NCBI RefSeq assembly: GCF_029323795.1
Contig: NZ_CP119758.1
Span: 496,001 to 560,000 of the forward strand
Direction of reading: 5' to 3'
Length of the DNA: 64,000 nucleotides
From: Zobellia alginiliquefaciens
Lineage (GTDB): Bacteria; Bacteroidota; Bacteroidia; Flavobacteriales; Flavobacteriaceae
A program made the position numbers and the translations under genes. This document shows, in pieces, positions 1-64,000 of this stretch. Position 1 is the stretch's first letter. Each line of letters opens with the position of its first letter. The notes below the pieces were generated by a model, which ran no database searches, had not been told where the DNA came from, and saw only the letters and a program-made list of their open reading frames with translations.

Positions 1-2
1 TG

Positions 3-296
3 ATTGGCGCTAAAATTATAGGCCCGTTGCATGTTTTTGCCGGTCCTTCGTTTCAATACATTTTAGATACCGAGTTTGATGGTATCTCCATAGATGATAT
101 TGAAAACGATTTTAGTGTAGGAGCTAATATTGGTGCAGGAGTAGACTTAGGTAAATTAGGAATAGATATTCGCTATGAGAGAGGTTTTAACAGCAACGAA
201 GCTACCTTTATCAATACGAACATTACCAACTTAGGACCTAGCCGCGTAGACGCTCGCCCAGATCAGTTGATCGTTAGTTTATCTTTGACGTTATAA
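3..296 (+). CDS. Outer membrane beta-barrel (porin family) protein, C-terminal fragment
   Basis: The reading frame is open from the left edge of the window, so the gene begins upstream and only about the last 97 residues are visible. They show alternating polar/hydrophobic strands typical of a small outer-membrane beta-barrel: a strand near FAGPSFQYIL, a glycine-rich turn (NIGAGVDLGKLGIDIRYE), and a final strand LIVSLSLTL ending almost at the C-terminus, as barrel proteins do. This fits the flavobacterial 'porin family / outer membrane beta-barrel' proteins. A TTG at 27 could be read as a start, but the frame continues through it. A strong terminator follows. The ligand or function cannot be deduced. 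Confidence 0.75.
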   Translation: MGAKIIGPLHVFAGPSFQYILDTEFDGISIDDIENDFSVGANIGAGVDLGKLGIDIRYERGFNSNEATFINTNITNLGPSRVDARPDQLIVSLSLTL

Positions 297-311
297 GGAA
301 ACTGTTATTAT

Positions 312-355
312 AAAAAGAAAGCCCGAAACCATATATGGTTTCGGGCTTTCTTTTT
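312..355. terminator. Bidirectional intrinsic terminator
   Basis: A perfect inverted repeat (AAAGAAAGCCCGAAACCAT / ATGGTTTCGGGCTTTCTTT) is flanked by an A-run on one side and a T-run on the other. It lies between the convergent ends of the barrel gene and the FKBP-like gene and can stop both transcripts. Confidence 0.9.
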
Positions 356-372
356 ATATCCTAGAATTACTT

Positions 373-1224
373 TTAATTGGAATCCGAATCTAAATAATCT
401 GGAAACGTATCACCATCAGCATCATCATTAAACAAATAACCGTCATTATTAGTATCTTCTTCAATGGATGGCGTTCCATCACCATCGTGGTCTGTCTGTT
501 TAATAGCCAACATATCCAACTTAAATATTAACGGTGTATAAGCATGTATTACCCCACTTGTCAAATTATAATACCCTAAGCCTGAAGGAAAGATGAACAT
601 ACCTATCCCATAATCATCTACGGAATATGTACCATCTTCATTGATTACTGCTGGCGCACCACCCTTTAAAAGAGATGCCCCTTCGGAAAAACCTCTAGCG
701 GGAGTACCCGAAAATGTGGAAGTTGCCGGAGCCTGTAAACTAGCTAAATCAAACCACACTGGATCATCCTCACTGCCATCATCAAAAATAGTCCCATCTA
801 TAAGGTTGCCTGAATAACGCACAAAAGCCGAATCCGCAACACTCAAAGCATCACCTACACCTTCTCTTACTTCTAAAAAATACAAGGTATGGGTTACCGT
901 AGTTTCTGGACCATCAATAAAGTAATGACTAGAAGGCACATCCACTTCAATAGGAGTCATTTGGTCAATAAGAGGTATTTTATCCGTATCCCCCTCACCT
1001 ATCTCCATTACGTCAATTTTATAATCAAAATCTTCCGTAGGCGATTGAAACTCCTCGTAGTTGTAATAATGCGTTTTAAGATATTCCTGAATCTCAGCTT
1101 CATCATCCACCAAAATTTCGGCCAGTGGCTTTGCTGGTTCAATAGTGGCACCGCCATCATCGTTATTACAAGAGTACAGTACAACTACCAATGCCAATAA
1201 GGCAACTATGCGATTCATTATCAT
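373..1224 (-). CDS. FKBP-type peptidyl-prolyl isomerase-like lipoprotein with acidic Ca-binding-type tail
   Basis: The 283-residue protein starts with a lipoprotein signal peptide (hydrophobic stretch ending LYSC, Cys at about residue 19, then NNDDGG), so it is probably anchored in an outer or inner membrane leaflet. Residues about 115-240 look like an FKBP domain (VREGVGDALSVADSAFVRYSG, GTIFDDGS, and the FIFPSGLGYY segment resembling the Y/IP..LGY motif). The last 40 residues carry two thrombospondin-type-3-like D-x-D-G-D repeats (DHDGDGTPS, DADGDTFPDYLDSD), which usually bind calcium. ATG at 1224 or the second ATG at 1218 could be the start. Isomerase activity is inferred from the fold; some FKBP active-site aromatics may be missing. 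Confidence 0.75.
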   Translation of the reverse strand: MIMNRIVALLALVVVLYSCNNDDGGATIEPAKPLAEILVDDEAEIQEYLKTHYYNYEEFQSPTEDFDYKIDVMEIGEGDTDKIPLIDQMTPIEVDVPSSHYFIDGPETTVTHTLYFLEVREGVGDALSVADSAFVRYSGNLIDGTIFDDGSEDDPVWFDLASLQAPATSTFSGTPARGFSEGASLLKGGAPAVINEDGTYSVDDYGIGMFIFPSGLGYYNLTSGVIHAYTPLIFKLDMLAIKQTDHDGDGTPSIEEDTNNDGYLFNDDADGDTFPDYLDSDSN

Positions 1225-1262
1225 CTATTCAATTTTACAGGCGGCAAGATACAATTTTCCCT

Positions 1263-1270
1263 TATTTTTG
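1263..1270 (+). promoter_or_regulatory. Bacteroidota -7 promoter element for the S4-domain gene
   Basis: TATTTTTG matches the TAnnTTTG consensus of the Bacteroidota housekeeping sigma factor and lies 31 bases before the ATG at 1302. No clear -33 TTG is seen. Confidence 0.5.
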
Positions 1271-1301
1271 TGGAAAGCCTTAACAAAGATTTTTAATAGT
1301 T

Positions 1302-1703
1302 ATGCGAATTGATAAGTACTTATGGAGCACCCGCTATTTCAAGACCCGAAACATTGCTTCTACTGCCTGTAAAAAAGGGCAGGTGAAAATTAATGACCAA
1401 GTGGCAAAACCATCAAGAGAAATCTACCCAATGGATAAAATTATAGTCCGTAAGGAGCAAATTAACCTTCAACTTACGGTTTTGGACATCCCGAAAAGCC
1501 GAGTGGGCGCCAAATTGGTAAATATATATAGAACAGACACCACACCCAAGGAAGCTTTTGAACACAACGAATTACTGAAACAGGCAAAGGAACATTACCG
1601 CAAAAAAGGAACAGGAAGACCTACCAAAAAAGACCGCCGGGATATTGAAGATTACCTGGATGATCCAGATGCCACACCAGATAGTTTTATAAGCCCGGAA
1701 TAA
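1302..1703 (+). CDS. S4-domain RNA-binding protein (Hsp15/HslR family)
   Basis: The 133-residue protein begins MRIDKYLWSTRYFKTRNIAS, the classical S4 domain opening, with KGQVKINDQVAKPSREI forming the RNA-contacting loop (residues 1-65). The C-terminal half is basic then acidic (KKGTGRPTKKDRRDIEDY), as in Hsp15, which in E. coli binds stalled 50S subunits carrying peptidyl-tRNA. The length matches the family (about 130). It is followed after 53 bases by a phosphoribosyltransferase gene with its own promoter-like motif. The family call is firm; the ribosome-rescue role is taken from the E. coli relative. Confidence 0.9.
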   Translation: MRIDKYLWSTRYFKTRNIASTACKKGQVKINDQVAKPSREIYPMDKIIVRKEQINLQLTVLDIPKSRVGAKLVNIYRTDTTPKEAFEHNELLKQAKEHYRKKGTGRPTKKDRRDIEDYLDDPDATPDSFISPE

Positions 1704-1730
1704 AAAAGAGAAGATTTACCAACGGTTGGC

Positions 1731-1738
1731 TATCTTTG
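1731..1738 (+). promoter_or_regulatory. Bacteroidota -7 promoter element for the phosphoribosyltransferase gene
   Basis: TATCTTTG fits TAnnTTTG and is 18 bases upstream of the ATG at 1757, implying a very short leader. Confidence 0.45.
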
Positions 1739-1756
1739 AAATGAAAATACCCATTT

Positions 1757-2254
1757 ATGGAAAATAAAATACTTACACATCAACAAATTCAACATAAAAT
1801 TGAACGTATAGCCTATCAGATATACGAGGCGAATGTTGAAGAAAAAGAAATTATTATTGCGGGTATTGATGGCGGTGGACTCAATTTTGCAAAAAAACTA
1901 CAGCGCGTTCTTAAGAAGGTAACCGAAGCAGAAATCACTCTCTGTAAGGTGCTGATGGATAAAGAAAACCCCTTAGAGAGCGGCGTTACTACTTCAATTC
2001 CTGAATCTGAATATACTGATAAGTCAATTGTGCTGGTTGATGATGTCCTTAATTCGGGGACTACCCTAATTTATGGCGTGCACCATTTCTTAAAAACCCC
2101 CCTTAAACAACTTAAGACTGCTGTTCTAGTTAACAGAAACCATAAAAAATACCCGGTAAAAGCCGATTATAAAGGCATATCCCTGTCCACCTCTTTACAG
2201 GAACATGTACACGTTAAGTTTCAGGCTAAGAATGATATGGTATATCTAGATTAA
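1757..2254 (+). CDS. Phosphoribosyltransferase family protein (PyrR-like)
   Basis: A 165-residue type I phosphoribosyltransferase. The PRPP-binding loop is seen as SIVLVDDVLNSGTTL (about residues 92-106), with the two acidic residues preceding a small-residue loop, and the N-terminal flexible part contains IIIAGIDGGGLNFAKKLQ. Such flavobacterial proteins are usually annotated as phosphoribosyltransferase or PyrR-like, and could be a uracil/hypoxanthine-type transferase; the base specificity cannot be read. The 3' end overlaps the convergent shikimate kinase gene by nine bases. Confidence 0.85.
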   Translation: MENKILTHQQIQHKIERIAYQIYEANVEEKEIIIAGIDGGGLNFAKKLQRVLKKVTEAEITLCKVLMDKENPLESGVTTSIPESEYTDKSIVLVDDVLNSGTTLIYGVHHFLKTPLKQLKTAVLVNRNHKKYPVKADYKGISLSTSLQEHVHVKFQAKNDMVYLD

Positions 2255-2761
2255 AATAGACTCCATTTCAGTAACAATTTCCTGCGGATCTTTACCATCG
2301 CAACTGATCACCTTGTTTGCCTGATTGTAAAAATAGCTCCGTTCAAAGAGGTGCTTACCAATAAATTCAGGTAATTCCTCTTCCGGAATATTTCTAACCA
2401 ATGGCCGCTCATCCTTCTCTTTTAAAAGACGCTTGGCCAATTGAGGTATGGATACTTTTAAGTAGAAAGTATTCTCTGTTTTTTCTAGCATGGCCTGCAT
2501 ATTGTTTCCGTAGCAAGGGGTTCCACCACCGGTAGACAATATAAAATTATCGTTTTGGGCCAGCACTTCATTCAAGTATTCATATTCTTTCTTTCTGAAA
2601 TACAGCTCCCCTTTATTTTTAAAAATATCGGAAACGGACATTTTTTCGGCCTGTCCTATATAATCATCTAGATCTATGAATTCTAAGTTTCTTTTTTGGG
2701 ATAGCAACTTACCAATTGTGCTCTTACCACTCCCCATATAGCCTATCAATACTATTTTCAC
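2246..2761 (-). CDS. aroK: Shikimate kinase
   Basis: It phosphorylates shikimate to shikimate-3-phosphate with ATP in the chorismate (aromatic amino acid) pathway, in the cytoplasm. The Walker A loop GYMGSGKST is at the N-terminus, followed by the shikimate-binding DLDDYI, the STGGGTPCYG motif, and the lid arginine in KDERPLVRN. I chose the GTG at 2761, giving MKIVLIGYMGSGKST (171 residues, the normal length). The longer frame to an ATG at 2806 adds a 15-residue lead that looks non-homologous. It converges with and slightly overlaps the phosphoribosyltransferase gene. Confidence 0.92.
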   Translation of the reverse strand: MKIVLIGYMGSGKSTIGKLLSQKRNLEFIDLDDYIGQAEKMSVSDIFKNKGELYFRKKEYEYLNEVLAQNDNFILSTGGGTPCYGNNMQAMLEKTENTFYLKVSIPQLAKRLLKEKDERPLVRNIPEEELPEFIGKHLFERSYFYNQANKVISCDGKDPQEIVTEMESILI

Positions 2762-2834
2762 AATTTTATTTTGGTGCAAAAGTGGCTTATTTTCAAGGGA
2801 TTTCAAAAAAAAAGAAATTTATCTTAAAAAGGGC

Positions 2835-2864
2835 TTGGAAAATAAAGTAATCGACTTATATTTG
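2835..2864 (+). promoter_or_regulatory. Full Bacteroidota promoter (TTG-N19-TAnnTTTG) for tRNA-Lys
   Basis: TTG at 2835-2837, a 19-base spacer, and TATATTTG at 2857-2864 give a textbook match to the Bacteroidota -33/-7 promoter, 36 bases before the first tRNA-Lys gene. Confidence 0.8.
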
Positions 2865-2900
2865 CACCCGCATTGAGGGAATCAAACCTCATATGTTATT

Positions 2901-2973
2901 GACCTGGTAGCTCAGTTGGTAGAGCATCTCCCTTTTAAGGAGAGGGTCCTGGGTTCGAGCCCCAGCCAGGTCA
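2901..2973 (+). tRNA. tRNA-Lys (anticodon TTT), copy 1
   Basis: A full cloverleaf can be drawn: acceptor GACCTGG/CCAGGTC, D arm GCTC..GAGC, anticodon stem TCTCC/GGAGA with loop CTTTTAA (anticodon TTT, lysine), and T arm CTGGG/CCCAG. The discriminator is A, and CCA is encoded directly after it (2974-2976). Confidence 0.97.
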
Positions 2974-2986
2974 CCAATTAAATAGT

Positions 2987-3014
2987 AGCCTCTTACAAAA
3001 AAGAGGCTTTTTTA
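2987..3014 (+). terminator. Terminator after tRNA-Lys copy 1
   Basis: AGCCTCTT / AAGAGGCT stem followed by TTTTTT, 13 bases after the tRNA. Confidence 0.85.
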
Positions 3015-3061
3015 TTTAAACGGGTGAGCACATTTTAACGCTTACGTTCTTAGATATTATT

Positions 3062-3134
3062 GACCTGGTAGCTCAGTTGGTAGAGCATCTCCCTTTTAAG
3101 GAGAGGGTCCTGGGTTCGAGCCCCAGCCAGGTCA
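3062..3134 (+). tRNA. tRNA-Lys (anticodon TTT), copy 2
   Basis: Identical in all 73 bases to the copy at 2901-2973, so a tandem duplicate 161 bases downstream. Here the 3' CCA is not encoded (the next bases are CTT). No TAnnTTTG element lies between the first terminator and this gene, so it may depend on read-through or on a weak promoter. Confidence 0.97.
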
Positions 3135-3153
3135 CTTTAAAATTTTGATGATT

Positions 3154-3202
3154 AAAACAAAAAAGCCCTGAAACAATATTGTTTCAGGGCTTTTTTGTTT
3201 TA
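3154..3202 (+). terminator. Terminator after tRNA-Lys copy 2
   Basis: AAAAAAGCCCTGAAACAAT / ATTGTTTCAGGGCTTTTTT perfect hairpin with T-tail. The remaining bases to the nrdA terminator (3203-3409) hold nothing I recognise except a lone TATTTTTG at 3367-3374. Confidence 0.9.
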
Positions 3203-3409
3203 GATGCAAACCCAGCTTTATACGTGCTTCAAACGGAAATAAACCTTCATCAACGGATGATTAAGCCATAAGTCTCAACTTTCCTTACAAACGAGGATAT
3301 AATCAATTCTAAGGCCCTATTTCCATCTTATTGCGCTCTATGACCAAACAATAGGATACCTACTTTTATTTTTGCCGAAAAAAGACAAACCTTAAACTGT
3401 AGAGTAATT

Positions 3410-3453
3410 AAAAAAAAACGAACCCTATCCATATAAATAAGAATAGGGTTCGC
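3410..3453 (-). terminator. Terminator of the nrdBA operon
   Basis: On the minus strand, GAACCCTAT / ATAGGGTTC forms a stem followed by nine T; it lies 42 bases past the nrdA stop. Confidence 0.85.
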
Positions 3454-3494
3454 CTTAAGCAATAAGTAAACTTTAAATAAATGCCTTTACCAGG

Positions 3495-5282
3495 TTACGC
3501 CTCGCAACTAGCACAATCTTTTTTCTGCTTAAATTTTTGTGCCGCATTCATACTATGCTGATAGTAGAGTGATTTTAACCCGAGTTTCCAAGCCGTAACG
3601 TGAATCTTATTGATTTCTTTTACCGGCATATCTGGATGCACAATTATGTTTACAGATTGACCTTGATCAATATGGTTTTGACGGTTTGCCGCTTGATATA
3701 TAATATCCATCTGGTCTATTTCTGAATAAGTCTGAAATACATCTTTTTCAAGTTCCGTTAAGAACTCCAAATGCTGTACAGATCCATCACGCTCACGAAT
3801 GCTGTGCCACACTTCTGTTGTATTCTTTCCTTTTTCTTCCAATAATTCCAGTAAAAAAGGATTTTTAATGGTCGTTTTAACCTTAGCAATATCCTTTACA
3901 TAAATATTTGACCAGATAGGTTCAATACCTTGTGAAACCTGCCCCAAAATAAAAGCGGAAGATGTTGTTGGCGCTACAGCATTTAACGTAGCATTGCGTC
4001 TACCGTATCCTTTAAGAACAGCTGGCTCGCCAAACTTAGCGGCCAATTCTTCGGAGGCTTTATATGATTTCTCTTTTATCTCTCTAAATATCTCACTATT
4101 TAGATTAAAAGCTTCTTGGCTATTAAAAGGCAATCTCTTGGATTGCAATAATGAATGCCATCCTAAAACCCCTAAACCTAGTGCACGGTTATCCTTTGCA
4201 AAATTATAGGCGCGTTCCATAAAAAGGAAAGTTTGTCTGTCCTCACGAGAATCAGAATCACGGTACCTTTCTAATTTTTCAATAAACTCTGTAATAACGG
4301 CATCTAAGAAATATACCATGGTTTCAACGGCATCCGTATCTTTCCACTTATCGTAATGCAAAACATTTACTGAGGACAAAACACATACAAACGACCAATC
4401 ATCATTTGATGGCAACATTATCTCCGTACAAAGGTTACTTGCATATATAGGCAAATCCTTTTCTTTATATACGTTTGATGCGCCGTTATTGGCATTATCC
4501 GTAAAGAATATGTATGGATAACCCATTTCTCCCCTACGTTGTAACACTTTGGCCCAGATAGAGCGTTTTGCCGTATCTCCATCAATCATTTCTTGCATCC
4601 ATTTATCAGTAACCGTTACCCCATGGGTAAGCTCTTGAATAGGATTTCCTTCCGTACCAATTTCCAAGAACTCCATAATATCCGGATGCTCAATAGGCAA
4701 ATAAGGAGAGAAACGACCACGACGAACAGAACCTTGGCTCACCACATCTACCATGGATTCAAAAAGCTGCATAATATGTACAGCTCCCGAAGCTTGACCG
4801 TTATTTTTAACCTCAGCACCACGGTGTCTTATTTTTCCAAAATAGCCAGACGTACCTCCACCCATTTTAGACATCATACCAACTTCTGATTGGGTGTATA
4901 AAATATTACCCATATCATCATCTATATGCGAACCAAAACAACTGATCGGTAATCCTCTTTCCTTTCCGAAGTTTGACCATACCGGAGATGCCAAAGAGAA
5001 AAAACCTTCTGACATATACCCGTAAAACTTATCGGAGAAACCAGGCATACCCAATAGCTGTTCAGCCCTATCCGCAATTTCGCGAATACGCTGTTCCGCA
5101 GTCACGCCTTTGGTTAAATAACCTGAATTTAAAAAATTAAGACTGTGGTCCGTAAGCCACTTAAAACCGCCAGTCGGTTCTTTCTTACTATTCTTTAGAG
5201 CCTCTTTCCTTGCGATTACAAGTTGATCTTGCTCTGAAATTTTTTCGTCAATCTGTGTGGTGGTAGTGTTTAATTCGCTCAT
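3495..5282 (-). CDS. nrdA: Class I ribonucleotide reductase, catalytic alpha subunit (no ATP-cone)
   Basis: It reduces ribonucleoside diphosphates to deoxyribonucleotides together with the beta subunit encoded just upstream. Seen: the active-site cysteine in LPISCFGSH, the N-x-C-x-E catalytic motif (SNLCTEIM), the partner cysteine in SFVCVLSSVN, paired radical-transfer tyrosines in KSLYYQHS near the end, and a C-terminal CASC pair for re-reduction. At 595 residues it is shorter than E. coli NrdA (about 760), and the N-terminal ATP-cone is absent: the protein starts directly with a linker and then GGFKWLTDH. The missing allosteric domain is on NrdB instead. Its ATG follows the nrdB stop codon with no spacer, so translation is probably coupled. 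Confidence 0.96.
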   Translation of the reverse strand: MSELNTTTTQIDEKISEQDQLVIARKEALKNSKKEPTGGFKWLTDHSLNFLNSGYLTKGVTAEQRIREIADRAEQLLGMPGFSDKFYGYMSEGFFSLASPVWSNFGKERGLPISCFGSHIDDDMGNILYTQSEVGMMSKMGGGTSGYFGKIRHRGAEVKNNGQASGAVHIMQLFESMVDVVSQGSVRRGRFSPYLPIEHPDIMEFLEIGTEGNPIQELTHGVTVTDKWMQEMIDGDTAKRSIWAKVLQRRGEMGYPYIFFTDNANNGASNVYKEKDLPIYASNLCTEIMLPSNDDWSFVCVLSSVNVLHYDKWKDTDAVETMVYFLDAVITEFIEKLERYRDSDSREDRQTFLFMERAYNFAKDNRALGLGVLGWHSLLQSKRLPFNSQEAFNLNSEIFREIKEKSYKASEELAAKFGEPAVLKGYGRRNATLNAVAPTTSSAFILGQVSQGIEPIWSNIYVKDIAKVKTTIKNPFLLELLEEKGKNTTEVWHSIRERDGSVQHLEFLTELEKDVFQTYSEIDQMDIIYQAANRQNHIDQGQSVNIIVHPDMPVKEINKIHVTAWKLGLKSLYYQHSMNAAQKFKQKKDCASCEA

Positions 5283-6557
5283 TTAAAAAAGATCGTCACT
5301 GGTTATACTTTGAGTTCGTTTACTATAATTGATAGAGCGTTTCACGAAGAAATCGCCATGTTTAGTCCCTATTATTTCATCATCAAACCATTCTGTTTCT
5401 GCCAATAGCTTATCGTCGACATCAAATATTTTGTCTATTCCAATACTACTGAGAGAATTATTGAATCGGTTTTTAATAAATTCATTTATAACTGCTTTTG
5501 GCAAGAAGTCTAGTTCTCCTTTTTCAAAAATCCAATCTACTATCTCACTTTCCGCAAGGAAAGCTTCATGGCACATATTCTTTATCATGGTATGATATTC
5601 CTCATCAAACCAATCAGGATTTTCATCCTTAATGATTTTAATAACATCAATACCAAAGTCACCATGAATTTGTTCTTCCTTAGAGGTTGCTTCAACCACG
5701 TTTGAAATTCCCTTGAACATATTCTTATGCTTGTTGAAAGCCATTATTATCAAAAACTGAGAGAACAGGGATACGTGTTCTATAAACAAAGAGAACAACA
5801 AAATAGATTCTGCATACTCCTTATTATCTACACTTTTTGCATTCTTAAGCGCTGTCTCAAGATATTGCACACGCTTCATCATTACCGGCTTCTTCTTTAA
5901 ATTTTTGAACTCTGCATTGAGTCCTAAAATTTCAAGTAAATGAGAATAGGCATCGGCATGACGCACTTCACTTTCTGCAAAAGTAGCTCCTACAGAACCG
6001 ATTTCCGGTTTAGGCATTTTATGATAGATATCGCCCCAGAAACTTTTCACGGCTACTTCTATCTGAGAAATAGCCAACATTGCATTTTTGAGGGCATTTC
6101 TTTCGGGCTCCTCAAGACCTGCTTTAAAATCCTGAATATCACTAGTAAAATTAAATTCTGAATGAATCCAATAAGAATGACGAATGGCCGGCACATACTC
6201 ATATAACTGAGGATACTCGTATGGCTTTAAATTAATACGCTTCTCAAAAATGTTGGATTTTCTTTTTTGAGCCTGCTCATTACGATATAGAATATATCCT
6301 TTGGCAACATCAAAAAAACCAGCTTCCATAAGGTGGGTTTCTACAAAATCCTGTACTTCTTCTACAGTAGGAACATACTTATCATCTAGCGCATTTCTTT
6401 CCAAAAGCGAGGTATGAACGTTATTCGCAATACGTTCAGCATCCTGTGGCCCACCATGTGAAGCGGCCATCATGGCTTTCATTATTGCCTCCGTAATCTT
6501 GTGTAAATGAAACGGTTTCTTTGTGAAATCTCGTTTTATAAGATGTGTAATTTGCAT
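5283..6557 (-). CDS. nrdB: Class I ribonucleotide reductase, radical-generating beta subunit with N-terminal ATP-cone
   Basis: It supplies the metal/radical cofactor to NrdA. Residues 1-100 are an ATP-cone (KRDFTKKPFHLHKITEAIMKAM, then VPTVEEVQDFVETHLM), a master-switch domain normally found on NrdA. The ferritin-like core follows with metal ligands E197-x-x-H200 and E295-x-x-H298, probably E167 and E260, and a tyrosine Y204 at the place of the E. coli radical Tyr122. This is the architecture described for Leeuwenhoekiella blandensis NrdB, where ATP gives active dimers and dATP gives inactive tetramers and a dimanganese centre was reported. It is first in the operon with nrdA. The 424-residue length fits beta (about 330) plus a cone (about 95). 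Confidence 0.96.
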   Translation of the reverse strand: MQITHLIKRDFTKKPFHLHKITEAIMKAMMAASHGGPQDAERIANNVHTSLLERNALDDKYVPTVEEVQDFVETHLMEAGFFDVAKGYILYRNEQAQKRKSNIFEKRINLKPYEYPQLYEYVPAIRHSYWIHSEFNFTSDIQDFKAGLEEPERNALKNAMLAISQIEVAVKSFWGDIYHKMPKPEIGSVGATFAESEVRHADAYSHLLEILGLNAEFKNLKKKPVMMKRVQYLETALKNAKSVDNKEYAESILLFSLFIEHVSLFSQFLIIMAFNKHKNMFKGISNVVEATSKEEQIHGDFGIDVIKIIKDENPDWFDEEYHTMIKNMCHEAFLAESEIVDWIFEKGELDFLPKAVINEFIKNRFNNSLSSIGIDKIFDVDDKLLAETEWFDDEIIGTKHGDFFVKRSINYSKRTQSITSDDLF

Positions 6558-7431
6558 AGAAAATGAATCTTAGAATTCTTCTGAATAAGAAGTATAAAGG
6601 TCTGATTTAAGTCCCTTGTTTTTGCTTAAACTCAACTAATGTTTTCACAGTTTTATTAACAACGATGCTAAACACTACAAAACCAACTGTCTTTTAGAGG
6701 GTTGACCAAAGAAAATTAAATGTGATAAAATGACGAAGATTGGTTAAGCCTAAGATGCTTTTACCTATGATGAGAAGTCCTCATATTGTTTGACCAAATC
6801 CATGCTTCAAATAGTCTCCCATTTGCATGTTGTGCCAACCACCATCCCCAAAGAAAAACACCAAAAACTGATAAGTACGAGCACTGTTCATCTATGATAT
6901 TGATAAACTACCAAATCTGGAAAAAAAATCGAACACTTCTATTTCTTTTCTTGAAGTTCTGCTCCCATCAGACCAAACAATGTTCTTATTATTTTTATTT
7001 TCTCTTAAGTACCATGTAATCAACCCATACCGTTTAATAATATCAAAACAAACCTCTTGTTAGCCGGTTCAAAATTTACCGTATGAGGAAATTTTCCTCA
7101 ACTAAAAAAAGCGACAAAAATCGATTAAAACTTAAAATATTGATAATCAGGATGTTATTTCAGAAAATAAATGATAAATTTATAAGGCACACTATTTGAA
7201 TTGTAAAAGACAACCTTGACCGAGTCATGAAATTTCTGTCTATCAAATAGATAGTGATTCACCATATTAATTAAATATGTTTTCTGTAATACTAGGGTTA
7301 TAAAATTACTATTAAGCAAACGCTTTTTACTTGGTTCTGCCCAAGTTGTAATACGTACCGGAATTTACCTATACGCACACCCATTGATGGTAGTGTGTTA
7401 CTGTTAAAGATAGTATTGTAAATATCAAAAT
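6558..7431. other. Long gene-poor intergenic region upstream of nrdB
   Basis: About 870 bases without a convincing gene. It must carry the nrdB promoter (minus strand), but I find no clean CAAAnnTA (reverse TAnnTTTG) and no clear NrdR box. A 77-codon frame at 6786-7019 has poor composition (His/Cys/Lys-rich, no domain) and I do not accept it. A 17-base palindrome lies at 7084-7100. The rest is AT-rich with no recognisable structure. Confidence 0.5.
7084..7100. promoter_or_regulatory. Perfect 17-base palindrome, possible operator
   Basis: TGAGGAAA-T-TTTCCTCA is a perfect inverted repeat with one central base. It is not followed by a T-run on either strand close enough for a terminator, so a protein-binding site is the more likely reading. 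The regulator is unknown. Confidence 0.35.
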
Positions 7432-7575
7432 ATGAACAGAAAAAGGTCATTTTACCCAGAAGAATCCAATAGTTCTACTATAGATAAAAAAAATGAAGTT
7501 GAACTTAGTAGATGGACAGAAGATATTGAATACATCAACAAAGAATTAGAATACATTCTGGACACAGAATTCTAG
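7432..7575 (+). CDS. Possible small protein of 47 residues, charged and helical
   Basis: ATG at 7432 opens a 47-codon frame ending at TAG 7573-7575. The product is rich in E, K, S and I with no cysteine. Its second half (ELSRWTEDIEYINKELEYIL) has a heptad-like pattern with W, I and L spaced for an amphipathic helix or short coiled coil. It lies 114 bases before the universal stress protein on the same strand. I do not recognise the family. Codon composition looks like that of neighbouring genes, but nothing but the open frame supports it. Confidence 0.4.
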   Translation: MNRKRSFYPEESNSSTIDKKNEVELSRWTEDIEYINKELEYILDTEF

Positions 7576-7689
7576 GTCCGTAACCTATAGTATGTAGTAG
7601 CCTTTCATTTGAAACACATTCATCCGAGCCCCAAATTTGTATGATGCTATGCCTAGGCGATTTTATTAAACAAATTAAAAACAATTATC

Positions 7690-8637
7690 ATGAGTGAGAA
7701 GCTATTATTGCCTACCGATTTTTCTAAGAATTCGCTGAATGCTATTCAATATGCGATCAAGCTCTATGCGAATAAAGATTGTGACTTCTATATTCTTAAC
7801 ACCTATGCCAAAAACACCAGTGGCTTGGACAGCCTTACACTTTTAGACCCGGACGATGCGTTCAACAAACTCTCCGAAAAGCGATCAAAGGAAGGACTAG
7901 GCAACATTCTTACTCGTTTAACTTTTAAAAAAGACAATCCTAGACATCGCTTTCACGTTCTTTCGCGCTCCACACTTTATTTAGATGCTGTAAGAGATAT
8001 TATTGAAAATATGAAAATTGATATGCTCATAATGGGTGCAAAAGGGATAGCCAATACACAAACGGGAAGCTACGGTAAGACCACCATTTCCACAATTGAA
8101 AATATTAGAAAATGTCCAGTTCTAATTGTGCCAAAAAAAGCGACTTTTGGGGATTCAAAAGAAATTGTTTTTGCTACCAACTTCAAAACGGACTTTAATC
8201 TTTTTGATATACAGCACATAGCTGAGATTGCAAAAATCAGCAACTCAAGTATTCAAGTATTAGGTTTAAAAGAGAATGATACGCTAGATGCTCAACAAGA
8301 AAAGAACAAATTAGTACTAGAGACTTATTTTAAAAACATTGACCTTCACTTTAATATGATTCATGATACTAAAATGAACATTGCATTACAATGCTTTGTA
8401 CAAATTAAAGCAAGTGCCATGATCAGCTATGTGAACAAAAAACAGACTTTCTGGGAAAGTATGGGCTTTGGGAAGTGTACGTTGGAAAAATTGGGCTATT
8501 TTGATGATGTACCCATTCTTGCTATAAATGATAAATTAAAATATTCAGAAAATAGCACTTTGCTCAACACCAAAGATGAAATATGGGATGAAGTTTCTCC
8601 CTTATATGAAAGCCAACCTGAATCCAATGCCTCTTAA
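7690..8637 (+). CDS. Universal stress protein with two Usp domains
   Basis: The 315-residue cytoplasmic protein starts with KLLLPTDFSKNSLNAIQYAI, the Usp opening with the nucleotide-contacting Asp. The first domain (1-150) ends with a nucleotide-binding-like loop LIMGAKGIANTQTGSYG and CPVLIVP, close to the GxxGx9G(S/T) pattern. The second domain (about 155-290) starts VFATNFKTDFNLFDIQHI, but its loop is degenerate (TFWESMGFGKCTLEKLG), so it probably does not bind ATP in the same way. Tandem Usp proteins of about 280-310 residues are common in Bacteroidota; the precise role is unknown. Confidence 0.88.
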   Translation: MSEKLLLPTDFSKNSLNAIQYAIKLYANKDCDFYILNTYAKNTSGLDSLTLLDPDDAFNKLSEKRSKEGLGNILTRLTFKKDNPRHRFHVLSRSTLYLDAVRDIIENMKIDMLIMGAKGIANTQTGSYGKTTISTIENIRKCPVLIVPKKATFGDSKEIVFATNFKTDFNLFDIQHIAEIAKISNSSIQVLGLKENDTLDAQQEKNKLVLETYFKNIDLHFNMIHDTKMNIALQCFVQIKASAMISYVNKKQTFWESMGFGKCTLEKLGYFDDVPILAINDKLKYSENSTLLNTKDEIWDEVSPLYESQPESNAS

Positions 8638-8726
8638 AACATTTTAAAATAAATACCCTGACTATAATCCTTGCCAAAATTGTCTCAATTATTTCGCTAT
8701 AGGCTGTCTTTCTTCCTTCTATAGCT

Positions 8727-8756
8727 TAATTTTGCACTCAAATTCTTTAGAAGGAG
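8727..8756 (+). promoter_or_regulatory. -7 promoter element and unusually strong ribosome binding site of the MscS gene
   Basis: TAATTTTG at 8727-8734 fits TAnnTTTG. AAGGAG at 8751-8756 lies four bases before the ATG at 8761; a canonical Shine-Dalgarno is rare in this phylum and fixes the start codon. Confidence 0.6.
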
Positions 8757-8760
8757 ATTC

Positions 8761-10014
8761 ATGGAACAGGGCATACACAAGATTTTTTACGATTACCTAT
8801 TAAAAACAGGAATGAGCGAAATTTTCGCCTCCTACCTGAACTTGTTGATTGTTTTTCTAACGGCCTTGATTCTAGCTTGGTTCTTAGACTTTATGATATG
8901 GAAAGTCTTACGTTCCTTATTCCTAAAGCTTGCTAGAAAATCTGAAACTAATTTTGACAACTTTCTCGTTGTCAATAAAGTTCCGAGGTATGTAGCCCAT
9001 ATCGTTCCATTAGCCGTATTGTTCAAGTTCATTCCGTTTGCCTTTTTTCATTTTGAATATGCCGGGAATATTGCGCTCAAAATACTCCAAATAGTATTCG
9101 TTATATTAACGTTATACATTGTAAAAAGCATCTTTAAGAGTATAAATGACTATTTAAAAACGAAGCCTCGGTTTCGTGACAAACCCATGGACAGCTATAT
9201 TCAGGTGTTTATGATTTTTGCATGGTTCATAGGTATTTTAACCATATTCGCGATTATTACTGGTGTAGTAATCTGGAAATTCTTTACCGCTCTAGGTGCC
9301 GGGTCTGCAGTGATTTTATTAATCTTTAAAGACTCCATCCTGGGTCTGGTAGCTAGCATTCAAGTTAGTATTAACGACATGGTGCGTATTGGAGATTGGA
9401 TCACTTTTGAAAAGTACGGTGCGGATGGAGATGTTATTGAAATTACATTGGCAACCGTAAAAGTTCAGAATTTTGATAAAACTATAACTACAATACCCAC
9501 CTACGCCCTTATTTCCGATTCCTTTAAAAACTGGAGAGGTATGGAAGTTTCAGGGGGAAGACGTATTAAGCGTGCATTGATTATTAGTCAAAAAAGCATC
9601 CGTTTTCTGTCTGATGAAGACCTATCAACTTTTAAAAAAATTCAACTTATAGAACCCTATCTCATCACCAGAAATGAACAGATAAATTCTTATAATGAAT
9701 CCAACCAGATAAACAAAGAATTAGCAATTAACGGAAGGAACTTAACTAACATTGGCCTGTTTAGAAAATACGTTAACGATTATCTACAAAACCACTCGGC
9801 AGTCAATAAAGGAATGACTTTAATGGTGCGCCAATTGGAACCTACACCCCAAGGCATTCCTTTGGAAATTTATGCTTTTAGCTCGGACAAACGTTGGGAA
9901 AATTATGAATACATAATGGCGGACATTTTTGACCATCTTTTGGCTGCATTGCCTTATTTTGATCTAGAAGTGTTTGAGCTTCCAATTACCTTCAACCCCG
10001 TACCCACGGAATAA
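8761..10014 (+). CDS. Mechanosensitive ion channel family protein (MscS-type, YbdG-like)
   Basis: The 417-residue inner-membrane protein has five predicted hydrophobic helices (about residues 22-45, 75-92, 100-120, 148-168 and 173-195). The pore-lining helix is KFFTALGAGSAVILLIFKDS, with the typical Gly/Ala pattern, followed by the MscS beta domain (VSINDMVRIGDWITFEKYGADGDVIEI, then TTIPTYALISDSFKNW). An insertion of about 70 residues in the C-terminal domain and the total length match E. coli YbdG (415), a low-conductance channel that helps in osmotic downshock. It stands alone in its transcription unit. Confidence 0.92.
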   Translation: MEQGIHKIFYDYLLKTGMSEIFASYLNLLIVFLTALILAWFLDFMIWKVLRSLFLKLARKSETNFDNFLVVNKVPRYVAHIVPLAVLFKFIPFAFFHFEYAGNIALKILQIVFVILTLYIVKSIFKSINDYLKTKPRFRDKPMDSYIQVFMIFAWFIGILTIFAIITGVVIWKFFTALGAGSAVILLIFKDSILGLVASIQVSINDMVRIGDWITFEKYGADGDVIEITLATVKVQNFDKTITTIPTYALISDSFKNWRGMEVSGGRRIKRALIISQKSIRFLSDEDLSTFKKIQLIEPYLITRNEQINSYNESNQINKELAINGRNLTNIGLFRKYVNDYLQNHSAVNKGMTLMVRQLEPTPQGIPLEIYAFSSDKRWENYEYIMADIFDHLLAALPYFDLEVFELPITFNPVPTE

Positions 10015-10056
10015 AACAAGGTTTTTAAGTTGAGGAAAAGTTATTCGCATCATAAG

Positions 10057-10830
10057 TTACCCCACAAGGGTCTCTTCCATTTTTCTGGACTCCCGTATTA
10101 AAGCACTGGCCAGCACGGTAGTAGCATCAATAATCAAACTGTCTTCTATCTTTTCATATTGAATAGCAAGTGGTATTTCGGTGCAACCCAGAATTACGGC
10201 TTGTGCGCCTTTTCTTGACAAATACGTGGCCGCCTTACTCAGGTTTTCTTTGGCTTTTTCATTTACGGGATTAGAAAACGCCTTAATTCCATAGCTTGTG
10301 TCATAAATAGAAGGATGCACAAATAGATCCTGAATATCTTCGGATGGCTGAATTACTTCAATGTTATATTTTGCCAATACCTCTGGATATACTTTTGCTA
10401 AAATTGTACCTGTAGTACCCAAAACACCCACCTTCGTAATCTCTGGATGCTTAGTAGATATATGTAAACCTACTTCTTCGATCAAGTTTACCAGAACACA
10501 AGATTCTGGAATACTTTTCTCTATTAAACTTAAAATAGGTCTTGCATGCGCCGTATTACAAGGGATACCGATAATACTGGAACCACTTGCAATGAGGGAG
10601 GCTATAATTTCCGATATGGCAATACCCGGATTAATATCCGTCTCGCCCATTAGATACTTGGTACGGTCTATAATTTTATGAGGTACTGATAACATCGAAA
10701 CCGGCAGATGCTCTTGGTCTGATTTTGCTTCGGTAAGGTCGTACACTTTTTTTATTAAATCTATACCTGCATAGCTACCCACTCCCCCTACTATGCCTAT
10801 TGTCTTATTTGTCATCATTATGCTATACAA
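10057..10830 (-). CDS. Aspartate/glutamate racemase family protein
   Basis: A cofactor-independent Asp/Glu racemase superfamily member: GIVGGVGSYAG at the N-terminus, the first catalytic cysteine in GIPCNTAHA (about residue 90), and the second in ILGCTEIPLAI (about residue 203). The 257-residue length suits the superfamily (230-270). The substrate could be aspartate, glutamate or a hydantoin-type compound; neighbours give no hint. The listed start is the most upstream ATG; the ATG pair at 10818/10815 (MMTNKTIGIVGG) is equally or more likely. Confidence 0.85.
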   Translation of the reverse strand: MYSIMMTNKTIGIVGGVGSYAGIDLIKKVYDLTEAKSDQEHLPVSMLSVPHKIIDRTKYLMGETDINPGIAISEIIASLIASGSSIIGIPCNTAHARPILSLIEKSIPESCVLVNLIEEVGLHISTKHPEITKVGVLGTTGTILAKVYPEVLAKYNIEVIQPSEDIQDLFVHPSIYDTSYGIKAFSNPVNEKAKENLSKAATYLSRKGAQAVILGCTEIPLAIQYEKIEDSLIIDATTVLASALIRESRKMEETLVG

Positions 10831-10837
10831 AATAAAT

Positions 10838-10869
10838 AGACCCCATTTTATTAGACTAAAATGGGGTCT
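10838..10869 (-). terminator. Hairpin downstream of the DsbA-family gene
   Basis: AGACCCCATTTTA / TAAAATGGGGTCT stem with a 6-base loop lies between the stop of the DsbA-like gene and the start of the racemase gene. The minus-strand tail (ATTTATTTTG) is T-rich but interrupted, so termination strength is uncertain. Confidence 0.65.
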
Positions 10870-10931
10870 GCAAAGATACGTTTTATGCCCTTTGAATTTA
10901 AAAACTTAATTGAATTATAATTAAGTCCGTA

Positions 10932-11579
10932 TTATGCTTCTTGCAGCATCTCGGTCAATACTTGTTTAAAAACATCTACGGGTTGCGCCCCCGTTAACGC
11001 ACTCTTCTTGTCAAAAACAAAAGTAGGCACAGAAGACACTCCAAGTCCTTGCCAATATTGCTCTTTAGAAGTTACTTCATACCTAAAGCTGTCATTGTCC
11101 AGCCTTGCCATTCCTTTCTCCACATCCAACCCAACATCTTTTAACGCTTCCGCTAAGATATCCCTATCGGAAACATCTTTTCTTTCACTGAAAAAAGCGG
11201 TAACCAAACGCATTTTTAGTTCGGTCTGTTTTCCTTTTTCCTTTGCATAATCAAGCAAAATATGGGCATCTCTTGTATTTGCCATTCGCATGCCTTCAAA
11301 ATAATCGAAAGTAAAGCCCAATTCTTCACCAGCATCTATCATACGTTGCTGAGAATCTTTTTGCTGCTCCAGGGTTGAACCATATTTGTTTGCAATATGC
11401 TCTACCAAATCCTCACCCTCTGCAGGCATATGAGGATTCAATTCAAAAGGTTGCCACTCTACTTCAATTTTATCTTCAATACCGAGCTCGGTAATTGCTT
11501 TTTGTAAGCGCTTGTATCCAATAGTACACCAAGGACATACTACATCGGAAACAATGTCTAATTTTATTTTTTCTGCCAT
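10932..11579 (-). CDS. DsbA family oxidoreductase (FrnE-like)
   Basis: The 215-residue protein begins KIKLDIVSDVVCPWCTIGYKRL, a thioredoxin-fold strand followed by a CPWC redox motif, and ends with the cis-Pro region GVSSVPTFVFDKKSALTGAQP. An alpha-helical insert lies between (about residues 60-170). No signal peptide is seen, so it acts in the cytoplasm, as FrnE proteins do; FrnE of Deinococcus is a cytoplasmic disulphide isomerase linked to oxidative stress. The next genes upstream (EthD-like and the CxxC CMD protein) also suggest a stress/detoxification neighbourhood. Confidence 0.9.
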   Translation of the reverse strand: MAEKIKLDIVSDVVCPWCTIGYKRLQKAITELGIEDKIEVEWQPFELNPHMPAEGEDLVEHIANKYGSTLEQQKDSQQRMIDAGEELGFTFDYFEGMRMANTRDAHILLDYAKEKGKQTELKMRLVTAFFSERKDVSDRDILAEALKDVGLDVEKGMARLDNDSFRYEVTSKEQYWQGLGVSSVPTFVFDKKSALTGAQPVDVFKQVLTEMLQEA

Positions 11580-11593
11580 AACATCAATTTTAA

Positions 11594-11653
11594 TTTAGTA
11601 AACTACCTCGGGGCAAGCCTCGGAGCATTTAATCTCGATTATCGAGTAAAATT
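11594..11653. repeat. Dispersed palindromic intergenic repeat, copy A (short form)
   Basis: The 60-base segment carries TTTAGTAAACTACCTCGGGG, GCAAGCCTCGGAGCATTTAA and the palindrome CTCGATTATCGAG. The same blocks occur at 33421-33523 and 47575-47671. This copy lacks the roughly 43-base middle part found in copy B, as if the two GGCAAGCC direct repeats had recombined. It abuts the stop codon of the EthD-like gene. Confidence 0.8.
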
Positions 11654-11961
11654 TAAACCAATTCACTAATCTGGATTATTCCATCAACATTGGAATAATT
11701 TGGTACATCTGCGGCGAACTTCTCTGCATGAGGACCAAAAGATTTTTGAAACTCTTCAATTGAATCAAAATATAGATTCGCAATAGTAACAAAAGGAGCA
11801 CGCTCACCAGGTACCCTACCTCCCAGTCCTTTTTCTACTTCCACCTTTTTCAAGGCACTCCCCACCAAAGATTGAACCATTGGTATATGGGTATTGGAGT
11901 AGTATTCATGATTGAACTCTACAGTTTCACTATTTGTATACAGTACGGATACTTTAATCAT
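11653..11961 (-). CDS. EthD family reductase-like protein
   Basis: A 102-residue single dimeric alpha/beta-barrel domain: MIKVSVLYTN opening strand, FNHEYYSNTHIPMVQSLVG with the conserved His of the EthD family, and a final strand FVTIANLYFDSIEEFQKSFGPHAEKF. EthD-like proteins occur in degradation and redox clusters; the E. coli-type catalytic role is not established, and the name comes from an ethyl-tert-butyl-ether gene cluster. It is in line with the downstream DsbA/FrnE gene, separated by the repeat. Confidence 0.85.
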   Translation of the reverse strand: MIKVSVLYTNSETVEFNHEYYSNTHIPMVQSLVGSALKKVEVEKGLGGRVPGERAPFVTIANLYFDSIEEFQKSFGPHAEKFAADVPNYSNVDGIIQISELV

Positions 11962-11999
11962 AATTCTATTTTTATTTTATTCGTGTTGTCTTACTATTT

Positions 12000-12304
12000 C
12001 TATTGCAACGGATTCAGTTTACCTACGGAAAAAGCATCCTATTTAAAACTTTCTACCCCCAACCGAAGCACATAACCATCTGTATTATCTTTTGGCTACC
12101 AACTTTAGCAGAAAGTTTAAAAGGCATAAAATACCATTTACCTCTCTATAGTCTTCAAATTGTATAGAACCATACAAAAAAACTGGTGTAGGTTTAGGAT
12201 TATTTCGTGTTCTATATACTGAGGCTTCAACAAACCCACTGTCTTTACCAATATACAGCAATAGTGGAAAGAATAGCCGTTAGAATTTTTAATTGATTTT
12301 TCAT
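12000..12304 (-). pseudogene. Decayed gene for a small exported protein
   Basis: On the minus strand, ATG 12304 opens a signal-peptide-like MKNQLKILTAILSTIAVYW and hits a stop. In the next frame, coding sense continues (YIGKDSGFVEASVYRT, then DYREVNGI), shifts again to MPFKLSAKVGSQKI, and shifts again to NTDGYVLRLGVESFK, stop, DAFSVGKLNPLQ, stop. The pieces join in the right order and spacing, so I read one protein of about 95-100 residues broken by at least three frameshifts and a nonsense codon. The segment DYREVNGI-MPFKL recalls periplasmic LolA- or protease-type repeats, but I cannot name the family. Confidence 0.6.
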
Positions 12305-12349
12305 GGCAAGCTGGTTGAAACCGATTCTGTTGTTAACGATTAGAAAGAA

Positions 12350-12379
12350 ATAAACCTTCCACCTAAGTGGAAGGTTTAT
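12350..12379 (-). terminator. Terminator after the CMD-domain gene
   Basis: ATAAACCTTCCAC / GTGGAAGGTTTAT forms a 13-bp stem with a 4-base loop, just past the stop codon at 12412. Confidence 0.75.
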
Positions 12380-12411
12380 GCACTACCATCAAACTTCGTA
12401 AGCTAACAACA

Positions 12412-12975
12412 TTAGGCAGTTTGTCCTTCTTTTTTCCAAGCGAATTTTTGAAAAGCATCATCCACTGGAGTTTCAGCAATATGATTTACGTAGTTACTGA
12501 TAACTTTTTGTGAAAGACCTAAAATAATCTCCAATAGTTGTCTTTCTTCATAACCGGCAGCGTAAAACGCTTGAATGTCCTCTTCTTTGATATACCCTCT
12601 GTCACGAACAATTTTCAACGTAGTTTCGTGTAATACCTGTAATTTCTCAGATGGTAATTCCGTGCCATTTCTTAAAGCTTCGGTAATTGCATCATCAACT
12701 TTCATCATTTTGGCTATGGCAGTGTGCGCAGGAACACAATAATGACAAGCATGCTCTACGTTAATAGTTTGCCATACCACTGTAAGTTCATCGTTATCAA
12801 AAGATGAATTAACAAAAAGCTCGTGAATGGATTGATATGCATTCAATAGACCTGGTGCCCCAGCCAATACGCCGTGTAAATTAGGGATATTACCGTATGC
12901 CTTAATAGAGTTTTCCAGTAATGGCTTACTTTCTTCCGGTGCTGTTTCTAAATTGTAATTTGTTAATTTACTCAT
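12412..12975 (-). CDS. Carboxymuconolactone decarboxylase family protein (AhpD-like peroxidase)
   Basis: The 187-residue all-helical protein contains the AhpD-type redox motif EHACHYCVPAHTAIAK (Cys-x-x-Cys with the following His at about residues 75-85). AhpD-like proteins with this motif reduce peroxides or act as alkylhydroperoxidases, and many are annotated as CMD family. It is preceded 46 bases upstream by a palindrome that also occurs before the TetR gene upstream on the same strand, so the regulator probably represses it. True muconolactone decarboxylase activity is unlikely because of the CxxC pair. Confidence 0.88.
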   Translation of the reverse strand: MSKLTNYNLETAPEESKPLLENSIKAYGNIPNLHGVLAGAPGLLNAYQSIHELFVNSSFDNDELTVVWQTINVEHACHYCVPAHTAIAKMMKVDDAITEALRNGTELPSEKLQVLHETTLKIVRDRGYIKEEDIQAFYAAGYEERQLLEIILGLSQKVISNYVNHIAETPVDDAFQKFAWKKEGQTA

Positions 12976-13019
12976 AGTTTCAAAATTTTAATTAATTGTT
13001 ATTTCTATTTTAATTTATT

Positions 13020-13037
13020 ACTAAGCAAATGCTTAGT
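13020..13037 (-). promoter_or_regulatory. TetR operator candidate before the CMD gene
   Basis: ACTAAGCA-AA-TGCTTAGT, arms of 8 with a 2-base centre, lies between the TetR stop codon (13055) and the CMD start (12975). A near copy is in front of the tetR gene at 13641-13658. Confidence 0.6.
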
Positions 13038-13054
13038 TTTAGGTCAAAAAATTT

Positions 13055-13618
13055 TTAAAGGTTCACAAAGGTAAATTCAATAATATCTTTGATTTGCTCT
13101 TGGTCGAAAACTTTTGACGAAACAGACAGACCCAATAAACTGTTCATCAAATAATTTGCCTGACCTTCAATTTGCTTTGGCGACTTACCTTCGTCCTGTA
13201 TCAAATTATTTATAAACAACTGTTTTATATTATCTGCAAAAGCAACCAGTTCTGTTTTAATAATAGGGTCGGAATCATCTTTAATTTCGTTAACCGTATT
13301 AGTAACCAAACAACCTCTATTTTTTTCGTCCTCTTTTGCAAATTCTAAAAAATCATAGAAGTATTGTTTAATGCCTTCCTTACCGTTTTTTGACTGCTGA
13401 AGTTTATCCGTAATCGCCCGAACCTTCTTTTTGTAATCATCAATGCTTTTCAAAAAAACACCCTGCTTATTACCAAAACTTGAATAAATGGAAAATTGGT
13501 TGATACCCATTTCTTTCTCCAACATACGAACAGTAGTAGCCTCATAGCCATTACGCCAGAACAAGGCCGTTGCCTTTTCTATTACTTCTTGCTCATTATA
13601 TTGCTTTTTTCTAGCCAT
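13055..13618 (-). CDS. TetR/AcrR family transcriptional regulator
   Basis: A DNA-binding N-terminus (MARKKQYNEQEVIEKATALF, WRNGYEATTVRMLEKEMG, then the recognition helix NQFSIYSSFGNKQGVF) is followed by a helical ligand/dimer domain with GCLVTNTVNEI, in the style of AcrR-type regulators of 190 residues. The start is the ATG at 13618, because the 26 extra residues of the longer frame to 13696 do not look like a TetR N-terminus and would cover the operator-like site. Likely autoregulated and controlling the downstream CMD gene through the shared palindrome. The inducer is unknown. Confidence 0.9.
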   Translation of the reverse strand: MARKKQYNEQEVIEKATALFWRNGYEATTVRMLEKEMGINQFSIYSSFGNKQGVFLKSIDDYKKKVRAITDKLQQSKNGKEGIKQYFYDFLEFAKEDEKNRGCLVTNTVNEIKDDSDPIIKTELVAFADNIKQLFINNLIQDEGKSPKQIEGQANYLMNSLLGLSVSSKVFDQEQIKDIIEFTFVNL

Positions 13619-13640
13619 TATTTCTAAACTACAGTACAAA

Positions 13641-13658
13641 ACTAAGCACTTGCTTTGA
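13641..13658 (-). promoter_or_regulatory. TetR operator candidate before tetR
   Basis: ACTAAGCA-CT-TGCTTTGA repeats the left arm and the first five bases of the right arm of the palindrome at 13020-13037. It lies 23 bases upstream of the chosen tetR start. Confidence 0.55.
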
Positions 13659-13705
13659 AATAAACAAGCTATTAAGAATACTTTAGCTTTTGCCAAAACA
13701 AAAGA

Positions 13706-13753
13706 CAGCTCAAAATATCAATTCATAGCCCCATGAATTTGAATTTCGAGCTG
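13706..13753 (-). terminator. Long imperfect hairpin downstream of the REC-GT2 gene
   Basis: Outer arms CAGCTC/GAGCTG and inner arms AATTCAT/ATGAATT enclose a GGGGCT loop (minus strand). It sits between the REC-GT2 stop codon and tetR, so it may end the polysaccharide transcript. There is no long T-run, so the assignment is tentative. Confidence 0.4.
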
Positions 13754-13776
13754 CCCGAGAATTAAGGAATATTATT

Positions 13777-14928
13777 TTATCTGTAAGAAACAGCAATCCT
13801 AGCCAATTGCCCAACAATCTTAACCGAGTCTTTCATAGAAAGCTTAGACCCATCTGCGTGAATCCATCTTTTTAACGGCTGTTCACAAATAATACGTTTA
13901 GCTTCTTCTTTGCCGTAAAACTTTCTCATTCGCATAAAAATCTCTACATCAAAAAGCCATTTGGTAATGAACTTTTTATTGAACATGGTCGAAGCTATTT
14001 CACGATCCATTATTTTAGCACCACATTGCGTATCTTTAAATGGCATACCCAATATGGTCTGTATGATCATATTAATGGTCATGCTTATAATTTTACGAGC
14101 GGACTCTTTAGTGATGTTCGCTCCCATTCTACTGATTCTAGAACCGCTTACAATTTTAAACTGAGAACCTTCTATTGTTTTCACCAAATCGTCAAAATCT
14201 CTAAAATCAGTTGAAAGGTCGGCATCCAAATATCCAATATAATCCAATTGTTCATCTTGCATCATATGTAAAATACCTTGTCGTACAGCTTCCGCTTTAC
14301 CTCCGTTCTTCTCACAGTTATAAACGCTAATATTGGATTCATGTCCTTTTCTCAGTTCATGCAATACCTCCAATGTTTTATCGGTACTTCCATCATTAAC
14401 AAAACATAGGTGGTACCCAAGGTTTTTATGTGCAAAACTTTTGAACTCCGGACCTGAAAGTCGGTCTTCCTCATTGTAACAGGGAATAATTACACCAACA
14501 CAATGTTTTTGCAACATTCTGCCCCCTTCACCAGTAGTTGCGCTAGATGTCGATTCTTTAACGACTGTTGGCGCTCCAATAATACGTTTTATACGCGCCG
14601 CCATTTCGTCTAGACTTACTGGCTTTTTCATATAATCATTAATGCCTAAATCGAAACCATCTACTATGATTTTTTCATCTGTATTACCTGACATTACTAA
14701 AATAGGGGTATCGGATTTTTTGTCGACACGAATATGCTTTACCACATCTAGGCCTGTAATACCTGGCATATTTATATCAACTAATACGAGGTCTGGTTTG
14801 AAATCATTGAAAATTTCAATGCCTTTTTCACCTGAATCGGCGGTTTTAACCTCGTAACCTAATTCTAATAGTCTTTTTTCTACCGAAAGTAGAATCAGCA
14901 ATTGGTCGTCAATAGTAAGTATTTTCAT
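13777..14928 (-). CDS. Response-regulator receiver domain fused to family 2 glycosyltransferase
   Basis: Residues 1-118 are a complete receiver domain: acidic pair D7/D8, phosphoacceptor D51 in LVLVDINMPG, S80 in LVMSGNT and the conserved lysine in MKKP (101-102). After a short linker rich in S and T, residues about 137-383 form a GT2 transferase of the dolichol-phosphate-mannose-synthase type: GVIIPCYNEEDRL, FVNDGSTDKT, NGGKAEAVRQG, YLDADLST (DxD) and DTQCGAKIMDR. No transmembrane helix is evident, so it is a soluble or peripheral enzyme using a nucleotide sugar. The fusion suggests that phosphorylation controls sugar transfer. It is the third of three co-directional genes (flippase, GT4, this). 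The kinase is not adjacent; kinases lie at 28-32 kb. Confidence 0.9.
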   Translation of the reverse strand: MKILTIDDQLLILLSVEKRLLELGYEVKTADSGEKGIEIFNDFKPDLVLVDINMPGITGLDVVKHIRVDKKSDTPILVMSGNTDEKIIVDGFDLGINDYMKKPVSLDEMAARIKRIIGAPTVVKESTSSATTGEGGRMLQKHCVGVIIPCYNEEDRLSGPEFKSFAHKNLGYHLCFVNDGSTDKTLEVLHELRKGHESNISVYNCEKNGGKAEAVRQGILHMMQDEQLDYIGYLDADLSTDFRDFDDLVKTIEGSQFKIVSGSRISRMGANITKESARKIISMTINMIIQTILGMPFKDTQCGAKIMDREIASTMFNKKFITKWLFDVEIFMRMRKFYGKEEAKRIICEQPLKRWIHADGSKLSMKDSVKIVGQLARIAVSYR

Positions 14929-14981
14929 GATGGTAAGGTCTATGGTTTGTAGAGTAAGATTTGGGAATCCTTTTTTTTGTA

Positions 14982-16226
14982 TTAAGCGTTTACTTTTATA
15001 TTTGCGGGAGTTACTCCTATTGCATTAACATCTATTATCTGTCTTTTTGATTTTTGCACTTGTATAGCCTTAAAATAGTCTAAATACATTTGAGTTATAG
15101 TACTCATTGGCAACGAACAGGCTGCTTCGTAATTGGTTTTGGCCAGTTCTGTTCTATAGGCATCGTCTGAAAGTATTTTTTCTATGGCATCCGCTAAAGA
15201 TTCTTTATTCTCCGGTAAAAAGAATTCTCCTCTGTAGCCTTCTTCCTGAACCAATACACTTAAGTCACCTAAATCAGGCAGGGCAACGGCTTTTCCGTAA
15301 CTACCCGCTTGATGCAACACTCCTGAACTACCCGTGGTAGAAGTATACGGAAAGACCACAACGGCACTATCGCCAAAAATTACAGGTACATCTTCTTCGG
15401 CAACATAACCCGTAAAACGTATTTGAGGTACGTGGCTATACAATTCTTCCATTTTCTTAAGATAACCAGGTGTGTTTGGGCTATCCGTTCCTGCAATTAC
15501 TATTTCTATATCTTCATTGCTCCTATTACGAATGACCTCTACGGCTTCAATAAGGACCTCAACCTTTTTGTAGGTTCCAAACTTACCAAAAGCCAATACC
15601 TGTTTGGGTCCTGCAGGAAGACTATAATCTGGTTTTGGAGGTGTCTCAAACGAGCCATGCGGAATTAACGCCACATTCTTCGCCTTATATTTTGCTTCTA
15701 AAATGGTTACATATTTGCTTATAGTTACCGCCAAAATATCGGAGGCCAAAACAAACTTGGTCAAAGTTGTTCCAATGAATCCGTATATACTCTGGAGTAA
15801 TTTATTCTTTGTAAACCCGGCACTATCCAAGTCTACTTGCTCCAAAATATTGTGCAATAATGAAATGGTGGGAATGCCCTTAAATTTGGTCATATAAGGC
15901 AACATCAAACCTAAAGCTGCAGGTATTTTTTTATCCCCAAATTTTAAGAATTGTAAATTATAAAGTACAGCATCTGGCTTATGCATTTTAATAGCCTTGT
16001 TCACCGTTAGTAAATTCGCATAGCTATTAAAGTCCCAACATTCGGCAACCGTAATTTTACAACCTTCTTCTTCAAAAGAAAGATCTTTAGGGGCTTCGGT
16101 TGTATCGGTCATCAAAATAATTTCGGTGACTTCTTCTTGCAGTCTAAAGTGCTTTACAAGGTAATATCCATATTCCGTTAAGGTGACCTTACTAGGAGGA
16201 TATGCGGTTACAATGGCTAGTTTCAT
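14982..16226 (-). CDS. Glycosyltransferase family 4
   Basis: The 414-residue GT-B enzyme opens with MKLAIVTAYPPSKVTLTEYG (acceptor-side Rossmann fold) and carries the donor-binding half with LAFGKFGTYKKVEVLIEAVE, IVIAGTDSP, and the signature FPYTSTTGSSGVLHQAGSYGKA that holds the nucleotide-sugar contacts. It retains anomeric configuration according to the family; sugar and acceptor are unknown. It lies between the Wzx-like flippase and the REC-GT2 on the same strand (gaps of 74 and 53 bases) and so is part of a polysaccharide operon. Confidence 0.88.
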   Translation of the reverse strand: MKLAIVTAYPPSKVTLTEYGYYLVKHFRLQEEVTEIILMTDTTEAPKDLSFEEEGCKITVAECWDFNSYANLLTVNKAIKMHKPDAVLYNLQFLKFGDKKIPAALGLMLPYMTKFKGIPTISLLHNILEQVDLDSAGFTKNKLLQSIYGFIGTTLTKFVLASDILAVTISKYVTILEAKYKAKNVALIPHGSFETPPKPDYSLPAGPKQVLAFGKFGTYKKVEVLIEAVEVIRNRSNEDIEIVIAGTDSPNTPGYLKKMEELYSHVPQIRFTGYVAEEDVPVIFGDSAVVVFPYTSTTGSSGVLHQAGSYGKAVALPDLGDLSVLVQEEGYRGEFFLPENKESLADAIEKILSDDAYRTELAKTNYEAACSLPMSTITQMYLDYFKAIQVQKSKRQIIDVNAIGVTPANIKVNA

Positions 16227-16300
16227 ACTGTATATTTAAGATTTAGGCTATTTAATATGGTGATTATCCTGTATTTTTATATAATTCGATTTTACTATTT

Positions 16301-17557
16301 TCAGTTTTCGGCCACACTCTTACTCCGTAACTCTTTGTTAGCGAAATAGACCAACTGAACCACTAGCAATAAGGTCATGGCTATGAGCTGCATATGCACT
16401 ACACTTTCCAAACTTTCATGATATAATACCACTAATACTATTTGCGAAAGGCCTAATATTCCCGATAAAATAACGGGTACATAATGATCTAATGACAAAA
16501 AGTAATAGGCGAAAATATTTGATATAGCGAATAATGAGGTAGCCAATGCATATTGCCACAATAAACTGGACATGGCTATATAAGAATCCCCGAACATTAA
16601 AGTGATAATCAATTCTGGAAAAATATAACATACCACAACAATAGCTGCGGACAATAACCCTATATAGGACACATATTTAAATAGAATTGGCGCTGTGGGC
16701 TCTCCGTCTTTTTGTTTCTGTACTACAACAGGAAGTAATAGCATAACAAACATCCAAGCTACAAAATACACTACCCTACCTATTAAGGCCAAAGAAGCGT
16801 ACAATCCTGCTTCCATGGGTTCAAAGTAATGTTTCACCAATAATACATCGCTATTATTTATTATGATTTGAGTAAACTCATAACAAGCGGTCAACCAAAT
16901 AAATTGGGAAACTCTTTTGGCACTCTCAGGCTCAAGCTTTCTTGACTCTGTAAACGATATGGATGTACTATCCGAAGGAAAAAGTCCGAAAAGAAAAGAC
17001 AAAAATATGCCCAGTGCTACTAAAGTACCCGGTTCAATATCCAAAAGAAAAAGTAAGGCCATAGTCAAAAGCAGACGACTCCACATCTCTGTTTGATAGG
17101 TAATAGATAATTTACCAAACTCCTGCCGGCCTTGGTAGGCTCCTCTATTTACACTCATAAAGAAATATATAGGTACACCAACACCAAATACAACAAACAT
17201 CCAATGACTTTCCGTATTAAATAAATATTGTAACGGCTTAGAGCAAGCTATAATGATGATGCCCAAAGCAAGACCTACAATGCTCGCTTGACGGTAGGTA
17301 ATATTCTTAAATATATTCCACTCCGTACCGGAAAAAATAACTGCAAACTTTGCTGCTGCCAATTGAAATGTCATTCCCAAAAAGGAGAGTACCAATAATA
17401 AGGTTACCAAAAGTGCAGCTTCCGAAAATGCTGCAGGCCCTAGAAGTCTCCCTAATAATAGGTTGTACAAATAGTTACCACCATTTACCAAAAGTACGCT
17501 CCCCATGAACAGTTGTTCTTGGGATACTTTTTTAAACATTAATTTGATGGCTGTCAT
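16301..17557 (-). CDS. Polysaccharide flippase (Wzx/MATE-like MOP superfamily)
   Basis: About 12 hydrophobic helices run through the whole 418-residue protein (for example MGSVLLVNGGNYLYNLLLGRLLGP at the N-terminus, FLGMTFQLAAAKF, and GLLSAAIVVVCYIFPELII). The N-terminal pattern LLGRLLGPAAFSEAAL is typical of O-antigen and capsule translocases. It should flip lipid-linked glycan across the inner membrane. It is the first gene of the minus-strand trio (flippase, GT4, REC-GT2) and faces a divergent, long regulatory region. Pel-type PelG flippases are another possible relative. Confidence 0.85.
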   Translation of the reverse strand: MTAIKLMFKKVSQEQLFMGSVLLVNGGNYLYNLLLGRLLGPAAFSEAALLVTLLLVLSFLGMTFQLAAAKFAVIFSGTEWNIFKNITYRQASIVGLALGIIIIACSKPLQYLFNTESHWMFVVFGVGVPIYFFMSVNRGAYQGRQEFGKLSITYQTEMWSRLLLTMALLFLLDIEPGTLVALGIFLSFLFGLFPSDSTSISFTESRKLEPESAKRVSQFIWLTACYEFTQIIINNSDVLLVKHYFEPMEAGLYASLALIGRVVYFVAWMFVMLLLPVVVQKQKDGEPTAPILFKYVSYIGLLSAAIVVVCYIFPELIITLMFGDSYIAMSSLLWQYALATSLFAISNIFAYYFLSLDHYVPVILSGILGLSQIVLVVLYHESLESVVHMQLIAMTLLLVVQLVYFANKELRSKSVAEN

Positions 17558-18082
17558 AATTTATATATTTCCTACATTTTTAATTAACTCACAAATCCGA
17601 GTCTTTCTGAATTTAAACACATTCAACTGTATATTAAATGTTAACACTTTCTTAGACTGAGATTTATGAGAACAATACGTAAACGATAATCCGTAATTTT
17701 ATTGTAAGAATTAACTTATAATCGATGAAATGTTGTATTTTAAAGAGATATTTATGCATTTCATCGATAAAATCAAATTTTATTGGATTGCCTTTATCTC
17801 AACAATCAAAAGCTGTCCCAGCAAACATTCCAAACGGAGTAAACCCTCTTCCTAAAAATAAAAACATCAACCTGTATTTCAACCACCAAACACATTAAAA
17901 ACATTTCAAATAGCTGATTTATAATGGTATAATTACACCAGTTTTTGACCTTTCTATTTTTTAAAAAGTCCAATAATGGTTGACTATAGAATAATGGCTG
18001 AAAGCCTTAAACCAGCAATACCATCGATGAAATACAATATTAACACCGTTATAGTGTTATATTTTCTGACAAATAATTACGA
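17558..18082. promoter_or_regulatory. Divergent control region of the polysaccharide locus with repeated ATCGATGAAAT boxes
   Basis: The 525-base non-coding gap separates the divergent operons. The 11-mer ATCGATGAAAT occurs at 17721-17731 (+), as its reverse complement at 17758-17768, and again at 18023-18033 (+). The first two form a 12-bp inverted repeat (ATCGATGAAATG / CATTTCATCGAT) separated by 24 bases. A further imperfect inverted repeat TAACAC-N7-GTGTTA is at 18041-18059, 24 bases before the next start codon. No clear TAnnTTTG was found. Confidence 0.55.
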
Positions 18083-21000
18083 ATGCAGCGTACCAACGTT
18101 TTATTAATCTTAGCACTGGTCATAGGCATAGCTTTTCACGGGTCTAGTATCTTCTTTACCCTTGAGACTACCTATGATGCTTTGATACATTTGTTTTTTG
18201 CGGACCATTACGCCAACAGTTGGTTTGAGCCGTGGGATTATAGGTGGTACACAGGTTTTACCGTACAGGCCTACCCTCCACTGGTACATCAATCTATTGG
18301 AATTCTCTCTCATATAGGCGGACTCAAGTTTGGAATGTTCACCGTAGCTATGATTGCAATTGTTTTGTTCATCACGGGAGCATATCGGTTTGGGTTATTG
18401 ATGACCGGTGATAGAAAAATTGCAGGCTATACTGCCATACTAGCTGTGTTCTCTTCCACCTTTGTAGAAACCCTTCATATTTTTGGGCAATTGCCAAGTA
18501 TCGTTGGACTTTCGGTACTTCTACATTCCTTACCAGAGATTTACCTTTGGGTAAAAACGGGTAAGCTAAGGTACATAGCCACAAGTCTATCATTGATTGC
18601 CGTGACGGTTACTTCTCACCATGTAACGCCTATTTTTGGAATGGTATTCTTTATTTTTCCATTGCTAGGCATGGCCGTAATGGATTCGGCCAGAGACCAA
18701 GTGAACAGCTTTAAAGAAGTACGCTTTTGGGTATTTTTCAAACAATTTAAAAAATGTTTTTGGCGAATCGTCATATTCGGTTTTTCATCATTGTTCCTTA
18801 TTGTTACCTGCATATTTCCCTATTGGCTCAACTCAAAGAAAAATCCAATTACCCAAGTACCCATTCCACATGGGTCTCGTGATAATTTTCTAGAAGTAAC
18901 CTCATCCGGACTCGTATTTTTTGTTATCCCATGGGGGATTCTGACCTTTATCCTTCCTTTTCTTTTTTATCGATATTACAGCAGGCGCTACATCTTTTTT
19001 GGATTATCGTTCTCAATGCTAACCCTTTTAGGTACCGGTGGAACAACTCCGCTTCCTCTCATATTATTAGGTGAAACCGCTTTTAATATATTGACTTTAG
19101 ACCGTTTTACTCTTTGGGCGACCATTATGGCTCTGCCTCTTTTTGGAGAATTTGCCTTTCGTATGGTAGAGGGCGATTTAAAAGAACGTATTCAGGAAAA
19201 TTGGGGTCGTGTATACCATCGTATTTTGGGGGGCGTAATTATGGGCGGTATTTTGTTCATGGTCATTTTTACCATGAGTCTTGGCTATTTTAGGCCATCA
19301 CAGCCGGCAAAAATAAAGATGCAGCCCATTATCAACTTTTTAAGTCAAGATTCTCATGACCATTGGCGTTATTTACCATTGGGGTTCGGAGATCAAATGG
19401 CTTGGTTATCTGCTCAAACAAAGGCAATGACGGTAGATGGAAACTATCATTCCGCCCGACGTTTGCCCGAACTTACCACTAGGGCAATTGAACGGTTAGA
19501 AAATTCAAAGTTTAGGGGTGTAGAAGGAATAGGGTCATTACAGCAGTTTTTAACGGTACCCGAGAAATACAACCTTAAATACATCTTCTCAAACGATAAA
19601 TTCTATGATCCCATTCTTTATTTCTGCGGATGGCAGCGCTTGCAACAACTAGAGAACGGAATTATGGTGTGGGAAAAACTCAACGTCCCGCCGTTCCCTA
19701 CAATAATGCCCAAAGAAGATGTACCCGTAGGAATTAAAATTATGTGGGGTATCATTCCCATACTAACGGTGGTCATCGCTTTTATAATAAATATTCAATG
19801 GATTTGGGTAAGAGCACTAAAAGCTAGAAAACTACCGCAAGGTGAGTTTATGAAGTATGCACTTGTACACAACAATTTTCCAAAGAAATTGGTAATCATA
19901 AATCATATATGGGCGTTTATTATATTGATTGTACTGGTTTTTGGAATACACTTATTCTACATTAAAAACGTAGACCAGATCGCCCCTACCAATGTAGTTG
20001 AAGCTTATTACGATGCTATTGATTTTAAAGAATTCAATAAAGCGCATTCTTTTTTAAACCCTGATAGCGGAAAGACCATTGCCCAATATATGTTAGAAGT
20101 ATCTGTTACAGATGGTATTCTTAGCTCTTACGCAAAACTAGATTCACTGGGCATTGAGTTTTTACAACAAAATGATACAAGCGCCCGGGTTAAGGCCGCT
20201 ACTAGATGGATTACGCCTTTAGAAAGTATTCATAAAGATTTTTATCACAGTCTTATTAAAAAGAAAGGCAAGTGGTACATAGAGCCTTCTTCTCTGGATA
20301 ATGATTTACCACCGGACCAATTGTTCACCTCTAACAACACCACCTTTTTCAATCATGGTAGACGAAAGATTACAACCCAACAAACTCACCACGAGGATGT
20401 TCTAAAACAACCTGTTTTAGAGGTATTAAAAGCCAAACTGGTGCAATACCAAGGTAGCTACAGCATTATTGGAGAACTGCAAAACGTGGATCACGTACCC
20501 GCCGATGTAGTCATTAAAGGCACACTTTATAATGATGAAAACAAAGAACTTGCTACCTACAATGCTAAAGATGTAGCCAAACATAAATTGATGCCAAAAG
20601 AGACCACCACCTTTAGAATAGATTTTGAAGGAATTGCCTGGTCATCAACAAAAGATACCCTGCCCCCTACTTTTAACCCGGACCAGTTCACTCCAATGAC
20701 TTTTGAGGAACAGCCTACAAAATTTAATCTACAGTGCGCCGGTAACGTTGCCAATACGGACTTATACAAGCAGGTTAGCCTTCAGGAATTGGTTTTTGAA
20801 GGAGATAAAATAAGTGGTACCCTTTACAACTCCGGTATACAGGAAGTTACTATTCCGCAGTTATTGATTTCATATTATGACGATAATAAAAAACTGATTT
20901 GGGTAGAACATGAATTTTTAACCGATGGTGTCCGTATTCAGAGAAAACGATTCTTCGAGTATGATGTGGCGTGTCTATCGGATATTAAAATCATAAATAG

Positions 21001-21169
21001 TAGTCTAGAGAATTGTTTTGTAAACGGAAGTCCGAATTCAGAAATTGGTATAAAACTTTTCCCAGATAGAGATGTATCGCATGCCCAGGACCAATTGCAA
21101 CCGTATTCCGGTGATGGATTTCAATATTTAAAATTTGAGTTGAACAGTTATATAGGTAACCCGAAATGA
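18083..21169 (+). CDS. Giant integral membrane protein, GT-C-like (PTPS-related membrane family)
   Basis: The 1028-residue protein has a polytopic N-terminal half (about residues 1-590, roughly 12 membrane helices) and a C-terminal soluble part after two more helices (near 540-640). The first extracytoplasmic loop contains TTYDALIHLFFADHYANSW (D32, H36) and YRWYTGFTVQAYPP, which resembles the acidic catalytic loop of GT-C glycosyltransferases and the '6-pyruvoyl-tetrahydropterin synthase-related' membrane proteins. The C-terminal 350 residues hold an NTF2-like segment (VVEAYYDAIDFKEFNKAHSF) and a beta-rich region. It likely uses lipid-linked sugar at the periplasmic face to build a polysaccharide. 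Its stop overlaps the ATG of the lipoprotein gene (ATGA). Confidence 0.75.
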   Translation: MQRTNVLLILALVIGIAFHGSSIFFTLETTYDALIHLFFADHYANSWFEPWDYRWYTGFTVQAYPPLVHQSIGILSHIGGLKFGMFTVAMIAIVLFITGAYRFGLLMTGDRKIAGYTAILAVFSSTFVETLHIFGQLPSIVGLSVLLHSLPEIYLWVKTGKLRYIATSLSLIAVTVTSHHVTPIFGMVFFIFPLLGMAVMDSARDQVNSFKEVRFWVFFKQFKKCFWRIVIFGFSSLFLIVTCIFPYWLNSKKNPITQVPIPHGSRDNFLEVTSSGLVFFVIPWGILTFILPFLFYRYYSRRYIFFGLSFSMLTLLGTGGTTPLPLILLGETAFNILTLDRFTLWATIMALPLFGEFAFRMVEGDLKERIQENWGRVYHRILGGVIMGGILFMVIFTMSLGYFRPSQPAKIKMQPIINFLSQDSHDHWRYLPLGFGDQMAWLSAQTKAMTVDGNYHSARRLPELTTRAIERLENSKFRGVEGIGSLQQFLTVPEKYNLKYIFSNDKFYDPILYFCGWQRLQQLENGIMVWEKLNVPPFPTIMPKEDVPVGIKIMWGIIPILTVVIAFIINIQWIWVRALKARKLPQGEFMKYALVHNNFPKKLVIINHIWAFIILIVLVFGIHLFYIKNVDQIAPTNVVEAYYDAIDFKEFNKAHSFLNPDSGKTIAQYMLEVSVTDGILSSYAKLDSLGIEFLQQNDTSARVKAATRWITPLESIHKDFYHSLIKKKGKWYIEPSSLDNDLPPDQLFTSNNTTFFNHGRRKITTQQTHHEDVLKQPVLEVLKAKLVQYQGSYSIIGELQNVDHVPADVVIKGTLYNDENKELATYNAKDVAKHKLMPKETTTFRIDFEGIAWSSTKDTLPPTFNPDQFTPMTFEEQPTKFNLQCAGNVANTDLYKQVSLQELVFEGDKISGTLYNSGIQEVTIPQLLISYYDDNKKLIWVEHEFLTDGVRIQRKRFFEYDVACLSDIKIINSSLENCFVNGSPNSEIGIKLFPDRDVSHAQDQLQPYSGDGFQYLKFELNSYIGNPK

Positions 21170-22395
21170 AAATGCATTTTGTACATATCTGCATTGCTTT
21201 CATGCTGCTTTTCTTAGGGTGTTCAAAAGAACCAGAGAAAAAGGAAGTTTCAAGCGCTACCTTTGAACTGCTCACAACAGAAGAGAACTTTACCGCCGGG
21301 GAAGCATTCGCTCTCCACTTCAAAGCCTCAGGAGAAGCCAGTCCTAATCTTATTTTTAGAAATGCGGTGGGCACCACGGTTCTTAAGCCTTCCGTTGTTG
21401 ATGATACTTTGCAATTTGCTATTCCAAAGAACTTTTACGAAAAATCGGGCATATGCTATTGGTCTTTGAATTCCGATTCCGAAGAAAAAATGAGTGGTAC
21501 ACTTAACATCTTAGTCAATAATAAAAATGGCACTTTTCTAGAATCGTATTTAGGACCTAGAAGTCTAACGGCAGGACCTATTGATTATGCCATGTTCGTT
21601 ATGCTTGCTACTGATTTCTATGACAACCCTTTAAACGATAGTACATCAATTTACAGTAAAGTCCAGTTTCAGGATAGCCAAACAGAACAAGAATTACGCA
21701 CTAAAAACCTTATGGCGTGGTCTCTAGTACGATCTCCCGAAAAATCTGGCCGTATGTTGATTTCCTCCGCTTGTAATGAAACTGACTCCAAAGAATTTAC
21801 CACAATTATCTACCCTGCAAATCCTGTGGATTTCACCATATCCTACGAAAGAAATCACGAATATGCAGATGGCAACCAAGTGATTACCTTTAGGACAAGC
21901 ATTTTAAGAGATACCTATGGTAATATTGTGGGAGACGGCACCTTGGTAGGTTTTATCATCACCGATGATAAAGGTGCAAAACTCAAAGCACAGGGCACGA
22001 CCCTTAACGGCAAAGCTGAAGCACGACTTTTACATCCCGAGCAAAAAGCGAGCTGGTCCGTGGAGGCATTTGTGACCGGCGCGGCAAGAAGCAAAGCTGT
22101 AAAAGTTGATTTCAAAGCTTCTATAACCGATTATGAAATTCATTTTTCAGAAGATTATAGAGCCATATCCGTAGGTCCGCTTAAAAGTTTTATGGACCAA
22201 CTTGTACCTGATGGTATGCCCATTGCTTTGACCGTTAGTGACAAAAACGGTAAGGTTTTGGACACACTCAGAACCTCTTCCATGCAGGGAGAAGGCCAAT
22301 TTAAACTCTCGGCAGATTTCTTCCCGAACGATACCTACGAGTTGAAAATTAAGACTGCAGGCCTAACCAAAATAAAATCAGTAGTACTAAAATGA
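21166..22395 (+). CDS. Lipoprotein with Ig-like beta-sandwich domains
   Basis: A signal peptide ending in LLFLGC-SKEPEKK (lipobox Cys at about residue 19) is followed by about 390 residues of beta-rich sequence with bacterial Ig-like (Big_1/invasin-like) repeat features: VITFRTSILRDTYGNIVGDGTLVGF and GKAEARLLHPEQKASWSVEAF. It overlaps the preceding giant membrane protein by four bases and the following GH5-like gene by four bases, so the three are translationally coupled and presumably form one envelope complex. The exact role (scaffold or polysaccharide-binding) is not known. Confidence 0.78.
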   Translation: MKMHFVHICIAFMLLFLGCSKEPEKKEVSSATFELLTTEENFTAGEAFALHFKASGEASPNLIFRNAVGTTVLKPSVVDDTLQFAIPKNFYEKSGICYWSLNSDSEEKMSGTLNILVNNKNGTFLESYLGPRSLTAGPIDYAMFVMLATDFYDNPLNDSTSIYSKVQFQDSQTEQELRTKNLMAWSLVRSPEKSGRMLISSACNETDSKEFTTIIYPANPVDFTISYERNHEYADGNQVITFRTSILRDTYGNIVGDGTLVGFIITDDKGAKLKAQGTTLNGKAEARLLHPEQKASWSVEAFVTGAARSKAVKVDFKASITDYEIHFSEDYRAISVGPLKSFMDQLVPDGMPIALTVSDKNGKVLDTLRTSSMQGEGQFKLSADFFPNDTYELKIKTAGLTKIKSVVLK

Positions 22396-23921
22396 AAATG
22401 AACAAAACTTTATATCGTATTTTTCTGCTGCTGTCATTTCTGGCTCTCAACGGCCTAATTTTATTCGGAATCAGCAGTGCCTGGACCTATTTGAATACCG
22501 GTGCCGACCGTACTTCAATGTTACATTTACACGAGGAGATTTCAGCTAGCTATCTTCCAAAAGTAGAATGGGAAATTGCCCAAAATGAAGGTAGGCCCAT
22601 GGAAGAACAAACTTTGGGTGAAATTGAGCGCGATTATATGAGCGCTTGGCAAGTACGGAATGCTGCTTATGCCAACAACGTACCCTACGGTATCGCTGAT
22701 TATTATACGGATAGTATGCGCACGGAACTTTTTAAGGTTACCGACCTCAACCTTAAAAATAAAGTTACCCTGCAGACCACCACGCTAGAGCATCATCCAA
22801 ATTTAGAATTTTATAGTACCGATGGAAAATTGGTGGTTTTGACCGATAAAAATGTATCGGCTTACGAAGAGGTTTACCAAGACGAAACTTTAGTGACAAA
22901 GCGAAGATTTACATCGGATTACAAGGTCATGCTGCTATTAGAAGATGGTTTTTGGAGGATTCGACAATTGGTTGAAACCGAATTACCGGAACAAATGAAG
23001 GAAATGCCATCACAAGTTCAAAATCTTAATGATTATCACTTTAAAGGCATCAATTACTATCCACAGGACACACCTTGGGATATGTTCGGAAAAAAATTCA
23101 ACGATTCAATTATTGAACATGATTTTAAACTCATGGCGAAAATGGGAGTCAATAGCTTACGTATTTTTATTCCCTATGAATCTTTTGGAAAAGAACATGT
23201 AGACCTTGAAAAAATACAAAGAGTAAAATTGACGTTAGATATTGCCGAAAAAAACGGACTGTCAATCATGCCTACACTTTTTGATTTTTATGGAAATTAT
23301 AGCGTTAGCGATTGGACGATGACCAATCGCCATGTTGAACAGGTAGTAGAAGCTTTAAAAGACCATAATGCTATTATTGCTTGGGACGTTAAGAATGAAC
23401 CTGACCTTGATTTTGAATCGCGCGGAAAAGATTTGGTACTTTCTTGGTTAGAGCAAACCGTAGAACGTATTCGCAAACTAGATCCGAGACATGCTATTAC
23501 CATTGGCTGGTCAAGCCCAGAAGCCGCCGTTAACCTAAAGGACGAGTTAGATCTGGTCTCCTTTCATTACTATAGAGAAGCTTCCGAGTTTCAAAATGTT
23601 CTTGCTAAACTTAAAGAAGAGGTTACAGATAAACCTTTAATTCTACAAGAGTACGGATACTCTTCATATGATGGTATTTGGAATGCCTATACCGGTTCGG
23701 ACAAAAAACAAAAAGAATATGTAGAGACTATTCAAAAAGTTGTGGAAAGAGAACAGTTATCTCATATGATATGGACGCTTTACGATTTTAAAAATATCCC
23801 GACCTCTGTAGTTGGGCGCCTGCCATGGCGAAAAGTAAGACAACGCCATTTTGGCCTTCTAGATTTTAAGGGAGACCAAAAACCCATTTACGAGGTATTT
23901 ACAAATTCGGGAAAAAAATAA
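22392..23921 (+). CDS. Membrane-anchored glycoside hydrolase (GH5-like, cellulase family TIM barrel)
   Basis: The 509-residue protein has an N-terminal transmembrane helix (about residues 8-32), a regulatory region of about 170 residues (NTF2-like), and a TIM barrel from about residue 200 starting FKGINYYPQDTPWDMFG. The acid/base glutamate is in AWDVKNEPDLD and the nucleophile in PLILQEYGYSS, in the order and spacing of clan GH-A, GH5 type. It probably trims or releases the polysaccharide in the periplasm, comparable in role to BcsZ or PslG, which sit in other exopolysaccharide operons. The linkage cleaved is unknown. Confidence 0.85.
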   Translation: MKMNKTLYRIFLLLSFLALNGLILFGISSAWTYLNTGADRTSMLHLHEEISASYLPKVEWEIAQNEGRPMEEQTLGEIERDYMSAWQVRNAAYANNVPYGIADYYTDSMRTELFKVTDLNLKNKVTLQTTTLEHHPNLEFYSTDGKLVVLTDKNVSAYEEVYQDETLVTKRRFTSDYKVMLLLEDGFWRIRQLVETELPEQMKEMPSQVQNLNDYHFKGINYYPQDTPWDMFGKKFNDSIIEHDFKLMAKMGVNSLRIFIPYESFGKEHVDLEKIQRVKLTLDIAEKNGLSIMPTLFDFYGNYSVSDWTMTNRHVEQVVEALKDHNAIIAWDVKNEPDLDFESRGKDLVLSWLEQTVERIRKLDPRHAITIGWSSPEAAVNLKDELDLVSFHYYREASEFQNVLAKLKEEVTDKPLILQEYGYSSYDGIWNAYTGSDKKQKEYVETIQKVVEREQLSHMIWTLYDFKNIPTSVVGRLPWRKVRQRHFGLLDFKGDQKPIYEVFTNSGKK

Positions 23922-23972
23922 AACCCTTTGTTGATTAGCTCCAATATTTTTCAAAGTACTGGTCCAAAAATA

Positions 23973-24275
23973 TCAAGCTTGATTAGTACCAAGTATATAC
24001 GTGGTATTAGTTTTATTCAATAAGGAGAAAACCCGCTCATTGGCACTACCTAATATTGTCAACGTACGATTGCGGGTTACAGCAAAATCATATAACCGTT
24101 TTAAGGCCAATGCACCGTTCGCATCAATTTCCGATAAACGTTCTAGATTGATAATTATCCGTCTATCCGAACCTAAGTATCTACCTATGTGTCGACTTAA
24201 AATAGTTGCGTTATTCAAATTCAATGTTCCGTGAACGCAAAATATACCACATGATTCCGTAATCTGTAAAGCCAT
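23973..24275 (-). CDS. STAS-domain protein lacking the phosphorylatable serine
   Basis: The 100-residue single STAS domain follows the anti-sigma-factor-antagonist fold: beta strand CGIFCVHGTLNLNNA, helix, RRIIINLERLSEIDANGALALKRLYD, and TLTILGSANERVFSLL. The usual D-S-S/T-G loop, where the serine is phosphorylated, reads D-A-N-G, so kinase control by serine phosphorylation seems lost. It lies on the opposite strand between the GH5-like gene and the TPR-barrel gene, so it is associated with the polysaccharide locus. No partner anti-sigma kinase is in the window. Confidence 0.8.
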   Translation of the reverse strand: MALQITESCGIFCVHGTLNLNNATILSRHIGRYLGSDRRIIINLERLSEIDANGALALKRLYDFAVTRNRTLTILGSANERVFSLLNKTNTTYILGTNQA

Positions 24276-24485
24276 AATGTAAAGTTCTGTAGGTTAATTT
24301 TTACAGTTGTAAAACTCTATTCAAGACACTAAAAATTAAAAGAGCTTTGCAACTGGACTTTAAATAACTGTATGTGAGCAAGTTTTATTGTTCATTATTC
24401 AAAAATGGCGCAAAACTTTTATAAAATAATTACCAATAAAAAAGTTTTATAGTCGTTATACACTTGTGGTAAAAAACTTACTTTA

Positions 24486-26546
24486 ATGTTAAAACTAAAT
24501 ACACTCTGCATCGTGCTATTCTTTTCGTTTATAGGAATGGCGCAAAGTCCACTTCAACCTGGCTTTACCTTACTGGAGAATGGTGATTTTGAGCAAGCGG
24601 AGACCTTTTTTGAGGGTTATCTCGTTGATGACCCAAACAATAAAACAGCGTTGCTATGTTATGGCCGTGCTGTAGGTTTGAGTGGTGAGCCCGAAAAAGC
24701 CACAGGAATTTTCTCAGACCTTTTAAAAGAATACCCTGGTGATTTTGAAGTTCAAATCAATTACAACGAATCTTTCCTTTGGGACAAAAAGTATAAACAA
24801 GCTGAGCCTCTATATGCTGACTTAGTAGCTAACTATCCTGAAAATTTTGGCGCAGTTTTAGGTTATGCCAATACCCTTAGCAATTTAAAAAAATACGAAA
24901 AGGCTTTGGAATGGGTTGAAAAGGCCTTGCAAATTGATCCGGGTAATAAGGGTGCCCTGACATCAAAAAAATATATGCGCTTAGGCTATGCAAATGCCTA
25001 TGTAAACGCTCAGAATTACAAAAAAGGAGAAGCCTTGTTAAAAGAGATATTTACAGATTTCCCTGAAGATAAAGATGCTTTACTAAATCTTGCCAATCTC
25101 TATTTGATTACAAAAAATACCGAGAAAGCAAAATCAACATACCGTCGCCTAGCGACTTCACCCAAAGATTCAATTAGTGCCCTGAACGGTATAGCCCTTG
25201 CAGAACATATTGGAGAGAACGACAAACAAGCTTTGGTAGTCGCTACAGAAGCAAAAGAAAGAGTAAAGTCTTTGGAGGATGAAGCTTTGAAGGAACAAAC
25301 GTATGATCGTTATGTACAAGCTTTAATATGGAATAGAAAATACAACCAGGCTAAAACTGAAATAGCAGCGTTAGAAACTACATACGAAAATCGCAATTGG
25401 ATCTACGCCCTAAAAGCTATGCATGGTCTTTATACAGGTGCTCCAAAAAAGAGTATTGCCAATTATGACGCTATCCTAAAAAATGATAATGCCTCTTTTG
25501 ACGGCAACCTAGGTAAAGCCAATGCACTTTTTGCGGCAGACCGTATAGTTCCAGCATACAAAGCCGCTTTTGGTACGCTCAAAGTATTTAAAGACCAGAA
25601 AGATGCTCTTGGTTTTATTGATAAATTGAATATATCGTTCACACCAACTTTAGAAGAACACCTAGCTTATACTTTTGACAACGGTAAAAACGTAGCTTTT
25701 TCTACAAATACAACTGCTACCGTCCCCCTTTCAACAAAATTAAGCACTAATCTTTCGTATAACTATAGGACTACCGAAAACACGTTAACAAATAACAAGG
25801 CAAGTTCCCATGTGCTTTCTGCTGGGTTTGATTATAAACTACTTCCTAAAACTACATTTAAGACCGTTTTAGGGTTGAACAAATCTAGTTTTGATTCAGC
25901 TTCCTATACACAACCAGTAATAGACGTTAAGCTTTTAATGCAACCTTTTAAGGTTCAAAATCTAGAACTTAATTACAAACGGGAGATTCAAAGCTTTAAT
26001 GCCGACCTTATTGAGCGGGAAATTGTAATGAACCACTTTGGCCTTAATTACAATTTAGGCACCAACTTTAATCTAGGTTGGTATACCCAAGCCATTTACA
26101 CGACACAAAGTGATGATAATATTAGAAAGCTTCTGTTTACCTCCCTATACTATAACGTCTTGCGTAAACCGGCCTTAAAAGTAGGTGTCAATTATCAATA
26201 TCTTTCTTTTGCCGATCAAGTACCAACTATTTACTTTAGTCCGGAAAAGTATCAGGCGGTAGAGCTCTTTGGTGACTTAAGGGGAGAGTTTTCTGAAAAC
26301 ACTACGTACATGATGAGTGCGGCTACCGGATTACAGCAAGTAGAAGAAGACCCAAATACGATAATATTTAGGGCCGAAGCGGGTGTAACCCATAAATTTT
26401 CTAAACGTTTTAGTGGCAACTTATATGGTAAATACAGTAACATTGCCTCCGCAACTGCTGCTGGTTTTGAGTTTACGGAGATTGGACTAAAACTAAAGTG
26501 GTTAATGACCAAAAAACCTTTATTCTACAAAAAGATAGTAAAATAA
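24486..26546 (+). CDS. TPR protein with C-terminal outer-membrane beta-barrel (YaiO-type/polysaccharide export porin)
   Basis: The 686-residue protein has a signal peptide (MLKLNTLCIVLFFSFIGMAQ), then about ten tetratricopeptide-type repeats (residues 25-390, e.g. GFTLLENGDFEQAETFFEGY, NYPENFGAVLGYANTLSNLK, ALEWVEKALQIDPGNKGALT), then a barrel of alternating strands with many aromatic ends (about 400-686). TPR-plus-barrel is the plan of BcsC, PgaA and PelB, which export cellulose, PNAG and Pel across the outer membrane. YaiO-family proteins are the closest annotation class in flavobacteria. Location behind the GH5-like gene supports an export-porin role. Confidence 0.82.
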   Translation: MLKLNTLCIVLFFSFIGMAQSPLQPGFTLLENGDFEQAETFFEGYLVDDPNNKTALLCYGRAVGLSGEPEKATGIFSDLLKEYPGDFEVQINYNESFLWDKKYKQAEPLYADLVANYPENFGAVLGYANTLSNLKKYEKALEWVEKALQIDPGNKGALTSKKYMRLGYANAYVNAQNYKKGEALLKEIFTDFPEDKDALLNLANLYLITKNTEKAKSTYRRLATSPKDSISALNGIALAEHIGENDKQALVVATEAKERVKSLEDEALKEQTYDRYVQALIWNRKYNQAKTEIAALETTYENRNWIYALKAMHGLYTGAPKKSIANYDAILKNDNASFDGNLGKANALFAADRIVPAYKAAFGTLKVFKDQKDALGFIDKLNISFTPTLEEHLAYTFDNGKNVAFSTNTTATVPLSTKLSTNLSYNYRTTENTLTNNKASSHVLSAGFDYKLLPKTTFKTVLGLNKSSFDSASYTQPVIDVKLLMQPFKVQNLELNYKREIQSFNADLIEREIVMNHFGLNYNLGTNFNLGWYTQAIYTTQSDDNIRKLLFTSLYYNVLRKPALKVGVNYQYLSFADQVPTIYFSPEKYQAVELFGDLRGEFSENTTYMMSAATGLQQVEEDPNTIIFRAEAGVTHKFSKRFSGNLYGKYSNIASATAAGFEFTEIGLKLKWLMTKKPLFYKKIVK

Positions 26547-26571
26547 CTACCCTCCTGAAGAATTAGGAGTG

Positions 26572-26610
26572 CAAAAAAAATGGACAACCTTTTTAATTAA
26601 AAGGTTGTCC
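26572..26610 (-). terminator. Terminator between the TPR-barrel gene and the signalling operon
   Basis: GGACAACCTTTT / AAAAGGTTGTCC stem, followed on the minus strand by eight T. It can end minus-strand transcripts coming from the small gene at 26754 or the LytTR operon. Confidence 0.75.
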
Positions 26611-26753
26611 TGATACAAAACATATTCTCAAGAACCCAATCGATGAGAATAATTCCTACAAACTATAACGCCTATTTATATTTTTTAAGATTAGCTATAT
26701 AGAGATAAAAGCGAGTAATACGTATAGCATTCTCTTTTACGGTCTAACTTTTC

Positions 26754-26873
26754 TTAATAGTTCCAGATACTCATAACAGCTAACACAATACCTATTAAAA
26801 CGGATAGAAGTACACCTATTAGACGTATAGCGGCCCCTTTGGAGTTTAAAATGTATAAGAGATTTGCTTTCAT
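26754..26873 (-). CDS. Possible small single-helix membrane protein (39 residues)
   Basis: On the minus strand, ATG 26873 opens a 39-codon frame ending in TAA. The product starts MKANLLYILNSKGAAIRL and continues with an uninterrupted hydrophobic helix (LIGVLLSVLIGIVLAVMSIW), ending N-Y. The helix of about 22 residues with a basic flank before it suggests a one-pass membrane peptide. It sits between the LytTR gene and the terminator at 26572. I recognise no family; the support is the composition and the open frame. Confidence 0.45.
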   Translation of the reverse strand: MKANLLYILNSKGAAIRLIGVLLSVLIGIVLAVMSIWNY

Positions 26874-26989
26874 AGTAGATGGCTTTAATATTCTTACTAC
26901 AAATTTACATCTGAAATTGAAAAATAAGAAAGCACTTACGTTGAATCACCTTAACCTATAGATGAATGGCATAAAATTGCAGAAATTCT

Positions 26990-27712
26990 TTAAACCAAGT
27001 TTAACCGTCTCATGAGTTCTGGTCTATTTGATCGACTAATGGGAATCACCATCTTTTTGATTAGAACGCTATTGTCTTCAATATCTATAATTTTAGTGAA
27101 GTTTATAACGTAAGATCTGTGTATTTGTAGAAACGTTTTATCTGGTAATTTCTCTTTTATTTTCTTTAGTGTAGTATGTACTCTATATTCTTTGTTTTCT
27201 GTGGTAATATCAATATAATCGCCTTGCGCCTTTACCACAAGAATTTCGTGCAAATTCAGTTTTATCAACCTTTTATCGATGTTGATATATAAATCTTTTT
27301 CAGCTTCTACTGTAGTATTCGTTTTTGGATTAGAACCTGAAACGGGAGATGCCTTTTTTTCGAGTGCATTTTTAATCTTTTGAACGGATTTTGCAAAGCG
27401 CTCTGCAGTTAGCGGTTTAACCATGTAATCTACAATAGCCTCATACTCATATGCTTCTATGGCAAATTCGGTATCCGAAGTAGTCAACACTACTTTAGGA
27501 CAATTCTTTAGAGTTTGAACAAAATCAACCCCGCTAAATCCAGGCATATGAATATCCAAAAACACAACATCTACATCTTGTTGGTTTAAAAACTTTATAG
27601 CGTCTATTGCATTATCAAACTCGCCCACAACATTTAAATCCGACACCGAAGAGCAGTGTTTTGCTACTATGGCGCGGGCCGTTGCTTCATCGTCTACGAT
27701 AATACAGGTCAT
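26990..27712 (-). CDS. LytTR-family response regulator
   Basis: Residues 1-120 are a receiver domain with acidic D7/D8, phosphoacceptor D53 in VFLDIHMPGFSG and the conserved KP (MVKPLTAERF). Residues about 145-240 are a LytTR DNA-binding domain: INIDKRLIKLNLHEILVVKA, YRVHTTLKKIKEKLP, FLQIHRSYVINFTKI and IPISRSNRPELMRRL. It binds DNA and is the transcriptional output of the phosphorelay encoded directly upstream; it follows the Hpt gene with a 4-base gap. The targets are unknown; the polysaccharide operons next door and this operon are the obvious candidates. Confidence 0.93.
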   Translation of the reverse strand: MTCIIVDDEATARAIVAKHCSSVSDLNVVGEFDNAIDAIKFLNQQDVDVVFLDIHMPGFSGVDFVQTLKNCPKVVLTTSDTEFAIEAYEYEAIVDYMVKPLTAERFAKSVQKIKNALEKKASPVSGSNPKTNTTVEAEKDLYINIDKRLIKLNLHEILVVKAQGDYIDITTENKEYRVHTTLKKIKEKLPDKTFLQIHRSYVINFTKIIDIEDNSVLIKKMVIPISRSNRPELMRRLNLV

Positions 27713-27716
27713 GCTA

Positions 27717-28034
27717 TTAAAGAGTTTTAAGAAAGCCTTCTACTTTGGTTAATATTTCTCTAAATTCCGAATCCATGTCACTTATACCAGCACGTAATTG
27801 TTCCTCAAAGGTAACTGCAAATCCGTATGCTTCCTCCATACTCAAAATATTGAACTTGTGCTTTAATTTATGAACTATATCAGCAGCATCATTATATTCA
27901 TTACTATCTATATGTTTCATATATGTTGCTAATTCCACCGGAAATTCCTCCTTCAAGATAGAGATAAATTTTTGTTCGAACTCAATATCATCCCCAGATA
28001 ATTCTTTTATGTACTTAAGGTTTGGTTGTTCCAT
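27717..28034 (-). CDS. Histidine phosphotransfer (Hpt) domain protein
   Basis: A 105-residue four-helix-bundle protein with the Hpt motif AADIVHKLKHKFNIL, where H55 corresponds to the phosphorylated histidine of HxLKG (here HKLKH, the Gly is His). It should shuttle phosphate between a receiver and a second receiver. Its start overlaps the 3' end of the histidine kinase gene by 20 bases and its stop is four bases before the LytTR gene, so the three are co-translated. Confidence 0.85.
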   Translation of the reverse strand: MEQPNLKYIKELSGDDIEFEQKFISILKEEFPVELATYMKHIDSNEYNDAADIVHKLKHKFNILSMEEAYGFAVTFEEQLRAGISDMDSEFREILTKVEGFLKTL

Positions 28035-29097
28035 TGCTATCCTTTTTTAATGTAAACGAAAAATTAGCTCCCATATTTTCTTCAGATACCAGTTCTATGG
28101 AACCATGATACAATCTAACAATTTTTTTGACCAAAGCCAGTCCTACTCCTGCCGAGCTATCATTATTCTCTAACTTCTTAAACATTTCAAATATGGAGGT
28201 TTGATGCTTAACCGGGATGCCTTTTCCGTTATCAATTACAGAAAATTTCCAAAACTCAGCCTGATCCTCAAATTTTATAGTAATTACCCCCTTCTTAAGA
28301 TGCTTGGTTGCAGTAATGGCATTTGTTATTAAGTAAGCAAAAATCTGTTCAATAAGGTGTTTTTCTATATGTATAACCGGAAAATCATTCCCATAGTTCA
28401 GGGTGATATTTTCTTGCAACGGCACGTAGCTTTCAATTTCATTTAAAAGAAGGTTGATATCTACATTCATTTTAGACTCCATACTTGTTCCAATGGTAGC
28501 ATGTTCTAAAATACCGTTAATCAAATTATCCATTTTCACGAGATTACTTGATGCCAATTCTATATTTTCCTTACTATCCTCCGTTAGACTGTTCTGGTTG
28601 TCATCTTGTATCCAGCTCAAAAGCGCATTTACGTTCCGTATAGGCGATTTTAAATCATGTGATACCATTTGCACATAATTATTAAGCGAATCATTCTGAG
28701 TTTCCAGATCCTTCAATAGTACATTTTTTTCTTCCGTCATTTCGCCCACCTGGGAAGCCAATTTACTAATTTGTTGTGCCAATTTTTCAACATCAAACTC
28801 CTTTTTCGCATCATTGTTAAATTGATTTTCACTACTTAAATTTGAATTTAAGCTAGTCATTGCCAATTCTAATGACGCCAAAATTTTCTTTTGCCTTTCA
28901 GCTTCTTTAGTAAGCTCCCTATTGGCGATGAATAATTCTTCAGAGCTAATGGCAGTAGCTCTTTGTATCATGCTTAATTTTTCATCGTAATTCTGATATG
29001 ACATCTCTACCGCATCCAAAAACCGCTGCATATCTTCATTCTCACTAAGAGATGCAGGTAGGTTCTTCTTAAGTTGTCGTTTTAATAGAGAGTGCAT
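28015..29097 (-). CDS. Histidine kinase (FIST-associated, NahK-like N-terminus)
   Basis: The 360-residue soluble kinase has a helical N-terminal segment (FLDAVEMSYQNYDEK, ERQKKILASLELA, about 20-135), then HisKA with H147 in MVSHDLKSPIRN, and HATPase_c with the N box (FAYLITNAITAT), G1 DNGKGIP and G2 GVGLALVKKI. No transmembrane helix or PAS domain, so it must be controlled by a protein partner. The N-terminal pattern resembles kinases that sit next to FIST proteins, such as NahK with NosP in Pseudomonas. Its ATG shares one base with the TAA of the FIST gene. Confidence 0.9.
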   Translation of the reverse strand: MHSLLKRQLKKNLPASLSENEDMQRFLDAVEMSYQNYDEKLSMIQRATAISSEELFIANRELTKEAERQKKILASLELAMTSLNSNLSSENQFNNDAKKEFDVEKLAQQISKLASQVGEMTEEKNVLLKDLETQNDSLNNYVQMVSHDLKSPIRNVNALLSWIQDDNQNSLTEDSKENIELASSNLVKMDNLINGILEHATIGTSMESKMNVDINLLLNEIESYVPLQENITLNYGNDFPVIHIEKHLIEQIFAYLITNAITATKHLKKGVITIKFEDQAEFWKFSVIDNGKGIPVKHQTSIFEMFKKLENNDSSAGVGLALVKKIVRLYHGSIELVSEENMGANFSFTLKKDSNGTTKP

Positions 29098-30230
29098 TAT
29101 TCACTAAATAAAGTTAAGGTCATAGTTTGGTTGTGCAACTTACAAGCATCTTGGCCTACAAAGGGAGCCATTTCCCCGTAAGAGTAAAATCCTGTGACTG
29201 CTGCTCCGCTACCAATAACGGAAATTACTTCTTCCACTTCTTCTTCCGTTCTTTGATCCATAACCAGCTTTCTACCTACACAACTTATTAAAATAGCTAA
29301 TTCTGGTTCATTCTTTCTATTATCCATGGCATATTGCGCAGCAACACTTGCCGCATCTACAATATCATCTACGGTGGCCATCATTAATTGAACACGTGCA
29401 TCTTTTGGAACATCACCGGCCAATGTCATTGTATTAGCTGTTTCATCTATGGTTAAAATGGTACGGACCACAGGCTCCGAATTTTCATTTACCCTCACGC
29501 TTAACGGAAAAAGCAATGCAGAAGTTGGTAATTCTTGCGCCTTATCTCCTAAATACTTTTTATATAAATCTAGAGCGGGCTGCCCATCTAACTCATAAAG
29601 TATATTGTTCTCAGATTTTGTAATTGTACGTTCAGGCCCAAAAGGTGTCCACCCTCCATAATTGGCACTCGTAATTTCCAAAGATTCCCCATAGAAACCT
29701 ATAGCTATAATTTCACCTTCCTTAGGGCTCTCATTGTAGGAGGCAAGTGTTTTTTCAAAACGATCATCATCACCACATAATCCACCAGAAATACCAATAT
29801 GGTTCAGCCTTGCATCTTCAAAACCGCCAATTAAAGCACTGCCGTTTACAGAACTTCCCTCCGATATTAAAAAAATATATTTTAGGCCTTCTTTTGGAAA
29901 CTCACTGAGAATAGTTTCACCAAGTACAAGGTCATCATCTATGTCCGATACATTACCCCTCTTTACTGTGAAACTACATCTTTCAAACTCAATAGCTGTC
30001 AAAGATACCGAACCTTGTTGTACCGAATCTCCAATAATTTCGCCAGCAGTGCTACCAAAAACAATATGTCCTCCCGGAAAAAGTTCCTTTACTTCATTGT
30101 AAAGGCTTTTATCTTCTAATGCATACCTATTTCCAAAGACCAAAACCAAAGGATTATCCAAAGTTTGATTTTCACCAGATATTAATTTAAAGGGCTCCGC
30201 TACTTCTTTTACCGCTTGTACTATTTTCAT
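29097..30230 (-). CDS. FIST domain sensor protein (NosP-like candidate)
   Basis: The 377-residue cytoplasmic protein consists of FIST-N (about 30-215: NPLVLVFGNRYALED, IVFGSTAGEIIGD, GSALIGGFEDARL, GISGGLCGDDDRF) and FIST-C (about 220-370: ILYELDGQPALDLYKKYLG, ILISCVGRKLVMDQR, GFYSYGEMAPF and the conserved CKLHNQTMTLTLF end). FIST proteins are small-ligand sensors; in Pseudomonas and Vibrio the NosP subgroup binds haem and nitric oxide and controls a neighbouring kinase. Here the neighbours are two kinases and an H-NOX gene. Haem binding cannot be read from the sequence; the terminal His is one candidate ligand. Confidence 0.85.
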   Translation of the reverse strand: MKIVQAVKEVAEPFKLISGENQTLDNPLVLVFGNRYALEDKSLYNEVKELFPGGHIVFGSTAGEIIGDSVQQGSVSLTAIEFERCSFTVKRGNVSDIDDDLVLGETILSEFPKEGLKYIFLISEGSSVNGSALIGGFEDARLNHIGISGGLCGDDDRFEKTLASYNESPKEGEIIAIGFYGESLEITSANYGGWTPFGPERTITKSENNILYELDGQPALDLYKKYLGDKAQELPTSALLFPLSVRVNENSEPVVRTILTIDETANTMTLAGDVPKDARVQLMMATVDDIVDAASVAAQYAMDNRKNEPELAILISCVGRKLVMDQRTEEEVEEVISVIGSGAAVTGFYSYGEMAPFVGQDACKLHNQTMTLTLFSE

Positions 30231-30232
30231 CT

Positions 30233-32224
30233 TTAACTATTTAGGCTAGTTGGTTCTTTTTTAATAGTAAAGTGAAACTCGGTACCCATATCTTTTTCAC
30301 TCTCTACCCACACTTCGCCTTCATAGCGATCAATAATCTTCTTTACTATAGAAAGTCCTATACCGGTGGACCTTTCATTAGCTCCTATAGATTGAAAAAT
30401 CTCAAATATTTTTTTATGGTACTCCTTTGGAATACCTACCCCATTATCTTTAATGGAAAACTGCCAATGGGTTGAGTTTTCCACAAATAATACCTCTACA
30501 AGACCCACTTCTTTTTCAATATGAACAACGGCATTGGATAGTATGTTCTGAAATAACTGGTGCATCTTGGTACTATCTGCAATAATTGTAGGCAAAACTT
30601 TAGGAACCACTAAGGCCACATGATCAGGAATAAATATACTTTCCTTGATTTTTTCTACAACAACGTTCAAATCAACACTGGAGTTATCCAAGGCGGAATC
30701 ATTAGCCGTTGAGTATTCCAAAATACCCTGAATTAGCTTATCCATTGAAGCAACCTTCTCTTGCATTAATGTTAAGTTCTGTTGACCTGCTTCATCAAGG
30801 ACATCTTTATAATCATCCTGTATCCAAGTAGCCAAAGCACTTATACTTCGTAATGGTGATTTTAAATCATGGGAAACGATATGTGCATATTCCTGAAGTC
30901 CTTTATTACTTTGTTCAAGCTTCTTAAGCAATTGCTCTTTTTGATTTTGTAGAATTTTTTGTTCGGTAACATCCAGATGAATTCCTACCGAGCCAATTAA
31001 GGTCTTTTGATTATCATATCTTGGTGCACCACTTACCAACCAATGTTTCTTATTTCCAGCTTTATCAAAAACCTCTAATTCATATGAATTTGATTCGCCT
31101 TCTGTGCGTTTTTCATTTTCCTTATCTAGAATATTCTTGTTCTGAACACGAAGCACTTCACTTCCTACTTTTCCTAAAAGTTCTTCTTCCTTATATCCGC
31201 TCATAGCACAAAAGCTTTGGTTCACGAGCTGTATAACGTCATTCGTATCTACTTCTATTAGGCCAAGGTTCATGTTAGCTATTATACTCGCATATTTTTC
31301 GCGCTCGTAGTTCAATCGCTCTTCGGCTTCACGCTCCCTGGTAATATCCTCAACCATTGCCAAGAGATACATTAAATTGCCCTTGTAGTCCCTTACTGCA
31401 CTTACAGAAGTCTTACCTACCAAGCAGCCACCTTCCTTTTTATAGTATCTTTTTATAGCGATTGCTGCATCAATTTCACCTGCTAACATTTTCGCCATAA
31501 TTTCATCCGTAGGTTCTCCTTCTATATCTTTTGAAAACTCACTAAGCTTCATTGTCTTAAACTCCGCTTCTGTATAACCTAGGAGCTCAGTAAACGTGCT
31601 GTTTGATTTTATGATTTTATCTTCAACACTTAAGACTATGCCTAAAGGAGAACTTTCAACAATAATATCTAACTGCTTTCTTTGTTGATCAAGTAATTCT
31701 TTAATTTCCGTTTCTTGTGTAATATCCCTAATAATACCCTGTGCACCAATAGGTTCCTGTTTTGTATTATAAATTAAGCTGCTATTGATTTCAATCCATT
31801 TCTCATCTCCATTCTTTACATTTATTTTAGCCCTGTAGTTTTTTAATGTACCAACTTTTAAAAGGTATTTGAAAGATTCTGCGGTATATTGAAGATAATC
31901 TTTGTGTACAAGCTCTGTTAAGTTTACACTTTCTTTGGTATGGTCGTATCCCAAAAATTCTTTTGCGGAACTATTCATTTTAATAACATTGGCCGTAAGA
32001 TCCATTACTACGTAAGGGTCAATGATATTTACAAATACGCCATCTAGCTCAGACACTTTTTCGCTCAAGAGATTCTCTAGAGTACCATTGGCCTCTTTCA
32101 GGCGAGCCGCAGTTTCATATAATTCAGTAGATTTTTGTTCTAGAATTTTCTCGGCTTGTTGCCTCGCTTTTTTCTGTCTTTCTAAAGCCTTTTTGAGAAG
32201 TTGTACCTCTTTACTACTATCCAT
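30233..32224 (-). CDS. PAS-domain histidine kinase, partner of H-NOX
   Basis: The 663-residue soluble kinase: N-terminal coiled coil (about 1-65), three PAS/PAC units (about 65-185, 190-305 and 310-430; e.g. IDPYVVMDLTANVIKMNSS, MNLGLIEVDTNDVIQLVNQ), a second coiled coil, HisKA (YAHIVSHDLKSPLRS, His at about 450) and HATPase_c (FQNILSNAVVHI, DNGVGIPKEY, GIGLSIVKKI). No membrane segment. I chose the ATG at 32224, which overlaps the H-NOX stop codon (ATGGATAG), rather than the ORF start five codons upstream. Overlap with H-NOX indicates that H-NOX controls this kinase. Confidence 0.93.
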   Translation of the reverse strand: MDSSKEVQLLKKALERQKKARQQAEKILEQKSTELYETAARLKEANGTLENLLSEKVSELDGVFVNIIDPYVVMDLTANVIKMNSSAKEFLGYDHTKESVNLTELVHKDYLQYTAESFKYLLKVGTLKNYRAKINVKNGDEKWIEINSSLIYNTKQEPIGAQGIIRDITQETEIKELLDQQRKQLDIIVESSPLGIVLSVEDKIIKSNSTFTELLGYTEAEFKTMKLSEFSKDIEGEPTDEIMAKMLAGEIDAAIAIKRYYKKEGGCLVGKTSVSAVRDYKGNLMYLLAMVEDITREREAEERLNYEREKYASIIANMNLGLIEVDTNDVIQLVNQSFCAMSGYKEEELLGKVGSEVLRVQNKNILDKENEKRTEGESNSYELEVFDKAGNKKHWLVSGAPRYDNQKTLIGSVGIHLDVTEQKILQNQKEQLLKKLEQSNKGLQEYAHIVSHDLKSPLRSISALATWIQDDYKDVLDEAGQQNLTLMQEKVASMDKLIQGILEYSTANDSALDNSSVDLNVVVEKIKESIFIPDHVALVVPKVLPTIIADSTKMHQLFQNILSNAVVHIEKEVGLVEVLFVENSTHWQFSIKDNGVGIPKEYHKKIFEIFQSIGANERSTGIGLSIVKKIIDRYEGEVWVESEKDMGTEFHFTIKKEPTSLNS

Positions 32225-32759
32225 TTTGAACAATATCAAATTTCACCTCTGTACCGTCCTCTTTTAATAGATCATATGTGATAGTTGCAGAACCACCAAA
32301 ATGTTCAAAGGCTTTTTCTATGAGACCATGCGCCAGACGATATAAGCCTCTTGAGGAAGAATATACCATAGTAATTCTAGAATCTGTTTTATCAAGAATC
32401 TTAAAGGTTGGTAATTCTGCATCTGGGTACAGTTTTTTAACGTGTACATGAATATGGTCTTCTATACAATATAAAAGACCTAAGGGAGTATTGTAGTTCT
32501 TAATGACCTCTGGGTGCGAATTGGCCAAACCTGCGAAAAGGTACAGACCAAAAGCATAAATAAGATCACCGACAGGAATTTTTGTTTCCTCACTAAGGTT
32601 GGTTATGAGGGTAACCATCTCGTTAAATTCATACGTTCCAACGGATGTATAAATTCCTTCAGATGGCAAATTTCCATTTTCTATTATGTTGTCCAAGGTC
32701 TCAAGTCCAAACTTAGCCTCGACCATTTCCAAAAATTCCGTGAATACTATTCCTTTCAT
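32217..32759 (-). CDS. H-NOX haem-based nitric oxide sensor
   Basis: The 180-residue HNOB domain protein starts MKGIVFTEFLEMVEAKFG. The haem proximal histidine is H103 in EDHIHVHVKKLYPDAELP, and the haem-propionate motif YxSxR is Y133-S135-R137 (MVYSSSRGL), both at the standard positions for 180-residue H-NOX proteins. These bind NO with high affinity and usually inhibit or activate a cognate histidine kinase. Facultative H-NOX normally lacks a distal tyrosine; by spacing from YxSxR I see L142 there, suggesting NO rather than O2 preference, which an alignment should test. It overlaps the following kinase gene by eight bases. Confidence 0.94.
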   Translation of the reverse strand: MKGIVFTEFLEMVEAKFGLETLDNIIENGNLPSEGIYTSVGTYEFNEMVTLITNLSEETKIPVGDLIYAFGLYLFAGLANSHPEVIKNYNTPLGLLYCIEDHIHVHVKKLYPDAELPTFKILDKTDSRITMVYSSSRGLYRLAHGLIEKAFEHFGGSATITYDLLKEDGTEVKFDIVQNG

Positions 32760-32836
32760 AGCTCTTAAATTTATTTAATAAAAGTAAGAAAAGTAGTATG
32801 TACTTAGGAATTTTTGTTGTGAAAACCAATTATTTG

Positions 32837-33238
32837 TTAGCCTTTCACTAATTGATTGACATCCCAATATTGAAGAACCTTATGAAGCTTAGACTCATAC
32901 TCTTCATATTTTAAAGGCTTTATAACATAGCCGGCTACACCAATTTTGTAACATTCCAACAAATCAGCTCTATTTTCAGATGTTGTAAGAATAACTGTAG
33001 GAAGATATTTTAGAACATCATCAGCTCTAAGAATGCTCAAAAATTCAATCCCGTTCATTCTTGGCATATTGAGGTCTAACAGTATAATATCCGGTAGTTT
33101 ATTCCCTGATTTAAGAATCTCTAGTGCGTCTTCGCCGTTCTTAGTCTCAATAATATTATGCTTAAGTTCTAATTTCTTTACAGTACGCTGTAATTTCATT
33201 ACTTCTATAGCATCATCTTCGATTAATAAAATATCCAT
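32837..33238 (-). CDS. Single-domain response regulator (CheY-like)
   Basis: A 133-residue receiver without an output domain: acidic E7/D8/D9 pocket, phosphoacceptor D55 in IILLDLNMPRMNG, T in VILTTSEN, and K in YVIKPLKYEEY. It is the first gene of the H-NOX operon, 77 bases before the H-NOX start, and is a plausible intermediate that takes phosphate from one kinase and passes it to the Hpt protein. Its long KxxR-poor C-terminus (ESKLHKVLQYWDVNQLV) is common in flavobacterial CheY-like proteins. Confidence 0.9.
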   Translation of the reverse strand: MDILLIEDDAIEVMKLQRTVKKLELKHNIIETKNGEDALEILKSGNKLPDIILLDLNMPRMNGIEFLSILRADDVLKYLPTVILTTSENRADLLECYKIGVAGYVIKPLKYEEYESKLHKVLQYWDVNQLVKG

Positions 33239-33420
33239 AATTATTTGTAATTAAATTGAATACAAATCTCCAAATTAAATAATATAATTTTAACTAGGTG
33301 TAGACGAATGGAAAAAAACTGTAGGTGAATGGTATTTTAAATAGGTTAAAGATTTTGTCCGAAGCCCATGTAATCAATTAAAAAGCAATCTTTTACTCCC
33401 TATTTCCGGCAATTATTCTA

Positions 33421-33523
33421 TTTTAGTAAACTACTTCGGGGCAAGCCCGCGAGGTATTAAAAGGAATACACCTTAATTTCGAGGCAAGCCTCGGAGCATT
33501 TAATCTCGATTATCGAGTAAAAT
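33421..33523. repeat. Dispersed palindromic intergenic repeat, copy B (full form)
   Basis: 103 bases: TTTTAGTAAACTACTTCGGG, GCAAGCCCGCGAGG, a GGTATT-AAAAGG-AATACACC hairpin, GAGGCAAGCCTCGGAG, and the palindrome CTCGATTATCGAG. It shares its two ends with copy A and its whole length with the degenerate copy C. No open frame, and no transposase is near. Confidence 0.85.
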
Positions 33524-33579
33524 CTCCCCCATTTTTGTATTTCATCAACAAACCTAACTTAGGGCTGCATCTCAATTAA

Positions 33580-33762
33580 AACATATTTACAAAATATGGC
33601 CAAAGCAATAACCATCTGTTTCTTGAAATTCTAGAAAAAATTGAAAACAAAATTCGTTCAAAACTCAAAGCAGGTCCATTAAGTAACCAATGGTTAGCCT
33701 TGCGTACCCTAATGGTACTAAAAACTTCAGAAATGTTCTCCGAAGACTCTAAAGTTCGTTAA
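33580..33762 (+). pseudogene. Coding-like remnant of 60 codons lacking a start
   Basis: After an in-frame TAA at 33577, the frame is open for 60 codons to TAA 33760-33762. The composition (NIFTKYGQSNN, then FLEILEKIENKIRSKL, then GPLSNQWLALRTLMVLKTSE) is protein-like and helical. No ATG, GTG or TTG lies in frame near the beginning, so it is probably the 3' remnant of a lost gene brought next to the repeat. No family recognised. Confidence 0.35.
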
Positions 33763-33814
33763 AGTCAATGTTCACTATCTTTAAATTTAATGAAGCGTAA
33801 TTAGAAAGTTATAG

Positions 33815-33822
33815 TATCTTTG
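33815..33822 (+). promoter_or_regulatory. -7 promoter element of tRNA-Leu
   Basis: TATCTTTG fits TAnnTTTG and is followed by GC, 22 bases before the tRNA. Confidence 0.6.
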
Positions 33823-33844
33823 CATCGCTTTAAAAAACTCTTAT

Positions 33845-33928
33845 GCGCACGTGGCGGAATTGGTAGACGCGCCAGCTTGAGGGGCTGGTGGCCACTAGGC
33901 CGTGGAAGTTCGAGTCTTCTCGTGCGCA
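33845..33928 (+). tRNA. tRNA-Leu (anticodon GAG)
   Basis: Class II tRNA of 84 bases: acceptor GCGCACG/CGTGCGC, anticodon stem CCAGC/GCTGG with loop TTGAGGG (anticodon GAG, leucine), a variable arm TGGCCACTAGGCCGTG, and T arm GAAGTTCGAGTCTTC. The discriminator is A. CCA is not encoded. Confidence 0.95.
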
Positions 33929-33932
33929 CATT

Positions 33933-33964
33933 ACCATCAATGAATTCTCATTGATGGTTTTTTT
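33933..33964 (+). terminator. Terminator after tRNA-Leu
   Basis: ACCATCAATGA / TCATTGATGGT stem followed by a T-run. Confidence 0.9.
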
Positions 33965-34051
33965 ATGTCTAGATTTCTTATCTTCTCTTTATCAAATCAT
34001 TTTTTTTAGCGAAAGAGCACGTACATCACTCCTTTCACGAATAAAAATCAG

Positions 34052-34059
34052 TAGATTTG
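34052..34059 (+). promoter_or_regulatory. -7 promoter element of the carotenoid regulator
   Basis: TAGATTTG fits TAnnTTTG. It lies 21 bases before the ATG at 34081 and overlaps the upstream TTG (34057) that could otherwise be read as a start. Confidence 0.6.
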
Positions 34060-34080
34060 TTTAACTTTTTTTCAAAAAGA

Positions 34081-34977
34081 ATGAACAATATAAGAAAGAC
34101 TTTTACCATAAGAGACCTGGAAAACCTTTCCGGCATTAAAGCGCATACAATCAGAATATGGGAGAAAAGGTACAACCTACTTTCTCCTGAACGAACAGAC
34201 ACTAACATTAGAAGGTACAGTCTAGAAAGTCTACAGAAGCTATTAAACATTACCCTTCTATATAGTAATGGGCACAAAATATCTAAAATTGCTAATTTAA
34301 ACGAGTCCAAAATTCCTGAGCTCGTAACAAAACTGACTTCAGAGAGTCATAATAGCCAGATTTTTAATTCCTTTAAGCTGGCCATGTTTAATTTTGATCA
34401 GCAGCTTTTTTCCAAAACATACCAAACCCTTCTTCTTGAAAAATCATTCTCAGAAATTTTTAAGGAAGTATTTATACCGCTGTTAAATGAATTGGGACTA
34501 TTGTGGCAGACAGATACTATTTGTCCTGCACACGAACATTTCATATCCAATCTCATAAAACAAAAAATCCTAATAAACACGCAAGAACAGCAAGAAAAAG
34601 GCGTATTGAACAGTACTACTACTTTTGTTGCCTATTTGCCCGAGAGCGAAATTCACGAAATAGGTCTTCTCTATTTAAATTATGAGATTGTTTCCCGAGG
34701 TTATAAATCAATCTACTTAGGACAGACTGTTCCACTTGAAAATTTAGAAGAGGTAATGAAGGTTTTTGACAATACTACATTTATATCCTCTTTTACAGTA
34801 TCCCCTTCTAAGGACAAAATCAACGATTACCTGAACCAGTTTCATTTGCTTTCTTCTAAATATCCAAATACAAAACTCTGGTTATTAGGACACCATAACC
34901 AACACTTAGATATGGGAAGTCTACCTAATTCAATAGAAATTTTTTCATCAATGGATAAAATTATTAAGCGACTTTAA
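34081..34977 (+). CDS. MerR-type regulator with B12-binding domain (CarH-like light-dependent repressor)
   Basis: The N-terminal MerR helix-turn-helix is seen in FTIRDLENLSGIKAHTIRIWEKRYNLLSPERT. The C-terminal half is a four-helix plus Rossmann B12-binding module with Wx9EH (LLWQTDTICPAHEHFI) and the cobalamin lower-ligand motif ExHxxG (SEIHEIGLL), the marks of adenosylcobalamin photoreceptors of the CarH family. The residue after W is Gln, where Thermus CarH has His132, the ligand formed in light, so its photochemistry may differ. It lies 21 bases before crtI in the same direction, so it probably represses this operon in the dark. The ATG at 34081 was chosen over the TTG at 34057. Confidence 0.85.
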   Translation: MNNIRKTFTIRDLENLSGIKAHTIRIWEKRYNLLSPERTDTNIRRYSLESLQKLLNITLLYSNGHKISKIANLNESKIPELVTKLTSESHNSQIFNSFKLAMFNFDQQLFSKTYQTLLLEKSFSEIFKEVFIPLLNELGLLWQTDTICPAHEHFISNLIKQKILINTQEQQEKGVLNSTTTFVAYLPESEIHEIGLLYLNYEIVSRGYKSIYLGQTVPLENLEEVMKVFDNTTFISSFTVSPSKDKINDYLNQFHLLSSKYPNTKLWLLGHHNQHLDMGSLPNSIEIFSSMDKIIKRL

Positions 34978-34998
34978 ATATGTTTTTATAGAAAAGTA

Positions 34999-36456
34999 AT
35001 GCAAAAAAAAATTGCCATAATAGGTTCAGGTTTTTCATCGTTATCCGCTTCGTGCTATCTGGCAAAAGCAGGTCATGAGGTAACTATTTATGAAAAAAAC
35101 GAAACTATAGGCGGTAGAGCCAGACAACTTAATAAAGATGGATTTATATTTGATATGGGTCCCAGTTGGTACTGGATGCCGGATATATTTGAATCCTTCT
35201 TTAACGACTTTGGAAAGAAAACTTCAGATTACTACCAACTAGATAAACTAAACCCTGCTTACAAGATTTTCTTTGCCGATGACAACATTACCATTGGGGA
35301 TTGTATGGATGATATTTGCAAAGAATTTGAACGTATAGAACCCGGAAGTGCCCCGCACCTCAGAAACTTCATTGCAAAGGCTCAAAAGAACTATGACATA
35401 GCAATCAACAAAATTGTACTGCGCCCCGGGCTTTCTCCATTAGAACTTATCACTCCTGAAACAGCCTTGCGCGTGGATCAATTTTTCAAAACCATTAGCG
35501 GCGAAGTGCGTAAAAAGTTTAAAAATAAAAAATTAGTATCTACACTAGAATTCCCCGTCCTTTTTTTAGGAGCCAAACCCAATAAAACGCCTTCGTTCTA
35601 TAATTTCATGAATTATGCCGATTTTGGTTTGGGTACTTGGCACCCCAAAGGTGGTATGTACGAAATTGTGAAGGCTATGAAAAATTTGGCAGAGGAACTT
35701 GGGGTTAATATATGTACTAAATCTCCTGCAAAAAAAATCAACGTAGAAAATAATAAAACTATTGGGATACAGGTAAACGGAAAAGATATTTTGGCTGATG
35801 TTATCCTTTGTGGAGCGGATTACCACCATTCGGAATCTTTACTTGAACCTAAATACCGTCAATATTCAAAAGCTTATTGGAACAAAAAGACCTTTGCCCC
35901 TTCCTCTTTATTACTTTATGTAGGTTTTAATATCAGGCTCAAAAATATTGAACACCACAATCTTTTTTTCGACACTGATTTTGAGCGTCATGCAAATGAA
36001 ATTTACGACCTGCCCAGCTGGCCAGAAGACCCTTTGTTTTACGCAAATTTTCCTTCTGTGACCGACTCTTCTATGGCTCCTAAAAACTCGGAAACTGGTT
36101 TTTTCTTAATTCCAATTGCCCCAAATTTGACGGATACACCTGAACTAAGAGAACAGTATTTTGATATCATAATGGACCGGTTTGAAAAACGTACACAACA
36201 AAGTGTAAGACAAAATATACTTTTTAAAGAATCTTTCTGTGTGAACGATTTTGTAGAGCAATATAACTCATATAAAGGCAACGCATATGGTATGGCCAAT
36301 ACCTTGAGTCAGACTGCTTTTCTCAGGCCCAATTTAAAAAGTAAAAAAGTAAAGAATCTATATTTTACCGGCCAGCTAACCGTTCCGGGCCCTGGCGTTC
36401 CTCCGGCTTTAATTTCAGGCAAACTTGTTTCTCAATTGATCAATCAGAACGTCTAA
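34999..36456 (+). CDS. crtI: Phytoene desaturase/dehydrogenase
   Basis: It introduces double bonds into phytoene to make lycopene (colourless to red) with FAD, membrane-associated. The Rossmann dinucleotide motif AIIGSGFSSLSASCYLAKAG is at residues 5-25, followed by VTIYEKNETIGGRARQL and the conserved FDMGPSWYWMP. The C-terminal carotenoid-oxidoreductase signature is LYFTGQLTVPGPGVPPALISG. The 485-residue length is usual for CrtI. The operon continues with crtB and crtZ. Confidence 0.95.
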   Translation: MQKKIAIIGSGFSSLSASCYLAKAGHEVTIYEKNETIGGRARQLNKDGFIFDMGPSWYWMPDIFESFFNDFGKKTSDYYQLDKLNPAYKIFFADDNITIGDCMDDICKEFERIEPGSAPHLRNFIAKAQKNYDIAINKIVLRPGLSPLELITPETALRVDQFFKTISGEVRKKFKNKKLVSTLEFPVLFLGAKPNKTPSFYNFMNYADFGLGTWHPKGGMYEIVKAMKNLAEELGVNICTKSPAKKINVENNKTIGIQVNGKDILADVILCGADYHHSESLLEPKYRQYSKAYWNKKTFAPSSLLLYVGFNIRLKNIEHHNLFFDTDFERHANEIYDLPSWPEDPLFYANFPSVTDSSMAPKNSETGFFLIPIAPNLTDTPELREQYFDIIMDRFEKRTQQSVRQNILFKESFCVNDFVEQYNSYKGNAYGMANTLSQTAFLRPNLKSKKVKNLYFTGQLTVPGPGVPPALISGKLVSQLINQNV

Positions 36457-36466
36457 AACCCATACT

Positions 36467-37306
36467 ATGAAAGCTCTCTTCGATAAAGTTTCCTACCAAT
36501 GTAGCAAAATAGTTACAGAGTCTTATAGCACCTCTTTTACATTGGCCACAAAGATGTTATCTCGCTCTATTAGGGCTGACATTTATAACATATATGGTTT
36601 TGTAAGGTTTGCAGACGAAATAGTTGATTCGTTTGACCAGTATGATAAAGAAAGGCTTTTCAATCAGTTTGAAGTCAGTCTTAAAGATGCTTTGGAACAC
36701 CGCATTAGCCTAAACCCTATTCTAAATTCGTTCCAATACACCTATCATAAATATAAAATACCCTATCAGCTGGTCGCCGCTTTCATGAAAAGTATGCGAA
36801 TGGACCTATATAAGACCGTGTACAGAACTGATGAAGAATACAAAGAATACATATACGGTTCTGCCGATGTGGTGGGCCTAATGTGTCTTAAAGTATTTGT
36901 AAAAGGTGATATTGAAAAATATAACAGCTTAAAAGAAACCGCGATGGCATTAGGCTCTGCCTTTCAAAAAGTGAATTTCTTACGGGATCTTAAGAGTGAT
37001 TTTGAAGAATTAAACCGAAGCTATTTTCCCAACACGGATTTAGCGATGTTAGATGAAGCCTCAAAAACCCGAATCGTTAACGAAATCAAAGCCGATTTTC
37101 AAATAGCCTATTCGGGTATATTGCAATTACCTAACGAAGCTAAATTTGGTGTGTATACCGCGTATAAATACTATTATCAATTATTGAAAAAGTTGCAGCG
37201 CACACCGTCTTTAGAAATTAGAAAGGTTCGTATTCGCGTTCCCAACTATGAAAAATTCGGTGTTTTGGCAAAATCATATGTAAACTATAAATTGAATTTA
37301 GTTTAG
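36467..37306 (+). CDS. crtB: Phytoene synthase
   Basis: It condenses two geranylgeranyl diphosphates to phytoene. Two Asp-rich Mg-binding motifs are seen as DEIVD (VRFADEIVDSF, about residue 55) and, in the second, RDLKSDFEE. The family's YCYGSA-like patch is here YIYGSADVVG, and the N-terminal STSF motif is TESYSTSFTLATKML. 279 residues is the usual flavobacterial length. Begins 10 bases after the crtI stop and ends one base before crtZ. Confidence 0.94.
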   Translation: MKALFDKVSYQCSKIVTESYSTSFTLATKMLSRSIRADIYNIYGFVRFADEIVDSFDQYDKERLFNQFEVSLKDALEHRISLNPILNSFQYTYHKYKIPYQLVAAFMKSMRMDLYKTVYRTDEEYKEYIYGSADVVGLMCLKVFVKGDIEKYNSLKETAMALGSAFQKVNFLRDLKSDFEELNRSYFPNTDLAMLDEASKTRIVNEIKADFQIAYSGILQLPNEAKFGVYTAYKYYYQLLKKLQRTPSLEIRKVRIRVPNYEKFGVLAKSYVNYKLNLV

Positions 37307-37307
37307 A

Positions 37308-37763
37308 ATGAAAACAGTTATTTGGATAGCCCTATTTTTTGGCACATTTTCCTTCATGGAATTTATGGCATGGTTTACCCATAAATACATTATGCATGGT
37401 TTTCTATGGAGTTTGCATAAGGACCATCACAAAAAAGACCATGATTGTTGGTTTGAAAGAAACGATGCCTTTTTTATATTCTATGCCATTGTAAGCATGA
37501 TTCTTTTTTACATGGGCTCACAAACTTCATTTTGGTACGGTTGGCCATTGGGGTTTGGGATTCTAGCCTATGGCATTGCCTATTTTCTTGTTCATGATAT
37601 TTTTATTCATCAACGATTTAAGCTTTTCCGAAATGTAGACCATTGGTATGCGAAAGGGGTTCGTAGAGGCCACAAAATGCACCACAAACATTTAGGCAAA
37701 AAAGATGGTGAATGTTTTGGTATGCTCCTAGTTCCGTTTCGTTATTTTAAGAATAAGACTTAG
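37308..37763 (+). CDS. crtZ: Beta-carotene hydroxylase
   Basis: A 151-residue membrane di-iron enzyme of the fatty-acid hydroxylase superfamily. Histidine clusters: WFTHKYIMHGFLW, KDHHKKDHD, HDIFIHQRF and GHKMHHKHL, which bind the iron pair. It adds the 3-hydroxyl groups that lead to zeaxanthin. The last gene of the carH-crtI-crtB-crtZ operon; lycopene cyclase (crtY) is not in the window, so it must be elsewhere if beta-carotene is made. Confidence 0.93.
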   Translation: MKTVIWIALFFGTFSFMEFMAWFTHKYIMHGFLWSLHKDHHKKDHDCWFERNDAFFIFYAIVSMILFYMGSQTSFWYGWPLGFGILAYGIAYFLVHDIFIHQRFKLFRNVDHWYAKGVRRGHKMHHKHLGKKDGECFGMLLVPFRYFKNKT

Positions 37764-37828
37764 CTCGGCAACTAGACTCTACGTTGGTTATTTCATCTTT
37801 CAATCAACGAACAGATTTGATAAAGTCA

Positions 37829-38386
37829 TCAAGGTTTATTTATCAGGCTATTTAAAAGTTCGGTTACCGTGGCATTATTCCAATCATGGGTTTCTTTAGA
37901 ATTCACTACAATAGTTCCATTTTTATCTATTATATAAGTACCCTGAATCTCCGGTATCTTAAATGGCGAGTCGGCACCTACAATTCTATAGGTTACGGGA
38001 AAAATATATTTATTTTTTGCCATAAACTCTTCTACAGGCTCTCGTTCCTCGTTCGTAATAATATAAAAATCCACTCTGTCCGAATAAGTGTTATAAAGCT
38101 CTTGAATACCCTTTAGCTCTGCGGCACTGGGGGTATTCCATGAAGCCCAAAAGTGAATGAACAGTACTTTTCCTTCGGATTTATTAAAGTTGAAATAGTC
38201 CCAATTGGCATCCTTTAGCTTCCAGTCGTAACCACTTATTTTCTCCCTATCCTCTACAGCAATAATTTCTGGAGGTGAAGCAAATAAACGCATAAGCCAC
38301 ACCTTGCCCCAATACCCTACCGGAGTTACAAAAAAGGAAAGCACAAAGGCCATGATAATGAGCGTAAAGAATGTTTTTCTTTTCAT
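37829..38386 (-). CDS. TlpA/AhpC-like thioredoxin-fold protein without the CxxC motif
   Basis: A 185-residue membrane-anchored protein (N-terminal helix at residues 5-25) with thioredoxin-like fold: KVLFIHFWASWNTPSAAELKGIQELY, then VDFYIITNEEREPVEEFM, and the cis-Pro region KIPEIQGTYIIDKNGTIV. The WCxxC of TlpA/ResA proteins reads WNTPS here, so the redox cysteines are gone. It may be a folding or binding relative rather than an oxidoreductase. Stands alone between the carotenoid operon and acnA. Confidence 0.75.
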   Translation of the reverse strand: MKRKTFFTLIIMAFVLSFFVTPVGYWGKVWLMRLFASPPEIIAVEDREKISGYDWKLKDANWDYFNFNKSEGKVLFIHFWASWNTPSAAELKGIQELYNTYSDRVDFYIITNEEREPVEEFMAKNKYIFPVTYRIVGADSPFKIPEIQGTYIIDKNGTIVVNSKETHDWNNATVTELLNSLINKP

Positions 38387-38412
38387 AAAAAGTATTAGCT
38401 AGGGCCAAAACT

Positions 38413-38443
38413 AAAAAACTCCCGCTAATTAACGGGAGCTTTT
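38413..38443 (-). terminator. Terminator of acnA
   Basis: On the minus strand AGCTCCCGTTAATTAGCGGGAG is followed by TTTTTTAG, 20 bases after the acnA stop. Confidence 0.85.
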
Positions 38444-38463
38444 ATATACTATTTCAATATTGA

Positions 38464-40731
38464 CTAAGCTGCATTTTCCTTTTTAATGACGTTCAATGCA
38501 GAACCTTCTCTATACCAATCTATTTGAGGTTGGTTGTATGTATGGTTCAACTTAATTACATCTTTGCTTCCATCTGCATGCACCAACTCCAAAGTTAGTT
38601 GTTTGTCCGGAGCAAACTCGGCAATATCAACAAAGTTAAAAGTATCATCTTCCTGTACTAGATCATAATCTGCCTCATTGGCAAATGTTAATCCTAACAT
38701 ACCTTGTTTCTTAAGGTTTGTTTCATGAATACGCGCGAAAGATTTTACTATAACCGCTGCAACGCCTAAATGTCTTGGCTCCATAGCTGCATGCTCACGA
38801 GAAGAACCTTCACCATAGTTGTGATCACCTACAACCACAGATCTCACACCCGCCGCCTTATAAGCGCGCGCCGTATCCGGAACACCTGCAAACTCTCCCG
38901 TTAATTGGTTTTTTACAAAGTTGGTCTTCTTACCAAATGCGTTGACCGCACCAATTAAACAGTTATTAGAAATATTATCTAAATGACCACGGAAACGTAA
39001 CCAAGGACCGGCCATTGAAATATGGTCTGTAGTACATTTACCAAAAGCCTTGATCAACAATTTAGCTCCCATTAAACTTTCGTCCTTTATGGGAGTAAAC
39101 GGTTCTAACAATTGTAACCTTTCAGAATCTGGAGAAACCTTAACCTCTACACCGGAACCATCTTCATCCGGAGCTAAGTAACCTGCATCTTCAACTGCAA
39201 ACCCTTGTGGAGGCAATTCTATACCTAATGGCATATCTAGTTTAACTTCCTCACCATCTTCATTGATTAATGTATCATTCATTGGGTCAAAATCCAAACG
39301 ACCAGATATTGCTATAGCAGCCACCATTTCTGGAGAACCTACAAACGCATGCGTATTTGGGTTACCATCAGCTCTTTTGGAGAAATTTCTATTGAACGAG
39401 TGAACAATGGTATTCTTCTCTTCGCCCTTTAAGTCACTTCTGTCCCATTGACCAATACATGGCCCACAAGCATTCGTAAAGACCGTAGCTCCAAGGTTTT
39501 CAAAAACCTCTAGAATACCATCTCTCTCGGCCGTATAACGAATCTGCTCCGATCCCGGGTTAATACCAAAATCCGATTTGGATTTTATCTTTTTATCCAC
39601 CGCCTGTTGAGCTATGGAAGCCGCTCTTGTTAAATCTTCGTATGAAGAGTTGGTACAAGAACCTATTAATCCCCAATCAACCTTTAAAGGCCATCCGTTT
39701 TCTTTTGCTTTTGTCCCTAACTCACCCACTGGTGTAGCTAAGTCTGGAGTAAACGGTCCATTTAAATGAGGGCGAAGCTCATCTAAGTTAATCTCAATAA
39801 CTTCATCAAAATACTGCTCAGGATTGGCGTAAACCTCATCATCGGCAGTTAAATATTCTCTTACTTTATTAGCTTCATCCGCCACATCATTTCTATCTGT
39901 AGCTCTTAAATAGCGCTCCATAGAGTCATCATAGCCAAAAGTAGATGTAGTGGCACCAACTTCCGCACCCATGTTACAAATGGTTCCTTTACCCGTACAT
40001 GACAGATTTTTTGCACCTTCTCCAAAGTACTCAATAATTGCGCCTGTACCACCCTTTACCGTAAGGATACCTGCAACCTTAAGAATAACGTCTTTTGCCG
40101 AAGTCCAACCGGAAATATTCCCGGTTAACTTTACCCCTATTAATTTAGGGAATTTCAACTCCCAAGCCATTCCTGCCATTACATCAACGGCATCTGCCCC
40201 ACCAACACCAATGGCAACCATACCTAATCCACCGGCGTTTACCGTGTGTGAATCCGTACCGATCATCATTCCACCAGGGAAAGCATAATTTTCCAGTACT
40301 ACTTGGTGAATAATCCCTGCTCCTGGTTTCCAAAAACCGATTCCATATTTATTAGAAACCGATTCTAAAAAGTTAAACACCTCCGCACTGGTACTATTAG
40401 CCGATTTTAAATCAGCTGTAGCACCACTCTTCGCTTGAATAAGGTGATCACAGTGCACAGTAGTCGGCACAGCAACTTTTGGCTTACCAGCTTGCATGAA
40501 CTGCAACAAAGCCATTTGAGCCGTAGCATCTTGACAAGCAATACGATCCGGAGCAAAATCAACATAATCCTTTCCTCTGGTGAATGCTTCTGTAGGGCTA
40601 CCATCCCATAAATGAGAATATAAAATCTTTTCAGAAAGTGTAAGCGGCTTACCTACAATCTCTCTTGCTTTGTCTACGCGTTCCGCCATGGAAGCATAGA
40701 CTTTTTTAATCATATCTATGTCAAAAGCCAT
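38464..40731 (-). CDS. acnA: Aconitate hydratase (AcnA/mitochondrial-type)
   Basis: It interconverts citrate and isocitrate in the TCA cycle with a [4Fe-4S] cluster. Cluster cysteines are seen in [13 protein letters not shown] and [11 protein letters not shown]; the swivel domain has the conserved [17 protein letters not shown], and the substrate-binding [10 protein letters not shown] is in the N-terminal domain. 755 residues is the size of the eukaryotic-mitochondrial-like aconitases, shorter than E. coli AcnA (891). Divergent from the AcnB type next to it, so the cell has two unrelated-length enzymes for the same step. Confidence 0.95.
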
Positions 40732-40845
40732 AAAAATTATTTATAATAATTGTTAATCTATCTTACCCGTACAAGATACGAAATGTACACTGATTTTAAG
40801 AGCACATATGAAATTAAGAATGATTATAAAAAGAAGAAAGAAAAA

Positions 40846-40869
40846 AGCCCGAGTAAGAATACTCAGGCC
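40846..40869 (-). terminator. Terminator of acnB
   Basis: On the minus strand GGCCTGAGTA-TTCT-TACTCGGGC is followed by TTTTTTC. It lies between acnB and acnA, indicating that the two aconitase genes are separate transcripts. Confidence 0.8.
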
Positions 40870-40896
40870 TTCATCTCGATAAAAAATATTCTCTAA

Positions 40897-43671
40897 TTAC
40901 CTCACTAGTTGCTTAGTAGATGGCTTGAACTTTGTTAATACGATTCCATCAACAGCAGCTTCATATTCTGCCATAGTAGGTGTTCTTCCTAATATTGTAG
41001 ATAATACAACCACCGGAGTTGAAGATAATAATGATTCTCCTTTTTTCTCACCGGAATCTTTTACCACTCTACCTTGAAATAAACGTGTTGATGTTGCCAT
41101 TACGGTATCCCCTGGTTCTGCTTTTTCTTGGTTACCCATACAGAGGTTACAACCTGGTCGCTCCAAGTACAACATATTCTCATATTTAGTACGTGCCAAT
41201 CCTTTTGGTGCGCTGTCATCGAATTCGAAGCCAGAGTACTTTACAAGGACATCCCAATCGCCTTCTTCTTTCAACTCATCTACAATGTTGTAGGTTGGAG
41301 GGGCAACAACTAAAGGCGCCTTAAATTCCACCTTACCCTGTTGCGCTTCAATGTTCTTCAACATTTGCGCTAATATTTTCATATCACCTTTATGCACCAT
41401 ACAAGAACCAACGAAACCTAAATCTACTTTCTTGGTTCCTCCGTAGTATGATAATGGACGAATTGTATCGTGTGTGTAACGTTTGGAAACATCTTCGTTA
41501 TTTACATCTGGATCTGCAATCATCGGTTCAGCAATTTCATCTAAATCAATGATTACTTCTGCGTGATATACAGCATCGGCATCTGGTCTTAACGATGGTT
41601 TAATTCCCGTTTTAAGCTCAGTGATTCTCGTTTCAGCTTTATCTACTAAGCCTTTAAGCACCTGCTTTTCGTTATCCATACCCTTATCGATCATGATTTG
41701 GATACGACCTTTAGCAATCTCTAAAGATTCTATAAGTGTTTCATCTTCTGAAATACAGATTGAAGCTTTTGCTTTCATTTCTGCCGTCCAGTCTGTAAAT
41801 GTAAACGCTTGATCTGCAGTTAACGTTCCGATGTGTACTTCGATTACTCGGCCTTGGAATACATTTTCACCTCCAAACTGCTTCAACATTTGTTGCTGTG
41901 TAGCGTGTACTACATCGCGGAAATCCATGTAGGATTTCATTTCACCTTTAAAGGTTACTTTTACCGATTCTGGAATTGGCATGGATGCCTCACCTGTAGC
42001 TAATGCTAAAGCCACTGTTCCTGAGTCTGCTCCAAAAGCGACACCTTTGGACATACGTGTGTGAGAATCCCCACCAATGATGATGTCCCAATCACCAACG
42101 GTAATATCATTCAATACTTTATGAATAACATCTGTCATTGGGAAATACTTCCCTTTTGGATCACGACCGGTAATTAAACCGAAGTCGTTCATAAAGCTCA
42201 TTAACCTCGGAATATTTGCTTTAGACTTATCATCCCAAACAGAAGCTGTATGACAACCCGACTGATATGCTCCATCAACAATTGGAGAAATAACCGTAGC
42301 AGCCATCATTTCTAATTCTTGAGAAGTCATTAAACCTGTAGTATCCTGTGAGCCCACAATGTTTACTTCTGCACGAACATAAGAACCCGCGTGTAAGGTA
42401 GCTCCTGATGTACCTACTGCGTTTTTATTGAATATTTTTTCAACTGCCGTTAATCCTTGTCCTTCAATCGACACTTCTTTTGAAGCAGCATAGACTTGAG
42501 GAACATCAATACCTAATACATTAGCCGCAAATGTTTGTAATTTTTTACCGAAGACAACAGCGTAAGAACCACCTGCTTTCATGAATTCCATTTTCTGTGG
42601 CGTAAATGCTGCAGAAACATCCTTCAGTTCAACTTTACCGTGATATAATTTTTTCTCTTTTGTGTCAATGGTAAGCACCGTACCCGTTTTTACAGAATAC
42701 ATTTCTTTTAATACGGGCTCTCCATCTTCATCTCGAATTGTTTTGCCTTCTTCGTCCTTTTGGATTACCCAGTTTTTAAGGTCTAAACCAATACCACCGG
42801 TTACACCAACCGTTGTTAAGAAAATAGGGGCAATACCATTCGTACCCGCAATTACAGGGGCTATATTAATGAAAGGCACATAGGGACTAGAAGAAATACC
42901 TGTCCATAATGCCACATTGTTTACACCTGACATCCTTGAAGACCCAACTCCCATGGTTCCTTTTTCTGCAATTAGCATCACACGCTTATCCGGGTGTTGC
43001 TCTTTTAAAGCTAATAATTCAGCTTGCATTTCTTTATTGTGCTCAAACATACACTGACCATGAAGTTCACGGTCTGAACGTGAGTGTGCATCACCTCCTG
43101 GAGAAAGTAAATCCGTAGAAATATCACCAACGCCGGCTATATAAGTTACTACCTCAATCTCCTCATCTATTTCAGGCAACTTCGTAAAGAACTCCGCTTG
43201 AGCGTAACTTTCAATAACATCCTTTGCTATTGCGCTTCCGGCATTAAAAGCCTCCTCTAAACGAGATGTATCCGCTTCATAAAGAAAAACCTGTGTCTTT
43301 AATACTTCAGCGGCTTGTTTGGCCAAAGTTTCATCCGACCCTAAAGCAATGTCCAACAAAACCTTTATTGAAGGGCCGCCTTTCATGTGCGATAATTGCT
43401 CTAAAGCAAACTCCGGAGAAATTTCTTTTACTTCTTCTTCCCCTAAAATAATTTCTTTTAAGAACTTCGCTTTTACTCCAGCAGCACTTGTAGTTCCTGG
43501 TAAAACATTATAGATAAAAAAGTTTAGAGATTCTTCTCTGTGCTCATTATCCACATCTTTAATTTGCTCAATAATTTTACTAAGTAATTCAGCGCCATCA
43601 ATTGGCTTTGGGTGAAGACCTTGACCTTTACGCTCTTCGATCTCCTTTAGGTAATCCTTATAAATGCTCAT
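40897..43671 (-). CDS. acnB: Bifunctional aconitate hydratase 2 / 2-methylisocitrate dehydratase (AcnB)
   Basis: The 924-residue AcnB-type enzyme starts with the HEAT-like domain (helical, residues 1-160), then the swivel domain (VTYIAGVGDISTDLLSPGGDAHSRSDRE), then the catalytic domains with Fe-S cysteines in DLGFVGSCMVHKGDM and RPGCNLCMGNQEKA, and GGDSHTRMSKGVAFG. In addition to the TCA step, AcnB often hydrates 2-methyl-cis-aconitate for propionate use. The organism thus keeps both AcnA and AcnB types adjacent. Confidence 0.95.
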   Translation of the reverse strand: MSIYKDYLKEIEERKGQGLHPKPIDGAELLSKIIEQIKDVDNEHREESLNFFIYNVLPGTTSAAGVKAKFLKEIILGEEEVKEISPEFALEQLSHMKGGPSIKVLLDIALGSDETLAKQAAEVLKTQVFLYEADTSRLEEAFNAGSAIAKDVIESYAQAEFFTKLPEIDEEIEVVTYIAGVGDISTDLLSPGGDAHSRSDRELHGQCMFEHNKEMQAELLALKEQHPDKRVMLIAEKGTMGVGSSRMSGVNNVALWTGISSSPYVPFINIAPVIAGTNGIAPIFLTTVGVTGGIGLDLKNWVIQKDEEGKTIRDEDGEPVLKEMYSVKTGTVLTIDTKEKKLYHGKVELKDVSAAFTPQKMEFMKAGGSYAVVFGKKLQTFAANVLGIDVPQVYAASKEVSIEGQGLTAVEKIFNKNAVGTSGATLHAGSYVRAEVNIVGSQDTTGLMTSQELEMMAATVISPIVDGAYQSGCHTASVWDDKSKANIPRLMSFMNDFGLITGRDPKGKYFPMTDVIHKVLNDITVGDWDIIIGGDSHTRMSKGVAFGADSGTVALALATGEASMPIPESVKVTFKGEMKSYMDFRDVVHATQQQMLKQFGGENVFQGRVIEVHIGTLTADQAFTFTDWTAEMKAKASICISEDETLIESLEIAKGRIQIMIDKGMDNEKQVLKGLVDKAETRITELKTGIKPSLRPDADAVYHAEVIIDLDEIAEPMIADPDVNNEDVSKRYTHDTIRPLSYYGGTKKVDLGFVGSCMVHKGDMKILAQMLKNIEAQQGKVEFKAPLVVAPPTYNIVDELKEEGDWDVLVKYSGFEFDDSAPKGLARTKYENMLYLERPGCNLCMGNQEKAEPGDTVMATSTRLFQGRVVKDSGEKKGESLLSSTPVVVLSTILGRTPTMAEYEAAVDGIVLTKFKPSTKQLVR

Positions 43672-44036
43672 TTAAAAAATGGTTTGAGTGTTAAATCAGC
43701 TATGAAAAAATAGTCTAAATTGTTCACCATCAATTTCACACTATAATATCACAACTAAAATTAAAGGTTGAAAACAGCATTGAGCGCACCTTTTAACATG
43801 TAATAATCAAATGAAAAAATATCCCTCTGACCGTTACCATATGAGATGTCATTACCGAATTCGTTTGAGTTGTTTCAATCCCGTAAAACTAAGAAAATAT
43901 GGAGCGCAAATAAAACTTTTACCTTAGGATTCATACCTTTTTTAGAAATTGATCAGAAGATTGCTTTCTTCTTACACTAACTAAACAAAGAAAGGTAGAA
44001 AACTTATGAATTTTCAGGTGATGTGTTAATTTTTAG
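43672..44036. other. Gene-free gap between acnB and the MoxR gene
   Basis: 365 bases. It must carry the acnB promoter (minus strand), but no clear CAAAnnTA is present. I see no hairpin with T-tail after moxR, no RNA gene and no repeat; nothing more can be said. Confidence 0.5.
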
Positions 44037-44990
44037 CTAGAGTAATTTACCAATAATAGCTTCTTCCGAAATACCTTCAGCCTCTGCTTTGTAATTTTTG
44101 ATAATCCTATGCCTCAAAATTCCGGTAGCAACAGCTTGGACATCCTCGGCATCCGGAGAAAACTTACCTTGTATTGCCGCATGTGCTTTAGCCGCCAAAA
44201 CAAGATTTTGTGATGCTCTTGGACCTGCTCCCCAATCTATATATTGTTTTACATAATCACTTGCCGTCTCTAAATTTGGACGTGTAGCATTTACCAACTT
44301 TACAGCGTACTCTACAACATTATCCGGAACTGGAATACGACGTACCAGCTTTTGAACCTCTATTATCTCTTTGGCATTGAATAAAGCCTGTACGGTTACC
44401 GATCTATCTGAAGTGGTACTTTTCACCACTTCTATTTCCTCGGCTATAGAAGGATATTTCAGCTCAATAGCAAACATAAAACGGTCTAACTGAGCTTCCG
44501 GAAGTGGGTACGTACCTTCTTGTTCAATAGGATTCTGAGTAGCCAAAACAAAATAAGGAAGTTCTAGTTTGTGCTGTTCTCCTGCAATGGTCACTGCACG
44601 CTCTTGCATCGCCTCAAGCAAAGCCGCTTGAGTTTTAGGTGGCGTACGGTTGATCTCATCGGCCAAAATGATGTTTCCAAAAATAGGCCCTTTTATAAAT
44701 TTAAAGTTTCGGTTCTGATCCAAAACCTCACTACCTAGAATATCACTTGGCATTAAATCCGGAGTAAACTGAATACGTTTAAAATCCAACCCTAAAGTTT
44801 GGGCTATGGTATTTACCATTAAAGTTTTTGCCAACCCGGGAACACCAACCAACAAAGAGTGACCACCGGTATAAATACTTAAAAGAATTTGGTCTATTAC
44901 CTTATCTTGTCCAACAATTACTTTGGCAATTTCCTTTTTAAGCTCCTGATGTTTTTCTACAAGTTGATGGATCGCCTGAACGTCTGACAT
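44037..44990 (-). CDS. MoxR family AAA+ ATPase
   Basis: The 317-residue ATPase has Walker A GVPGLAKTLM, Walker B ILADEINR, the sensor-like LATQNPIEQEGTYPLPEAQLDRFMF motif of the MoxR family, and the C-terminal lid (about 220-317). MoxR proteins work as chaperone-like ATPases, usually with vWA proteins (DUF58/BatA/BatB). No DUF58 or vWA gene is adjacent here; the gene follows the SurA-like gene by five bases, so it may share that transcript. Confidence 0.92.
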   Translation of the reverse strand: MSDVQAIHQLVEKHQELKKEIAKVIVGQDKVIDQILLSIYTGGHSLLVGVPGLAKTLMVNTIAQTLGLDFKRIQFTPDLMPSDILGSEVLDQNRNFKFIKGPIFGNIILADEINRTPPKTQAALLEAMQERAVTIAGEQHKLELPYFVLATQNPIEQEGTYPLPEAQLDRFMFAIELKYPSIAEEIEVVKSTTSDRSVTVQALFNAKEIIEVQKLVRRIPVPDNVVEYAVKLVNATRPNLETASDYVKQYIDWGAGPRASQNLVLAAKAHAAIQGKFSPDAEDVQAVATGILRHRIIKNYKAEAEGISEEAIIGKLL

Positions 44991-44995
44991 GCACT

Positions 44996-46456
44996 TTATT
45001 CTTTTACCCAGTTATTGGCAAATTCGCAGTCTCTGTTGTCTTCGTTTACACTGATATAGGTATCTTCTATATGCTCGTCCATCCACTTCTTAATCGCTTT
45101 GTACTGCTTTTCAGTTTTAGCCAATTGTTGGATCTTAATATAATCCTTGGAGAAATCCGCTACGTGCTCATCATAACGGTTGGTAACCTTCAATATTTTA
45201 TATTTTGGACCTCCACCCCTTGGGTCTTCTTCCAATAACGGATAAGAAATTTCATCATCCTTTAGGTTACGTACTTGATTATAAAGTGTGGGATCCATTT
45301 TTGTCAACTCAAAACGAGAATCAAAATTGGTAGGATTTCTTAAGAGACCACCATCAAACTTCGTTTCCTTTTCATCTGAGAAATTACGTGCGGCATCAGC
45401 AAAAGAATATTTACCTTCCATGATGTGCTTACGAATAGTATCCAACTCCGCCTTTACCTCATTCAAGGCCGTTTGCGAAATTTTAGGCTGCACTAGAATA
45501 TGACGTAAATCCAATTCTTGACCTCTTATCTTTTCAATATAAATAATGTGGTAACCAAACTGCGTTTCAAAAGGGTCCGAAACTTCACCTTCCGCCAAAC
45601 TGAAAGCTACATCTTTAAAGGTCTTGTCAAAACCAGTGTCTTTGGTAATACTGTAAAAACCACCTTTTGATTTAGACCCCGGATCCTGAGAATACAAAAT
45701 AGCCTTTACGCTAAAGCTTGCATCATTATCTTCTACATCTGCCTTAATCTCATTCAGCTTATCCAATACATCCTGAACCTCTTTTTCTGTAGGTTTTGGA
45801 GATTTAACAATTTGAGCAATTTCCATTTCTGCACCAAAAACCGGACGTTCATCTTCTGGTATCTTATTAAAAAATTGACGAACTTCTTCTGGTGTTATTT
45901 CTATTTTCTCAACAATACTAGACTGCATTTTCTCAGAAAGCATTCGTAGCTTGTTAATTTTATTGATGTCTTCTCTAAGACTAGCTTCATCTTCTTTTTT
46001 GTAGAACTTCAACAGTTTCTCCATGGAACCCGTCTGCTGTACAAAAGACTGTATTTGACGGTCAGTAGTTGCTGCAATCTCATCATCTGAAACCAAGAGA
46101 CTATCCTGAACTGCCTGATGCGCATATAAACGGTCTTCCATCAATTTACCTAAAAGACCACAACGGGTGACATCTTCCGTAGAAACACCTTGACTTTTTA
46201 AATCGATTAAAGTTTTCTCTATATCCGATTCTAGAATAACATAGTCCCCTACAACCGCAGAAATACCGTCTAACTTAATTTTTTTAAAATTGTTCTTTGG
46301 TTTAACCGAGTCCGTTTCTATACTGGCTTCAGCATCCATTATCGGTTCCGAAGCTGTTTCTTGACTTTCAACAACTTCTTCGGTTTCTTGAGCAAAAGTA
46401 CTTCCTGTAATCAACAGGCATCCTATAATAGCAATGTACTTATTCACTTTACTCAT
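44996..46456 (-). CDS. SurA-like periplasmic peptidyl-prolyl isomerase
   Basis: The 486-residue exported protein has a signal peptide (MSKVNKYIAIIGCLLITGSTFAQ), an acidic linker (ETEEVVESQETASEPIMDA), an N-terminal chaperone domain (ISAVVGDYVILESDIEKTLIDLKSQG, typical of SurA), and two PpiC/parvulin domains (about residues 215-320 and 325-430, e.g. LDLRHILVQPKISQTALNE). It folds outer-membrane proteins. The start is the ATG at 46456 (MSKVNK), which overlaps the stop of the preceding isomerase gene by eight bases. Confidence 0.9.
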   Translation of the reverse strand: MSKVNKYIAIIGCLLITGSTFAQETEEVVESQETASEPIMDAEASIETDSVKPKNNFKKIKLDGISAVVGDYVILESDIEKTLIDLKSQGVSTEDVTRCGLLGKLMEDRLYAHQAVQDSLLVSDDEIAATTDRQIQSFVQQTGSMEKLLKFYKKEDEASLREDINKINKLRMLSEKMQSSIVEKIEITPEEVRQFFNKIPEDERPVFGAEMEIAQIVKSPKPTEKEVQDVLDKLNEIKADVEDNDASFSVKAILYSQDPGSKSKGGFYSITKDTGFDKTFKDVAFSLAEGEVSDPFETQFGYHIIYIEKIRGQELDLRHILVQPKISQTALNEVKAELDTIRKHIMEGKYSFADAARNFSDEKETKFDGGLLRNPTNFDSRFELTKMDPTLYNQVRNLKDDEISYPLLEEDPRGGGPKYKILKVTNRYDEHVADFSKDYIKIQQLAKTEKQYKAIKKWMDEHIEDTYISVNEDNRDCEFANNWVKE

Positions 46457-47330
46457 AAACTTCAAATTCTTTCTCTTTAATAGCCTCATCTATAATCTCT
46501 GTTTCCAGTTTTCTTAAATAATCAAGTTTTCTTCTACTTAGTAACACCTGCTTGATCGTAGGTTCAATAAAAGATAGTGGAGCGATGTCATTAATATCAA
46601 GCACATCAGTAACCTTTGCCAAATATACCCCGTTTGCATCCTCCAACTCAAAAAATTGTGATTTTTTTAGGTGTTTACTGGCATTTTCAAAGGTTAAGGG
46701 AGGTATTTCTTCAATAACCCTTGCCGCACTTACCCATATAGAGTCGTTAAAGTTTAGTTTCTTGAACTGCACTCCAATAGAATCTAAATATGTAATATCA
46801 TTCTTTTTAAAACGCTTCAACTTACTTATTACGTCTTCTTTATTCAAAAATTGCGTAGGCAGTTCTACAAACCTCAGTTTGACAATCTTTTCCTTGAGCT
46901 TAAAATTTTCTTTTTCTCGCTCATAAAAACCATTTAGCTGAGAACTACTGATTACCGTATCCCCACTCTGTTGAACCAACGCTTCTTTATAAGCTCTAGT
47001 ATATAAATCCGTTCGGTAATCGGACACCAAAACATCATATTCTGCCAATTTTTCTTCAGGAAGATTTATTTTAGCCTTACCCAACAACAATTGCTTAGAT
47101 GCCCAATTGTTGATGTAGTTCGTCACAAAAGATGCACTATCTTCTTTAGAAATACCTTTGGCCAATAGTTTTGCCACATCCTCCCTGTACAAATAATTCT
47201 CACCCACGCGTGCCAAATACTCAGGTTCGTCCTTTGCTAAAAAAGAACCACAGCCTACAAAAAGAACTATTAGAGCCATAACGGCCGAACAACGAACCAA
47301 ATAGCGCAATGGTGATATTTTTAATTTCAT
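46449..47330 (-). CDS. Peptidyl-prolyl isomerase-like lipoprotein upstream of surA
   Basis: The 293-residue protein carries a lipoprotein signal (MKLKISPLRYLVRCSAVMAL ending LFVGC), then the helical SurA-N-like region (LARVGENYLYREDVAKLLAKG, QLLLGKAKINLPEEKL). A PpiC-like core follows, with weak similarity only (KLRFVELPTQFLNKEDVISKL). The parvulin active-site residues are not clear, so it may be a pure chaperone. It is cotranslated with the SurA-like gene. I start it at the ATG at 47330 because the upstream frame lacks a signal peptide order. Confidence 0.75.
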   Translation of the reverse strand: MKLKISPLRYLVRCSAVMALIVLFVGCGSFLAKDEPEYLARVGENYLYREDVAKLLAKGISKEDSASFVTNYINNWASKQLLLGKAKINLPEEKLAEYDVLVSDYRTDLYTRAYKEALVQQSGDTVISSSQLNGFYEREKENFKLKEKIVKLRFVELPTQFLNKEDVISKLKRFKKNDITYLDSIGVQFKKLNFNDSIWVSAARVIEEIPPLTFENASKHLKKSQFFELEDANGVYLAKVTDVLDINDIAPLSFIEPTIKQVLLSRRKLDYLRKLETEIIDEAIKEKEFEVYE

Positions 47331-47574
47331 GGGGACAAAAATAACAAATCTGATATGGTGGGCAATAGAGGTACTTGTCATTAACAGACTTTTTAATCTC
47401 TCACGTAATCCGTTACTTACACAATCTTGACCGTTTTCAAAAATAGCGTCGGCAGAAGAGCTGTTTTAAACGAAACGATACTACTTTTGCCCCACAGTTA
47501 TTTCAAATACATCGAAAATTTAGTTTAAAGCAAGGGCTAAAAACCTAAATTGAAATTGTTTTAACACATGCACA

Positions 47575-47671
47575 AAGTAAATTACCTTAAGACAAGCCCA
47601 CAAGGCATTAAAAAGAATACACTTTAATTTTAAGGGAAGCCTTGGGGCATTTAATCTCAATAATCGAGCAA
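47575..47671. repeat. Dispersed palindromic intergenic repeat, copy C (degenerate)
   Basis: About 97 bases align throughout with copy B at 33421-33523 (AAGTAAATTACCTTAAGACAAGCCCACAAGG..., TTAATCTCAATAATCGAGCA) but with many point changes that break the palindromes, so it appears old. It ends 14 bases before the start of the 83-residue gene. Confidence 0.7.
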
Positions 47672-47685
47672 AGAACACCTATTTT

Positions 47686-47937
47686 ATGAGCAGAAAAATA
47701 AAATTGATCTGGGATTTTAGAGGACCAGCCGCACAAAAGACAGCGGAACACCATGTCATACACCTGAAAGAATTTATTGCAATTGAAAAAACAAACCATA
47801 ACATAACAGGTTCCCAAGATTTTAATGACATGTATAGCATTGCATTCATGGTAGTTGACGAAGCCGAAATGATAGCTGTTAGAGATGCGTTAAAGCCACA
47901 CCGTGGAGAGGTTTATACTGAATCCACAGAAAACTAA
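47686..47937 (+). CDS. Conserved-looking small hypothetical protein (83 residues)
   Basis: The 83-residue product starts MSRKIKLIWDFRGPAAQKTA and contains HHVIHLKEFIAIEKT, followed by an EAEMIAVRDALKPHRGEVY end. It looks like a small alpha/beta protein without a signal peptide or cysteines. I do not know the family. It lies 40 codons upstream of, and in the same direction as, the beta-lactamase-like lipoprotein, so the two may share a transcript. Confidence 0.65.
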   Translation: MSRKIKLIWDFRGPAAQKTAEHHVIHLKEFIAIEKTNHNITGSQDFNDMYSIAFMVVDEAEMIAVRDALKPHRGEVYTESTEN

Positions 47938-47971
47938 CCACTCTCTTTTTTATTTAAACCTTAAAAATAGC

Positions 47972-49114
47972 ATGTTCAAAAAAGTCACCTTTATAGCGTC
48001 AAGTCTATTGATCTCTATTTCTTGTTCTCCCCAAAAACAAGAAAAAATAAGCAACCCACTTGAGACCATACTGACTTCTGACGCTCCAAAAATAAAAAGG
48101 GTGATGGATAATTTAGAACAGCACGAGGTTCAAATTAGATACACACAAATTGATAGGGAAGACAACCAGGTTTCTTTTACAAATTTTGATTTTCAAGTTG
48201 ATTCAAGTACCTATTTCTATCCTGCCAGCACGGTAAAATTTCCGACGGCAGTAGTAGCTCTTTCGCGTTTAAACCAAATGGACTCACTGAACCTCAACAC
48301 TCGTTTTTATGTTGAAGGTGATTCTATTGAAACTACTTTCTCCGAAGTCATCACACAAATATTTGCGATTAGTGATAATGATGCCAATAACAGGTTAATT
48401 GAATTCTTAGGCCAGGACACCATCAATTCGGTTTTGAAAAGAAAAGGAGTTTCGCCGGTTAGGATTTGGCAGAGACTAGGGAATAATGATGATAATACCA
48501 CTACAAAACCACTAATAATTTATGAGAACGATAGCACCGTTCGCATGTTATCAAAACACATAAATACATACCCAAAACCGTTGGAGCTCAAAAATATTAG
48601 GAAAGGAGAAGGCTTTTATGATGAAGACTCCTTAATGTCCGAACCTTTTGATTTCAGCTTGAAAAACTACTACCCCATTGAAGCTCAAGATGCACTTTTA
48701 AAGCAAATTATCTTTCCAGAAAATTTTACCCCAAAAGAGCGCTTTAACCTGGGCGAAGAACAACGTGCAGTGTTATTAAATGCAATGCATACCGTTCCCA
48801 GAAAAGCAGGGTACGACCCACATATATACCCAGATGGCTACTGTAAATTCTTTATGTACGGTGATACTAAAGATACTATCCCGGATAGTATTGAAATCTA
48901 TAACAAAGTAGGTTTTGCCTATGGCACCTTAACTGACTGTGCATACATAAAAGACACAGAAAACAACATAGAGTTTATGATAACTGCCACTTTGTTGGTC
49001 AATGAGAACGGTATTTTTAATGACAACACGTATGAATATGAAGAAGTAGGTATTCCGTTTTTAGCTGAATTAGGCAGACAGCTTTACGTTTATGAGCTAA
49101 GCCGAAAACACTAA
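47972..49114 (+). CDS. Class A beta-lactamase-like serine hydrolase lipoprotein
   Basis: The 380-residue protein starts with a lipoprotein signal (MFKKVTFIASSLLISISC) and contains the SxxK of the penicillin-binding fold (YPASTVKFPTAVVAL), the SDN loop (AISDNDANNRLIEFLG), and a KxG motif near the C-terminus (YNKVGFAYGTLTD). Class A beta-lactamases are about 290 residues; this one carries extra insertions and no clear ExxLN omega loop, so a peptidase/esterase or unknown hydrolase function is just as likely as antibiotic hydrolysis. The ATG at 47972 was preferred over the frame start at 47903, because a signal peptide follows it. Confidence 0.78.
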   Translation: MFKKVTFIASSLLISISCSPQKQEKISNPLETILTSDAPKIKRVMDNLEQHEVQIRYTQIDREDNQVSFTNFDFQVDSSTYFYPASTVKFPTAVVALSRLNQMDSLNLNTRFYVEGDSIETTFSEVITQIFAISDNDANNRLIEFLGQDTINSVLKRKGVSPVRIWQRLGNNDDNTTTKPLIIYENDSTVRMLSKHINTYPKPLELKNIRKGEGFYDEDSLMSEPFDFSLKNYYPIEAQDALLKQIIFPENFTPKERFNLGEEQRAVLLNAMHTVPRKAGYDPHIYPDGYCKFFMYGDTKDTIPDSIEIYNKVGFAYGTLTDCAYIKDTENNIEFMITATLLVNENGIFNDNTYEYEEVGIPFLAELGRQLYVYELSRKH

Positions 49115-49300
49115 ACCTACAAATAGTGATTAAAGGCTGTACTTAAAAATGAAAAACCGCTACCTTTTGCTTTAACTCCCTCTCACCCCCACTTCAGATA
49201 TAAGCAAAACTCTTATCAATAAATTATTTGATTTTCCGTTATACCAGTTAGTTCTGTTGCTCAAATATAAATTAGTGAGCCACAAAAAAGGAATCTCAAC

Positions 49301-51670
49301 ATGCCCAACCACCAAGACCGAATTGACCAGCTAAACCAAAAACTTGAACTACTCCTGAGTAAACAAGAGGGTTTTGCGAAAGAATTAATGGCGCTCTACA
49401 AAGAAATTGAAGCTGTAAAGAAACTTAGCCCAGATCAACTTGCTGCCAAAAAAGTCCTTCCTGAGCCTACTGTAGAAAAACCAGAAGCTCCTGAAATTTC
49501 CGATGCAGTTGTATCTACCGAAAGTGAACAGGAGGAAATTAAAAAAACTGCTGAAGCTCCAATAATACAGCCGGTTCCACCTAAAAAAACACAGAAACCA
49601 AAAGGAAAATCCAATCTTGAAAAGTTTATTGGGGAGAACCTCATCAATAAAATTGGTATAGCCATAACAGTAATTGGCGTAGCTATAGGCGCCAAATACT
49701 CTATTGAAAACGATTTAATTAGTCCACTTACCCGTATTATTTTAGGATATCTATCTGGTTTAGGTCTCTTAGGCTTCGGTATAAAACTGAAAGACAAGTA
49801 TGAAAATTATAGCGCCGTTCTGGTTAGCGGAGCTTTGTCCATTCTCTATTTCATCACTTTTGCCGCGTACAGTTTCTATGAATTGTTCCCACAATTAATG
49901 GCCTTTGCCCTAATGCTGGTTTTTACGGTTTTTGGAGTGGTGGCCGCATTAAACTATAACAAACAGGTCATTGCACATATTGGTCTTGTAGGTGCGTACG
50001 CCGTGCCATTTTTATTGAGTAACAATTCGGGCAGCGTATCTACTTTGTTTGCCTACATGGCCATTATTAACGTGGGTATTCTTGTTATTTCATTCAAAAA
50101 ATATTGGAAACCTCTTTTCTACTCGGCATTTATATTTACCTATTTAATCTATGCTTCATGGATGATTTTCTCGTACAGAACATCAGAGCATTTCACTCTT
50201 GCATTTGTTTACTTAACTATATTCTTCGCCATTTTTTATGCGGCTTTTCTAGCCTATAAATTAATCAGAAAAGAACAATTTTTAAAAAGTGATATTATCT
50301 TACTGCTCTTAAATTCATTTATTTTCTTTGGCTTAGGATATAATCTTTTAAGCGGTCATGAGACTGGAAAGGACTTGCTGGGCGCCTTTACGTTGGCAAA
50401 TGCCATTATCCATTTTGCGGTAAGCATTGTCTTGTTCAAGAAAAAACTAGCCGATAGAAATCTATTTCATTTAGTTGCGGGCTTAGTACTGGTATTTATA
50501 ACTATTGCCGTACCCGTGCAGTTAGATGGAAATTGGGTTACTTTATTATGGACGTTACAAGCAGCTTTACTTTTTTACATAGGTCGCACTAAGGACGTTT
50601 CCTTTTACGAATATTTGTCGTACCCTCTTATGGTATTGGCACTTACAAGCCTTACCGAAGATTGGAGTATAGGTTATGAAAGCTACTATTCACACAATGA
50701 TTTAAAACCCATATTGAATAGTTACTTTTTAACCTCTGTCTTATTTTTAACTGCTTTTGGCTTCATTAATTGGGTAAATCAGAAATTCAGGATTTCGTCA
50801 CAAGAAAAACCTGCCCCTAAACTAGCAGTGGTTATGTCTTTTGTGATTCCCATTATTTTACTACTTGTTTCTTATATGTCCATTTACTTAGAAATAGAAG
50901 AATATTGGAAATCCATATTTTCGGCATCGGAAGTGGAGTTAAAACCAGATGATGTATATGGTTATAGTGAGTACAACTATGACTTAAAGGACTATGGAAG
51001 TATCTGGCTTTTTAATTACACCTTTTTATTCTTAACGATTCTTTCCTTTGTAAACTTTAAGAAAATCAAAAATAGAATTCTGGGTATTAGCACTCTAGTG
51101 ACAGGTGTTGCCGTTAGTTTCCTTTTTCTAACTGCGGGACTCTATATTTTGAGCGAATTACGTGAAAGCTATATAGACCGTGAACTTTCCGAATACTATG
51201 AAATTGGCACAATGAATATTATAATTCGGTATGTTTCATTTGCCTTTTTTACTTTGCTATGGATTGCACTCGTTAAACTATCCAAACGTGCATTTATGAA
51301 TATGAACTTAAAAATTCCTATTGAAATCATAACGCACATTTCTATTCTATGGATTCTTAGCAGTGAATTATTAAATTGGATGGATCTAGCAGGTTCTGAC
51401 CAATCTTATAAACTAGGTCTTAGCATACTGTGGGGTGTATATGCGCTACTACTCATTGGCCTTGGCATATACAAACAACGAAAATACCTACGTGTTGGGG
51501 CTATTTCCTTATTTGGTGTTACACTTGCCAAGCTCTTTTTATATGACATAGCATCACTTAATACCATTTCAAAAACTATCGTTTTTGTCTCCTTGGGCGT
51601 ATTACTGCTTATAGTCTCATTTCTTTATAATAAATACAAAAATGTTATTTCAGATGAAACTGAAAAATAA
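49301..51670 (+). CDS. DUF2339 family polytopic membrane protein
   Basis: The 789-residue protein has a coiled-coil N-terminus (residues 1-45, NQKLELLLSKQEGFAKELMA), a proline-rich linker (to about 105), and then the conserved FIGENLINKIGIAITVIGVAIGAKYSIENDLI that marks DUF2339. About 20 hydrophobic helices fill the rest. Function unknown; family members are paired with DUF3999 proteins in other genomes, as here, where the next gene overlaps it by 17 bases. Confidence 0.85.
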   Translation: MPNHQDRIDQLNQKLELLLSKQEGFAKELMALYKEIEAVKKLSPDQLAAKKVLPEPTVEKPEAPEISDAVVSTESEQEEIKKTAEAPIIQPVPPKKTQKPKGKSNLEKFIGENLINKIGIAITVIGVAIGAKYSIENDLISPLTRIILGYLSGLGLLGFGIKLKDKYENYSAVLVSGALSILYFITFAAYSFYELFPQLMAFALMLVFTVFGVVAALNYNKQVIAHIGLVGAYAVPFLLSNNSGSVSTLFAYMAIINVGILVISFKKYWKPLFYSAFIFTYLIYASWMIFSYRTSEHFTLAFVYLTIFFAIFYAAFLAYKLIRKEQFLKSDIILLLLNSFIFFGLGYNLLSGHETGKDLLGAFTLANAIIHFAVSIVLFKKKLADRNLFHLVAGLVLVFITIAVPVQLDGNWVTLLWTLQAALLFYIGRTKDVSFYEYLSYPLMVLALTSLTEDWSIGYESYYSHNDLKPILNSYFLTSVLFLTAFGFINWVNQKFRISSQEKPAPKLAVVMSFVIPIILLLVSYMSIYLEIEEYWKSIFSASEVELKPDDVYGYSEYNYDLKDYGSIWLFNYTFLFLTILSFVNFKKIKNRILGISTLVTGVAVSFLFLTAGLYILSELRESYIDRELSEYYEIGTMNIIIRYVSFAFFTLLWIALVKLSKRAFMNMNLKIPIEIITHISILWILSSELLNWMDLAGSDQSYKLGLSILWGVYALLLIGLGIYKQRKYLRVGAISLFGVTLAKLFLYDIASLNTISKTIVFVSLGVLLLIVSFLYNKYKNVISDETEK

Positions 51671-52874
51671 ACTGTTCGCTTTCTTTGGATTATGGTATTG
51701 CACTATGGCCTTTGGTCAGCTCTCTACGTATGGATACAAGCAAGAATTAAAAGGCATTTCCGAACAATGGCATACAATTACCCTGCCCAACCAAGTATTT
51801 AACGAAGCGAATGATGCTCTTTCGGATATTCGTATTTATGGTATAACCAAAAAGGATACGCTAGAAGCACCGTATGTTCTTAAAATAGCTTCCGAAAAGA
51901 ATAGTACAAAGGAGACGGCATTTAAACTTTTGAATACCGCTTCCAACAAAGATGGTTATTATTTTACCTATGAAATTCCTACTACGGAACTTATTAACCA
52001 AATAGACCTTCGGTTTAATCAAACTAATTTTAATTGGCATGTTGTTCTTGAAGGCAGCCAAACTCAAAATAAGTGGTTTAAGATACTAGATGAGTACCGT
52101 ATTCTCTCCATTAAAAATGACCAAACCAATTACAGATTTAGCACTCTAAACTTCCCTTCATCCAAATACAAATACTACCGTTTACTTATTAAAAGTAAAG
52201 TAAAACCAGAATTATCCCAAGCAAAGATAAGCTTGGATGGTTCTGTGAACGCTAAGTATAACACTTACCCTACTACCTTTATGAATATTGATCAAAAAGG
52301 TAAAACTACGGTTGTAGATATTGATGTAAATCAACGGTTACCGATTAGCTTTTTAAAATTGAATGTTTCTGACAAGGTAGATTATTACAGACCAATAACG
52401 CTTCAATATATATCAGACAGCATACAAACTGAAAAAGGTCTTAAGTACACCTACAAAAATCTTTATAGAGGCACCTTGTCCTCAGTTGATACTACCGGTT
52501 TTAAATTTACCACACTAACTCAAAAAATAAGAGTAATTGTAGAAAACAGTGACAACCAAGCCTTACAGATAGAATCTGCTACAATAAAAGGATATAATCA
52601 TGAATTAGTTGCCCGTTTTGATAATGAAGCTGACTATTTTTTAGTTTATGGTAAGAAAAATGCGCAAAGCCCTCAATATGACATTCAACAAATAACACCT
52701 TCTATCCCTAAAAATGTACCTTCTCTAGATTTAGGAGAAGTTCAAGAAATTTTAAAACCAAAAAAGAATATAAAAAAACCGTTGTTTGAAAGCAAGGTTT
52801 GGCTCTGGATGGTAATGGGTATTATTATTCTGGTTTTGGGTTGGTTTACGTTACGAATGATGGCAAAGAGGTGA
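51654..52874 (+). CDS. DUF3999 family exported protein
   Basis: The 406-residue protein has a signal peptide (MKLKNKLFAFFGLWYCTMAFG), a long beta-rich extracytoplasmic part (residues 25-370, e.g. WHTITLPNQVFNEANDALSDIRIYG), and a single C-terminal membrane helix (VWLWMVMGIIILVLGWFTL). This matches DUF3999, which is regularly found beside DUF2339, suggesting a two-protein envelope complex of unknown function. The start at 51654 overlaps the DUF2339 gene end. Confidence 0.8.
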   Translation: MKLKNKLFAFFGLWYCTMAFGQLSTYGYKQELKGISEQWHTITLPNQVFNEANDALSDIRIYGITKKDTLEAPYVLKIASEKNSTKETAFKLLNTASNKDGYYFTYEIPTTELINQIDLRFNQTNFNWHVVLEGSQTQNKWFKILDEYRILSIKNDQTNYRFSTLNFPSSKYKYYRLLIKSKVKPELSQAKISLDGSVNAKYNTYPTTFMNIDQKGKTTVVDIDVNQRLPISFLKLNVSDKVDYYRPITLQYISDSIQTEKGLKYTYKNLYRGTLSSVDTTGFKFTTLTQKIRVIVENSDNQALQIESATIKGYNHELVARFDNEADYFLVYGKKNAQSPQYDIQQITPSIPKNVPSLDLGEVQEILKPKKNIKKPLFESKVWLWMVMGIIILVLGWFTLRMMAKR

Positions 52875-52945
52875 TTTTCTAAAAACCGATTTCAGACAGG
52901 CTTCATCCTTAAATATTTCTTCTAGTATACCAATCTAGAATCCCG

Positions 52946-52953
52946 TAAATTTG
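52946..52953 (+). promoter_or_regulatory. -7 promoter element of the pseudouridine synthase gene
   Basis: TAAATTTG fits TAnnTTTG and is followed by C; it lies 20 bases before the GTG start at 52974. Confidence 0.6.
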
Positions 52954-52973
52954 CATTCTTAAACTATAGAAGC

Positions 52974-53705
52974 GTGCAAGAACCTAAACAGACCAGAATA
53001 AACAAGTACCTAAGTGAAGTTGGCTATTGTTCACGCCGTGCAGCTGACAAATTAATTGACCAAGGCCGTGTGACCATTAATGGAAAGGTTCCTGAAATGG
53101 GCACCAAAATTACCGAAGGTGATGAAGTACATGTAGATGGCAAATTAATTTCAGAACCTAAAGAAAAACCCGTTTATCTCGCTTTTAATAAACCTGTTGG
53201 CATTGTCTGCACAACCGATACTAGAGTTGAAAAAAACAACATTATTGATTATATCAATTACCCAAAACGGATTTTTCCTATTGGAAGACTGGACAAGCCT
53301 AGTGAGGGTCTTATATTCTTGACCAATGACGGTGATATAGTCAACAAAATTCTACGCGCCCGCAATCATCATGAAAAAGAATATCTAGTAACGGTTGACC
53401 GTGCCATTACTCCAGATTTTATAGAACGTATGCAAAATGGCGTTCCTATTCTAGACACAGTGACGCGCAAATGTAAAGTGGAGCAAATAGGCAAATACGA
53501 ATTCAAAATTATATTAACACAAGGTCTGAATAGACAGATTAGGCGCATGTGCGAATATTTAAACTATAATGTAGAGCGATTAAAACGGATACGTATTATG
53601 AACGTAAAATTAGATATTCCCGCTGGTAAATGGCGAGACCTGACCGATGCCGAACTAGAGGAAATAAACAGACTCGTATCTTCCTCGTCAAAAACACATT
53701 CCTAA
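52974..53705 (+). CDS. rluF: Pseudouridine synthase, RluF-like (23S rRNA, RsuA/RluB/E/F family)
   Basis: A 243-residue protein with an N-terminal S4 domain ([31 protein letters not shown]) and the catalytic domain with the active-site Asp in the [17 protein letters not shown] loop, plus the [14 protein letters not shown] motif of the RsuA/RluF family. It isomerises uridine to pseudouridine in rRNA; RluF acts on U2604. The start codon is GTG; no ATG is in frame upstream. The specific site cannot be read from sequence, so the symbol is provisional. Confidence 0.88.
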
Positions 53706-53921
53706 CTGGGCTTATCTTTCTTCACTTCTACTTATAAAAAGCAAGGAACATTTTCCCGTGGTAAATCCGCAAAAATCCTTTTCCGGGCGTAAACGTTGTA
53801 ATTCCGGCAGTTTATGTATTAAAAACCCATCTCTAATATAAATGACCCTATAGACTCTTATTTCACTAAAAATCACTAACTTAGAGAGAACTACATAATT
53901 GTGCCTTTAAAAATTACTGTC

Positions 53922-55253
53922 ATGATACAAAAACATACAAAGTATACTCAAAAATTCATGGTCACTGCATTTTTTCTAATGTTGCTAGTCGTGGTGGCAG
54001 GCACTCAAGATGCTTCTGCTTTCTTTCAAGATGACACGCAGCAAGAAATAGAATACACGCTATACAAAGGGGAGGTTCAAGATTCAAAAACGAAGAAACC
54101 TTTAGTATTCGCTTCACTAGCTATTGAAAAATCAAACATCAGTACAATCACAAATACAGAAGGGGAATTCTCTTTAAAAATCCCAAATGACATGGGTGAT
54201 GCAAATGTAATCGTATCCTTTTTGGGCTACAGCACAAAAACTATCCCATTAACTCAACTTGATAAAGAGAAGAGTAAAATTACTATGGATATTTCGATTA
54301 CCGAGTTGCCAGAGGTCAACATTGAAGTCCCTAAAGATGCCGAAGCATTGGTACGTGAAGTACTTAAAAAGAAAGGAGAGAATTATTTTGATGACCCTAC
54401 CTTAATGACCGCGTTCTATAGAGAAACGATTAAAAAACGAAGAAAAAATGTATCCCTGTCGGAAGCGGTGGTAAACATTTACAAAACACCTTATACATCT
54501 TTCAAAAAAGATGGTGTAAGACTATACAAAGCTAGAAAAAGCACCGACTATAATAAGTTGGACACTGTAGCATTAAAACTACAGGGCGGACCTTTTAATG
54601 CGCTTTTTGTAGACATTATGAAGTATCCGGAGTACATTTTCTCCCAAGAAACACTAGACCACTACATATTTAAATTTGACCATTCTACACGGGTAAATGA
54701 CAAATTGGTGTATGTTATTAATTTTGAACAGAATTCGCAGGTTATAGACCCCTTATATAAAGGAAAACTCTATATAGATGCCGAAAACAAGATTCTTACC
54801 AGTGCCATCTACAGTTTGAATATTACGGATAAAGATTTGGCAGCACGCTTATTTGTCAGAAGGAAACCTAGAAACGCCCAAGTATGGCCAACCGATGTAG
54901 CCTACCGAGTAGATTACCGAGAAAAAAATGGAAAATGGTATTATTCCTATAGCAATGTACTCTTAGAGTTTAAAATAAATTGGGATAAACGACTATTCAA
55001 TTCTATTTATAGTATGACCTGTGAAATGGCCGTCACCGACTGGAAGAAAAATATTGCTACCGAGTTCCCAAAAGCGAAGGACAGAATCAAAACTTCCATT
55101 ATTCTTAGTGATGAAGCCATAGGTTTTGCGGACCCTGATTTTTGGGGCCAATACAATATTATAGAACCCGAGAAGTCTATTGAATCCGCTATAAAGAAAA
55201 TTCAACGCCAACTGCGGAGAGCAAATTCTGACGGAGGAACTTCCATTCCTTAG
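53922..55253 (+). CDS. Carboxypeptidase-regulatory-like domain protein (DUF5686-type outer membrane)
   Basis: The 443-residue exported protein has a signal peptide-like N-terminus (MIQKHTKYTQKFMVTAFFLM ... VVAGTQDASAFF), then a CarboxypepD_reg domain (YKGEVQDSKTKKPLVFASLAIEKSNIST, residues 45-130), and a C-terminal part of mixed alpha/beta character (DALVREVLKKKGENYFDDPTLMTAFYRETI, GKLYIDAENKILTSAIYSLNI) as in DUF5686-like flavobacterial proteins that sit in the outer membrane. The start at 53922 gives the signal peptide; the GTG at 53901 is less likely. Confidence 0.75.
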   Translation: MIQKHTKYTQKFMVTAFFLMLLVVVAGTQDASAFFQDDTQQEIEYTLYKGEVQDSKTKKPLVFASLAIEKSNISTITNTEGEFSLKIPNDMGDANVIVSFLGYSTKTIPLTQLDKEKSKITMDISITELPEVNIEVPKDAEALVREVLKKKGENYFDDPTLMTAFYRETIKKRRKNVSLSEAVVNIYKTPYTSFKKDGVRLYKARKSTDYNKLDTVALKLQGGPFNALFVDIMKYPEYIFSQETLDHYIFKFDHSTRVNDKLVYVINFEQNSQVIDPLYKGKLYIDAENKILTSAIYSLNITDKDLAARLFVRRKPRNAQVWPTDVAYRVDYREKNGKWYYSYSNVLLEFKINWDKRLFNSIYSMTCEMAVTDWKKNIATEFPKAKDRIKTSIILSDEAIGFADPDFWGQYNIIEPEKSIESAIKKIQRQLRRANSDGGTSIP

Positions 55254-55276
55254 AACAACAAAAAATATAGAGTACA

Positions 55277-55303
55277 AAATCGGTCATTTGACCGATTTTT
55301 TTT
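55277..55303 (+). terminator. Terminator after the CarboxypepD_reg gene
   Basis: AAAATCGGTCA / TGACCGATTTT with an 8-T tail, 24 bases past the stop codon. Confidence 0.85.
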
Positions 55304-55340
55304 ATGATTCTATTTAAATTCATACTATCAAATAAATTGT

Positions 55341-56393
55341 ATGACCAACAGAAGAGGTTTTATAGGAACAGCGTTAAGTGCAACCGCGGCAACATTGCTA
55401 CCAAGTTTTAGTAATGCAAATGAGAACATGAACTCAGGAATTGCCCTGATCAAACCTAAACGGTTGAACAAGGGAGACACTATTGGGCTAATAGCTCCTG
55501 GATATGCCATTAAGTCCTCCATTTTGGAAGAAGCCAAAAATACGCTAAGGTCAATGGGTTTCAAACCTTATCATACCAATAGAATTATAGATAAATACGG
55601 CTACTTAAGCAATACCGATGAAGAACGGGCCAAAGACCTAAATGAAATGTTTGCTGACCCAAATGTTGACGGTATTCTTTGTGCTCGTGGTGGATACGGT
55701 TGTACCCGAATTATGCAAATGATAGATTATGAGAACATCAAACAGAACCCTAAAACATTTATTGGCTTCAGTGATATTACTGCATTATTAAATGGCATTC
55801 ATCAAGAAACGGGTCTTGTAACCTTTCACGGACCCGTAGGGAGTACTCTGAATGACCCGTACAGTATTCGCCAATTGGAAAATATAGTTATCTCACCTAA
55901 ACCCCAACTAGAAATTCAAAACGTTGACCTTCTAAAACCTGAATTGGCCACCAACCCAGAGTTTGAACGCTATACGATTACTCCAGGTAAAGCTACGGGA
56001 AAAATTGTGGGAGGTAGCCTTACCCTAATTAATGCTTTAGTTGGTACACCTCACGAAATAGACTTTACAGGCGCTATTGTTTGTATTGAGGATGTGGAAG
56101 AAGCGCCTTACCGAATAGACCGCATGCTTACCCAATTGATAGAAGGAAAAACTTTTAAAAAGGCCGCAGGCATTCTAATTGGTGTTTGTGCCGGCTGCAA
56201 CGATTCTACCAACCCTGATTCCTTTTCGTTAAAAGAGGTGATTCTAGATAGAATTAAACCCTTAGGAATTCCTGCCGCTTACGGTATGAGTTTTGGGCAT
56301 GTAGAGAACAACTTTACATTTCCAATAGGAATTTCAGCAAAAATGGATGCTACACAATTGAGCCTTCAGCTTCTGGAGAAGGCGGTACTGTAG
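55341..56393 (+). CDS. Peptidase S66 (LD-carboxypeptidase) with twin-arginine-type signal
   Basis: The 350-residue S66 peptidase has conserved GARGGYGCTRIMQMIDY-type segment (here LCARGGYGCTRIM), nucleophile serine in TFIGFSDITALLN, the catalytic Glu in IVCIEDVEEAPYRID and His in GMSFGHVENNFTFPIG. LD-carboxypeptidases trim murein tetrapeptides, while relatives (MccF) cleave microcin. Its N-terminus MTNRRGFIGTALSATAATLLP has a twin-arginine (NRRGFIG) before a hydrophobic stretch, so it is probably exported by Tat in folded form. Alone in its unit. Confidence 0.88.
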   Translation: MTNRRGFIGTALSATAATLLPSFSNANENMNSGIALIKPKRLNKGDTIGLIAPGYAIKSSILEEAKNTLRSMGFKPYHTNRIIDKYGYLSNTDEERAKDLNEMFADPNVDGILCARGGYGCTRIMQMIDYENIKQNPKTFIGFSDITALLNGIHQETGLVTFHGPVGSTLNDPYSIRQLENIVISPKPQLEIQNVDLLKPELATNPEFERYTITPGKATGKIVGGSLTLINALVGTPHEIDFTGAIVCIEDVEEAPYRIDRMLTQLIEGKTFKKAAGILIGVCAGCNDSTNPDSFSLKEVILDRIKPLGIPAAYGMSFGHVENNFTFPIGISAKMDATQLSLQLLEKAVL

Positions 56394-56661
56394 AATTCTT
56401 TCTTTTCCTTATTAGGGAAGCAATCTTATAAAATAGATTATTGACATATTTTGGAAAATTTCATTCGTATTACCTCTACAATACTGATTTCCAATGCAAA
56501 AAAAAGGGCTTTTACTGAATAAAGTGTAAAAAACACTGTTTTAATTTTCTAGAAACTGGCATTTCGTCGAAAAATTAATACTTCACATCAGACATTCTCG
56601 TTGACACTAGTGTTCATAGCGGAAAAACCGAATTTGTCAATAACCCTTTTAAAACAGATCA

Positions 56662-57846
56662 ATGAAAAAAAATGTGTTAACACTCGCTCTATTAAGCTTA
56701 GTTCTTTCTCAATCTTGTTCAAGTGATGATGTAGAAGATAAACTTGACCAAGAAATTCAACAAGAAGAAGAACAACAACAAGATGAAACTGAGGAAGAAG
56801 AAACAGAGGAAACAGAAGATGAAAATGCATCTCCTACCGACTTTGAACTTTCTTCTTCAATAGCAGAAACAACTTCAATAGAATTAGATTGGAGCGATGC
56901 TACCGACCCAGAGAAGAAAGCAATTTCATATGCTGTATTTCTAGGTGATACCGAAATTGTTTCTAGCATTGACGCTTCTGAATTTACATTAACAGAGTTG
57001 ACTCCAAATACCGCTTACGATATAAAAATTGTTGCTAGTGATGAAGAAGGTCTTACGTCAGAGTTAATAACCAATATTAAAACTAAAGAAGAAGCTAGTA
57101 CTACAACTGCCACCGTTTCCTTAGGCGAGGCCAACATTGCTGTTAATACCCCAACATTAGAAGAGGATTTTGGAACACTCGTTGTTCCTGTCAAACTTAT
57201 TGGTGAAAATGGCGAAGCAATTACCGCATCAGAACGTATAAAGATTAAATACCAAATTAATTCTGATGTTGCTTTTCAATATGATTATAGTATCAGAACA
57301 GCTATGCCCGTATACATAGAAGAAGGAGAATCTGAGACTGCAATAAAAGTAGAAGTCAAGACTGATGCTATGATTGAATTAAATGATGAAAGTTTTTCTA
57401 TTATGATTATATCTGTAGAAGGCGCTGAGCTTGATGAAACTAAAAGTGATGCCACTTATATTATTGCGGGACCCCCTGAAGAAGATCTACCCATAGCCTC
57501 TATGAATGGCCCAAAAGTAGATATTACATGGAGTCACCCTGATGCACAAGTAGATGCCGTTTTATTCAAAAGAACTGGTGAAACAGGTCAAACATATTCA
57601 AGTGTTGGCTTTTACAGCACAAATGAAGATTCAGAATCTTTTGTGTTAGAAGGAAAATCGGATGGAAATTATTTCTTAAATATTGAAAGAAGAAATGATG
57701 AAATTTTTGGAGAAATAGAGGTTTCAGTGCTTATCACTCAGCCTGACGGTACACGTATGTACAGAACCTTCTTACTTACTTCAAACAAAGATGTCGTAGA
57801 CTTTGATGTTGTTAATGATGAGTATACTTTCGAGTTTCAGTTCTAG
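56662..57846 (+). CDS. Lipoprotein with fibronectin type III domain and acidic linker
   Basis: A lipoprotein signal (MKKNVLTLALLSLVLSQSC) is followed by an acidic, glutamine/glutamate-rich spacer (DQEIQQEEEQQQDETEEEE). Then a FnIII-type domain (about residues 58-145, ENASPTDFELSSSIAETTSIELDWSDAT with SYAVFLGDTEIV), and a C-terminal beta-rich region (150-394). The acidic stretch keeps the domain away from the membrane. The binding partner is unknown. Confidence 0.75.
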   Translation: MKKNVLTLALLSLVLSQSCSSDDVEDKLDQEIQQEEEQQQDETEEEETEETEDENASPTDFELSSSIAETTSIELDWSDATDPEKKAISYAVFLGDTEIVSSIDASEFTLTELTPNTAYDIKIVASDEEGLTSELITNIKTKEEASTTTATVSLGEANIAVNTPTLEEDFGTLVVPVKLIGENGEAITASERIKIKYQINSDVAFQYDYSIRTAMPVYIEEGESETAIKVEVKTDAMIELNDESFSIMIISVEGAELDETKSDATYIIAGPPEEDLPIASMNGPKVDITWSHPDAQVDAVLFKRTGETGQTYSSVGFYSTNEDSESFVLEGKSDGNYFLNIERRNDEIFGEIEVSVLITQPDGTRMYRTFLLTSNKDVVDFDVVNDEYTFEFQF

Positions 57847-57877
57847 CATTCTTACCATCAAAATAATTTTAAACTTA

Positions 57878-57907
57878 AAAGACCTTCTTAACAGAAGGTC
57901 TTTTTTA
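57878..57907. terminator. Bidirectional terminator between convergent genes
   Basis: AAAAGACCTTCT-TAAC-AGAAGGTCTTTTTT serves the FnIII lipoprotein gene (+) and recQ (-); both sides have A/T-runs. Confidence 0.88.
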
Positions 57908-57910
57908 TGC

Positions 57911-60121
57911 TTAATTCGCTACTTCACTAATGAATTTCAGTCGGTATAAGCGTAGTTCTTCGTCTTCGTAGTCACCATCAAATTCTTTCATGGCTTCTTC
58001 GAGGTCATCGGTTTCGGCCTCCAAGAAATAATCATGGATTTCCTCTTGCTGATCTTCGTCCAACACTTCATCAATCCAATAATCCAGATTCAATTTTGTT
58101 CCGCTAAAAACAATCTGTTCCATCTCTTTAATAAGTTGTGGAATCTCAATTCCCTTTGCTGATGCAATATCACTTAAGGGAAGTTTTCGGTCTACGTTCT
58201 GGATAATGTACAACTTAAGAGCAGAGTTAGCACCCGTGCTTTTTACGACAAGGTCATCTGGTCTAATAATTTCATTCTCTTCAACATAACTGGCTATAAA
58301 AGCAATAAATGGCTTCCCATATTTCTTGGCTTTCCCCTCACCTACCCCATAAATAGTGGTAAGCTCTTCTTGAGTTACGGGATATTTCATTGCCATATCT
58401 TCCAACGATGGATCTTGAAAAACTACAAATGGAGGCACTCCAAGCTTATCCGCTTGACTTTTACGCAAATCCTTAAGTTGTTTCAACAGCTTTTCATCAG
58501 AAACTCCTGCTTTTGCCGCACTTACAATAGCATCGTTCCCCTCTTTGGTATACGTATGGTCCACCGTCATCATAAAAGACTCAGGCGACTTTAAATACGC
58601 TTTACCCTCATCTGTTACACGCAATATTCCGTACTGCTCTATCTCCTTTTTTAGAAGACCGGCAACCAACGTCTGGCGTATTAATGCCATCCAGTATTCC
58701 TTATCCTTGTCTTTTCCTATTCCAAACTCCTCCTTTTCATCTGATTTATGAGATGTAATCAAGGCATTTACTTTTCCTAAAAGAGTCCGTACTACTTCCT
58801 TGGATTTAAACTTTTCGTGGGTAGCCATTACTACCTTCATTAGCTTAACTACATTTTCCTTGGCTTCTTGTTTTTCTTTTGGATTTCTGGTATTATCATC
58901 CATATCGGCCCCTTCACCGTTCACTTCATCAAACTCTTCTCCAAAATAATGGAGCATGAATTTTCTACGTGACATGGAGGTTTCTGCATAAGCTACGACC
59001 TCTTGTAACAGGGCATTCCCAATTTCTTGTTCGGCAACCGGTTTATTGGACATGAATTTTTCCAGCTTCTCAATATCCTTGTACGCATAAAATGCTAAAC
59101 AATGCCCCTCACCGTCATCTCTTCCTGCCCTACCCGTTTCTTGATAGTAACTCTCTATACTTTTTGGTATATCGTGATGGATTACAAAACGAACATCCGG
59201 CTTATCTATTCCCATCCCAAAAGCAATGGTAGCAACCACCACATCTACATCTTCCATCAAGAACATATCCTGATACTTAGATCGTGTTTTGGCATCAAAA
59301 CCGGCATGGTACGGTACCGCACTAACTCCGTTAACCTGAAGCACTTGCGCCAATTCCTCTACCCGTTTTCTACTCAAACAGTAAATTATACCTGATTTTC
59401 CCGTGTTTTTCTTTACAAAACGAATAATATCAGAATCAACATTGGCCGTTTTAGGGCGTACCTCGTAAAAAAGGTTAGGTCTATTAAAAGAAGCCTTAAA
59501 AGTTGTAGCATCTGTTATGCCCAAGTTTTTTATAATATCTTCTTGAACCTTTGGAGTAGCCGTAGCCGTAAGTGCTATTATGGCAATATTATCATCTAAC
59601 TTATTGACAATATTTCTTAAGTTTCTATACTCTGGCCTAAAATCATGGCCCCATTCTGAAATACAATGTGCCTCATCTACCGCTACAAAAGATAGTTTTA
59701 CAGATTGTAAAAATTCAATATACTCCTCTTTGGTCAATGATTCGGGAGCAACGTACAATAGCTTTGTAATGCCATCTCTGATATCTTGCTTCACCTGCCT
59801 AACCTCCGTTTTTGTTAATGAAGAATTAAGCACGTGGGCAATTCCAAACTGATCGGAAATACCTCTTATAGCATCTACCTGATTTTTCATCAATGCTATT
59901 AAGGGCGAAACCACAATGGCCGTACCTTCTTTCATTAATGCCGGAAGTTGGTAACAAAGTGATTTACCTCCACCTGTGGGCATTATGGCAAAAGTGTTGT
60001 TTCCTTCCAAAAGGCTTGTAACAACACCCTCCTGTAGACCCTTAAATTCAGAAAAACCGAAATGTTTTTTTAACGAAGCATGCAAATCAGTTTTTTTCAA
60101 AACATTTTTATCTTTTGCCAT
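57911..60121 (-). CDS. recQ: ATP-dependent DNA helicase RecQ
   Basis: The 736-residue 3'-5' helicase of DNA repair and recombination. Walker A is AIMPTGGGKSLCYQLP, Walker B is FVAVDEAHCISEWGHDFR (DEAH), followed by motif III ALTATAT and the motif V-VI region FGMGIDKPDVRFV, with QETGRAGRDDGEG. The C-terminal part has an HRDC domain (about residues 520-605) and an extra helical tail (to 736) with DVRK-like acidic stretch. Length is near the flavobacterial norm (730), longer than E. coli RecQ (609). Confidence 0.95.
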   Translation of the reverse strand: MAKDKNVLKKTDLHASLKKHFGFSEFKGLQEGVVTSLLEGNNTFAIMPTGGGKSLCYQLPALMKEGTAIVVSPLIALMKNQVDAIRGISDQFGIAHVLNSSLTKTEVRQVKQDIRDGITKLLYVAPESLTKEEYIEFLQSVKLSFVAVDEAHCISEWGHDFRPEYRNLRNIVNKLDDNIAIIALTATATPKVQEDIIKNLGITDATTFKASFNRPNLFYEVRPKTANVDSDIIRFVKKNTGKSGIIYCLSRKRVEELAQVLQVNGVSAVPYHAGFDAKTRSKYQDMFLMEDVDVVVATIAFGMGIDKPDVRFVIHHDIPKSIESYYQETGRAGRDDGEGHCLAFYAYKDIEKLEKFMSNKPVAEQEIGNALLQEVVAYAETSMSRRKFMLHYFGEEFDEVNGEGADMDDNTRNPKEKQEAKENVVKLMKVVMATHEKFKSKEVVRTLLGKVNALITSHKSDEKEEFGIGKDKDKEYWMALIRQTLVAGLLKKEIEQYGILRVTDEGKAYLKSPESFMMTVDHTYTKEGNDAIVSAAKAGVSDEKLLKQLKDLRKSQADKLGVPPFVVFQDPSLEDMAMKYPVTQEELTTIYGVGEGKAKKYGKPFIAFIASYVEENEIIRPDDLVVKSTGANSALKLYIIQNVDRKLPLSDIASAKGIEIPQLIKEMEQIVFSGTKLNLDYWIDEVLDEDQQEEIHDYFLEAETDDLEEAMKEFDGDYEDEELRLYRLKFISEVAN

Positions 60122-60377
60122 CTTTCGTTAAAAACTTTAGGTAATTGTATCTTAATTGTTGAAATATCATACTTTTCGTTGCGGGGGACTCTAATTTAGT
60201 CAAAATATATTTAAGGGTATTAAATTAGCTATACGTCAAGATTATGTAATTTTGTAATCTTAAATATAAAACAAAGTTTTAGAAACCATTCGGGTTTTAG
60301 GATAGTTTTATTTTAAACGAGCGTATTTGTCGATTACGAGCACATAAAAACAACAAAATTTTAACCTTTTTCATAGT

Positions 60378-61343
60378 TTGAACGATAGCAAAGCTATTCT
60401 TGCGGTTGCCAAGAAAACGATAGAAACAGAAAGTGCATCTATACACCATTTAGGCACTTTATTAAACGAGGAATTTTCGGATGCAGTAAATTGTATTCTT
60501 GAGTCTAAAGGAAGGGTTATTGTTTCCGGCATAGGCAAAAGCGCTATAATTGCCTCTAAAATTACCGCAACATTAAACTCTACGGGAACACCGGCCATCT
60601 TCATGCATGCCGGTGATGCCATTCACGGAGACCTTGGAACCATTCAAGAAGATGATGTGGTGGTCTGCATTTCAAAAAGTGGTAGTACCCCCGAAATAAA
60701 AATGTTGATACCCCTTGTAAAAAGAGGAACCAACAAACTTATAGCCATGACCGGCAATACCGAATCTTATTTGGCCAAAGAAGCAGATTTTATAATAAAT
60801 ACTTACGTAGAAAAAGAAGCTTGCCCAAACAACTTAGCGCCCACCACCAGTACCACTGCTCAACTTGTTATGGGAGATGCGCTTGCCATCTGTTTGCTTC
60901 AACTAAAAGGGTTCAGCAGTAAGGATTTTGCTAAATATCACCCCGGCGGCTCTTTAGGAAAACGTTTGTACCTAAGGGTTTCGGATATTGTAGGAACCAA
61001 TCAAAAGCCACAAGTACATATTGATGCGGAGGTTAAAAAAGTAATTGTAGAAATTTCCGAAAAAATGCTTGGCGTAACCGCGGTTACCCAGAACGAGGAA
61101 ATAGTAGGTATTGTAACGGACGGTGATATTAGACGCATGCTCAACAAGTACGATAATATTAGTGGCCTAACGGCAAAAGATATAATGAGTAAAAACCCAA
61201 AGACTATATCCGTAGATGTTCTTGCCATAGAAGCCTTGGAGCTCATGCAAGAAAAGGGTATCTCACAATTATTGGGCGTAGATGGTAAAAAATATATGGG
61301 TGTTGTACATTTGCACAACTTGATCAACGAAGGTATATTATAA
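60378..61343 (+). CDS. kdsD: Arabinose-5-phosphate isomerase (KpsF/GutQ family)
   Basis: It makes D-arabinose-5-phosphate from ribulose-5-phosphate for KDO (lipopolysaccharide core) synthesis. SIS domain (residues 1-200): SGIGKSAIIASKITATLNSTG, ISKSGSTPEIK, and TSTTAQLVMGDALAICL with YHPGGSLGKRL. Two CBS domains follow (about 205-320: EKMLGVTAVTQNEEIVGIVTDGDIRRML). The start codon is TTG at 60378, since no ATG is in frame upstream; conserved sequence begins directly. It overlaps tatC by one base (TAATG). Confidence 0.94.
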   Translation: MNDSKAILAVAKKTIETESASIHHLGTLLNEEFSDAVNCILESKGRVIVSGIGKSAIIASKITATLNSTGTPAIFMHAGDAIHGDLGTIQEDDVVVCISKSGSTPEIKMLIPLVKRGTNKLIAMTGNTESYLAKEADFIINTYVEKEACPNNLAPTTSTTAQLVMGDALAICLLQLKGFSSKDFAKYHPGGSLGKRLYLRVSDIVGTNQKPQVHIDAEVKKVIVEISEKMLGVTAVTQNEEIVGIVTDGDIRRMLNKYDNISGLTAKDIMSKNPKTISVDVLAIEALELMQEKGISQLLGVDGKKYMGVVHLHNLINEGIL

Positions 61344-62197
61344 TGGCGAAGGAAAATACGAAGTCCCCCGACGAAATGTCGTTTTTAGACCACTTAGAAG
61401 AACTAAGATGGCATTTAATACGATCGGTCTTAGCAGTAATCATACTAGCTACAGTGGCATTTGTAATGAGTGGTTTTATTTTTGACACTGTCATCTTTGG
61501 ACCCTCTAAAATGAATTTCCCAACATACCGGTTATTTTGTGAAATTGCTACTTACTTGGATTTTGATTCTGCCTTTTGTGCCGACAAACTTCCGTTTACT
61601 ATACAGAGTCGTACAATGGGCGGGCAATTTTCTGCCGATATCTGGACAGCTATATGGGTAGGCTTTATTGTAGGCTTCCCCTATGTTCTCTATGAGCTAT
61701 GGAAGTTTATTAGCCCAGGACTTCACCCCAATGAAAGAAGGCATTCAAAAGGTTTTATTTTTATTGCCTCGTTTCTCTTTTTCATGGGTGTCCTTTTTGG
61801 ATACTATGTGGTTGCCCCACTATCTATCAACTTCTTGGGCACCTACCAAGTAAGTGAAATAGTTTTAAATGAATTTGACCTTGACTCCTATATCAGTACC
61901 GTTAGAACGGCAGTGATTGCCTGTGGAGTTCTTTTTGAGCTGCCTATAATTATATACTTTTTGACAAAAGTGGGCGTGGTGACTCCCGAAATACTTAAAA
62001 AATACAGGAAAATTGCCTTGGTGGTCGTTTTAATACTCTCTGCGGTAATCACTCCACCAGATGTAACCAGCCAGATTATTGTAGCGGTACCGGTAATCTT
62101 TTTATACCAAGTAAGTATCTATATATCAAAAGTGGTGTTGAAAAAAGAGGCTAAACGCGAGAAAAAAGCAAGAGAAAAAGGGTTAAAGAAAACGTAA
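61343..62197 (+). CDS. tatC: Sec-independent protein translocase TatC
   Basis: The 284-residue inner-membrane receptor for twin-arginine signal peptides: SFLDHLEELRWHLIRS at the N-terminus (the TatC signature), six membrane helices, and the FRFKISPGLHPNERR-like cytoplasmic region (here ELWKFISPGLHPNERRHSKG), with ITPPDVTSQ near the C-terminus. In this window, the S66 peptidase at 55341 is a possible client. Second gene of the kdsD-tatC-lptB unit. Confidence 0.96.
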   Translation: MAKENTKSPDEMSFLDHLEELRWHLIRSVLAVIILATVAFVMSGFIFDTVIFGPSKMNFPTYRLFCEIATYLDFDSAFCADKLPFTIQSRTMGGQFSADIWTAIWVGFIVGFPYVLYELWKFISPGLHPNERRHSKGFIFIASFLFFMGVLFGYYVVAPLSINFLGTYQVSEIVLNEFDLDSYISTVRTAVIACGVLFELPIIIYFLTKVGVVTPEILKKYRKIALVVVLILSAVITPPDVTSQIIVAVPVIFLYQVSIYISKVVLKKEAKREKKAREKGLKKT

Positions 62198-62287
62198 ACG
62201 TAAGGCTATTTCAAAAGTTTCCCGTTTCTTTAATTTTTGATGGTCAACAAAATAGACCGTCAAAACAAAAAATACGAAATTGCTAAG

Positions 62288-63028
62288 ATGAAGTTAAGAG
62301 CTGAAAATATAATGAAGGCCTACCGCGGCCGAAAAGTAGTTAAGGGTATTTCCTTGGAAGTAAACCAAGGGGAAATCATAGGGCTGCTTGGTCCAAACGG
62401 TGCCGGAAAGACCACTTCTTTCTATATGATCGTTGGCTTGGTAAAGCCAAATGGAGGCAATATTTATTTGGATGGAACGGATATTACCAACTTCCCCATG
62501 TACAAAAGAGCCCAAAACGGCATTGGGTATCTAGCACAGGAAGCTTCTGTTTTTAGAAAGCTAAGTATAGAAAAAAACATTCTTAGTGTACTTCAACTTA
62601 CCAAACTCAGCAAAAAGGAACAGCTGATGAAAATGGAATCGCTCATCGAAGAGTTTAGCTTGGGACACATTCGTAAAAGCCGTGGAGATTTACTTTCCGG
62701 TGGCGAGCGTAGACGTACAGAAATAGCACGTGCGTTGGCTACCGACCCTAAGTTTATTTTATTGGACGAGCCTTTTGCCGGTGTAGACCCGGTTGCCGTT
62801 GAAGACATTCAACGTATTGTAGCTCAACTTAAAGACAAGAACATTGGTATTCTGATTACCGACCATAACGTACAAGAAACTTTGGCCATTACAGAAAGGT
62901 CATACCTTATGTTTGAAGGAGGCATCTTAAAATCTGGAATTCCAGAAGATTTGGCCGCAGATGAAATGGTCCGTAAAGTGTATTTAGGTCAGAACTTTGA
63001 ACTCCGTAAAAAGAAACTAGACTTCTAA
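62288..63028 (+). CDS. lptB: Lipopolysaccharide export ABC transporter ATPase LptB
   Basis: A 246-residue ATPase that powers LPS extraction from the inner membrane. Walker A LGPNGAGKTTS, Q-loop LAQEASVFRKL, ABC signature LLSGGERRRTEIAR, Walker B FILLDEPFAGVDP and the H switch ITDHNV. The chosen start (MKLRAENIMKAYRG) removes 17 residues of an upstream TTG/ATG extension that has no homology. Downstream of tatC in the common flavobacterial order kdsD-tatC-lptB. Confidence 0.95.
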   Translation: MKLRAENIMKAYRGRKVVKGISLEVNQGEIIGLLGPNGAGKTTSFYMIVGLVKPNGGNIYLDGTDITNFPMYKRAQNGIGYLAQEASVFRKLSIEKNILSVLQLTKLSKKEQLMKMESLIEEFSLGHIRKSRGDLLSGGERRRTEIARALATDPKFILLDEPFAGVDPVAVEDIQRIVAQLKDKNIGILITDHNVQETLAITERSYLMFEGGILKSGIPEDLAADEMVRKVYLGQNFELRKKKLDF

Positions 63029-63031
63029 AAA

Positions 63032-63769
63032 TCAGCTTTTCTCGCTCAAATTAGAAACTAAAGATGCGCCCACGTAAAAAACGATAATTACGGGCACGGC
63101 CAATACGCGCAACGTCAGCAAAAGAACGGCGCTAATGATTATAAAGATATATCGCACCGCATTATCTTTAAAACTCCATGTTTTGAACTTTAAGGCAAAT
63201 AATGGAATATTAGCATTTAGTAAGTACGTACTTAAAATCGATATAAAGACTAAAAACCACGTATTAAGAATTATTCCGTTTAGCGTATCATTGTCATGAT
63301 ACTGTAAAATCAATGCTAAAGAAAGAATCAACAAAGCATTTGCCGGTGTTGGTAGACCTACAAAAGAAGACACTTGGTTTTCATCTATATTAAATTTTGC
63401 AAGTCGATAGGCCGAGCCCAGGGTGATTAAAAACCCGAACAAAGGAATAAAATCCATCAAACTCATAAAAGAATATGCCGAACCACCTTCTGACCAACTG
63501 CCAAAATTAGCCATATTCAACAATTGAAACATTACAATTCCGGGTACAAGCCCACTTGTAATCATATCCGCAAGAGAATCCAATTGCACCCCCAATTCAC
63601 TTTGAACGTTCAAAACCCGCGCCGCCAATCCGTCAAAGAAATCAAAGAAAATTCCTAAAAAAACGTATAATGCTGCCATTTCCAACTGGTTAGACGCCGC
63701 AAAAATCGTAGCGACACATCCACAGAAAACATTTAATAGGGTGATGAGATTAGGAATATATTTTTTCAT
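63032..63769 (-). CDS. pssA: CDP-diacylglycerol-serine O-phosphatidyltransferase
   Basis: It makes phosphatidylserine from CDP-diacylglycerol and serine, the first step to phosphatidylethanolamine. The CDP-alcohol phosphotransferase motif is present as DFFDGLAARVLNVQSELGVQLDSLADM (DGx2ARx8Gx3Dx3D). About eight hydrophobic helices. The start at 63769 gives MKKYIPNLITLLNVF, the usual N-terminus; the frame's first ATG would add 11 residues. Confidence 0.93.
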   Translation of the reverse strand: MKKYIPNLITLLNVFCGCVATIFAASNQLEMAALYVFLGIFFDFFDGLAARVLNVQSELGVQLDSLADMITSGLVPGIVMFQLLNMANFGSWSEGGSAYSFMSLMDFIPLFGFLITLGSAYRLAKFNIDENQVSSFVGLPTPANALLILSLALILQYHDNDTLNGIILNTWFLVFISILSTYLLNANIPLFALKFKTWSFKDNAVRYIFIIISAVLLLTLRVLAVPVIIVFYVGASLVSNLSEKS

Positions 63770-63871
63770 GAAACCATTTGCTTTGGGGTAAAAATAACAC
63801 AATTTAACATCAATAATGTTAGACCATTATTTATTCGGATATTTGCGCAACCAAATTCAGTAAAAATAACA

Positions 63872-64000
63872 ATGACATTGAAAAAATTACTCCTCCTCCT
63901 TCTTTGTGGTTTTTCTTTTTTGGGCTTCTCCCAAGCACCTGAATTGACTCCCTTATCCAAAATAAGCGTGGTTACCTGTGGCCCTGGTAGCGAACTGTAC
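63872..64000 (+). CDS. DUF4105-like exported protein (5' fragment)
   Basis: Only the first 43 codons are in the window. The product begins with a signal peptide (MTLKKLLLLLLCGFSFLGFS) followed by ELTPLSKISVVTCGPGSELY, which matches the opening of the DUF4105 (lipoprotein N-acyltransferase-like/Lnb N-terminal periplasmic) family. The gene is divergent from pssA. The rest lies outside the window. Confidence 0.7.
   Translation, partial: MTLKKLLLLLLCGFSFLGFSQAPELTPLSKISVVTCGPGSELY

Follow-up and report, generated by a model that had tools for sequence, protein, structure and literature searches.

A seven-gene operon with an optional FIST-HK2 pair

The window, a 64,000-nucleotide stretch of the Zobellia alginiliquefaciens genome, carries seven genes on its minus strand between positions 26990 and 33238, in the order REC, H-NOX, PAS-kinase (HK1), FIST, kinase (HK2), Hpt and LytTR:

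32837..33238, minus strand: REC, first gene of the operon, a single-domain CheY-like receiver (PF00072, 78.1 bits; D55)
32217..32759, minus strand: H-NOX haem NO-sensor protein (HNOB domain, PF07700, 125.6 bits against a curated cut-off of 25.5; H104, YSSSR at 133)
30233..32239 (TTG start) or 32224 (ATG start), minus strand: HK1 kinase (Pfam: three PAS, HisKA-HATPase; H457)
29097..30230, minus strand: FIST_N/FIST_C sensor protein of a non-NosP clade (PF08495, PF10442; FIST_N 143 bits, FIST_C 124 bits)
28015..29097, minus strand: HK2 kinase (Pfam: HisKA-HATPase; H147 in HDLKSP; no receiver domain)
27717..28034, minus strand: Hpt phosphotransfer protein (PF01627, 22.5 bits against a cut-off of 24.6; H55)
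26990..27712, minus strand: LytTR response regulator (PF00072 and PF04397; D53)

An earlier note on this DNA had described an operon with short gaps and overlaps, and both points were borne out: all seven open reading frames lie on the minus strand where it had placed them and are spaced, in gene order, by a 77-base gap, an 8-base overlap, a 2-base gap, a 1-base overlap, a 20-base overlap and a 4-base gap. The overlap between H-NOX and HK1 is 8 bases if HK1 begins at the ATG at 32224, its probable start, and 23 bases if it begins at the TTG. Every gene was backed by Pfam, with only Hpt below its curated cut-off.

Loci for the conservation count were recruited by similarity to the window's H-NOX and are therefore close relatives; 10 of the 58 were incomplete. 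Of the 48 complete loci, counting the window's own, 27 carry the full set of seven, 16 the same operon minus FIST and HK2, and 5, which form one clade, everything except LytTR. FIST and HK2 were inseparable (both present in 32 loci, neither in 16, one alone in 0), and their insertion site was constant, between HK1 and Hpt in 32/32 loci. Because the two come and go together, we regard REC-HNOX-HK1-Hpt-LytTR as the core and FIST-HK2 as a plug-in. Conservation of the gene set speaks against the accidental adjacency that the earlier note had allowed for and supports reading the operon as one unit.

The search for HNOB and FIST within 10 kb of each other that the earlier note had proposed was run on 249 family genomes. 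H-NOX was present in 93 of them (97 matches, including G076:C2, which is below cut-off and has stops, and the partial G112:C80), compared with 26/345 genomes phylum-wide. FIST lay within 10 kb of H-NOX in 50 of the 93, always downstream and on the same strand (odds ratio of co-occurrence 14.9, P 9e-19; the genomes are related and so not independent, and kinship inflates all P values given here). Outgroup H-NOX loci had no FIST in the stretch examined, and 7/8 of those genomes have FIST elsewhere. A single origin of the FIST absence on the H-NOX tree was considered but not upheld: about seven changes are needed, at least three of them forced, on a weakly resolved tree. MerR and carotenoid-like genes upstream were near the operon in 4/5 other Zobellia loci and in two or three others, and we judged them unrelated.

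H-NOX and the two kinases

The closest PDB relatives of H-NOX were 6bde (E 2e-58) and 6bdd (E 1e-57), and H104 and YxSxR (Y133-S135-R137) were invariant in 58/58 rows. The earlier note had listed complete motifs throughout; YSSSR and the kinase, Hpt and receiver residues are indeed intact, but the H-NOX histidine is H104, not H103. It aligns with the position 104 histidine of solved homologues and is presumably the proximal haem ligand. By family membership, H-NOX is a predicted haem/NO binder.

HK1 begins with a coiled-coil-like region common to other H-NOX partner kinases and matched in 8/8 outgroup H-NOX loci (L118-L125). One H-NOX locus, L011, gave no match to this region; some matches span the PAS part only (L050, L054, L056, L061), and weak ones also occurred in kinases beside FIST (L128, L042, L033) and in L163. 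The N-terminal region of HK2 (75-80 residues) was linked to FIST genes: its profile gave 72 match rows in the loci examined, and every one lies no more than 2 kb from a FIST gene. Of these rows, 41 lie outside the named loci and represent 39 open reading frames, three of which are the window's own HK2 again. Exclusivity of the coupling regions holds only for the open reading frames searched, which were drawn from loci of H-NOX, FIST and own-genome kinases; long own-genome kinases among them may be N-terminally cut. The distinct regions lend support to the earlier suggestion that each sensor has its own kinase, and they are candidate contact surfaces for the H-NOX and FIST sensors.

Among 40 other own-genome matches to its kinase core, the best paralogue of HK2 was HK1 (157 bits), followed by a GAF kinase (151 bits) and the next at 94 bits. 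HK2 formed one clade (support 95/92) in a kinase-core tree whose outgroup kinases are long branches. A tblastn search had suggested that FIST-less loci are HK1/HK2 recombination hybrids; we rejected this, since their kinase cores group with HK1.

The FIST protein lies outside the NosP group

The earlier note had called the FIST protein NosP-like and had counted two NO sensors in the operon. Neither description was borne out, and identity with NosP was rejected on score, clade, C-terminal motif and partner kinase. Against the NosP model NCBIfam NF041558, FIST scored 67.5 bits (E 1e-18), with an equivalog cut-off of 450; in a comparison set from another class, 2/185 genomes had a protein exceeding that cut-off. 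The operon FISTs belong to a clade of 71 rows (99/98), separate from the one that holds the 6 NosP-group rows, and themselves form one clade of 50 rows, 49 of them beside H-NOX (tree of 88 rows, 86 different, with some species twice and without L139 and L142). The FIST C-terminus has CxxHNQT, while H[IV]NQT was found in 7/8 of the NosP-group proteins compared, two of which exceed the NosP cut-off. HK2 lacks the N-terminal region found in kinases beside NosPs, as read beside five NosP-group proteins, and three of those kinases, when scored for the HK2 N-terminal region, reached no more than 16.8 bits overall and 9.8 bits in a single domain. By sequence, the operon thus joins one NO sensor family, H-NOX, with a FIST sensor of another clade.

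Distant homology to NosP is nevertheless present (hhalign probability 98.9). C152 of FIST was conserved in 33/33 rows, and C317, C363, H366 and M370 in 32/33, one row being incomplete; C317 aligns with a cysteine found in 8/8 NosP-group proteins. Titles and partial texts recovered in our literature search named no NosP haem ligand. The AlphaFold model (pLDDT 83) best matched a chain of an FBXO22 complex in the PDB (E 4.7e-10), and a sequence search returned no solved FIST relative, its single match having E 0.59. The profile of the operon FISTs found nothing in six loci (L134, L139, L142, L147, L163, L164).

Phosphorelay parts and an operator-like box

All parts of a His-Asp-His-Asp relay (kinase, REC, Hpt and output regulator) are present with intact residues, the Hpt assignment lying below the Pfam cut-off. 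D55 of REC was kept in 58/58 rows, H55, K56 and H59 of Hpt in 52/52 and D53 of LytTR in 46/46. The last combines REC and LytTR domains and is accompanied by direct-repeat sites, tandem boxes with a 21-bp period. The core CCGTTCGTC and the direct-repeat rule are described for AlgR (PMC4064291). Three such features lie in the window:

33299..33332, minus strand: tandem operator-like box before REC, CCATTCACCTACA-N8-CCATTCGTCTACA, 21-bp period
26957..26969, minus strand: single half-box just past the LytTR stop, 2 mismatches
17985..17997, minus strand: degenerate box before the Wzx gene, 3 mismatches

The tandem box, with its AlgR-like CCATTCGTCTACA, preceded REC in 38/43 complete loci with LytTR and in 0/5 without it. 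It was also found in 10/10 incomplete loci, tallied separately because LytTR is not visible in 7 of them, and in 5/1960 random stretches. In 5/5 genomes with a LytTR-less operon, a relocated LytTR was found elsewhere, preceded by a REC of the same kind and by the tandem box. Since the five LytTR-less loci form one clade, box and LytTR may have moved together in one event. A scan of 1.02 Mb for the single box at up to 1 mismatch returned 61 matches, all oriented like the operon, of which 33 precede REC, 13 precede Wzx and 15 lie elsewhere; the two shuffled controls yielded 1 and 0. Searching the 5.07-Mb own genome for the two-box pattern at up to 3 mismatches gave one match, before REC, with 0 mismatches; the reversed control pattern also gave one match, which counts against this result.

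A transcriptional output through LytTR, as the earlier note had proposed, is supported by an operator-like box that goes with LytTR. Predicted binding to the tandem box suggests that LytTR probably controls its own operon. The earlier idea of a single phosphorelay ending in LytTR stands as far as the one unit, the intact residues and the box tied to LytTR are concerned; its second NO sensor is not supported.

The adjacent exopolysaccharide cluster

Downstream of the operon lie the following genes:

24486..26546, plus strand: exporter candidate, a TPR protein with one half probably a beta-barrel (TPR by Pfam, barrel by reading; convergent with the operon)
23973..24275, minus strand: STAS protein (PF01740)
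22392..23921, plus strand: GH5-like glycoside hydrolase (PF00150)
21166..22395, plus strand: protein of 409 residues (Ig-like matches weak and under the cut-off; found close to the operon in some relatives)
18083..21169, plus strand: protein of 1028 residues containing hydrophobic stretches (matches no Pfam family; kept in four other Zobellia)
16301..17557, minus strand: Wzx/flippase-like polysaccharide protein (PF13440; downstream of the operon in relatives)
14982..16226, minus strand: GT4-like glycosyltransferase (PF13692, PF00534)
13777..14928, minus strand: REC-glycosyltransferase family 2 fusion (PF00072 and PF00535)

The two strongest pointers to the output are this cluster and the operator-like box, neither of which appears in the earlier note. 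Pel-specific Pfam models exist for the flippase and the glycosyltransferase; these two proteins matched only the general families PF13440, PF13692 and PF00534, and a Pel-type system was rejected.

Exporter homologues, sought with four candidates scored per genome and E up to 1e-60, occurred in 64 family genomes. In 54 of these the cluster lies downstream of H-NOX, with the exporter gene less than 25 kb away and convergent in 53 (odds ratio of co-occurrence 41, P 4e-25, related genomes). The exporter gene was not near H-NOX in the other 10, 6 of which gave no H-NOX match at all. The same synteny was found in a Saprospiraceae locus. The relocated LytTR adjoins paralogues of the flippase and additionally, in L243, of the glycosyltransferase.

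A box with up to 2 mismatches was present in 13/26 Wzx upstreams, and boxes lie 95-121 bp before the GT4-like glycosyltransferase gene in seven relatives. Five Zobellia were readable at Wzx (the stretch L263 stopped short of it); besides the window's degenerate copy, the box had 0, 1 and 2 mismatches in three and 5, making it practically absent, in a fourth. LytTR probably controls these adjacent genes, judging by box and synteny; because the Wzx box is degenerate or absent in some Zobellia and present in 13/26 Wzx upstreams, the case is weaker than that for autoregulation.

GGDEF matches were found in 5/249 family genomes, 3 of them above cut-off, and none in the own genome. With H-NOX in 93/249 genomes and GGDEF in 5/249, c-di-GMP is an unlikely output.

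Discussion

We consider it fairly likely that the operon encodes a two-input phosphorelay with LytTR self-control and a polysaccharide output that does not pass through c-di-GMP. H-NOX, presumably in response to NO, would act on HK1 and FIST on HK2, each via the kinase's dedicated N-terminal region. Both kinases would phosphorylate the CheY-like REC, from which phosphate would flow to H55 of Hpt and on to D53 of LytTR; alternatively, the kinases may act directly on LytTR, with Hpt as a side store. LytTR would bind the tandem CCATTCGTCTACA boxes at their 21-bp period and switch its own operon, up or down, and in many relatives would also switch the promoters of Wzx/STAS and GT4 in the adjacent cluster. 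NO, together with the FIST signal, would thus set the production of a polysaccharide that may serve as biofilm matrix.

What FIST senses bears directly on this scheme. There is about an even chance that it responds to another signal, a small metabolite or haem itself, which the relay would integrate with NO: its clade is separate from NosP, the FIST-HK2 pair is present or absent with the H-NOX core undisturbed, and a haem-responsive NosP is mentioned in PMC13259868, although the constant partner of FIST belongs to an NO-sensor family. We are more doubtful that FIST, like NosP, senses NO through haem, which would have the operon measure NO in duplicate, for instance across two ranges of concentration. 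The distant homology (hhalign 98.9, NosP model E 1e-18), the cysteine aligned with C317 in 8/8 NosP-group proteins and the adjacency in 50/93 H-NOX genomes would fit such a sensor; the other clade, 67.5 against 450 bits, the differing C-terminal histidine motif and kinase N-terminal region, and the frequency of FIST-less H-NOX operons (16/48) do not. That FIST-HK2 is simply co-transcribed with targets elsewhere, leaving the Hpt-LytTR relay to H-NOX-HK1, we regard as improbable. HK2, which lacks a receiver, could pass phosphate to other regulators, and 16/48 loci keep the core without the pair, but in 32/32 loci the pair sits at one place, the operon FISTs are one clade with 49 of 50 rows adjoining H-NOX, and HK1 is the best genome paralogue of HK2, narrowly ahead of the GAF kinase.

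Were the exopolysaccharide cluster a mere neighbour, the relay would control other genes. The degenerate or missing Wzx box in part of Zobellia and the restriction of the own-genome two-box pattern to REC agree with this; synteny in 54/64 genomes plus the Saprospiraceae locus, the many relatives with boxes ahead of Wzx or GT4, and the flippase and L243 glycosyltransferase paralogues beside relocated LytTR genes make it unlikely.

The proposed two-input relay has partial counterparts. In Shewanella, H-NOX and NosP inputs reportedly converge on a c-di-GMP network in one organism, but with a c-di-GMP output, a true NosP and separate loci. In Vibrio, NO sensors regulate cytosolic kinases (H-NOX/HqsK and NosP/VpsS) that feed one Hpt and a transcription regulator, LuxU-LuxO; the kinases are hybrids, there are other quorum inputs, and each sensor is described in a different species (PMC6769237), whereas in the window a single operon holds the genes for both sensors together with those for a free REC, Hpt and a LytTR regulator. 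Burkholderia NosP-NosK-NosR likewise unites a FIST protein, a soluble kinase without a recognised sensor domain and a receiver in one operon, but it has an HD-GYP output and is described as NosP (PMC12570481), while the window's FIST lies outside the NosP group compared. The Legionella Hnox2-kinase-CheY operon has an H-NOX overlapping its kinase and a single-domain receiver; the set, as excerpted, names no Hpt, LytTR or FIST (PMC8738867, PMC11237717). AlgR, a LytTR regulator whose core box is nearly identical, controls an exopolysaccharide, alginate, but with another kinase, polysaccharide and promoter layout and, in the part available, no NO-sensor operon (PMC4064291). Earlier work has noted FIST genes near H-NOX in one group of H-NOX proteins, though the text available does not present them as sharing a relay (PMC8738867). 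Among titles and abstract openings, our search turned up no paper in which H-NOX, FIST, Hpt and LytTR are brought together, and none linking H-NOX to exopolysaccharide in Bacteroidota.

The H-NOX and NosP literature surveyed, in the parts available, is proteobacteria-centred and mostly concerns c-di-GMP. For Flavobacteriaceae, the balance of evidence leaves it an evenly poised proposition that NO reaches exopolysaccharide without c-di-GMP, through an H-NOX phosphorelay that has a LytTR operator of its own, one polysaccharide cluster and an inserted FIST-HK2 plug-in that would couple through the HK2 N-terminal region, its FIST belonging to a clade not known to bind NO. Such a route would make the alternative to c-di-GMP concrete, in the form of a single regulator, a single operator sequence and a single polysaccharide cluster, and the presence or absence of FIST-HK2 in otherwise equal operons would be a natural experiment on a relay gaining a second input.

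The operon and its FIST-HK2 pair

The order, gaps and overlaps of the seven open reading frames (26990-33238, minus strand) all agree with the description in the earlier note. Pfam assigned to them, in turn, REC; HNOB; three stretches of PAS with HisKA and HATPase (HK1); FIST_N and FIST_C; HisKA and HATPase (HK2); Hpt, at a score slightly under the curated cut-off; and REC with LytTR. Alignment with solved homologues placed the conserved H-NOX histidine at H104, correcting by one residue the H103 reported previously. The closest named relatives are Zobellia. Upstream of the operon (34057-37763) lies a gene for a MerR/CarH-like regulator, whose protein was scanned; it is followed by genes that, from reading their frames, resemble those for phytoene desaturase, phytoene synthase and a carotenoid hydroxylase.

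A search with the H-NOX protein through genomes sampled at one per species yielded 65 loci, of which 57 are of the window's kind and 8 are distant; the 57 and the window make 58 rows, 48 of them complete. The full set occurs in the same order in 27/48 complete loci, a REC-HNOX-HK1-Hpt-LytTR set in 16, and all genes except LytTR in 5. FIST and HK2 are present together in 32 of the 48 and both absent from 16; neither ever occurs alone. In a second sample, 249 Flavobacteriaceae genomes, H-NOX was found in 93, FIST in 77 and both in 60 (odds ratio 14.9, P 9e-19). The earlier note had proposed a search for HNOB and FIST domains within 10 kb of each other, and in 50 of these genomes FIST lies that close to H-NOX, always downstream on the same strand. 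The distance between the two varies in steps of about 385 bases, near 1350, 1735, 2120 and 2505 in 5, 11, 17 and 13 genomes and elsewhere in 4; the window, with its three PAS stretches in HK1, has 2131. We infer that the steps reflect varying numbers of PAS domains in HK1.

In one genome (G050, locus L061) H-NOX and an operon-clade FIST are on different contigs; the FIST follows an HK1-like PAS kinase, and a kinase-FIST-HK2 block has perhaps moved. Six others (G037, G069, G078, G101, G225 and G247) carry runs of two to four adjacent FIST genes that score about 70-110 bits with Pfam FIST and have no H-NOX gene less than 10 kb away.

Sensor identity and putative kinase adaptors

The FIST protein had been called NosP-like, a label that does not hold: against the NosP equivalog model, whose cut-off is 450 bits, it reaches 67.5. 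When a profile was built from the operon FISTs, members of the same clade scored 560-708 bits. FISTs elsewhere in the family and three outgroups from Bacteroidota scored 334-422, a single fragment excepted (172). For further FISTs from the class of Methylobacter the range was 31-353, while six of eight NosP-group proteins scored 17.6-45.7 and the other two gave no match. In the FIST tree, operon FISTs form one 50-row clade (49 adjoin H-NOX, one has moved) nested in a 71-row clade, with the NosP rows outside. Near the C-terminus, 7/8 NosP-group proteins have H[IV]NQT whereas operon FISTs have CxLHNQTM. On score, clade, motif and partner kinase we rejected NosP as its identity. C317 is common to both groups. 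The AlphaFold model (mean pLDDT 83) best matches a chain of a human FBXO22 complex; residues 355-366, including C363 and H366, are poorly modelled.

At its start HK1 has a stretch resembling a coiled coil (in the window, LKKALERQKKARQQAEKILEQKSTELY), whose profile matches kinases in 8/8 outgroup H-NOX loci, two of these Pseudomonadota. HK2 starts with a different region of 75-80 residues; its profile matched 72 rows, all with a same-strand FIST gene within 2 kb and including four loci (L151, L154, L156, L160) from the class of Methylobacter. Neither profile matched the other 28 kinase loci retrieved from the window's genome (L167-L194), where some long kinases are possibly cut. Genes adjoining five NosP-group proteins start with a third kind of region, and with filters off the HK2 profile totalled at most 16.8 bits on the three of them that could be scored. 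Each sensor thus seems to be served by a kinase adaptor of its own. HK2's best match among the 40 other kinase cores found in the genome is HK1 (157 bits), with a GAF kinase close second (151) and then 94, which fits, but does not prove, a shared receiver.

Phosphorelay residues

The phosphate-carrying residues are kept: REC D55 in 58/58 rows, Hpt H55 in 52/52, LytTR D53 in 46/46, HK2 H147 in 32/32 and HK1 H457 in 54/57, the remaining three being gaps. Pfam found no receiver domain within HK1 or HK2; by phosphorelay logic, Hpt would therefore most naturally receive its phosphate from the free REC. Where the operon is without LytTR (five genomes), a LytTR with 69-73% identity to the window's protein is encoded elsewhere, directly after a REC 55-60% identical to the operon's; thus, the REC-LytTR pairing recurs. 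In these stretches (L242-L246, about 4200-8250), a PAS kinase that resembles the HisKA_3 type and a small conserved protein precede the relocated pair, and a flippase paralogue follows it. The arrangement may give that regulator a second input.

A putative operator

When upstream regions were scanned for dyads, CCATTCGTCTACA (the box) emerged in front of REC and of Wzx and, in inverted orientation, in front of the exporter gene. Relevant genes of the adjacent cluster are:

14982..16226, minus strand, GT4-like glycosyltransferase (GT4)
16301..17557, minus strand, Wzx/flippase-like protein (Wzx)
24486..26546, plus strand, TPR-barrel exporter candidate

With at most 2 mismatches, the box is present in 44/58 REC and 13/26 Wzx upstreams. 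With at most 1, there are 61 matches in 57 loci (1.02 Mb), every one pointing the same way as the operon. The 14.25 kb upstream of REC contain 33 of them, the 9.5 kb upstream of Wzx contain 13, and the other 15 lie in other places. Two Markov-shuffled controls yielded 1 and 0 matches. A second copy recurs at 21 bp (+21 in 23 loci, -21 in 18; next spacing 1). Tandem boxes (summed mismatches at most 8) precede REC in 22/27 full, 16/16 five-gene and 10/10 truncated loci, in 0/5 LytTR-less loci and in 5/1960 random stretches; they precede the relocated REC-LytTR in all five genomes with a LytTR-less operon. Each of nine Zobellia genomes contains one or two matches to the two-box pattern; the window's genome has a single one, before REC, with 0 mismatches. 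Reversing the pattern as a control gave 0-1 per genome and 1 in the window's. LytTR regulators recognize direct repeats spaced by about 12 bp, and one of them, AlgR, binds CCGTTCGTC (excerpt of PMC4064291). The box is thus very probably the site of the operon's LytTR, and the operon autoregulated.

A single box in operon direction also stands soon after the LytTR stop codon in the window (26957-26969) and in loci L074 (13185), L075 (13558) and L080 (13559), where no gene is known to need it; it perhaps marks a small RNA.

Polysaccharide genes as candidate output

A polysaccharide-type cluster occupies 13777-26546. Its TPR-barrel gene is found in 64/249 family genomes, 58 of them with H-NOX (odds ratio 41, P 4e-25); it lies within 25 kb downstream of H-NOX in 54 (convergent in 53) and is otherwise placed in 10. 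FIST accompanies 33 of the 54 and is absent from 21. A Saprospiraceae outgroup locus (L118) has the same neighbour genes at 27-50% identity. Seven loci have the box 95-121 bp upstream of GT4, and before Wzx it ranges from intact to lost across five Zobellia genomes (0, 1, 2, 3 in the window, and 5 mismatches). GGDEF matches occurred in 5/249 family genomes (3 over cut-off) and not in the window's; the same search was positive in 8/14 control genomes. Within the cluster, 13777-14928 encodes a fusion of a receiver domain with a family-2 glycosyltransferase, a possible second control point via phosphorylation.

Proposed mechanism

The component parts are all of known kinds. Precedents are the Vibrio inputs to LuxU (excerpt of PMC6769237), an H-NOX group whose neighbouring genes include FIST (PMC8738867, section 10) and NosP operons (excerpts of PMC12570481 and PMC11237717). 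The literature searched held no description of this gene combination, the plug-in FIST-HK2 pair, a c-di-GMP-free polysaccharide output or the operator. In the mechanism that we propose, NO on H-NOX would alter HK1 and a FIST signal would alter HK2; phosphate would pass from the kinases to REC, Hpt and LytTR, and LytTR would act on its own operon and, in many relatives, also on polysaccharide genes.
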